Below, piece after piece: positions 1 through 46,165 of a stretch of DNA of 46,165 nucleotides. Location of the stretch: assembly GCA_032358255.1 (NCBI GenBank), contig JAULBX010026419.1, positions 2,116 to 48,280 of the forward strand. Reading direction: 5' to 3'. The stretch comes from Heterotrichella gracilis (lineage: Eukaryota > Sar > Xanthophyceae > Tribonematales > Xanthonemataceae). The translations under genes were made by a program, and so were the position numbers. How positions within the stretch are numbered: position 1 is the stretch's first letter; the number at the start of each line of letters is the position of its first letter. Below the pieces are notes generated by a model, which had not been told where the DNA came from, made no database searches, and saw only the letters and a list, made by a program, of their open reading frames with translations.

Positions 1-7
1 TGTAGGG

Positions 8-325
8 TTCACCCCTTTTCCACTCCAATGTTATACACCCCGGAATGGGCCAGTATTTTGGTCCAATTTCCTGCCAACTTACTGGCCCATTCCTGGGTGT
101 ATAACACTATAGCTGGACTAGGTGAGCGCGTTGCCCCTCAATAGATGCAAGCACTGAAAACGCACACGCTTTCTCGCTTGGACCCGCCCACACTTTGGTT
201 CTTCTTCTCTATCACGATAGCGGTCTTTGGCAGTGCTTTGCAAAGCCATGGCACACATTAGGAGATGAGCAGCAGGGTCTAGGGTGTAGGCTTCACCCCT
301 TTTCCACTCCAATGTTATACACCCC
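8..325. repeat. 34-bp direct repeat pair at the left edge
   Basis: Positions 8-41 and 292-325 carry the same 34 bases, running from ttcacccctt to tatacacccc. The left copy runs straight into the inverted repeat at 29-106. No coding exon is convincing around either copy. They are probably pieces of a dispersed repeat. Confidence 0.75.
29..106. repeat. 27-bp inverted repeat (stem-loop)
   Basis: The left arm at 29-55 and the right arm at 80-106 are reverse complements with one mismatch in 27, separated by a 24-base spacer. It could be a terminal or fold-back piece of a small mobile element. No transposase is visible nearby. Confidence 0.8.
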
Positions 326-1517
326 TGCAAGTGCGGTGTAGCCAGGTCGTTGAACCCCGTAGCAGAAGAAGGATCCTGGGGCCAAAGGGTGATGCATGTT
401 CTATCAGGTTTTGTTGCCCTGGGCTTGTTCAGTTCAGAAGCACCTTGAGAAGGGCTCGTAGACCGCGCGCATGCACACATGCTGCTTTTCCAGTGAAAAC
501 ATCCAGTCAGTGGGCAAGTACCAGCCCCAACCAGGGTGCACGGTAGCTCTGCAGCGGGTATCGCAATCTGCCGCTGGCTCACCACCCGACCTGGAAAAGC
601 CCCCACCTTCGCTGCCCAACCACCACAAACTGTTAGGGTTGAACCCAAGATGGTGTAGGGTTTAAGGTTTAGGGTTGCCGTCACACAAACCCTGCACATG
701 TACATGTGCCCTCCAAACCAGCAGCAGCCAAGCAGTTCCTGGCCAGGGGTTGGGTGCGATATGTTGGACAGTCTCAACCAACTGCACTGCCACGCCTGGC
801 GAGTCGTTGCCTTGTGCTTGTGTGGAGGTGGGAGCTCCGCACCCATGGACCTCCAATGAACCACCATGTGAGCAGCTGTGTAGCGCAGCTTTAAATTTTC
901 TGACCCCTGTGGGGGTTTTACAGCGGTGCCCTGGTGCGAGCCAGTGGCCCCTTAACTCCGCCTCTGTGCGTCCCCTTTCCTCCTTCCTTTCGTTCTTCAT
1001 TCTTACATAAGTTCTATCCAATCAGCACGCATTGTGGTGGCAGTGTCACACCGTGCAATATATTCTCCAAACAACTATAGAATCTAACCTCATCCCTTCA
1101 AAAATACGACACACTGTACACCCGTCCACCAGTGTCATTCTTGGCAGTGAACTAACTGAAAGACACGAGAAACAAGGGAAAATGCTCCATGTAGCAAACA
1201 CTTCTGGTGGTGCGATCAAATTGGATGGATAGCCAAGCGCATTGTCTACAATGTCATAAACTGACAGCCATTAAACTGGCTATGCGTAGGTGCTATGCCC
1301 TTGTCCCCCACACCATGTTCCACTGGTTGCTGCCCGGCCTGTCTGTGTTATTCAACATTGCTGCTTGTGGTGTGCCGCTGTATGGAGGGGCGTCTTGCTT
1401 CTTTCTTTCTTCTTCCTCTGCGGGCTGCGGCGGGCGGTTGGCCATGCTGAGCCCATGTAAGTAGCAACTGGCTGTACAATGTTGCCCCGGAACTGTATAG
1501 GCTGAGTGCCCACCCAA
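107..1517. other. Stretch without a recognisable gene
   Basis: Open frames exist on both strands but none shows a known domain, a coherent splice chain or a similar copy elsewhere in the window. A short telomere-like stretch lies near 658-675. The part nearest 1,517 is probably the 3' untranslated region of the minus-strand gene ending at 1,518, and a TGTAA motif (minus strand, 1,003-1,007) is a distant candidate polyadenylation signal. Confidence 0.5.
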
Positions 1518-4500
1518 TCAACTTGCGCACTGTCCCGAGAGGCAGGTGAGGTTGGTTGCCACCTGGATGACTGCGCTCAGCACCGCGTCGCCCTTCTCGT
1601 TCACGCAGCTGGTACCTTCGAGGCCGCTCACCTGCACCACACACACACACACAAAAACAAATTCAATGGGTGACAGTGTATTTTACACCACCACATGGCA
1701 TTTTCCATATTATATTTGCGTCATTGTTTTGTCGCAGCTGGTACTGTCAAGGCTCAGCCTTGGACGCAACCTGCAACACAACAATTGTTGTTTTAACATT
1801 GTTGCTGGCACCAGCTTATATACGCTCCCACACTTCTCTGATCACATGAATTATAAGGCCCCAGGCGCAAGCCCTCCCATCACAGATCGTGCATCTGCAC
1901 CCCCTGTGTGCCTTTCCACATACCCTTTGATGCCCCCACCCCCACCCCCACCACACCACACTCACCACATGCGACACCTCATTGTAAAATTGCCCCCTTT
2001 CCCCCCCCTCCTCACCTGATCGCACAGGTCCTCCTCCTGCACCGCCAGCGTGCCGTTCACCCTCCTAGCGCTGATGCGGTACTTGATCACCATGGTGGCC
2101 TTCACCTTGTTGTTGTCCTGGGGGTCCCGGAAGGGCTGCGCAGGAGGGGTACACGGTTTAGGATTTAGGGTTTAGGGTTTAGGGATTAGGGTTGTGCTGG
2201 GGACCCGGAAGGGCTGCACCGGACGGGGAGGGGGGTGAAGGAGGGGTTTCAGTCAGCTGAAGCATGGGTGGGCAAGGCTGGGCGTCAAACTCTGGCGCTT
2301 GATGCGCGCCGTAATGGCAGGCCTAGGCAACGGAAGGGGCCCTGCGAGTTTACTACAGAGCACTTGCAAAATATATATATTGCAGTGCTATATGTATGCT
2401 TAGTAGCATTGTATACAGTGCAAGGAATAGCTACAGCAGCAGGCCTATTTGTATAGGGGCAGGCGATGGGTGTGCATGGAACCGGGCCACATTTGGACAA
2501 GGAAATCCTGTGTGTGGCCAATGGATCCGCATTTGGCCAAGCCAGGTGTGGCATACATTACGCGGCCACGACTCACTCTCAGCATGAGCAATAGCTGGCA
2601 CCTTGATCACTGCTTAATTATGGCCCACAGTGGTTCAGGACGGCAGTGACTCACTGAGCAAGGCTCTTGAATTCAAAACATGTGTTTTCTCCCCCCGAAA
2701 CCGGCAATCCAATGATCTTGTAGGTTATCGTACCCCACCTTGAACACTGCGCAGTCCCCGTTCACCGACTCTATGACGTACTTCTGGTAGTTGATGAGGG
2801 GAAGGTCAGCAGTGACCTCCCCATTGGTCTTCTCAGTCCACTGCGTCCCTAGGTCTGTACAGCACAGGGTAGCATGAGAGGTAAGGGTCAAAGTTGCGCT
2901 TTGCAGGGTTTGGGTTTGGGCTCTAGGTTGGAGCCTAGGGTTGGTACCACTTTACTCTTGAGATCCCAGGCCTTTTGATATTATACTCATTGCCTTTGTT
3001 ACAACTACGCAAGGGAGTGCTTTTGGCAGTACCAAGCGCTAGAGTTCAATCTTTCCTTGCGACCGCATTGTGCATACACTATAGTCAAATTATGGGCGTA
3101 TTAGTCATTGCAATTTGTAACTGGTTGCGGTAGGCTAATCTCTGTGTTTTGCCATCTACTTCTGATACAACTGTAGCAAGGTGCGCAACTGCTGGTATTG
3201 TTCAGTTTGTGTTGAATGAATTTATGTTTTGTTTGGTCTCAGGGGTGGTCATGTGCACGCACTTGTGATGTCCACCACATACACCGCAGGCTTGAACCCA
3301 AATGTGCCGCAGATGCCGTTTGGCCCGGCAGGGGTGCTTTTCACAGAGTAGTCCAGAGTGGCCAGGCCCCCCTCCCACCGGCCCTGAATGTCCTGCAATA
3401 CCAAGGGCCCATTTAATGGAGGTCACGATCCACATAGTAGGTGCATGCACGAAGGATTTTGTGCAGGAGTGCTGGCAGGTGCATGAGAAACGACAGGATA
3501 CACTTGCATGGGTGCATGGTCCCCAAATGGAGCAGACTGTGCACTTGCATGCATGTGCTCTACTTGAGGACTCCATGCAAGTGCACAGTCTGTTCCTTGC
3601 AAGGACCATGCACCCATGCAGGTGGATCCTGTCGTATCTTATTCTATCTCATTCTATCCCCCACGCTGCACATGCCTGTGCACCCACTTCAAGCACGCTG
3701 CCAGCTGTTAACAACCTGTGCCATGTGGCGGCCATGTGGCAGTGCAGCACGCGCCACCCCAAAACCCTACACCCTGAATTCTAAACCCTAAACCCTAGAG
3801 CATACACCACATTGCCGCCGGTGTGCCGCACGCCTATGCAGCACATGGCCCATGCAAAATGCCCTGGCATATACCTTGTGCACGTACATCGTGCATGCAC
3901 CTGCGCCGCACCCTATGCCCCATGTACGTGCCCTCACTTCAGACAGTTCTCCACCTGAGCCAAGGACCCACCCTAAACCCTAAATCCTAAACCCTACCCC
4001 CCATGCCACCTGCCCCAAGGACCCCACCTGTTACTACTGCAGTGCCCACGTGACTGTGCGACACGCACCACCCTAAACCCTAAACCCTGATACCCTACAC
4101 CATGTGCCAAAACGCTTGTGCTGCTGCATAACATGGCACATCAGGGTACGATGGGGATGATATATGCATGCGTCTCTGTCTAAAGGTGTACCTGCAGGCT
4201 GTTTTAGGGTTTCGAATTGAGGGTTTAGGAACTGACCACCCAGCGGCCCATCCCACCACCCGCAAACCTTATGTTACTGCACCCCTGGTTTAGACATGCA
4301 ACACAGGCCCATGCCCCACGCATATGGGGATTCAAATGATATCACAGACATATCCCTCAAGCAACACAGGCACATGCCTCACACGTGGATGTATCACCCG
4401 TATCCCGTATCACAGACACTCTCCTGTCTTAAAACATACTGATTAGTTCCTTATCCTGTCAGTGATCCACGCATGTGAATTCAATCAATTACTTCATGTT

Positions 4501-4834
4501 CTGTACCACGCATGTGAACTTAATCAACTACTTTATGTCCTGACCTACGCATGCAAACCCCCTTCCCCCCGCATATATATGTGGCACATACCTGCAGGCT
4601 GTTGACCGCCTGTGCCAGGTGGCGCCCAGCCGCCACTCCCACAAAGGGGGAGAAGGCCACGCACATTGCAAGGAGCAGGGGGAGCAGGGGAGGGGATGTG
4701 CGAGGGGTGCAAACCCGCTGCAGGGGTGCTGCGTGGGTCAGGGGGGGCGCCATGGGGTTGGCTGAGCGTCCTGGGCACGTGGGGCGATGGGTGGGGGCCT
4801 GTGCGCAGAAAATGGAATTCAGGGTGGAATTCAT
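1518..4834 (-). CDS. Unrecognised five-exon protein with hydrophobic N-terminus
   Basis: I do not recognise the family. Five exons join with consistent phases: about 4,834-4,592, 3,392-3,263, 2,848-2,739, 2,135-2,016 and 1,631-1,518, with stop TGA at 1,518-1,520. The first exon ends in a leucine-rich segment (LLPLLLAMCVAFSPFVGVAAG) that looks like a signal peptide or membrane anchor. Later exons include GRWEGGLATLDYSVK, YVIESVNGDCAVFK and, at the end, CLSGQCAS. They are rich in beta-type residues and contain several cysteines, which would suit a secreted or lumenal domain; that is inference. The ATG at 4,834 is uncertain, because an acceptor-like site occurs inside the first exon and ATG at about 4,669 would also work. 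The large second intron holds a 60-bp hairpin and decayed copies of the first exon's 3' edge. Confidence 0.6.
2156..2193. repeat. Interstitial telomere-like repeat
   Basis: About five imperfect copies of the plant-type TTTAGGG unit lie in the intron just upstream (minus-strand sense) of the 2,135-2,016 exon. They start within about 20 bases of its acceptor. Confidence 0.85.
3492..3633. repeat. 60-bp imperfect inverted repeat (long hairpin) inside an intron
   Basis: Arms at 3,492-3,551 and 3,574-3,633 are reverse complements at about 52 of 60 positions, with a 22-base loop. The mismatches cluster mainly in one internal patch, with two more near the base of the stem. The hairpin lies in the intron between the first two exons of the unrecognised gene at 1,518-4,834. 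A long intronic stem of this type resembles small-RNA precursors or a fold-back transposable element. Which one cannot be decided from sequence. Confidence 0.8.
3762..4228. repeat. Cluster of interstitial CCCTAAA blocks with exon-edge debris
   Basis: CCCTAAA-type blocks occur at about 3,762-3,797, 3,971-3,997, 4,071-4,090 and, in the opposite orientation, 4,203-4,228. Between them lie fragments resembling the 3' edge of the 4,834-4,592 exon. One is at about 3,690-3,735, just left of the cluster. Another is a 14-base piece at about 4,191-4,204 that breaks off directly into the telomere-like motif. Confidence 0.7.
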
Positions 4835-5815
4835 CGTGGGATGTGGCTTGCTGCATGGGGAGTTTCCTGTAGGGTTTAGGGTTTAGAATAATTCCAATTA
4901 TTGGGCGTCTGGAGTGCGTGCCACAACTGCCCAGGGAACTGGCGCGCATGCACTGGAAGCTGTCTGGTTGGGAGGTGCGCTGTATGCCTGCCCCAAGGGG
5001 AGTATTGGTGGTAAGGTATCACATGTGGCAAACACTTCCCTCAGGACCTGGCTGGTGAACTGACAATACTGCACACATGTGCAAGTATGCCTGCAAACAC
5101 CGCCCAGTGGCATAGGTACTCTTGCAAGCACTGACAGTGGTGCCCGCCTGTGCATCATGCTTTGGGGTCTACACAGCACGTCTGCAGTTGAACTGCAACC
5201 TCAGACACACACCAACAACGTCACCTGGGCGTTGCCAGTATGGACAGGGAAACAGGGCAAGGGCACCAGTGCGCTGTGACCTTGGGGATAGCACCCTGGC
5301 AGCCTTCAATCTGTAAGCTTGCTAGGTTTGCCCAAAGCTGTAGCAATTCACTTGGCAGTAGTGGTGCTTGTGTCACACGGTTTGGACAAGCTTCCAGTTA
5401 ACAGTGAAACACACCGTACTACAAGCAGATACACTTACAATATCGTACCACAGGACGCAGTGTTGGGGTGGTACTTGCGCTTGCACCCGAGGTGGAAGGA
5501 CTGGTGATTATAACACTGTCAGTTGCGAACTCGATTAAGATGGGGTTGCTGCCAACTGCAGCGGCTGGTAAAGTGTGGCACGCTTGGTTCGTGGGTAGGA
5601 GGCTACACACAAAGTCCTCGACTTCCAAACCTTTAATTACTGGCGCAGCGGGTGGGTGGTGGTGGGGCGATCAAACCTCCATGCAGCATAGGATCCCCAG
5701 CGTTGCTCCTCCTATTAGCTCCTCCTATTAGCAAGGGCAAGCTCAGCTCACAGCTATGCAATGGATTGCGGCGCATGCTAACAGTGCTCAAACGTAGCAC
5801 CCAGGTGAATTGGCG

Positions 5816-5839
5816 GCCTAGGTTGCGCGCAACCTAGGC
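5816..5839. repeat. 24-bp perfect palindrome
   Basis: The sequence gcctaggttgcg followed by its exact reverse complement has no spacer. It lies in intergenic DNA, about 1.0 kb upstream of the proposed start at 4,834 of the first unknown gene. It could be a binding site for a dimeric factor or chance; nothing around it decides. Confidence 0.85.
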
Positions 5840-6216
5840 AGAAATTCTCGGTTGAGACAAAACCCCAACTGGCAAGGGTTCTAGGGTGTTGTGCAGATGC
5901 ATGCACCATGTGGCGTACCATGTGGCGCAATCGATCACATCCATCGTCCATGTGATGCCACGAGTCAGCCGTATGTGCATGCCACGGTGGCTTTGGATCC
6001 ACAGAGTGTGGACGTTGTGAATCCCGGATCTCAGGGATGACCCAAACTTTGGGCCCAAAGTGATCAACCGGTGATCAACATGGCCCCCAGTGCTTGTGTG
6101 TGCTCTGTCCATGTCATGGAGTCCATGGGGTCGAGGTTGCTCTAAACATGCATCTTATGAGTTGAGCTCGTGCTAAATGCTCGAGTCAAAATTTGATGCC
6201 GTTTGAAAGTAACAGT

Positions 6217-6353
6217 TGGGCCACCAGCGGTGGTTGTGGCTATGTTGGGTAGATATAGCTGGCAAATCTGCAAATTGAATTGGAGGGCCTCCAATGTGGT
6301 TGTGCATGCATGTAGTTGCCTCCAAGGTGGCCAATGGCGGTGCCTTGACATTG
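6217..6353. repeat. Duplicated block, copy A
   Basis: This segment shares long identical runs with 9,737-9,850, including ccaccagcggtggttgtggc and gttgtgcatgcatgtagttg. Weaker similarity continues rightwards through about 6,810-7,100 to match 9,970-10,320. The block therefore covers the 3' end and flank of the gene at 6,930-8,281. Confidence 0.75.
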
Positions 6354-6929
6354 TTGATTAAGGTGTGTATATACAATCATGTTAGACACCATAAATTGTT
6401 ACAGACTGTAAGTTACAAGGACCTGGCCACATTGTGGTAAAATTGGTGCATGAAGCATGAACTTCATGGACTTGGAAAGGCGCGCGAAAGGCGCTGCCGC
6501 ACGCTGCGCAGAAAGCGTCTCATTGTTATGTAATATCACCCTTGCCACAACTCACATTGTCAATTGAACAGAAAACGCTGCCAATAAGTGCCCCAGGGCC
6601 AAACTCATGATGCGCAAACTCGTGATCACCCTGACAATCAATCACCTTGACCCACTGTTTCTGGACCAGGTCTTTCAAACTTGCACACTGCAAGGAACAA
6701 CGTTGCTCGGAAACGTTACACAGGCGCCACACAGCAGGATTTGAGGGCGAGCTGACCAATGTGCCGAATCTTCAACATGGTGCGTCATGTTGCCAGCCAC
6801 TTGCCAGCATTTTGATGGTCACACAAACATTTGTATGACAATCAAACAGCTGGCAAGGAATCGGCAACAAGACGCACAACGTTAAAGGGGGCAGCACATG
6901 GGCAGCACATGGCGATAGGATCAGCTGTC

Positions 6930-8281
6930 TCATTTCCTGCGGAAATACAGTGCCTGGTCGCCCAAACCCTTCAAGAACCACAAGATATCTTCGCTGCCAC
7001 CACCAAAGTCGATGACCACCCAGCTGTCCTCTTTGGCCTCATCCTTGTCCATGAACTCCACAGTGTCAGACCCCTTCAGGCCAAACTTTTCAGCACATGT
7101 CTTGGCAAGCGCTTGCACAGTGATGCTGCCCTCCACATCCACCTATGACCTCGCATTTAACTTCACCGCTGAAGTGACATTGCCAACCTCCTTCACCTGA
7201 ACACACAGCACAACCACCTGGAGTTCTAGTGCCAACCAAAACCTTAGGGTAATATCAACCAAAAAGCAGGAAGACAACTTGAAAGCAAATAATTGATGGT
7301 AACACTGGCAACTTCATGGTGACATGAAACCAGAACAACAAACCTCCAGTCACCTCACCTTGAACGCAAACCTTGCGCTTTCCAGGCGCTGCTGCACAGC
7401 TTTCCTCTCCTCCTCTTCCCTGGCAGCCTTCTCGTCCTCAGCTGCTTGGGCCACTTTGCGCACCTCCATCTCCCTGGTGGCGCGCAACTCCAGCTCCTCC
7501 AGGTACACATACATGCGCAGCTTCCTCTCCCCCAGCTCCTTATCAGCACGCAGGTTGTCCTTCACCGCCACTGTGTGCTTCCAGACGCCGAAGATTCCAG
7601 CGGCGGAGTACACCGCGGCAGCAGCGTTGGCGATGACCTGCAAGCACATACGTGGGTGCTAGCTGCATTGCATTTTTTTTCTGGTTACAGAGCCACTAGC
7701 TTACAGGATGACTTCAAGGAGTTGCAGCGGTGCGGGGCACTCACCTTGACCCACGGGTCCCCAACGGTGTCCACGATTGCCAAGAAGGCCAGCAGCAGGC
7801 CTGGTTCAACGAGAGCATCCAGCCAAGCCGAGCAGCGCATGCCCTTCTGCAACAAAAGCGAAATATGAGCAAAACGACAGCGGGCGAAACGTGCAAGGCT
7901 GCAGTTACAGCAACCACTCACCGCTGCCTGGGTTGCCACCACAGCTGTGCCGCTAGGCTTTATGACAAGGCCCCATGGCCGCGCCCTTTGTGGTGCCAAG
8001 CCGAAGCCAAAGCCTGCCCCGCACGGGGCCCTGTGTCCCGTTGCCAACCCATACCCAGCAAGCTGCAGTTGGCGCCCACTGCAAGACAGGGAGCAGCAGG
8101 TCAGGACACCAGGCAACCAAGGCAGAATTCCAGCCTGCCACACCTGTTGTAGCCCTGTGTGAGCCAGTTGGAAGGCAGGTATGGCAGTAGCTCGTTTACT
8201 ACAGTCTACAGACTTCTGACAGAGCAACACTTGCAAACTACAACTGGGAAACAGGTGGCCCGCCATACCTGGCTGACGCAT
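6930..8281 (-). CDS. Unrecognised protein with hydrophobic segments and a long charged helix
   Basis: I do not recognise the family. Exons join in phase 0: an exon ending near 7,918 (GLVIKPSGTAVVATQAA), about 7,852-7,745 (WLDALVEPGLLLAFLAIVD), about 7,637-7,362, and about 7,144-6,930 with stop TGA at 6,930-6,932. The third exon starts with an alanine-rich segment (VIANAAAAVYSAAGIFG), then runs into a highly charged stretch of about 60 residues that should form a long helix or coiled coil. The last exon contains the signature GSEDILWFLKGLGDQALYF. The first exon could begin at ATG 8,281, but its start is not well supported. Its Arg/Ala-rich sequence could be an organelle transit peptide (inference). 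The last exon has two degenerate copies at 10,060-10,320. Confidence 0.55.
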
Positions 8282-9736
8282 TGCCTGCGGCCCTACTGGA
8301 GAGCGGCTTCGCTTGCTTTACTGTGCGACGGGCAGCCTGACCGCTGACCACACAGACAGAGAGCCTGTGCACACACGCCATTGAAGCCATCTCTAGGTGT
8401 AAAACGGTGCTGCACCCTGCACACACTCGTGGGGACATATGCCAGGAAACGTAGTGACTGTTCAGAACGGCTGGTAAGTCTTGCAGCGCTTGTGTATCTG
8501 GCAAGGTCAGAAACTACGCTGAAGAAGGCTCTTCTGACTTTGAAGGGATAAACAAGCGCTACAAGACACACCAGCCGGTTTGAACAGCCATATGCATGCA
8601 TGCATCTGTCCCTAAACCTGGTAGGAAGTGCTGGGCTATCAGATACGACAGCAACCGGGGTGGCTCAGTAGTCCTATGCCAACTTCTCAAGTTTTCGTGA
8701 GCAAACGTTTCCGTAGGCGTCTAACAGGGCGCATCTGTGGCCCCTCGGTTGCAAAAGTTGCCCCAGAAAAGTATGAAAGTGAACGGGGATTGCAAACTGC
8801 ACATGCGTGCATGCATGTGACCCACTTAAAACCTCGAGCCAAACCGGGTTCAAGGGCAGCGTCAGCGAGCCCCGTCACCTCAAAGACGTCCTCCCGAAAG
8901 CGTTTCAAGTGATGCCGGGCTGCTTAGTCCCACGTCGGTTCTGTACTCCCAGGGAGCGAGTTGCACAAGGTGGCCAGGTGGACCCCACACCTCCATGGAC
9001 AAAACGAGGCGTCCGTCGGGGTCCCTGAATCACTGAACCAAAGTTGGGTGCAGGTCCGTCGAGTACACCAGGAAAGCGTCCCTTCATCAGGTGGTGCAAT
9101 GGCTTGGCCAGCATGCAAACATGCACCAGTCGACCTCACATGCTGGAGTTGGCCTCAGGGTTGTGCCAAGGGTTGTGCTCAGGGTTGTGCTCAACGTCTG
9201 TGTGCTGTAATAACAGTTGCTTGGTGTGTCTGTGGAGAGATGGAGGAACGGCCAAGGGCTGTTGCAGTATCCTTTGTTGTATGTGCAGGCGTTGGGTGCC
9301 GTCAGGGGGGCAACCACAGTCTAGGGTTCGGGGTTCACGCTTGCTCACTGGTAGAATTCGCTAGTAGCAACAGCGTTGGGTTCATACAGGGGTCTTGGCT
9401 TGCGTGCAAACGGTTGAGTTGACACAGACACAGCTGGACGGTATTTTGAACCGGCCTTGCAAGTAGGTGCCTTACCTAAGGCTGAGCGCTGCAGTGCACA
9501 GGAGCTCTGACCTTGCTTAGGGTTTCCAGGCGCCTTGCAGGAGGTGTACACTCGTGGCTGTTTTCCAGGAATTTTGTGCAAGGGTGTGACAAGGGCTGCA
9601 AATATCATATGGCTGCACTCAGTGCAAGTTGCTGAGTGGCTGCCACTTGCCGCTGAGCCGCTGTGGCAGTGCTCCTAGTGTGTCTTGCTGTGTCTGATGA
9701 ACCGTGACCACGAGCGCGCCTGCAGGGACGCTGCAG
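8282..9736. other. Stretch without a recognisable gene
   Basis: No exon chain or known domain is visible on either strand. A short tandem run of gggttgtg(c) units lies near 9,163-9,196. Upstream sequence of the gene at 6,930-8,281, including its promoter and any missed first exon, must lie in the left part. Confidence 0.4.
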
Positions 9737-9850
9737 TTGACCACCAGCGGTGGTTGTGGCTATGCTCGGGTCTGGCCAGCGAACCTCCAAAGGCCACTGT
9801 AGTTGTGCATGCATGTAGTTGCCATGGCAAACGGCGGTGCCTTGCCATCC
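9737..9850. repeat. Duplicated block, copy B
   Basis: This is the counterpart of 6,217-6,353 in the same orientation, about 3.5 kb away, with small internal deletions relative to copy A. Similarity resumes near 9,970 (the ctgttggcaag region) and runs into the pseudo-exon copies at 10,060-10,320. Confidence 0.75.
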
Positions 9851-10059
9851 TGGACCTCAAAGTAGTAAACAAAGTAGTTGGTACACACTTTACAACCGCT
9901 GCCAACCAGTGGGCCAAAAATGCCCTGACAAACCAGGACTTTCCGGTTCCCAAAAAGTTGCACAATGCAGGACCTGTCACAATAAAACTGTTGGCAAGTG
10001 AGTCTGACTCAGTCTGGTAACATCACACAATGTTGAGGTTTGAGCAGCACCCAGCAATA

Positions 10060-10320
10060 AGACCTGCTGTCTCGCATCCTGCGGAACAGCACTTGCTTCT
10101 CCCCAAACCCCTGAGGCACCACACCACGACGCACAATGCAGTTTAGGCGGCATCTGTTGGCTTTACCCTGCGGAAATGCAGCTGCGTCTGCCCCAAACCC
10201 CTGAGGAACCACAGGATGTCCTCGCTGCCAAAACTGACCTCCGCCCATCCGCCCTCCTTGGCCACGTCCTTGACCACAAACTCCACCAGTTCAAAGATAT
10301 TTGAACTGGTCAGCAAGTGG
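10060..10320 (-). pseudogene. Two degenerate copies of the last exon of the 6,930-8,281 gene
   Basis: On the minus strand, 10,320-10,150 encodes LVEFVVKDVAKEGGW and SEDILWFLRGLGQTQLHF. These match VEFMDKDEAKEDSW and SEDILWFLKGLGDQALYF of the gene at 6,930-8,281. A second, shorter copy at about 10,120-10,060 repeats the final GFGEKQVLFRR-like end. No upstream exons of that gene are present, so these look like pseudo-exons left by duplication, just 3' of the ZDS gene. A functional short paralogue with unseen exons is possible but less likely. Confidence 0.65.
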
Positions 10321-10550
10321 GCAGCCTTGACCCCACTGCGTAGATGTGAATTTGCCGTAGGCTTGTGTGTAGTATTTGTTTGGATCAAATTCTTGCCAAA
10401 ATCCAGTAAATAAAGAAGGAATCCCAACTGCTGGGTTGTTATTATGTTCTGGCACTTTGCGTGCGAGCCCTTCAATGCGCTTTTACCCGGAACCCCAACC
10501 TATATCACTGCCCCCCAACCTCCCCCACCCCCTGGATTCCCCCCTCCCCT

Positions 10551-13500
10551 CTACACCACCGCCAGCTCCGCCGCCCCCTTCACCCCCTTGAGCGTGGGTG
10601 CAGCCGCCACCACCACCGCCGCGCACTGCCTCCCGGACAGGGTGGCCCCCTCCATGGAGTCAATATAGTCCTGCTTGGTGTAGGACCCCGCCAGGAAGAA
10701 ATTGGGCACGGGGGTCTTCTGGTCGGGCCTATATGGGTCCATGCCGGGGGCCTCCCGGTACAGGCTCTGCGCGATCTTGACAATGGAGTGCCACTGGAGG
10801 GTGAGGTCCTTGGCTGAGGGGAATAGCCGCCGCACCTGGAACGGGTGTGAGGGGTGCATCTGAGTGTGTGTGGGTATGTGTGTTGGTGGTGATGGTGGTG
10901 TAGGGGGAGGTTGAGCAGGCACAGTGTCAGGAGTGGTGTGGTGTCTCACCATATGACACTGCTCCACCCCTTCAGCAGAAAAACCCCGATCCTCATGTAC
11001 CCAATGCACTAACCCATTCACAAGCGAATGACCATTTTCCGATTACCGCCTCATCCACCTAGGCCGCAATCTCCTCATTGGGCAGCGGCATGCAGCATTT
11101 TGCGGCCAAGGTGGACGAGATTTACTGCACTTTTAGTACACCCTTTTCATTTCATGTATTCACTCCCCGTATTCCTTCCCCATTCACCTGCTCGTCCACC
11201 TTGGCGGCGATCTCCTCATTGGGCAGCGGCATGTAGGGGTCGGCGGGCGTGAGCACGCACTGCATCAGCGACCCCTGGCCCTCGCGGTAGTAGTCCACCG
11301 GTGACGTCAGCGCCAGGTCAGCAAAGCACGAGAAGTCTGCGTCGGCGCTGTACAGCAGGTTGTCCAGGCCAGCAGCCTTGCCCATCTGGCGCATCTTGAC
11401 GGGGTCCTGGAGGGCAGGGTTAGGGTTTCATTCAGGGGTTTATTTAAGGTTTCAAGATCTAGCGCTTAGGGTTTTAGCTTCAGTCAATGGGTGACGTCAG
11501 CGCCAGGTCAGCAAAGCACGAGAAGTCTGCGTCGGCACTGTACAGCAGGTTGTCCAGCCCCGCAGCCTTGCCCATCTGGCGCATCTTGGCGGGGTCCTGG
11601 GGGATTGGGGTTACATAATTTTATACAGGGGTTTATTCAGGGTTTTAGCGTTGGAAGGTTGGGGGTTGTCATGGGTTCAGGGCTTTATGCAGGGTGTCAG
11701 GGTATGTAGGGGCAGGGGTTAGGGTTTCATCCAGGGTTTCAGGATCTAGCGCTTAGGGTTTTAGCGTCCAAAGGTTGCGGGTTAATCAACGAGCCAGGTC
11801 AGCGCCAAGTCAGCAAAGCAGGAGAATCAGATTGCCCAGGCCCAATTGAAAAGAGCAGATTGTCCAGGCACCCCCTACCTGCATTTCCGTGACCCATCCG
11901 TCATAGCGCAGCTGCACCGTGATGACTGGCACCCCCACCAGCTGGAACACGTTGTCAAACAGCTTCATGTTGCGCCACGCCTGGAAAGAAGGGGGAGAGG
12001 GGGCCATGGGCGTGGGTATGGCGGCACGGGTGTGTTTGCAAAAGGACAGAGGGTGATCATATTATCACTTCGCAGGGCAGGGCAGCGTGCATGGGGGAAT
12101 GCAGCGACCGAGGTATGTTAAGCATCCGCACATACCACACGCACATGTAAGCTCACTGATTATATGACCCCGTACCCTCACTCAAAACCCTACCGCACCT
12201 GTGGTATAAGCCGCTTTGCCCCCGGCACATCCAGAACGACCACATGTATGTCTACCTTAACCACCATCTCCTAGTGTGCCCTAGCCATGCGCAGGCCACA
12301 CACCCTTTACCCTAGATCACACCCTAGCCCTGCACCCCTACATGCGTGAGGAGATGCATCCCACACCCCCCAACCCACGCTTTCCACCTAAAATAGTATT
12401 TATTTGTGAATGAGGACTCAGCACCGCACCTGTGGTATGAGCCGCTTTGCCCCTGGTACATCCAGCGCCGCTATGTAGGCATCTGCCTTGACCACCATCT
12501 CCTCGTTTGCCCTCGCCATGCGCAGCCCAGACACCACGGGGACCCCGTCGGGCCCCATGTCGTATAATATCTCCCTGGGATGGAGCAAGGGGGGAAATGG
12601 GGTTGGTGGCGTGGGGAAGGGTGGGGGGTTTGTGCAGCGTACATGTGGAGAGAACCCCATGACATATACCACCCCATGCCCACATGGAACCTCCACCCCC
12701 AGGCCCTTGATGTAATCCAAGTTTGGCGTCAACGGGCGCTTGGCGACCTTTACCCCACGCCCTCCATCCATCACCCACCAAGTTACAGACCCATGTCCCC
12801 ACCGTACTCCACACCCTCGCCCTTCCTTTACCCCACCCGCTTTCATCCCATTCCCATCCCTCACCTGCACCCCGTGCGCACATGGAACCTGCCCCCCCTG
12901 GCCTCAATGTAATCCGTGATCGGCTTCAGCAACCGCTCCGCGGGCGACCCATCCAGCATGCGCAGCGAACTCGCGTCGGTCTTGGTTGCAAAGAACTGGA
13001 AAATCGACAGCATGCAGCGCGCGGAGATGTCGTTGCAGTCCAGGAAGCCAAGCGCGTAGGCTGCGTGAGGGGTGGGGGCGATGGTTGGGAAGGGAATAAG
13101 GTGGGTGGGTGGGGTGGTGGTGCAGTGGTACAATTCATAGAAATGTGAGATTGGCGGCATGCAGCGACATGTCAAACAAGGAGGCTGCCAGTGCCACTCT
13201 GGCAGTGTGGGGGGTTAATACAACATTCGTGAGGTACAATGAGAATTCGGTCTCTAAATTTCAAACTCTTTTAGTTGAAAGGTTCTGCGACATCCGTAAT
13301 ATGCGCACCAACTGGGTCCCACATGCGGTCGATTGATCCCTGCGACCCCCCGTGGCTCTTGAACCAGTCCGTGAAGCTGATGTTGTCCAGCGCCCGGATG
13401 TCCCTCATGCCCCCCTCTGGGTCGAACAGCGCGCGCACCACAGGGGAGGTACCCAGCGCCAGGGAGTTGGCTGCCTTGTCCCAGGTGGACAACTGGGGGG

Positions 13501-15595
13501 TGGTGAAGAAGGCCTTCAAGCCTGGGGAGGGAAGGGGAGGCGTGCATGGGTGGGTGGGGATGCGGAGATGTGTTGTCTGTGGCGTAGGTCAGGATTGTTT
13601 GATTCAAAATTTGACCTCGACTTTTTCCATTATACAAGATTTTTATACAAGATTTTATTTGACAGTCACATTCAGGGAGCCAACCCGGGCTCGCGAGACT
13701 GTTGGAGGCGCTTAAAGAAGTCACCCCGCTCACTAAAAACAATAATTTGATAAATCATATGATTGATTAAGGATAATTTTTTTTGTGGCAATGTCGTGCA
13801 TTGAGTTGCGGGGCATGAAGGCCACACATTGTTGCCTGGCTTGTGTTTGCAGCCCAGCCCAAACACATGCTGGGCTGCAGGTGCCCTTATTGCATGCCCT
13901 AATCCCCTAATACTGGTTCACAAATCTGTTACCCAACTTCGCTTTCCCTACCACAACCCGATTTATCACGACTTGCCACTCCGCCTCCCCCACTCCGCCT
14001 CCGCCCCTCCCCCCCCCTCCAGCCGCCACCTACCGTGGAATGGCGCCCCTATGCGGGTTTCCCCCAGGAAGAACCTGAAGTCCAGCTCGCGTATGTCTCC
14101 CCCCTTGTTCACAAAGGTGTGGGTGTGGTCCTTAAGCAGGAGGTTGTCAAGCACGCCACACTTGGCCATCAGCCTGCATACACAAAAAGATATTAATAAC
14201 TACGGCCAGAAGCCTGCACACTCCACACCACATATCGCACCACATCACACGCCACCTCAAGACACGGCACCTTAGCCTGGGCACGAGGGCTGTCAGGATG
14301 CAAAGGAGCGTGGGGGAGCCTGAGCAGCTGTGTAGTACATGCCGTGGTTGCTGTAAGTGTGTGGAGGAGCTGACAGCAGCACTGCAGAGGGCTTAGCAGC
14401 CACGTGTCCTCACTCCAGTCGGAGCAAGTTGGTGCTCAGGCGCACTCTAAGTAACTAGCAGCAGCATATTTGCTGTACCTGAACAGGTTGAAGTAGCACC
14501 CAAAGAACACGTGCAGCCCCATCTCGATGTGGTTCCCGTCCTTGTCCTTGTAGGAGGCAACCTTGCCACCGATGAAGGGCCGGGACTCGTAGATGTCCAC
14601 CTCATAGCCCTGCTCAATGAGCTCCACTGCGGTGGAGAGCCCGGACAGCCCGCTGCCAATGATGGCCACCTTGAGCTTTGGCGCTCCCTGCGCAGGATGA
14701 GGGTATGCTGGGAACAGCTACGAGTGTTCAAATGTCTGCAAGCACGAGCCTTGGTGCCCCATGCACAGTGTGCTACAAGTGGCGGTGGAATCCCTAGGGA
14801 GTATGGAACTAGGAGTATGAGCCTGTGGCTCAGGTCACACCCTGACCTACAACTCAGCCAATAATTGCAACTTTGAGCTTTGGCGCTCCCTGCACAGATA
14901 AGGGACATGCTGCCAGCCAGGGCTACAGCGGTGTCGGGTATAAGACTGTGCAAAAATAATTTAACCGCCAATAGTGACACCTTAAGATCTGGTGCTTCTG
15001 AGTAGATGACATTGTCCTAAACCAGTGAGTGGTGCTTTGCAGGCCATGGCCACCCCTCTCCCCTATCAGTGGTGCAAACCATGCCGGTGTGCATGCACGT
15101 ACTTGTTTGGGGGCTGGCAGCTCATCAGGGTACAGCGACTTGAGAGGAGCATCTCCTGTGACCTTGCCTCCAGACACAACAGCTGCTGCTGCTTGCACAA
15201 CCCCTGCAGGATCACCAGTCGAGGTGGGCCACTGGTGCACACTGGGCCATGCACATTGTGAGTTGCGTTCGATGTAAGGCACAAAGCGGCTGCTTTGCTC
15301 GCCAAAGCAGAATGAAGGGCAAGTTGGGTACAATGCGCGGTTGAAGGTGGTTCAATTGAGTTGTTAAAGGTCGAGAGTGGTGGGTGGTTATCTGGCCCAA
15401 CCCATCCCACCACCAAGGGTACATCCCACCACCGTCAACTGCTTGAGGAGCGTACCCACCTCTGCGACAGTGAAGACGAAGTTCTCTTTGAGAAGAGCGT
15501 GAGGTGAAGGCTACCGGCCTCGGTACAAAGCTGGATGTAAGCTTGCTGGGACCCACAACGGTGGTCCCGGCAGAATGAGACATGACACCCTGCAT
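10551..15595 (-). CDS. ZDS: Zeta-carotene desaturase, plastid
   Basis: ZDS desaturates zeta-carotene to neurosporene and lycopene in plastids, with FAD and plastoquinone. Exons (minus strand): about 15,595-15,457 (transit peptide), 15,294-15,105, 14,687-14,478, 14,173-14,034, 13,522-13,308, 13,057-12,892, 12,571-12,429, 11,980-11,877, 11,402-11,190 and 10,837-10,551 (stop TAG 10,551-10,553). The FAD-binding motif [16 protein letters not shown] is followed by [10 protein letters not shown]. Then come the ZDS-type [42 protein letters not shown] and [14 protein letters not shown], and finally [20 protein letters not shown] near the C-terminus. The HVFFGCY and [10 protein letters not shown] motifs favour ZDS over phytoene desaturase. 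ATG 15,595 is the first ATG in a Ser/Arg-rich leader; ATG 15,583 is an alternative. Joining exons 1 and 2 requires donor GG|gtacgc. Several introns contain partial copies of adjacent exons. Confidence 0.95.
11060..11118 (-). pseudogene. Partial copy of the 3' edge of the ZDS 11,402-11,190 exon
   Basis: The bases around 11,066-11,092 (ctcctcattgggcagcggca) repeat 11,211-11,233 of the real exon, then a scrambled gcggccaaggtggacgag follows. It lies in the last ZDS intron and has no complete splice frame. Confidence 0.7.
11490..11602 (-). repeat. Tandem copy of the 5' half of a ZDS exon
   Basis: Positions 11,490-11,602 duplicate 11,300-11,412 at nearly every base, including the acceptor before [18 protein letters not shown]. 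The offset is 190 bases, and the adjoining intron with its telomere-like ttagggttt runs is copied too. The duplicate lacks the exon's 3' half and donor, and reads into an in-frame TGA after LALTSPID. If its acceptor were used it would truncate the enzyme. A third, decayed copy lies at about 11,795-11,876. Confidence 0.85.
12193..12305 (-). pseudogene. Decayed copy of the 3' part of a ZDS exon
   Basis: This matches about 12,424-12,535, the end of the 12,571-12,429 exon, including its gtgcgg donor. It still encodes [12 protein letters not shown], but an in-frame TAG interrupts it where the real exon has a glutamate codon. It lies in the following intron. Confidence 0.8.
12671..12750 (-). pseudogene. 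Decayed copy of the 3' part of the ZDS 13,057-12,892 exon
   Basis: The segment resembles about 12,877-12,945. On the minus strand it reads [18 protein letters not shown] where the real exon reads [18 protein letters not shown]. It lies in the next intron downstream and lost the reading-frame constraint some time ago. Confidence 0.7.
14848..14907 (-). pseudogene. Decoy copy of the 5' edge of the ZDS FAD-binding exon
   Basis: A copy of the acceptor and first codons ([11 protein letters not shown]) lies about 200 bases upstream of the true exon start at 14,687. It keeps a cag acceptor but reaches a stop codon right after AIIG. Use of this site would abort the FAD-binding motif. Confidence 0.75.
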
Positions 15596-16588
15596 TGCTG
15601 TGCGTCTAGCAGCCACAACTGGTGTGTCCAAGAACCCACTTAACTTCCAGTGACGTTTTCAACGTTATATGGTCCAAGCTACCAAAGAACGAGGAGTCCA
15701 ACCCCACAAGCAGAGTGACGTTGGCACAGTGGCCGCACAGTGTGGTGTGCAAGTGAGTCGCTGGAATGGCAGTGCGAGAGCCAGCAGTTTGCCGAGAAGT
15801 TGCTTGCAGCGCAGACATACCACAACTAGCTTGTGGTGTGGTGTGAGGCTTTCGTGTTTACAGCTGCAGCTAGCTGCCTACTTTTTTCCCGCGCTTGCAG
15901 CGGTAAAGGATGAGGCTGGCAGCCACTCATATTTGCAGACATCCAACCTGAACCCTAGGATAGGGTTCTACACCTGATTTGCTGGGCACACATTAAGAAC
16001 TAGAAAGGAGTGTGTGTCAATTCGGGAAATTCAGCAAGTAAGAAGTGTGAACCAAATGAAAACAAACAACTTATCATGTGAATAGCTGGGGCAGATAATT
16101 GTCAGACCTACAACTGAAAAGTTTCAGGGGCACGTGCCACAACGGCTCTACCCCAGGATTGTCAAGCATCACGTATCAATACATTTTCATATTGACCGAC
16201 TGTCATACAGTCGCAAGTCAGTGTACAGGTGGTATCATGCATTAGCTGAGGATGCACCCACATGGCTCTGGAGCACACATAATGCACAGGCCAAGCCTTA
16301 CCCCTCCAGGGCGATTTTGCCGGGTCAGTCAATACATCGCGCCAAGGCCTTGCAAATCCCCTTATATCACGTGCTTTGAACAACTGTGGAAAGAGAAAAA
16401 AAAGCCAGAGATAGTGAACCTCAAAGATGGCCAGAAAGTGCGCCCTTGCCAGCCCCAATCACATGGCTAGGGGTTTCCGCGACAAGGTACACGCCCACAA
16501 CCACCAAGCCACCAGGCTGGTGATAGGCTGGGAAAGCCTTGTCTGCCACTCTCAAGTCCACTAGGGGTGGATCAGGCATCCATCTTGC
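15596..16588. other. ZDS upstream region and SMCHD1-like 3' flank
   Basis: About 1 kb lies between the ZDS ATG and the stop codon of the upstream SMCHD1-like gene on the same strand. It must hold the ZDS promoter and 5' leader and the 3' untranslated region of the larger gene. I see no clear TATA box, known light-response element or coding exon. Confidence 0.4.
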
Positions 16589-19500
16589 CTATCCGCCGCC
16601 GCTTCTGGCGCCCATTCTCGACTCCCTCCCCCCCCCCACCATCACCACCTCCTGGGCCCACCAGGTGGGGCGAGCGGGCGTTGGTGCGGGTGGTGGGGGA
16701 CAGCACGTCCTGCCCACCAGCCTCCTCCGGCTCTGGCACCCCCCTGCGGCGGGTGTTGCGCTGTGGCTGTGGCTCTGCCTCTGGCGGTGCAGTCCCCGAC
16801 TGGCTGCCTGTAAGGGGTGGCAGGGAGTGAAAAAGGGTTTATCATGCAGGCGCACATGATCCACGCACCGGTGCAGCACAGTGCACTTGCTGGCTGATCC
16901 CCACAATACGACAAACCCCAAAGGGCACTCTCCAGTTGGCCCAGATACCCTGGTTCAGAAACCCTATGCGTCCCTTGTCTTCCCGGCCTGAATAAAACAC
17001 GCATCTCCACCCTCCCCCCTATCCCCACCCTCCCCTGGATCCCCACCCCCGTACCTTGTGCACCCAGCCTCAGCTCCAGCGCATGCTCCAGCTGGCGCTT
17101 CTCCTTCTTCAGCTCCTCCAGGGCCTGCGGGGAGTCACCAGCAGCATACGCACCCTGGGCCGCGGCAAGCGCTGCGCGGCACCGATCCCGCTCTCCCAGT
17201 GCCTCGATCAGTTGGCCCAGGATGACCAGATTGTGGGTGGCGGCCTGGTGGGCTGGCGCCTGGGGTGGGGGGTGGGCGCATGGTGAGAAAAAGGCCGGGT
17301 GGTGGTGGTGGGTGGGTAGGGATTGGGGTTGCACAAGGGGAGGTCAGCGATTGTGAGGATGGTGGAGGGTATAATTACTCACACACTTGGTGGGCCTAGA
17401 CTGTTGGGGGGGGGGTGCTTCAACATGGCAGTACAGAGCTACATGCAGAAAATGGTGGAGGTGAAAGGTGTGCATGGGCCCCCTTGAAAGGTAATAGATA
17501 ACAATAGTTTAATAAGAAAAGGCCTTTGTGGCCACTGCTTGTATAGTTCTTAATGGTCATGTTTTTTTTTAGTATGGGGATGGATTTGTTTTGGTATAAG
17601 CCCCCAAAATGGGTTTGATTTGGTATAAGCACTGCACCAAAGGACGAGCTTGGTATATAAACCAATATTTTTGGTATAAGCCCAAAATTGCTATAAGGTT
17701 ACAACTAAATGTAATCCCTGCCCAGCATTTAAAGACCCTAACCATTTGGAACGACAAAAAGCCTTCAGTGGTCAATTAGCCAGGAAAATTCACTAGAAAA
17801 CCCTGCAAGACACTCTAAATAACCCTAACCCGCAGGCAGTAATCCTACAAGGGTTTATATGCCAGGAAAAATCACTACTGAATCCTGCAGGGCACACTAA
17901 ATATTCCTAGACCCGCCTGCAGGCAAATACCGTAACCACGGTGACATAGAAACCCTACAAGGGCTTTATAGGGTTCATTCCTGACCAGACAACGCGCTGA
18001 GTAGGGTTTATGTTGAGTTGGCCATGTCCTAAAGTTAGGGTTCTGAAACCACATACCCAAATTGGCCTTATTTGTGGCCCTATACCACAACTGATCCTTC
18101 AAGGTGGGGCTATACTAGTATAGACCCTATCTGCACCCTTATACCAAAACAAACCCACTTGGCACCACTATACTAAAACAAAACCAACCGCATACCAAAA
18201 TTATATTATTACCGTTCTTAATTCCTAGCACTGTTAATAATACAATTCCTGCATGTAATGCTTCTGAATCGTCTCCTTGCTTGCTGTAATGGCAGCAGGG
18301 ATGTTAAGGCTAGGGACAGGCTCCTTACCACAAAACCCCTTCCACCCACCCACCCCTGCGCCCCTTCCCTACCTCCTCCGCCACAGTGGCCCCCATGCGC
18401 ACGGGCGCCTGGTCCACGTCCACCACCCTGAAGCTTGCCCCCATCACGCTACCTCGGCTGCTCAGCTTCTTGCCATCCAGGGTCAGCACATCGCCGATGT
18501 TGGTTCGCAGGACCTGCGCAAGGGGAATGGCCAATGAATGCATGCGTCAGATCGTATTACAACAAACATCAATACCAGCATGGACCATGGTTGTTTAATT
18601 ATTACATGCATTTCGACAGACAGCCGTACTGGCGCCAAACAGTCCTGGCACTTCATAGCATTTGATCTTGCGCAATCCAAGGTATGGCACGGCATTATTA
18701 TAGGGGGCTGAGAGGTGTACATAAAGCCCCCATATGGATGTTGTGCACCATATTGAAAGGGGTGTATACAGGGCTGTTTTTGAAGGACATGCATGCATGG
18801 CGTGTGGCAACTGATCAATGGATGCACTCCACCCAGTGCCTCACCACATCCATTATCCTGCACACATTTGTGCTGATTTGCTCCGAAGAGTCTGCAAGGG
18901 TTAGGGGGTTAGGGTTTGTTGCCAGCCCAGCACCCACCTGCACCATGAACTCCCGATAGTCCTGCGCCTGGTCCAGCGTCTCAAACACCATGGTGGCCCC
19001 CATCTGGGGCTGGAAAAGCGCTGCGCGATCCCCAGCCTTCACTGGCCGCACCAGGTTCACTGCGTAGCCCAGGCACCCAGGCGGCCATTGGTGCTCCTCC
19101 ACCGCCAGGTTGCCTGGGGGCTGCTTGCGTGCCTTGCGCAGGCGTGACATGACTGCGGCGTGCGGCAGCGCGTTGTTGAGGGGGGGATCGGAGCCACTGC
19201 ATGCCGCTGCCATCAGCTGCCTGGCCAGGGGGCTGGCGCCTGCGGCCATGTCGGGGCCGCCCTGCGGGTTCTGGCACCTGCAACAAGGAGCACATTGTGT
19301 GTCATTTGCTGTTGCAAACGTAACTCTTCCCAACCCTGCGTGTCTATGAAGATCCTTGCTGGCAACAAGGACACACCGCAGCACGCATTAAAGACTCCAC
19401 ACAGCAGCGCCCCCCCCACCCTCCCAAGCCCCCGAGATCGCATCTCAGCACAGTTCTTATTACCTTGCTGCCATCAATTATTATTGAAATGATGGACAAA

Positions 19501-22500
19501 GCTACAATACTTTTGTGTTAATGTATACCTATGTAGTATGGTTACCTTGTTACCCTATGTCTCACCTGAGCACGCCGGTCATGGGCAGAATCTCAGGCAT
19601 GGGCAGGTCCTGGCTTTGTATGAGCTGGATGAGGTACTTGAGCGCCTCGCGGTCCTTCACCACCACCACCTTGAGAACGCTGCCGTAGTTGGCAGAGAGC
19701 ATGGTGGCCAGGCGCGCATCGTCCACCGTCATCAGCTGCGCCATCACGCCGATCACATCCTGGCGACCTGCACAGGGGGGGGCGCATGTTGGCACTAGCG
19801 CATTGGCGCACACAGCGTGGCGCACACCCGTAAGATTGCAAGTCAAGGCGATACGAAGAGCAATAGGAATGATTGATGTGTGCACACATTCACCTGGCAG
19901 GCTGGGCACACAAAAGGAGCAAGGCAGATCACATGTGCATCACCCACATGCAGGTCACAAGCTCTGATCCCCACCCATGCACAAGCACTGCGCCATTGCC
20001 AAACCACTGCCCCCAGCTGGAGCAAAATTCCCACCCACCTGTCGCCAGGCACCTCGCAATGGCGGTGGTGGCCGACCCCGGCCCACCGAACCGCGGTTCC
20101 CGCACGTTTGTGCCCGCCTGCACCCCCTGATCCACCTGCTGCTGCACCCTGGCCAGCATGTCCTGGGCCTCAGCCACGGTCCCGGGCTTGTCGTCTGCAC
20201 GCAAGGCGGGGTGGATGGGCGGGTGAAGAGGGCACACGTAGGGCACAATAAGGGTGGTGAGGTGTGGGGGTGCGATGAGGGCTACTGTGTGGGTGTCTGC
20301 CTAGGCGCGTGGGCAGCAGGGCCTGTGATGGGGTTGATGAGGGTGTACCCGCTATGCCCATGACTAGCTGGAGAATCCGAGACACTGTGGAGATGGAGGG
20401 TGATTCTCACATTCGCCACCCATGTGCAGCCATGTGGTGCCCCATCCCCACCCCATCCCTACCCCCGCGCCCCTACCTAGCCTGAGCGCCTTGTGCCGCT
20501 CCCCCACCACCCTGTCCGCCTTGGCCACCTCCTTCTGCGCATCCTTCACCGCCTTGTGCAGCGCCTTCTTGGTGTCCTCCAGCCGCTTCTGCTTCGCCAT
20601 GTTGCGGTTGCGCCGCTGCGTGTACTCCGCCACCTCCCGGGTGCGCAGCACGTTGTCGCAGAACTGCAGGCCGCACTCCCAGGTGGGCAGCCAGAGCGAG
20701 GGGCGTGGGCCGGGCAGGCGCGCCTCGATGACCAGCGAGCAGGTGATGACGGAGGTCTGCGCGGCGTCGATGTCCACCTTGCCTGTGAGGACATGGGGAT
20801 GCTGATCACGGCCTTGTTGGGCCGATACATGAAGCACATGTACACCTATTACTGCACCCATGTGATGCATGTAAATTACCTAAGTAAATAACTAACTAAC
20901 TAACTGCACCCATATATTCATATAGACTATGCATATAAGTGCATTAATGTGACGCCAGTTACTGGAGGGCCACACAGTCACACCTCTACATGCGCCGCTG
21001 CTATATCTGCTTAGCGCCGTGAAGCCTGAACAGCGCTCTCATGGGTGATCCAGGTTTATCTACCTTTTTCTTTATTTTACTAATTGAAAGTTAGTAATTA
21101 TAAAGTTAGTGATTATAAAATACATTCTAAAGCAAATTAGTGGATACTCAATGCATAAAAAATTTATGCAACCCCATGCTCACTTGGGGTTGAGTGAGCA
21201 GAGCGTTTTTCCCCCCACCTCCCCCCCCCTGCCTGGGCCCACTCCATCCCACCCACCCACCTGAGCCCTGCGCCACCACCACGTCGCCCAGGAACACCCT
21301 CCCTTTTGCGTCCGTCACAAACTCACGTGCCCCCTCCAGGTCAGGCAGGCGGCACCCAGCGGCCTCCTGCTCGCTGCCCTCTGCCCACGCCACCATCAGG
21401 CGCAGCGGCACCCCCTCCAGGTGCACGTCATTGCCAAATTCATCGCACAGCTGGGCGGCAGCCTGGGCAAAAATGCGGCGCTCCTGGAGATCCTGCAGGG
21501 CACCGATGGTCGTTTTGGGTCATCTGGACTTGATGGTGGGCTGGAAAATTGTGCGGCATGCATGGGCGTGCACAGGGGCTGGATTTCATATCCCGTTGAC
21601 CACCACAAGGGTGCATGCAGGCTGTGCGAAGATGCGCCGTCCTACATGTCAGATGGCAGTGGCTGTGGCAGGCTGGCCGGGCATGGGTGTGTACAATGGG
21701 CTAGATTTTTCATCCCAATCGGTATTTTGCAATCAGCTACATCACAGTCCCACCATTGACCCCCTCCCCGCACCAGATCTCTCATTACACCACAACACCC
21801 TCTCCTTCCACCATGCCCTTCCCCTTGAGACCACCCCTTCACGCACCTCCCCGTTTGACACCGACACCTCCTCCGGCGCCTCCTCGCACCCCAGCACCAC
21901 CGACACCTGCACAGGCGGGCCCACAGCCACCGTCAGCGTCTCTGCCCCGCTGCGCACAGTGGTCTGGGCCCTGCTTAGCGACTTGACCAGCTCGGGCCGG
22001 CTCTCGGTGTACTCCGCAGTGACTGAGTAGGGGCCCGACACGGTGAGGGGGTCAGTGGTGAAGGTGAAGGTGCGGGCGGCGGCAGCGGAGGGGGCTGCAG
22101 GCAGCGTGGGCTTGACAAAGATGGAGTCCTCGCGGCCACCACCTGCAGGTGCCATGGGTGCAGGGGTCAGAAGAGGCGTGGCCAGCAAGTTGCGCGCTGA
22201 GCAAAAGGTGGGGTGCAATGCCACGCAATTGCCGCGCCATGGCACAACAATGCGCACCGCAGCTATGGGAAGGGAGACTAACCTGGCAAAAGTCATGTGC
22301 CTTCCTTCCCTGCTATTTTCCGATTAGCAAAAGTTTACCCACCTTCCGGCAGTAGGCGCAGCGCCAGTCCCTCCCATGCCGCCTGCGGCAGCCCGTTGCC
22401 GTCCTCCGTGTCCACCACCACCACGCACGTGCCTGAGGTGTTGACGGGCAAGGGCTGCGCCAAGCTGGCTGTGTCCACGCGCAGCCCCGTCACGATATTG

Positions 22501-25500
22501 GCGGCCTTGAGGCACACGGGCAGCAGCGCGTCGGGCAGCGCCATCTGCAGGGAAATGGGGAACACCAGGGTTTTAGGGTCCAGGATGGCCAGTCTGGGGT
22601 CTAGAGTTTTAGGGTGACAGTGTGCAGGAAATATGAGAAGGGCTCATGCTGATTTTCACTGTTCAGTGTCTTAGGGTTGGGGGAGTCCATGCCCTGGAGA
22701 GTGGGTAGACAGTCCTGAAATGTGCCTCACCCCCCTTCCTGCTGATTGTTCTTTGCCCCCGCCACATTGAGAAAAAGCTCTGAATAAGCAGGCCTTCTAG
22801 TACAGTCAGCTGCCTCACTCACCTTCCTGCTGTTTGTCTTCACGCACACCTCATACGTGCCCGGGTGGTCTGCGGTCAGCCGCACATTGCTGAAAGTGGC
22901 CTGCCCCTGCTTCAGCACCGCCTTGTTCCCGCCCGCCGCCTGCACCTTGGCCGCCCGCCCCGACCCATCACCTGCCAGCGCGCAGTTGTGCAGCACCAGC
23001 TCGCACTTGGCATCCGCTCCAGGGTTGGCGGTGGGGTTCTCCCAGGCGTCCAGGGCCTGCACCTTGAGGTGCGGGATTGCGCTCAATGTGCTGCATTCCT
23101 GGGTGCCCAGGCCCATGAACCTCAGCTCGTGGGGCGGCCCCGCCTGGAGGTCGATCTCCACCGAGTCCTCCTGTAGGAGCGACTCCTTGTCCTCCCCTCC
23201 CGAGTCCTTGGCTGTGATGTTCACCTTGCCTGCCACGCCTCCCAGGCACATTTCAAACTTGTACACCAGATCCCCATCCTGCAAGATTGGACGCATGTAG
23301 TGAGCGCACAAGCGGTATGTCCGACAGCAAAATCCTACACCCTACACAACCCAAACCAGGAGGCAATCCATCCGCGGCATGCCAGCAGCTCAGGTGCTAG
23401 CAGCCCAGGCACCGACGACTGACAGGTGGGTTCAGGGTTTAGGGTTTTTGCTGCCGCTCACAACACACCTGGTGCACCTCACACGTATACCACACAGATG
23501 GCTCAGGAAAAACTCGCATGTTGACCTACCAAACTCCAATCCTACCACACGGCCTGCCTCCCTTCCTCCTCCCACTCCCCCCGCCCCCCCCACCACACAC
23601 CACCCATCCCCACAGCCCTATTCCTCCTGCCTCCCCCACACACACCGACACTGGTCACCACCAATGCCTCACCTGATCATACCAGCCCTCCTTCCACTCG
23701 GTTTGGTTGAACTGGAGCCCGTTCCCCCCCAGCAGCAGGGTTGGTAGTGGCATGTTGGGCTGCTGCGCAGGTCGGCATGGGTTGTCGTGTGTGTCCCTGG
23801 CCGTGATGTCCAGAGTGAAGAACTCACCGCACAGCACCTGACCCAGAGCGCCACCAGCTGCACAGCAAATTTAAAATTTTAGAGAATTCTTATTTCAAAA
23901 GAACACAACAATAAAATTATTATTCAGATTAATTGTAACAGTCTAATGAGCCCGGGTTGGCTCCCTCATGACTGTCTCAAAAACATTTCCTGTAAATTCC
24001 TGTATTTTACACAACTTTATTATTTGATGCCAGCAAGGACACCAATCGGTTTGGAGGAGGGATACCTTGCCATGAGCTGATTGGCATTGCCAATCACCTG
24101 TGCAATCAGGTGAGATACAGAACAACGGTATTCAAGGTGATATCAGCACTCTGCCTGCTTGCAAAAAAGCCGAGCGCCGCTGCGCCTCTTCGGCAATCGG
24201 CGCCCTCCCTGTTGAACATTGCAGTGTATCTACCAGCCCTTGCTGAACCCCATCCCCATCCCCATCCACCTTACCCCCTCCAGCCAACCCCGCCTCCCCC
24301 ACACCGACCCACCTTCATGCAGCTCCAGCGTCCACTTCACTGGGTCTGCAGGCACCACCACCATCTGCACCAGCGCCTCCAGGCGGATGCGGGTGCCGAT
24401 GACGTCCAACCGCACCCAGCGGGGCTCATCCTCGCCCACAGCCGTGGGGGCACTGATGGAAAGCACCGCCGGGGCCTCCCCGCCCATCTCAACTTTCTCG
24501 AATTTCTTGCCCTTTTTGGACCCGGTGGTCAGCTGCAGCTCGGTCTGCAGGGCGGGGGGAGAATTGAGTGGAGTGGGTGGCGCATGAGGCTGTGTCTAAT
24601 TGGCCAGCTACCAGCCACAAGATACGGTAGCATCTACTCTGTGATGTATTTTTGTCCTAATAAACTTTCACTTCAATTTTTTCCATTTGAGAATAAAAAA
24701 ATGCTGTGCTTACTTCACTACCGTATATTTAATTTGATAACCTATTCAATTGAAAAGGCTGAGTATTTAAATTACATGCAGCTCCAGTCTGGCTCATGGC
24801 AATCCCTGCCTGCCACATGGGTACTCACCGATAGCTTGCCCATGACTGGGGTTGCCAGCCGCCGCTGGGCCTCGTCCACGCACAGGCACTGCAGCTCCAG
24901 CCTGGCGCCAGCTGGCACCTCGCCCATCTCATACACTGTCACCTGCTCACCACCTTCCTCCTCCAATACCTGCAGCATTATCACTCAAAGTACTATACCT
25001 GCATTACATAACCGCACAGCACCGCACGGGTGAGACATCCAAACACCACCCTCAGTGCATGCATGTGTGAGCTGTATAAGATTGCAAAAGCAACATATAA
25101 CATTATGGAACCGGTCAATGGCAAGGAGCACAGCACCAGTGTCCGGCTGCCCACTCCGCACACCCATGCATTGCATGCTGCAGCCGCACACCTGTCTCCT
25201 GTCCACCTCCCCCCTTCCCACCCCACCTCCACCTCCACATACCTTAGAGGACAGCTCCTGGCCATTCACCATCAGGATCAGCGCCGCTGGCGCGCAGCTT
25301 GGCTCCACAACCAGGTGGTGCACCAGGGTGGGCGCGGGGCCAGCCTCTTCCAGGGCGGCCAGGCAGCCAGCTGCGTTGTCAGGCGCCGCGCGCTGTAGCT
25401 CCATGCGGACGGGCAGGGCGGCGTCCAGGGGCTGGCCGGGGACCCGCTGCGTGACGTGGCCTGCAGGGGGAGGCAACAGCGCCTTGCTCAAACAGTCAAA

Positions 25501-28500
25501 TAGGAGGGGTTGTAAATGACACAGAAGGAGGGGCAGGGGGGGGGTGTCAGTGGAGAAAATAGCGCCTTGTTAGAAAGGAGGGGGGTGTAGCCAGAAGGAG
25601 AAGGAGCAGGGTGGGCTTAGCCGAGAAAGTTGAGACGGGTGTGGGGCGAGCAACCTGCCCATGCATGCACACAAGACAACAATACTCTTATTACCCCAGG
25701 CCAGTTCATACGACTGACCCACAAAGGAATAACACCCTGCTTCGTTTACCCCTCGTATTTCCCTGAATGATTGCAGTGTACGCAAAGTGGCCATGCATGC
25801 ATGCAGCCCCCACCTGCCACCCGTGCCACGCCCGCGTTGTCAAACACGCAGTCCTGGAAAGGCGGGGTGAGCGCGTCGCAGTCCAGGTGCAGGGTGAAGG
25901 ACACAAGGCTGCTGCTTGGCACGGAGGGGTTGCCCCACGCATCAAAGGCGGCAACGCTGAACGGTGGGAGGGTGTCGCCGCTGGGGATGCAGGCGGGGGG
26001 TGCGCTGGTGGGCAGCTGAGTGAGCTGCAGATCCTCGGTCTGTGCCAAATGGAGAACACTTGGGATGGGCACATGGCAAGAAACTGGGAAGAGGAGCAGG
26101 GCATGTAATCTCCACTGGTGGATGCATCCCTTGCTTTCGGTTACTTCAAGTAATATTTTTTTTCTCCTATTATCTTTTTATCTGGGGCACCCACATAACT
26201 GGAATTAGTAACTCCTCCAACAGGTGCTCCAGTGTTCACACATGCGCACTGTCATATGTCCCCCTGCCGAACCCGCACCTTTGGCTCCCAAGGGTGGCCC
26301 GGCAGCAGCCGCATGCTGCATGGCACCCCCGGCCGCAGCTTGAGCGGCAGCTCCTGCGGGGGGTGGTCGCCCACCGTCACCCTCAGCCACACCGCAGCCA
26401 CCAGCTGGTCCTGGCCAGGCTCCTGCTGCTGGGCAAGGGGGGTGCCGGAGGGGGTGGGGGGCGGGCGGAAGAGGGCCATGCCGGCTGGGGGGTGGCCAGG
26501 GGCAGGGTCTCTGCCCAGGATGCGCAGGTTGGTGAGGGTGATAGGGCTGCTGGCACTGGCTCGGTCCTGGCAGCGCAGGCAGGGAACGTGTTAGGTGGGT
26601 GGGGATGGGTGGCAGCACAGGGCTGGGTGATGCACCCTCTGCATGGGCTGCTCAAGTGTACTGCTGGAACAAATGACTGCGCATCTGGGTGTCTGATGGA
26701 TGTAACCGCTGGATGTACCGCTGGATGACTGATGGATGCATGTAGCTCATGCATGCCATGCACAGAGTGGGCAGAGTGCGCTGAGCTCTCTCACCAGATG
26801 ACACAACTCCCTGTAAGATGGATGAGCAGGTTTGTGCAGATGTAATCAGAGCTACTGGATAGGCAAGTGCGGCAACCAAATGCCCCCCACGCACCACTTT
26901 GCACTTCACCCGCAGCTCCTGCACCTTCTCCCTTGTGTCCTCCCCCGTGCGCACCCACACTGACACCGACACATGTGGCAGATCCCCACGGGGCCACGCC
27001 ACCCCATTGCCATACTCATCCTTTTGCACCAGCTGCAGTTGGGGCAGGTGCTCACCCAGCATGGTCTCATTGCCGATGGCCAGTGCGCTGCCCTCACCCT
27101 GGGGTCACAAAGCAGCTATGTAGTCCTCTGGATCAACATGTAGTGACGTTTTTGATGCATGCCATGCAGGGTGGGTTTCAAGGCACAGGTCATACCAGGT
27201 CAAGAGTTGCAGCCGTTCCTTGGCTAGGTGTGTGCAGAAGTGCAGCACTGGCCAGCAGTGCCCAACAGAAGGGAAATTGTGTACCGTATGGCAACGGAAG
27301 CAAAATGAATCAGAGATGTGAGTGGCTGACAAATGCGCCACTTTCACCCTTACTGAGCACATGTGACCACCAACCTGTGCTGTGATGATGTATGTGACAG
27401 GTTACATTGAATTAACACAGAAATAAAATATACAAAATAAAGGCTTCAAATGCAAGCCTGAAAATTCCATATTTGAATAGATAATTGCAGCATCTCCACA
27501 CCTGGATTTTGAAGCCCACAGGCACCGCCGGCTCCACCACCACCTTGAATGACGCCTGGATGTGCACGCCACCCTGGGCATACTCCGCCAGCTGGTACTG
27601 CACCAGGTAGCTGCCAACCTCCTGCATCTGCTCAGTGATGGCGTCAAAGTGGAACACGTTCTGCGGGGTCTGGGGGCTGCGGTTGATGGTGCTATCCACG
27701 GGGCGGCCTACAGTGGAACGGGTGAGTGAGTGGGTGGGTGCCAGCAGGGAGTGGGGAAGTAAGTTGAGGGCAGGTGCGAGAGGAACAGGTGTGCGGGCGC
27801 CACCAGGTGCATGCAGCTGACTTGCCATGGACTGCATGATGCGCCAATAGAAAACTGGCAATGCTTTTAGGAGTAGTCGATTGTGATCCACAGCAGTTAT
27901 AAGACCGGTCATGGTTATGCAACATAATGACTTCCCACGTGTGCCAGGACAGGTTTGGCTGCAGGGGACACATCTACAGTGTGGCCATGAATCGACCTCA
28001 ACTGGTAGGCACATGCACATAGATGCACAGGAACCATTGAGAGTGGCATACAGGGGGGTAATGAGGAAATCATCGAGTGACTGGAGCTGCGAAGTGTACC
28101 TTTAAGCGTGAGCTTGCGATCCTGCCCTGCGCCTGCCCCCTTGTTGGTACCCTTTGACCGCGTCGCCTGCATGCACACACTCGCACCAGTTACAACAACG
28201 CCAGGCATTGGAGTCAAGGCAGGATGCCTTCCGCCACCCATCCACCTACACTGATCAATATGCAGGGTTAGCCGCCTTTACGGCTACTTGCACTAGTAAA
28301 ATGCGCATAAATTGCAGGTGCTTCAGTGCAGATACTCCATCGCACCAGCAGCAGTCCCCCAAGGACCCACGTGCACCACCCATGTGACCGTGCGCCTCTC
28401 ACCTTTCCCTCCCCTTCCAGCGTGATATCCTCCCCTGTCTCACTTGGTGCCACCAGGCGCCACACCCTGCGGGTGACAGTCAGCGCCTGGCGCCTGCCGG

Positions 28501-31500
28501 TGGGCCCCTCCTCCAGTGCGCGGGTGACCTTCTTCTTGTTGCCATCCATGACCATCACATCAACAGGCGGGAAGAGATCCCCAGCCACCAGGTGCAAGGG
28601 TTTGCCTAATGAGTAGCGGTCAACCCCGGGTTGCTCCATGTGGATGGAGCAGGGCAGCTGCAGCGGGGTGTGGGTGCAGCGGGTTGGCAATGGATTTGCT
28701 ACGCAAGGTACACTGATGTGCACGGTACTGCCTTGGTGAAGTTGTTCACATCATAGATGCGCAGAGTGTGACGGGTGGGAGCAACAGAGTGGAGAAAGGC
28801 ACAGCCGAGCGCTCTGCGGTGTGCCTGCGTCAGATGTCAATGCACATGTGATTTAATTGATAACATGCAGCAATACAAATAGTCAGCCAGCCTTGCACAA
28901 GCTTGCGCCACCCACCACCCACCACTTACCTTGGTCTTCTCCCTTTCCATGTGCGCATCCATCTCGTCCAGAGCAGGCTTCCCCTCCAGGCGCCTCAGGG
29001 AAAAGGTGCGCTCTTTGCCCTCCCCATACACATCGGTAGGGAGCAACTGGACAACCACCTTGCCATTCGAGTAGGCGCCATCCTCGCGTACCACCTGTGG
29101 CGGGGTTAGCATGGTCGTCGGGGGCAATGGTGTCAGGCTGACACCCTCAGACCCACCTAAATGAGTGCACGCATAGGCTAATCCATGCATTCCAGCAACG
29201 CCCCTATCCCATTTGCACCCCCCCACATTGTACCCACCCATGTTCCTCTATTGTTTCAATCCAAAAGGCAAAGCTGCACTGTAATGCTCCCCCCTCTCCC
29301 ACCCAAGATCATGGGATCATCCCTCCGCCACCACCCGCCAGTGCCCCTCCATCCACCCACCTTGTTCACTAAGAACCGCAGCACCTGGCCCATCAGCACC
29401 GGCTTGCTCAGCAGCTTCACAGTGTCGCCCTGCTGCACAGTCAGGGGCAGGCCCTGGCTGTGCGCAGCGATGACCACCCGCTGGAACACGGTCACATCCT
29501 CCTTCAGCTTGAGGCGGTGCACCTGCTGCTCAGCGGGCTCAGCGATGCCCTCAAAGCGTAGCGTCTTGTCGAGCTTCTGGTGCGCGCGCAGCAGCCAGGT
29601 CTTGAAGGTGCGGTCCATGTTGCGGTCGCCTGCAGCGGGGACTGGCGTGGGGTGGGTGCGTGGCAGGGGTCAACCACTGGTGTGGGATGCATAATGACAA
29701 CACCATGCATGCCACAGGCGTTCAAGCTTGAAAGGAGTAGGGTCGCTGCAGCGGAGGCGCAGGGCGGACATGTGGCAGGGGACAAGCACTTGTGGCCAAG
29801 CTCCCCTCCAACCCCTGGCAAGACAGGACCACCTACACATAATGCACCAGGCCCACACATGAGCTCAACTACAGGTAGAGGGTATGTGGGCTTTGAGGGG
29901 CAGCGTGGCCATCCCCACCCACCCACCTGGCATGGCAGTCTGCAGCAGCATGTCCAGGGGCTCCCTGAAGTTGAGCTTGTTGCGCGTAACGCGGAACTGC
30001 GGGCCCAGGAACAGCGCCCCATGCAGGCGCCCAAACACCTCGTCAGGCAGCTGGTCCTTGGCGGCGGCTGGGCGCTTGCCCCCGGGGTTGCGCACCGCCT
30101 CCACAAAGGGGAGGGTCTCCACACGCGTGCCGGGGATGAGGCGGCCCTGCCAGAAGACCTCAAACATGGCGCTGGAGCCCTGGCGCTGGCCTGCAGGGGG
30201 GTTCATCAAATTGGGGGAATTACAGTTGGCCATGCATTAGGCTCTCAACCCCCTGCGATAAGCGCACATCCAGGGCTGCCAAGGGTCTTTCTGTATTGTA
30301 CAGCACTTCCCGCCACCAGCCATGCATGCTTATGGGGATGCGCATGCGTCTAAAGAGGGCTGACGGAGCTCGACATTATCGGGAGTATAAGCGTTTAGAC
30401 AGCAATTTCTATGTGTTGCAATGCACCTGGCATAGATGGCAGGCAATGGCAGGCACCCGAAGGTTTTACATGGCCTTGAAGAGAATTTGCAAGTGCCACA
30501 TGCAGCGCAGCATCCAGAGTCATCACACACATCGCACCTGACTTTGTCTGCTCCTCGTCGTCCGAGTCGCTGTCCCTTGAATCCTGGGAGTTGATGCGAT
30601 CAGCTAGTCGGGTTGGGTGCAGCGACAGCTACACACACACAACAGCAGTGGTTAAGGAACCATGATGGCACAATTAATACAATATTACACAGGGCATGGG
30701 CCAGCACACCCCAATACAGAAGCACATGTGAAGCAGTGGCAAATGAGTCAAGCGCAATGTGCAAAGCTGCATGGCGAAGGTGCTCATGGCAGCAGTGGTG
30801 AAAGTCGCCATTGCATTATCATAAATTTCAAAAGCAGTTCAAATATAGGAGAATCACGATGCCGTGCAAGCTGTATCCCTGAGCACACTTGGCCATGCCA
30901 CTGCACCCACGTGTGTGCAAGGCGAGCATACCTGGGTGCCCTGGGGCTGCTGTGTCAGGCCCTTGCCATGTTGCGTGGCCCCGCCTGAGGTGCCCGGCAC
31001 GTGGATGATGAAGGGGTTGTGGACGTCCTCGTGGGGTCTGGTTTCGCAGCCCTTGTCGTAGGGAAAGTAGTGCAGCACACCGGTGACAGGGCCTGGGACG
31101 TACAGTGTGGTAGGAGAGACCATCAGTTGCGAATAAAAAATAACTAATTTTCTGATGAGTTGAGCTGGGCGGGAGAAAAATAACGATGATAATGAATCCT
31201 TTATATTTCTCTTCTTTATCAGAAATCATTAACATTTTATATTTAACATGCATTTAAAATATCATCAAATCATATGATATTTAACATGCACTTAAATCAT
31301 TTGATTATATCGAAGTCCTCCTGAAACAGGTGCACTAAAGTCTCCTGACCCAGGACATCCTAAAGTCCTCCTGTATAACAACCAGTGGCATTGTGGCCAA
31401 TGCCTTGATTCAAGATTGGTGCACCCACCTCTGTTCGGCACATTTAGCGTGAACTTCAACTCCTCTCGCTGCGCCTTGAGGTAGCGGGACTCCATGTCGT

Positions 31501-34500
31501 CATCCACCTGCCCACAACACACAGTCAGTGAGCTCACATATGAGTGTGTCGCAAATCTGTGAGACAGAGGAAGTGAATACGTGCCACCTTCTTACCAATG
31601 CCATGCCAGTCTTGCGCATGGGGAAGTTACCATATCAGTACATACATGAACATGGTGCAAGCAAGCAAGGGAGCATTAAACAGTTCGCTATCACTTGTGC
31701 TCATCATCACTTTTTAACACAAAGAGCACTGGGACAGCTACATCCTCACTTGCGACCAAGTTTGCTGTATAATGGGTGTCAAGCTTGCACAATAAATCGT
31801 TGCAAGGCGTGCACCTCGCTCAAGTTCTGACTCCACACCAAGCGCTCGCCTACATAGTGCTGCACCAAAATCTGGGGCCGTTGCTGGTTGCCAGGCAGGC
31901 CCTCATCCTGTGGATTGGTGCCACATTGTCAAGCTGTGTGTGCAACGAAAGTAGAAAGACAACAAACTGCCAGAAATGCCAGAAATTTCACATGAATATG
32001 TTTGAGTAAGAACATTTTGCTTATTGTCTAAGATTGTTGCAAGCACAAATATAGGAAAAATACGCAGTTTGGTGGAATGGCAGGTGCTGCCATGCATTCC
32101 CCTCAGTCAAAAGTGGGGGGGCATATGGTGGCCGCTAGTGCAAACACAACGGCTTGAAGAAGCTTTGTCCATGATGTGCATCATGACAATTGTTGTTTGC
32201 ATCTCCTGTTCTCACCTCTATGCCCTCCTTTGCGCCATGGACCCCATGCAGGTAGTAGTGGTACAGGTGCGCCAGCTCGCGGCACACCTGCTTGCCTAGC
32301 TCCTCATCCACAATCTGCCTCAGCGTGTTTGGGACCAGGGACCCCACCGTGACCCTGCATCAGGCACAGCAGCAGCGTCCACCAATTGCACTGATGCCGA
32401 GGCGATGCTCTAGGGCATGTATGCATGGCTAGTTGGCCTCAACAGCAATAGTCAGGCGCTATTGCCTAGCTGTCAACGTACTTGTCCAGTTTTGAATGGC
32501 ATTTAGTGCTGCCATTAAATGAATAATTAAATACTATTGACCAGGTATGAGAGCTAATTAGGGGGAAAGCATGCACTCGGTTCATCTGGCTGTACAAAGG
32601 TGGCGTCCATTACACCCCAGCACCAGCACCACTCCCCTCTCTCACCTGGTAAAGCTTTCCCCGGCGTGCACCTGGGCAAGGATGTCTTTCGCCATGAGCG
32701 GGTCCGCCTCCTGCTGCACCCATTGGCGAGTCAAGCCAAACGGGCGCTCCATGTTCTCAATGCTTGAGGTATTCCCGGGGAAGCGCTTGGTGATGTCACC
32801 AATGTAGACATCTTCCTGGTGGGTTAGGGGGTGAAGGAGTGAAGGAATGTGCCATTTGATAAAAGAGGTTTTCTGTTGCAGCCAAAATTATTGGAAGCGG
32901 CGAGTGGGTGGAAACAGAGTGGAACAAAAAGTATTTTACTTGGCAGTGTATGGCAGGGACAAAACGCCATGCATCAGTCAATATGGTTGTGCACTCAAAA
33001 ATGGAATGGGGATGGGGGTGATGGGGAAGCCAGATTCTGCCTGATACTGTTTAGACATGCCTTTTTGCACCAAATCGCACATGCACATCCTTGCACCACG
33101 CTTCCCTCATGAGGCAGTGTCGAAGGTGACTTGAGCGCACCATGCACCTTTTAAATGAGGTGCTGGGTGCAGCATGGAGGCCGCCATGACCCCCAATCGA
33201 AACACCAACCACACCACTCAAGGGCTTGCCACCAGCGATATTGGCATTCACAGCCAGCTGCAGATACCTTCCCAGCCGATGTAGCACCTCCGCCTGCATA
33301 CCTCCCCCTCCCCCACACCCATGCAGCGCACCTTGCGGGTCTTGTACCGCTCGTCCATCTCATTGGCATCCAGGCACAGCTCATTCACCACCAGCCCTTT
33401 GGCGCTTGGATCCGGCTTAGCGGATTTGGTGACCACCTTCATGGAGCGACCCATGAAGAAGCCAGCGTTCTTTGATCCAACCTGTACAATGCAGGCACGG
33501 TCACAAGGACTGGCTTGGTTCATTGATACGGAACATTCAGGCCCAAGGCTTGCCTAGTCAGACCTGAGTAGTGTAGATGGTTCATGATTGCATGGCTCCT
33601 GGGCAGTACTGCCAGGGGATGACATGGCTTGTCCTTTGCATTCATTTCCATGCCTTGCAGGCACAGCTTTTTGCCGCCGCTAGGCAGATGATGGCGCCCA
33701 TTGCACGAGTGCACAGATAAGCCATTTCGTCTCGGAAAGTGCGCGGCTAGTGATGATTGCAGCAAGGTGAATGTGCATTTGATGGGTTCTTGCACCTAAC
33801 AGCCTCAACCTACCCCAAAGAAGGAGATATCCCCGCCCAGGAACCGCTCATTGGCCTCGCTACCCCTTGCAGGCTCGGGCTCCTTGGGCTGCAGGCCCCG
33901 GTCCTCCATCGACAGGTTCAGCACCGCCCAGTCATTGAGCTCCTTTGTGTTCATGCCACACCCATTGTCGGACACAGACACCAAGCCAACGTGCTCGTCT
34001 CGGAACTTTGTGGTCACAAACGTCACCACAATGGTGCGGGGCCTGTCGGTGTTGTTCTGGGTGGCCTTGATGGAGTTGTCTATGAGCTCAGCCACAGCAA
34101 ATGGGAATGGGTCCCGGTCCTGCAGCACGGGTGGTGCAGGACTATGAAACAAGATGGTGGGAGGTTGGCAGCCTGTGGAGCTGCAGGCGGTATCGGTGCC
34201 TACCTGTGCAGCGTGGTACTCATACTCTCCTGCCATGGTCATCGTCTTTGGGTGAGGAGCAAAGCTGATGCGCTCCTGCGAGCAGGAGTGAAGGGCTTAC
34301 AGGGTGGCAACAGCAGGCTCAGTGATATGTGTGCAGCACGTGAGAAGTGGCTGCTGCATTCCTTTCTGTACCTTGACAGGGTCATCGTTTCGGCAGAGGA
34401 CAAGCATATCGCCGTCTTTGAGACTAGCAAAGGCAGCGCTGCACACATAGCACGTGAGTGAGCACACTGCCACAACCACACCACTGCTCACAAGCAAACA

Positions 34501-34806
34501 TATAAAAATAAACAACAAGGACGTACTCTGTCAGTATCTCCTTCGAACCGATTGAGAGCGCAAACTCCTGTGGCAGGGGGGACGCAAAGGTTGTCAAGCA
34601 TAGGACCAGGTGAAGCTCCATTGTCATGCAGGGCACAGGGACAGACAAGGTACCTCAACAGCAGTCTGCTCAAAGGCTCTGCACACGCCAGCCCGAAACT
34701 GCTCGAAGGTTCTATGCTCAAGGCTGATAGTTTGAGTCCTTGGCCCTTCTTCCCTTGACCAACGGACTGTCACAGTCCCTGCAGGGCGCGGGGTCCATTG
34801 TGGCAT
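16589..34806 (-). CDS. SMCHD1/GMI1-like non-canonical SMC protein with GHKL ATPase and hinge
   Basis: About 36 exons join in consistent phase into roughly 2,300 residues (human SMCHD1 is about 2,005). ATG 34,806 (MPQWTPRPAG) opens exon 34,806-34,654; stop is TAG 16,589-16,591. Order: a ubiquitin-like N-terminus (FRAGVCRAFEQTAVE, LKDGDMLVLC); a GHKL ATPase (AGEYEYHAAQ, FAVAELIDNSIKAT, SDNGCGM, GGDISFFG); and a transducer-like part (RELAHLYHYYLHG; VFWQGRLIP; FLGPQFRVTRNKLNFREPL). A long, probably beta-rich middle spans 29.1-21.2 kb. A pre-hinge coiled coil (20,784-20,476), the hinge (19,770-18,376), a post-hinge helix (17,260-17,055) and a Gly/Pro-rich tail follow. In mammals SMCHD1 compacts and silences chromatin (inactive X, D4Z4); in plants GMI1 acts in recombinational repair and hinge-only DMS3 in RNA-directed DNA methylation. 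The algal role is likely nuclear chromatin silencing or repair (inference). MORC was considered, but the hinge and the linear match along the whole length favour SMCHD1. Confidence 0.92.
17581..18190. mobile_element. Candidate fold-back/MITE-like element in an SMCHD1-like intron
   Basis: TTGGTATAAGC-type motifs occur several times at 17,591-17,680 and in inverted form (ttataccaaaacaaaccca) at about 18,139-18,190. The 19-base arms 17,610-17,628 and 18,139-18,157 match at 18 positions. The interior is AT-rich and non-coding, with an imperfect tandem repeat of about 82-110 bases (about 17,779-17,860 and 17,861-17,970). The whole sits in the 1.1-kb intron between the last hinge exon and the post-hinge helix exon. 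No clear target-site duplication was found by eye. Confidence 0.5.
18376..19770 (-). other. SMC-type hinge exons of the SMCHD1-like gene
   Basis: Three exons encode the hinge: about 19,770-19,567 (DVIGVMAQLMTVDDARLATM), 19,277-18,939 (GATMVFETLDQAQDYREFM) and 18,513-18,376 (VLTLDGKKLSSRGSVMG). These parallel the SMCHD1 hinge, including its [20 protein letters not shown] start and its LLTRDGDRIRSNGKFGG end. The hinge of SMCHD1 dimerises and binds nucleic acid. An insert rich in basic and proline residues lies in the second exon (about 19,200-19,070). Confidence 0.9.
33331..34275 (-). other. GHKL ATPase module exons of the SMCHD1-like gene
   Basis: Three exons (about 34,275-34,204, 34,118-33,815 and 33,481-33,331) carry the Bergerat-fold motifs. 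AELIDNSIKA supplies the catalytic glutamate and the Mg-binding asparagine, SDNGCGM is the DxGxG box, and GGDISFFG followed by VGSKNAGFFMG forms the lid glycine motif. ELNDWAVLNLS corresponds to the segment between motifs in SMCHD1. No key residue is missing, so ATP binding and hydrolysis are plausible. Confidence 0.9.
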
Positions 34807-35710
34807 GCCTTAACAGTATGGCATGCATATGGAGGAACAGATTTGGTCCAACGGATCCAATCTGCGCAGAGTGCACCTCCGCACACAGAGACGTTGCGTG
34901 TTGAATGCACCCGCTTTTTGCTACGCAGGTTATATAAATACCAGCAGGTGAGTGGCGTTCGTGAGCACAGCAGAGCAGAGGACTTGTATCTCTGTAAGAC
35001 GAAGAGTTGAAAGCAGGTAGAGGGGCCGTTCTAAAGCCCTACCTGGACCCATTTCCGTGTCCATATCTGAGCTCTCAGTTATTGCCGACAGTGTCGAGTT
35101 GCTGGGGATACCCTTCTCGACATCGTAAGTCAAATGCAGACTTGCGTATCCACAGCAAGGTTTTTAAGGAAGTGGCACAGGTACACCCGGGTCCTAAGCC
35201 TTATAATAACGGGATTGAACCATTGCTGTGCCTCTTAACTTCAAGTGGAAGCTCTGAGTTTGACTTCATATGAGGTGCATGCTGAGCTGGGTCACAAATT
35301 TTGTCACAAAAGTTTGTGGGGATTTAAAACTTGAAGGTTCATCCCAGGGATTTGGTCTGGAATTGAGCAATCAAATGTATTGCACCCACTACAAGTTTGA
35401 AGTGTATGAAAGCTACAGTACAGCAGTATACTGCAGAAATGCCACCATTGTCTTTGTCCTATGACTTGCTGTGTGTCCGGAACTGCCCTAAAGATCACAC
35501 GGTTGGGCCCTGAATGACACCTGGCACTGAAGGAGTTCCTTGCACAACTCCCTGCATGTCTGTAAAAGCAGTTGCTAACACCCTGCTGCTACCGTAATTC
35601 TTCTTTATCTCCTTACTACACCTTTCCCAAGGCCTGGTACCTGGTATGTGAGCAATAGCACACAGTCTGCTAGTGAAGGGTTTGCCTCACTTCTCAGGCT
35701 TGCAACCACG
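34807..35710. promoter_or_regulatory. Shared divergent upstream region of the SMCHD1-like and RUS genes
   Basis: Two ATG codons, 34,806 on the minus strand and 35,711 on the plus strand, face away from each other across 904 bases. Both promoters and leaders must lie here. I see no coding exon and no certain core element. A plus-strand ttatataaat sequence lies near 34,930-34,939. Confidence 0.55.
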
Positions 35711-38700
35711 ATGCTGACGATTCACGAGTACGACGGGGACAAAAAGGGTACAGCAGTCCAGGTAGACGAGGATGGCAGCGTGCTGCGCCTATCCGGAGGA
35801 GCCGCTCCGTCAACCAGCCGATCACTCACCCAGGCGGTCAAGACAGCCTTCCTCCCAGAGGGCTGGCCAGCTAGCGTCAGCGACGACTACATGCGTAAGT
35901 TAGACCTGTATTTACGCAGCATAGTTCAAAACCGTGTGCCAGGTCGGCTGCGGTGTGTGAAAAAATACGGGTTAGTCTAGGAGGGTTTGGCATATGCATG
36001 CATTGTGGGGTCAACGTCCGGGTTGAACATACTATCTCCTTTTCCGTCTACAGGGTTCCAGGTGTGGGACACCGTGCAGGCAGTGTGCTCCTACGTGCGA
36101 GGGATGCTCACTGCGCAAGCGCTGCTGACAGGTGTTGGGGTTGGTCAAAAGGTAAGGCGCTTGTTGTTTTTGCATGCATGACTAAGACCGGCACTCTTTG
36201 GCGGGCTCACCTTACCCCTTAAACCTGTGACCCCAGGCTGCAACCCCGCTAGGCGCCGTCTTTCAGTTCTTCATCAGGGACTTCTCGGGCATGCTGGGTG
36301 GCATCCTGTTTGCCTTCATACAGGTGAGAACCCTTGGGAACGTAGTCATACTGAGTCACACTGACAGCCATAATGTAGTCGCACTGGCGAGAGCCATGCT
36401 ACACAAGAAGTCATGGCTTAGACTGGAATGCCAGCCAGGCATTGGCGGGAAACTTCGGCAGTGTCACTGTGCTTCAAACGTAGCACTGTCCTGTGCTGTA
36501 AACTGTGCCAGCCTGGCAATTAGTTGCTTTCACCCTCAGTACCTTGGCACCTCAACACTGCTGCAATTGCTTCACAACATCCAGTCACCGGGGTTCACTG
36601 CTCGCAGGGGTCTGACCTTGACTCGCACGCCAAGCAGTGGCGCCTGTTTGCAGACTGCCTCAACAACGTTGGTACGCCTGCTGACATCATGCTTGCTAAT
36701 GCTATACTCCATTGCAAGCAACACAGCCATTCATACGTGCCACATATGTTGGCACACCAAGACTAAACCAGAATGCCAAACCATAATATTTGACCACTGA
36801 GCAGGGCTGTCGTTGGAGCTTGCCTCACCCATGTTCCCCAGCCTCTTCCTCATCCTGGCATGCATGGGGAGCATCGCCCGTGCCATCACTGGTATGCCCC
36901 GCTGCCATGCATGGCATTGTTTTACTACTCTGTCCCCCATATCGCTAGTGCTATATGTGCATGACGTAGTTTCAGGGTTTAGAGTGTGCAAGTTCATGAT
37001 GCAAGCGGTGCACAATCTCATCTCCCTGAATCCTGATGGTCGGATTTGTGCATACGTTTTGCTAGTATGCTGTGCATGATCAAACCTCCATGCCGCCAGT
37101 ACATGCCAGGTGCTGTCCTTAGCATGCAAGTGACCACATCCACCGCATGGGAACCACGGAATTGCCGGCGCACCTTGCATCGCACCACAAATAAACAATA
37201 CACCAAGGAGCGTTTGTAGGCCAACGGGGATGGCCCCATCGTCAGCACGTGTGGCATACATCACTGAGCCTGCCCTCCATTGGCATGCGCAGGGGTAGCA
37301 GGCGGCGCCACGCGGGCCGCCCTCACGCAGCACTTTGCACGCACCAGCAATGCGGCCGACATTTCTGCCAAGGAGAGCTCCCAGGAGACTGCCACCACGC
37401 TCCTGGGCATGCTGCTGGGCATGGCGCTGACTAGGATGTGCTCAGGTAGGGACACAAACCCTTACAGGATGTGCTCGGGTAGGCACATAAACCAGATCGA
37501 TAGTCCTCCACACCTGCTCATTGATGGCATGCTGCTGGGCAAAGCAAAACATAGTACTCCTTACCTCTTTTAAGCGTGCTATAAATCCATGTTTACTTTT
37601 GCAGACCGGGGTGCGCTCACCTGGGCCATCTTTGTTGCGCTCACTGCGCTGCACATCCTGGCCAACGTGCGCGCGCTGCGCAGCCTGCAGATGACTTCGC
37701 TCAACAGATCGCGCACAAACATACTGCTGCACCAGTTCATGACAGAGGTGAGCCATGGCGTGATGTGCAGGCTGGTGACTGCATCACATGACTCATGAGT
37801 ATGCGTGCTCCTGCTTTTTTACGCCATTTAATCACCTGCAAGGTGTTCATTGGTATCAAATGATGTGCCTCTGTGTCATTGCTGACATTATGTCCATCAT
37901 GCCGCTCCGCAGAGCCGCCTGCCCATCCCCACCCAGATTTACACTGAAAAGACAAGAATGTTTAAAATGATGTATTACTTCTCGCAGGGCCGCCTGCCCA
38001 CCCCCACCCAGATGGCCTCATTAGAGCCCCTCACCCCACCCCCCCTGGCCACCTTCCTGGCCTGGGTGCAGGGCAGACGCACATACACAGTCCTGCTGGG
38101 CGCGGCACCCTCCTCCATGCCCCGCGCGGTCATGCCCATCGATGGCCAGCTGGCGGAGCGCAGCTACCTCGTGGCGGTGCGGGGGCGGCGGGTGGGGGTG
38201 CTGCTGCGCAAGGGGGCGAGCAACATGGATGTGCTTGAGGGGTATGTGTGCGGGCGCATGGTGGCGGACATGATGGCTGAGAGCAGGAGCAGGTCGTCGA
38301 CGAAAAAGGTGCGCTGGGTTGTGGTGTGTGGGGGGGGGGGGAAGGGGGGCGTTGTGGATGGATGAGCAGCCTGCCACGCAAATGGCAATAAGGCAAGGCG
38401 GCCCTACAATACTACAAGGGGGTGTATAATCATTACTTGTTTTACACTAGCAATAGTGTTACCATAGCGTTTATTTTTTGGTATACCATAGCAGCTATGA
38501 GCCATGAGGAAGAGGGGGAGCCGCATACTTTCGTGGGCAAGAGCTGGTCTCAGGGGCAACAGCATTACCCATTGTACCTCAAAGCCATCCAGCCAGCTCA
38601 CAAACTGCAAGTCGCGGCAGTGTTGGGGCCCATGCTTGCACCACTTCAGCCCCCCACACATGTTTCATATAGCACCCCCCGGTCGCAGGCCGCCCAGGTT

Positions 38701-38850
38701 GATGCGTGCCTGACCTGGATCTCCGCCCACTTCACGCGCATGGTCATGAGCGCACGCCAGGAGGGCTGGGTGCTGGAGCGGCACAAGCTGGGGGATGGTG
38801 GGGTGAGGGTGGACTGGCAGGTGGAGGGGGATGCAAGCCACGAGGACTGA
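35711..38850 (+). CDS. ROOT UV-B SENSITIVE (RUS/DUF647) family protein
   Basis: Nine exons: 35,711-35,894, 36,054-36,151, 36,237-36,323, 36,608-36,671, 36,805-36,891, 37,293-37,445, 37,605-37,747, 37,988-38,308 and 38,689-38,850. They total 1,299 bases, exactly 432 codons plus TGA. Family hallmarks appear in order: FLPEGWPASVSDDYMRFQVW, FFIRDFSGMLGGILFAF, GSDLDSHAKQWRLFADCLNN, LELASPMFPS, GVAGGATRAALTQHFA and NAADISAKESSQETATTLLG. RUS proteins are membrane-associated; in Arabidopsis RUS1 and RUS2 act in UV-B responses and auxin transport, and the animal relative is RUSF1. Hydrophobic segments lie around the MLGGILFAF, FPSLFLILA and LTWAIFVALTALHILAN stretches. ATG 35,711 is the first ATG in frame. 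Which plant RUS subgroup this is cannot be told. The intron before exon 8 has a second in-frame acceptor at 37,913. Confidence 0.95.
37433..37546 (+). repeat. Exon-edge copies behind RUS exon 6
   Basis: The end of exon 6 with its donor (aggatgtgctcaggtagg, from 37,433) is repeated 33 bases later (from 37,466) with a few changes, giving two donors in tandem. A further copy of an internal piece (gcatgctgctgggca, about 37,528-37,542) repeats 37,408-37,422 of the exon. Confidence 0.75.
37908..37942 (+). repeat. Upstream duplicate of the RUS exon 8 acceptor
   Basis: The acceptor and first codons of exon 8 (cgcag|GGCCGCCTGCCCACC) recur 75 bases earlier as cgcag|AGCCGCCTGCCCATC, starting at 37,913. 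The sequence between the two sites is open in the same frame, so using the upstream site would add 25 residues without a shift. The shorter form fits the family better. Confidence 0.8.
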
Positions 38851-39104
38851 AGTCGGGCCCCGTGATGGAGTACCCCAAAATGCTATTGCATGTGGGGGTC
38901 AGCAACGCGGTACAATTGCAGGCACTATTGAAGAAATGTTACTAACGCAGGCTGCGTCTATGCATTGGCCCATGCCAAATTATTTTGCCACAGTGGTTGA
39001 GTAACATTATACCCTGAAATTAATTAGTACCTGGTTTCAAACTTGTCCGAGGAGCCCGTCGAGCATCCAGCGTACGCATCGCTGAGTGGCACTCAGTCTG
39101 CAAT

Positions 39105-39109
39105 TGTAA
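39105..39109 (+). promoter_or_regulatory. Candidate TGTAA polyadenylation signal of the RUS gene
   Basis: TGTAA is the usual green-algal polyadenylation signal. This one is the first good plus-strand match, about 255 bases after the RUS stop codon. Confidence 0.4.
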
Positions 39110-39179
39110 GCTTTAAAAAGAAAGAGAGGGGACGCACAGGGGCGGAGTTAGGCCCAGGGCATCAGGGGCCCGCTTTACA

Positions 39180-39217
39180 AATCCTCCATCTGTTTGACTC
39201 ACATCAGATGGAGGATT
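39180..39217. repeat. 13-bp perfect stem-loop between convergent genes
   Basis: aatcctccatctg at 39,180-39,192 is followed, after 12 bases, by its exact reverse complement at 39,205-39,217. It lies beyond the candidate polyadenylation signal of the RUS gene. Confidence 0.7.
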
Positions 39218-39531
39218 CCTTAGAACCCTAGACACTGACAAAATTGTTGACAACAGCTCCTAAGGTACTATCTTATGATACCAGAAAAATGGCTTTCAAA
39301 GTTGGAAGGGAACAGGACTAGAGTACAGGAACAGATTTGCCTGCAGAAATTTGCAAATTCACCATGGGAGGCTCCATTGGGAGCACGGTCGTTTCGGAAT
39401 CCCCAGCTGGATGGCTGAGCTCCTAGGTTGGGTGATGCACAGGAGGCCCTGGGGCACCAATTAGTGTACACGCCTACAGTTGAAGAAAGCTAAACGAAGC
39501 TATCAATAGATCTAGGCCAGCAGGGATGAAA

Positions 39532-39536
39532 TTACA
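39532..39536 (-). promoter_or_regulatory. Candidate TGTAA polyadenylation signal of the MYND gene
   Basis: On the minus strand TGTAA lies about 117 bases after the stop codon at 39,653, a typical distance for a green-algal 3' end. Confidence 0.45.
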
Positions 39537-39652
39537 AGATATAAAATGCTTTGTGTGGCGAGCATGATGCATCGCATGCAGCACTGCTAGGCTCCAGGCA
39601 GCATGGTCCATAAACGATACCAACAGACTACCCAGAGCACTGCCAGGTGAAG

Positions 39653-42600
39653 CTACTGCTTTGCTCCAGCGCGTATTGCCTTGCACGCCGCCTTGTGCTG
39701 CGGCCACTGCTGGTCCTGGCAGGCGGTGCTGCAGTAGCGGGTGGTGCCACAGGGGCAACCACGCAGCTTGGGCACCTGACCCGCGCCCTTGCCCACCTCA
39801 ACACCACACTGGCTGCACTGCCGGGGCTTCTTCTCTTTGGGCTTGGGGGTGCTGGTGCCCGCCAAGGGAGCAACCAGTATCCCCACTGCTGCCCCCACCA
39901 CTGCCCCCACCGCTGCCCCCACCGCTGTCCCCGCCACTGCCCCCGCCACTGCCCCCACCGCTGCTGGCAGCACCGCTTCCCCTCGGGGGCTGGTGCTGAG
40001 CTGCCTGCCGTGCCTTTGTGACCGCCGAGGCTTGCGTCATGTAGCTTGCAGCCTCCGCATATAGCCGCGTCACCTGCAACGGCAGCGGCAGCAGCTTGTC
40101 ACTTTACTTCATGGACTGCATTTGTTATAAGCTTGGATTTGAGCTGGCTTATAGGCATGTGTTGTATTTGCCTTCACATACGCACCCGCCAGGGTAGGGC
40201 TGGTGCCTGCAGTGCGGTGTGTGGGCAGACAAGAACCCTGGTGATTTTCTGCATCGATTGGAAAAGCAGCGGCACCCAGCTGGATGACCAAGCATCCAGC
40301 GGCACCCACCATAAGGTTCGCGAGTAGAAAGTTATTTACACGATAAATTGGTTTTGTGGTCAGAGGCCATCCAAAATATTACATTTCTTCTTTTATACTG
40401 TTCACATTACCATGAGTTCAAAGTCTGACGACACCCGGCACGTGCTCTCATGTGATGACCATTTGATGGTGCCTGGGGGCAAGCTCCTCTCAACCGGAAT
40501 GCCAGGCATCCAAGTGATTTGCTCGCGTGTCCCTGCGCACGTCAACATACTGGTCATGATCACTATAAACACTCAGGAGAATGATGATTCTAATCCACTT
40601 CACAATCCACTCCAACGACCAGTGCACATCAGTGGAACGATCACATGGGCGGGCAGGGCAAGAAAAGTGGCAACGATCAAGCAGAGGCAAAGACCGATCA
40701 ATCGCGCATGTATCTGTGGCAGACATGCGTGGTCGCTGAGGTACGCCCAGGTGGGGAGGTGCACCAGGCCACGGAGGTGTCTGCCACCAGTCTGCTTTTC
40801 TCGGTGGCATTCACATCCCAGTTGGGGGGCATGGTGAGCAATCAATTTAGGGCCTAGGGTCCCAGCTAACCCTCCAAGGCGATGTCTGCGCCTAAAAGGT
40901 CCGATTACCAGCTCGCGTCTCACCTTGAGCATGGAACGCGCTTCCGACCATTGTAAGCAGCGTCCACGTCATATAAAACTTCTGCACGTAATTTCCGGGA
41001 CCAAGCACCAGCAGATGTCTGCACAGGCATTGTTTTGGGGACAAGGCTTGGAATGCTGGGCATCACAACATTGCAGCATACACATCACTCATGTGACAAA
41101 CCAGTGATGTTGTCATACTTTCAGAGAAGCTATGTTTAGGGAACCTGACTACAGGGACAAATCCACCCAGTGGATGCTTAAAGCTTATGTTTAGAGGTTT
41201 AGAGGTTTTAATACAGGCCCCTTCTGACCAAAGGACAGCACGCACCATGATGCTGTTGATGAGTACGCATGTGATTTGACCCACTTCATCGGTGATTGGT
41301 TTGGAAGCCATTCAACTGTGTGCCCTCCATACCTGAACAGTCCCTCCATAAAGTCTTTGTCCTCATACAGCTGCCTCACCACCCCAGGCTCCATCTGCAA
41401 TGAAAACATCAGAACATCAAAGTAATGTTCGTAACAATGTATATAAATTTATATACACGTGACCTGATGTGCCTGTGAATCAATCTTGTAATACCTGTAT
41501 ACTTGATTCCTACTTTTATTATCAGTTATCGATTGTTAATTTAACTTCTTGTCATGAGTTTTGCTTAGTTTCCTTCTTTTCTTATTGTGCATAGTTGGTT
41601 AACTAGTTAGCTATTTACCTATATTCATATCAGCCAGATCAGCAGTCATCCTTACACATGCAGTTTGGTTAGATCACTCTACCTTCAAATTGCAGATCCT
41701 GCCAATGGTGAATCTGAGCGCATGTGATGCCCGGGAGCTGAGCTGCGCATGTGGCAGCAGGCGGACCAGCTGGATATGACACTTGCATCGCACTAAGATG
41801 GTGATGAGGGATGCAGCGTGCACCTGCAGGGCAATATCAATAAGTCATCAAGAGATATCAGCGATGCGGTGTGCATCTGCAGGGCACAAAATCATATGTA
41901 ATCGTAAGTAGTCAGCAATGCAGTGTGCACTTGCAAGGCGGAAAGAAGCATGCAAGCTTGAACCACCGGGCGCGGTACAAACCCAACACCCTAACAGAGC
42001 ACCGGCGCAAGACTCCTACAATGTGAAGCCTATCACAAGTATGGTGCAAGATATACATGACAAGATACAAGGTGATATGCACCTGCAGTCACCAGAGAGG
42101 AATGTATTTACCCATGAATGACACAAGGTCGATAGTCCATGGCTTGCATTGTGAATGAGAGCAGGTGATTGCAGTGTCATTGAGGACAGGTGACAATTAC
42201 AATTTTGTTTTCCACGCAATTGCAATATACTAAGGGTTCCCAAGCCAAGCAGCTCGTGCCACATTATCATTGTGGTGCAATCAATCACACATAACTTATG
42301 TGACACAAGGATAGCCAGTTACACATATCCCAGCAGTGATACACCATCAGTGCTACGCCGCAGACCCCCCACTGCAACACTGTACCTGCACAAGGGGGAA
42401 GGGCGCAACCACCAGCTGCATCAGACAAATCCTAAACCCTGAACCCTAAACCCTAAACCCTACATCCAAAAACTGTACCTGTACAAGGGGGAAGGGCGCA
42501 ACCACCGGGTGCAAGCCGACATCACCCGTTAAGCACATAGTGCTCAGAAGGGTTTCTGCCCCATCTAGGGTTCCTGGCGAGCTGTCCTCCAAGCGCACTT

Positions 42601-45600
42601 CAGACAGCAGCTGGGTGAGGGGCTTGATCACCAGGCTCTGCACCACGCCGACACAGCTGCATCAGTCAAACCCTAAACCCTAAACCCTAAACCCTGAACC
42701 TTGAACCCAATAAAACCAGACAGCAGCTGGGTGAGGGGCTTGATCACCAGGCTCTGCACCACACGGAGACAACTGCGTTTTTACAAACCCTAAATCCAAT
42801 CCCTAAACCGTACATCCAACCCAGATAGCAGCTAGACGATGGGTTTTGCACAAAACCCTGCCCCATCCTGAAGCATGGCGTAAGTAACCCCAAACGTCCA
42901 GGCATCTGGGCCCCTCTCTACGCAAGACTTCTATTGCGCACCAAGCTTGCTCACTAAGTGACCAACAAACTTGAGTATCCAACATCCAGGACACTCCCCC
43001 TCTTGCACGTTCATTGCAGAATCAATTCAAAAACATTTGTTAAACTAAACTAAAATGAAGTGGCCCCCCATGCGCCTCACCTCCAGAGCTGACTCCAAGA
43101 TCTGCTCCGCCTCAAACATCTGCAGCAGCAGTATCAGGGCCCCGCCGGCACCTGCCGTCGCTCCCTCCCCTCTTGCCAGCCTTGGATGCCCCGCTCCCAC
43201 GCCGGCGTGCGTGCACAGCCATGCAACTGCAGCCTTGAATTGCTCTCTGTAAGCTGTGCCAGGGGTGCACCCCGCCTGCCTATGGCAGTAAAGAGTTGCA
43301 TCGTACTTAGTTATCTTAGTAGAACGGTTTTCCAAATCAAAGCCAAATACAAGTTGGAGGTGCCACAGGCAAATCCTGGGGCATATGGTTCCCGATCCCG
43401 GAGAGGCGTCCAGAGCGCAGCACGCGTCCTGTATGCACAGCAAACAAAAAGTAGAACCCCCAAAATAACCCATAACCTAGAAGAGAGGGAAGAGGTGGGG
43501 AGAGGAGGGCAGTACTTGCCTGTGGCGCTTCTCGCTGTGCAGCACACTCCCCAGTGCTTTCAGGGCAGCCCCTAACGTGACCCCATACTGTGACCACCAG
43601 CAAGCAAGCTCTTTCATTTCTGGTGGCCCTCTGGTTGTGTTCACCATTTCCACAAACTCTGCTGTCCCCAGCAGCCCATCCCCAGGGATCACATCCCTCC
43701 TCGCCAGCTCGGTAACAAGGTCCAACGCATGCCTGTGGATCGACCCTGGCGCATTGCTCCCATTGAAGTGCAGTATGGATGGCAGCAGGTTTGGCTGGTC
43801 CCTGAAAAACGCCTTTGCATCCCCGGGGATGACAGCTGTCATGCTGGTGAGAATGAGCATTGCGGCGGACAGCGGGTGGCGCAGCGACTTGGTATTCAAC
43901 ACCTTAGCCAGGGTGTCACAGATGCCGGGGTTCTGCGCACAGGCCGTGATGAGGCAGGCGCATTCCTCCATCACCCCCTCCTTCAGCAGCCACCTGGGTA
44001 CCAGCGCACGCAGAGTATGTGCTAGGGTTTTAGGGTTTAGGGTTCACAGAGTATGGGGGAGTATGAGCGTGGGGCATCACACACAGGTGTTCCCCGCGCG
44101 CTATTTTCATTTGGACCTGATCTTGGACATGGATTCGGATATGATCTCGGAGCAAACACACAAACAGCAAAGGGGTGCAGGCACATGTGCAGCAAAGGCG
44201 ACCTCAGCATTGCAGGCACTCAAAAACCCTGCCCCAGCATTGCAGACAGAGCAAAACCCCGCCCTAAACCCTAAACCTAAACCCTACCCACCTGCACATC
44301 TTGGCTGTCAATGTGGCATGCTGCACCTCACGATCATGCAGCCGATCCAGTCAATCTCGTCTTTAGGGCTGAGCTCTTCCCGCTCCAATCCCCGGCAATC
44401 GCTCCACATGTACCCCGAAGAGTGCGGGACGTAGGTCAAGTTGGCGAGCGCGCTGGCCGCCAGCACCAGCACATAAATCATGGGATGATCCTCCCCACCC
44501 TTGCGCAGCTTCCGGCTGGTTTCCACAAAGGCCCTGGAGATGAAGTGGATCGCGCCGTTGTGCCACAGCGCACGGAAGGCCCCCGGCACCTCTTGGAATT
44601 CATCCAGAAGGGCCAAGGCCACCGCTGCACAGAGCAGCACAGGCGTTTGTTAAATGCTGGCGCCATTTGTTTTGGCAACCTCTACCCTAAACCCTAAACA
44701 GGCATGTAAAGAATCAGTCAATGCACCACACTGGCTGTGGGTAACGCTCCCAATCATTGTAATTTATGCTGTGGATCATAAAGATTTGGTTGTGGAACAA
44801 TGCAATCAGCAGCGTCCCGCACCACATCATAACCCCACCCCCAAAACAGGCATCATCCACTGCATGTCGCCAGCTGCAAATTTCGAGGCCAGCCCGTTGC
44901 GCAGCTCCGCACCCGCTTCAGACTGCGCAAAGCGTTAAGGAATTTGTGCGCCAACTTCAGACAGCACAAAGGGTTTAGGGTGTAGGGTATTTGGCACCAG
45001 CTTCAAACTGCACAAAGGGTTTAAGGTTTAGGGTTTTTTGCACCGGCTTCAGACTGCACAAAGGGTTTAGGGTTCAAAACTTTGCAAAGCAACCATGGAG
45101 CAACTAGTCAGTAGGTATCTGCATTCCAGCGTTGAAGCCAGAGGAGCATGCCTGGGTTTGCTCACCCCAGTCCAAGAGCTAAGGCTTGTCTGGCACTGTT
45201 TCCAGTGTGGCAGATGGTGGCCAACCAGTTGTGCCCCTTATTGCACTTTGTCCTACACATTTCATCCGACGAAAGGGTCTGCCTAGATAACCTGTGGGGC
45301 TACTTGTTATGTAACCAATCTGCACACCGGGGTATTGGTTGGTTTGTTGTACCTACCTGTGAAAAGAGGCCCGCATACAGATACTTGCTGGTGGCTGGGA
45401 TGCAAGATGCGTGCCTGGCTTGCGCTGCATCCGCACTGACTTCCCGCACGGCGGTCTCCAGCAGGCCAGTAGCTCTGTCCAGGAAGGCATGTACCTCTGG
45501 AAACCGCTCCCTCCGAGGTGCAGCCAGCTGTAAGATAGGTGCAAAGAGAGGGGTTACAGCTAGCTGTAACATAGGTGCAAAGAGAGGTGTTATAGCGCCG

Positions 45601-46009
45601 TTGGTTAAGCTAGATTGCCACAACACTTGACTTCCAAAAGCTTGCTTACGGCGCAGTAATAAAATCGAGTAAGTCAGCAACCTGACTGCCAGGGCATATG
45701 ATAAGTCAGCAACCTGACTGCCAGGGCATATGAAACGGTCAACCCTCCATGGCAGTAGACAAATCCAAGCCACTACTGTGGTCATTTAGAGAATTTGCAC
45801 ACGCCCACTGTGGGGTGCTGCACCCTGTAGGAAGCAGTTTAGCCCTGGTGGCCTTGTGCACTCCCTCGCAACCAAGGCGCACATGTCCTGCTTCACACCC
45901 AGTCTGTGCACTTGCTCACCAACCTTTGGGAACAGGAGAGGTGGTGGCTCTTCTCCGTTTTGCGTGTGGGTCCTGGTGCCATTGGAAGTACTGGCTTCGG
46001 CTGCAGCCT
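39653..46009 (-). CDS. ARM-like repeat protein with C-terminal MYND zinc finger (5' end probably outside)
   Basis: Exons supported on the minus strand: about 46,009-45,920; 45,529-45,352 (LLETAVREVSADAAQARHA); 44,626-44,332 (YVLVLAASALANLTYVPHSS); 43,998-43,520 (LSAAMLILTSMTAVIPG); 43,248-43,081 (ALILLLQMFEAEQILESALE); 42,643-42,479 (SLVIKPLTQLLSEV); 41,827-41,688; 41,396-41,334; and about 40,070-39,653 (stop TAG 39,653-39,655). The helical, leucine/alanine-rich middle looks like armadillo-type repeats. The end carries CSQCGVEVG, CPCGTTRYCSTACQ and WPQHKAAC, a MYND finger in which the second zinc pair is C-x-C rather than C-x2-C. MYND fingers bind proline-rich partners, and ARM repeats are also protein-binding, so a scaffold role is likely (inference). 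The join between 41,334 and 40,070 is unresolved, and the frame changes inside the last exon. Confidence 0.72.
39889..39975. repeat. G/C-rich 12-bp minisatellite in the MYND exon region
   Basis: Units of roughly gcccccaccgct repeat about seven times. On the minus strand one frame reads (GGGS)-like repeats continuous with the upstream exon. The next frame reads AVGAVAGAVAG-like repeats continuous with the MYND finger. The tract is therefore where the reading frame changes. Confidence 0.8.
41814..41940. repeat. Three tandem copies of an exon 5' edge in the MYND gene
   Basis: The acceptor edge of the 41,827-41,688 exon (cagcgtgcacctgcagggca) recurs at about 41,868 (cggtgtgcatctgcagggca) and 41,922 (cagtgtgcacttgcaaggcg), a period of about 54 bases. 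The outermost copy has lost the ag of its acceptor. Confidence 0.7.
42385..42425 (-). repeat. Copy of the 3' edge of the 42,643-42,479 exon, possible microexon
   Basis: On the minus strand, gatgcag is followed by 30 bases encoding LVVAPFPLVQ and then gtacag. It repeats the end of the preceding exon (VVAPFPLVQ, donor gtacag). It has an acceptor, a donor and phase 0 at both ends, so it could be spliced in as a 30-nt microexon. A CCCTAAA block sits between the two copies. Confidence 0.65.
42430..42463. repeat. Interstitial telomere-like repeat
   Basis: Four to five CCCTAAA-type units lie exactly between the two copies of the exon 3' edge described at 42,385-42,425. Confidence 0.9.
42669..42700. 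repeat. Interstitial telomere-like repeat
   Basis: Four CCCTAAA-type units separate the true 5' edge of the 42,643-42,479 exon from its decoy copy at 42,717-42,775. Confidence 0.9.
42717..42775 (-). pseudogene. Decoy copy of the 5' edge of the 42,643-42,479 exon
   Basis: The acceptor and the first 47 or so exon bases (SLVIKPLTQLLS) are repeated almost exactly. The copy then breaks off into telomere-like and unrelated sequence. It has no donor at the proper place. Confidence 0.85.
44022..44044. repeat. Interstitial telomere-like repeat
   Basis: Three TTTAGGG-like units lie in the intron upstream (minus-strand sense) of the 43,998-43,520 exon, about 25 bases from its acceptor. Confidence 0.8.
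44262..44286. repeat. Interstitial telomere-like repeat
   Basis: Three CCCTAAA-like units lie in the same intron of the MYND gene. Another pair of units occurs at about 44,683-44,699. Confidence 0.85.
44909..45076. repeat. Four-copy tandem repeat containing the telomere motif
   Basis: Units starting near 44,909, 44,949, 44,993 and 45,040 share gcaccxgcttcagactgcac followed by aaagggtttagggt-like sequence, 36-47 bases each. The telomere-like motif is part of the repeating unit. It lies in the intron between the 45,529-45,352 and 44,626-44,332 exons. Confidence 0.8.
45526..45591. repeat. Tandem 33-bp repeat at an exon acceptor
   Basis: The bases agctgtaagataggtgcaaa recur 33 bases later as agctgtaacataggtgcaaa. 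The first unit overlaps the acceptor of the 45,529-45,352 exon, so this too is a duplicated exon edge. Confidence 0.75.
45671..45733. repeat. Tandem 31-32-bp repeat
   Basis: aagtcagcaacctgactgcc and the following agggcatatga are present twice, head to tail, without a mismatch over 31 bases. The repeat lies within the intron upstream of the 45,529 acceptor. Confidence 0.85.
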
Positions 46010-46135
46010 GCACGGGTACAGGTACAAGTACAGAGGCTTATATTCAGCGTTTGGACCAGTGCCCTGTGTGCCCAAGTGAAGTGCGCAACTGACGCAACAC
46101 GGAGGTGAGTGAAGAGGCCTTCATGCCAAGAAGTG

Positions 46136-46165
46136 TCTTGTGTGTGTGTGTGGGTGGGTGGGGGG
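46136..46165. repeat. GT/GGGT microsatellite at the right edge
   Basis: A run of gt dinucleotides passes into gggt and poly-G at the window end. Nothing coding is visible in the last 80 bases. Confidence 0.8.

Follow-up and report, generated by a model that had tools for sequence, protein, structure and literature searches.

A predicted SMCHD1/GMI1-type gene encoding GHKL ATPase, S5 and SMC hinge domains in a green alga

The SMCHD1/GMI1-type locus and its gene model

The window analyzed in this work is a stretch of 46,165 nucleotides that forms part of contig C391 in an assembly of 68.5 Mb and 903 contigs. Its minus strand was predicted to carry an SMCHD1/GMI1-type gene that starts with an ATG at 34806, reaches its stop codon at 16572, and comprises, in the spliced model obtained with our own script, 37 exons, 7155 nt, and 2384 codons with a single terminal stop. 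An earlier sequence-only reading had placed the gene at 16589 to 34806; its start is the ATG of the model, and its other boundary is close to the modeled 3' end. This 3' end, as well as several to many of the middle exon borders, is uncertain. The predicted parts of the gene, with the evidence for each, are the following.

16572..34806, minus strand: whole predicted SMCHD1/GMI1-type gene (script gene model, 37 exons, 2384 codons, shuffle comparison)
34372..34806, minus strand: exons 1-3, N-terminal region putatively corresponding to the ubiquitin-like part of SMCHD1, residues 1-82 (6mw7 alignment from residue 30)
33302..34275, minus strand: exons 4-6, GHKL ATPase core, residues 83-268 (HATPase_c_3 2.5e-10, 6mw7 alignment, motif positions)
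29361..32815, minus strand: exons 7-14, rest of the ATPase module and SMCHD1-type S5, the latter at residues 392-591 (PF22899 SMCHD1_S5 2.8e-32)
21261..29094, minus strand: exons 15-30, middle region, residues 663-1856 (coding score, in-phase splice sites)
20039..20782, minus strand: exons 31-32, charged helical stretch ahead of the hinge, residues 1909-1958 and beyond (composition and helix propensity only)
18373..19767, minus strand: exons 33-35, SMC hinge (SMC_hinge 24.1 bits, 6n64 1.5e-4)
17055..17259, minus strand: exon 36, post-hinge helix, residues 2239-2306 (helix propensity higher than anywhere else in the protein)
16572..16807, minus strand: predicted last exon, basic glycine-rich tail (gene model only)

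The model was built with a small splice-aware script that combines codon weights with splice-site weights and takes open frames as its starting point. Exon 1 was placed by hand (open frame with the ATG at 34806), exons 2 and 3 were taken from the loosest script run, and the remainder came from the strictest; a stricter run picked other upstream pieces in place of exons 1-3. The number of exons varied with the intron penalty (102, 58, or 36 in three settings), which affected the small exons. The 36 introns have a median length of 294 bases and range from 59 to 1113 bases. All 36 donors are GT, and the acceptors are CAG in 32 cases and TAG in 4, as read by a script that demands AG and strongly favors GT. 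Coding sequence has a GC content of 0.65, rising to 0.81 at third positions, versus 0.51 in the introns. The best path scored 895 on the minus strand, compared with 69 for the plus strand and between 3 and 15 for all 20 dinucleotide shuffles, a comparison that is biased in favor of the model and not independent of it, as the codon weights were trained on exons picked by eye. The homology evidence obtained by comparing single frames with Pfam and the PDB is independent of the script.

The next gene downstream of the SMCHD1-type one is an intron-split zeta-carotene desaturase gene (approximately 10555-14687, minus strand; TIGR02732 at 5.9e-249 for a query lacking one duplicated stretch). This gene contains tandem exon copies at 11504-11587 and 11314-11397 of the minus strand, which are 190 bases apart and identical at 81 of 84 coding bases; their likeness fades within some 20-30 bases outside, and they could represent a recent duplication or an alternative-exon pair. 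The predicted protein upstream of the SMCHD1-type gene possesses a MYND zinc finger (PF01753, 1.7e-7; 39704-39823, minus strand), the rest of its model being poor. None of ten open frames outside the SMCHD1-type gene matched a Pfam family at E<=0.1, and spliced models of the neighboring genes did better. In addition, short interstitial runs of, or near to, the plant-type telomere repeat TTTAGGG/AAACCCT are present in the window at 2155-2193, 42427-42462, 42668-42708, and 44942-45073.

ATPase, S5 and hinge domains

In a Pfam scan of 10 individual frames of the gene, 3 matched relevant families. The single ATPase frame matched HATPase_c_3 at 1.4e-7 and HATPase_c with 26.8 bits, and in the PDB it matched the SMCHD1 chain 6mw7 at 7e-15; the open frame with exon 29927-30190 matched SMCHD1_S5 at 5.5e-18, whereas the single hinge frame reached 21.3 bits for SMC_hinge, below the cut-off of 22.5. 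The sequence-only reading had suggested HMM searches for HATPase and the SMC hinge, and on the spliced model these returned both domains: HATPase_c_3 improved to 2.5e-10, and SMC_hinge (PF06470) reached 24.1 bits versus the cut-off of 22.5, a narrow margin, over profile positions 2-85 of 116. SMCHD1_S5 (PF22899) rose to 2.8e-32 and was covered in full (profile positions 1-168 of 168). Since the HATPase_c_3, SMCHD1_S5, and SMC_hinge scores all rise on splicing, the exon joins at the ATPase, S5, and hinge are supported; HATPase_c dropped from 26.8 to 22.6 bits, which is under its cut-off.

When residues 1-600 were compared with the PDB, 6mw7, which we take to be human SMCHD1, was the only sequence found at E<=1 (5.3e-53), in a library that also includes chains of MORC2, 3, and 4. 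The alignment is collinear in two stretches, residues 30-437 and 472-598, and thus covers the putative ubiquitin-like N terminus from residue 30 only. The GHKL ATPase of the model contains the N, G1, and G2 motifs together with the catalytic glutamate: AELIDNS includes Glu117 at 34087-34089, DNGCGM is found at 33952-33969, and FFGVGSKNAGFF spans exons 5-6. Opposite Glu117, the aligned 6mw7 chain carries an alanine, taken here as the E147A substitution at the catalytic glutamate; E147 is named as the catalytic residue of SMCHD1, and the E147A change is described, in PMC4628070.

The hinge match is weaker. The best PDB match of the spliced hinge was 6n64, presumably the mouse SMCHD1 hinge, at 1.5e-4 for the whole sequence, with neither stretch significant by itself; the frame carrying the second half of the hinge gave no PDB chain at E<=1 when used alone. 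The next-best match was the bacterial SMC 1gxj (1.1e-3); this agrees with PMC4628070, where the hinge of SMCHD1 is described as closer to those of prokaryotic SMC proteins. DMS3 (6ois) matched at E=0.16, which is not significant, with a PPG-x-LG-x-AVN stretch common to both sequences in the alignment. The model places 65 residues (2078-2142; 19083-19277 of the window) between the two conserved hinge halves; these could be either a genuine insert or non-coding sequence that the model wrongly retains in an exon.

In the Pfam scan of the whole protein, no domain was recognized in the some 1300 residues between the S5 domain and the hinge. A PDB search with middle residues 601-1543 returned no relevant chain and one irrelevant dehydrogenase match at 0.22. 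An AlphaFold2 prediction for the contiguous exon 22823-23278 had a mean pLDDT of 30.8 and was discarded. The frame holding exon 36, with the post-hinge helix, had no homology match in the Pfam scan.

The sequence-only reading had described one collinear match to SMCHD1 from the ubiquitin-like N terminus to the post-hinge helix. Its central claim, an SMCHD1/GMI1-type protein in a green alga, is borne out by the ATPase, SMCHD1-type S5, and hinge, which were found in this order on the minus strand. The end-to-end match was reproduced in part: residues 30-598 align and the hinge does so weakly, whereas the middle is collinear by order, strand, and spacing only, and the terminal helix is seen by propensity, without a homology match.

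Relatives in the genome and the algal host

The SMCHD1_S5 profile matched at one place in the genome, namely, the gene on C391, and in none of 14 prokaryote controls. A Morc6_S5 domain was identified on a different contig, C314 (8.3e-18); the matching stretch includes one TAG, which was read through, and so probably crosses an exon border. An ATPase exon less than 3 kb away from it matched MORC4, MORC3, and MORC2 chains of the PDB at 6e-10 to 2e-8, and this 108-residue query gave no SMCHD1 chain at E<=1. Judged by these matches, a MORC and an SMCHD1-type protein coexist in the alga and sort to different families in both directions. The spliced hinge, when searched against its own genome, found only the SMCHD1-type gene (all three places on C391), and PF06470 matched 8 places on 6 contigs including C391. 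No hinge-only, DMS3-like paralog was recognized by the hinge and PF06470 searches, which intron-split or diverged copies would escape. Prokaryote and viral collections contained 21 and 9 pattern stretches, respectively, and 0 relatives by tblastn, a weak result in that single-protein queries reach close relatives only.

Matches to the DNA_methylase family include exon-sized ones of the C5 DNA methyltransferase type on C272 and C618 (L027-L030), suggesting that the alga may methylate cytosine. Piwi-family exons are present near the ends of C3 and C388 (L033-L037), where they cover complementary parts of the profile and possibly belong to one Argonaute gene broken by the assembly. Long unbroken frames matching the HATPase and DNA methylase families on C1, C111, C639, C760, and C442 (L011, L012, L014, L016, L021, L023-L025) probably come from bacterial contigs mixed into the algal assembly.

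Several markers bear on the nature of the host. The chlorophyll a/b-binding family gave 27 genomic matches at E<=1e-10. The best locus matched CP26 and related chains of 7pi0, 9is4, and 6kac at 1e-92 to 3e-91, followed by 8bd3 at 5.5e-81 and the CP26 of 5mdx at 1.2e-38; we take 7pi0 and 6kac to be from Dunaliella and Chlamydomonas, 8bd3 from Chlorella, and 5mdx from a land plant. A second chlorophyll-binding locus (L041) matched no PDB chain at 1e-20. Five consecutive copies of TTTAGGG were counted 50 times on one strand and 51 on the other (overlaps included), compared with 0 for the reversed control, and on contigs including C70, C140, C609, and C770 such a run begins inside the first 10 bases. 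The green-algal-type CP26, the TTTAGGG telomeres, and the neighboring zeta-carotene desaturase support a chlorophyte host.

Identity, predicted role and known systems

The domain content and order in the model, the intact ATPase motifs, the one genomic match of the SMCHD1-type S5, and the separate MORC gene were all observed directly. It is very likely that the gene is an apparently single-copy ortholog of SMCHD1/GMI1 encoding a GHKL-S5 ATPase at the N terminus, a long middle that would be rod-like by analogy, and a C-terminal hinge, the product most likely acting as a hinge-dimerized, ATP-gated clamp in break repair and/or heterochromatin compaction. It is thus a further example of a known family and not a new kind of protein. 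Family profiles set it apart from MORC and from canonical SMC proteins, as had been proposed from the sequence: Morc6_S5 is absent among the four Pfam families found at E<=1 on the spliced model, so that a MORC proper was rejected, and a canonical SMC was likewise rejected, with no SMC head family at E<=1 in the same scan. Identity with DMS3 was dismissed because the model contains an ATPase, whereas DMS3 is a hinge protein without one; this holds subject to the one-gene reading.

The fusion of ATPase and hinge in one protein is favored by the order and strand of the parts, the short distances between exons, and the precedent of the family. Two adjacent genes on the same strand, one for an N-terminal GHKL-S5 protein and another for a separate DMS3-like hinge protein acting together with it, would resemble the plant situation in that DMS3 is such a hinge-only protein, and on a 300-base grid the script scored two genes at 893.3 with a split near 28200 and at 891.9 with one near 23400, close to the 894.8 for one gene. 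However, these best splits point to no single boundary, no gap between exons from the last S5-side exon (29361) to the hinge (19767) exceeds 478 bases, and SMCHD1 and GMI1 carry both parts in one protein and in the same order, which makes two genes improbable. A MORC-family protein that gained its hinge independently is a distinctly remoter prospect: GHKL and S5 folds are common to MORC and SMCHD1, and a review uses the name MORC broadly enough to include GMI1 and SMCHD1 (PMC5651269), but the S5 domain matches SMCHD1_S5 and not Morc6_S5, and the genome has a separate MORC gene on C314. We give least credence to a decaying or non-expressed copy. Against decay stand the intact ATPase motifs, the GC content of 0.81 at third positions of exons versus 0.51 in introns, and the single genomic place of the S5 domain, while the open in-phase model over 37 exons, built by a script that forbids in-frame stops, is no more than consistent with an intact gene.

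For the single SMCHD1/GMI1-type protein, a mechanism can be proposed from the family. SMCHD1 has been described as a hinge dimer with GHKL-type ATP hydrolysis, and an ATP-gated clamp has been proposed (PMC4628070). Similarly, the algal protein would dimerize through its hinge, ATP binding would bring the paired N-terminal ATPase modules together so that they clamp DNA or chromatin, and hydrolysis would reopen the clamp. Its cellular job would be to repair DNA breaks and/or to compact heterochromatin, as GMI1 and SMCHD1 are known to do. GMI1 is considered the likely Smchd1 ortholog and has been proposed to act in homologous recombination (PMC3707822), and a role of SMCHD1 in double-strand break repair is reported in PMC4004971; repair may for these reasons be the likeliest ancestral job. 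We therefore rank repair or recombination above silencing, giving it about an even chance, with silencing as the main and somewhat less probable alternative. It is rather unlikely that the single protein constitutes the complete ancestral machinery, an ATP-driven hinge clamp sufficient in itself, in which one chain does what angiosperm RNA-directed DNA methylation (RdDM) does with DMS3 and MORC6; the setting for this reading is an alga with C5-DNA-methyltransferase and Argonaute exons in which no hinge-only DMS3 paralog was recognized. If it were true, a role of the family that precedes RdDM and X inactivation would be testable in a simple organism.

The inference that the fusion predates X inactivation and RNA-directed methylation is reasonable, and the algal copy agrees with it, but it is not novel: the ATPase-hinge fusion was presented as an ancient eukaryotic lineage by Iyer et al., 2008 (PMC2292703), a view that the algal gene leaves unchanged. 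The accompanying statement that land plants split these parts between GMI1 and DMS3 does not hold, as Arabidopsis GMI1 already joins a GHKL ATPase to a hinge and DMS3, a hinge protein without the GHKL ATPase, is an extra protein (PMC5651269). Only in angiosperms could DMS3 be distinguished confidently from its SMC relatives, according to PMC4607528, and Chlamydomonas is named in a figure legend on DMS3 collinearity (PMC6624907). No printed report of an algal SMCHD1 was found by literature searches limited to openly licensed PMC text. With this gene, a family known for the most part from mammals and Arabidopsis gains a chlorophyte data point, and in an alga with a single recognized SMCHD1-type S5 gene the ancestral role, repair or silencing, could be probed by gene removal.

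Comparison with known systems places the predicted protein as follows. With canonical SMC1-6 and bacterial SMC it shares the hinge fold (1gxj, 1.1e-3) but gave no match to an SMC head family (Pfam, E<=1). MORC1-4 and plant MORC belong to the same GHKL and S5 ATPase class but have another S5 family, and MORC is a separate gene in the same genome. DMS3, the angiosperm RdDM factor, has in common with it a hinge and the PPG-x-LG-x-AVN stretch of the 6ois alignment; it differs in having no ATPase, and its hinge match (E=0.16) is not significant. The SMCHD1 of animals shares the GHKL ATPase with its catalytic Glu, the SMCHD1-type S5, the long middle, and the C-terminal hinge, whereas the algal model is longer (2384 residues, human SMCHD1 having about 2005), has 65 extra residues between the hinge halves, and has a middle without recognizable homology. 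Arabidopsis GMI1, likened here by its description (PMC5651269), has the same coupling of a hinge to a GHKL ATPase.
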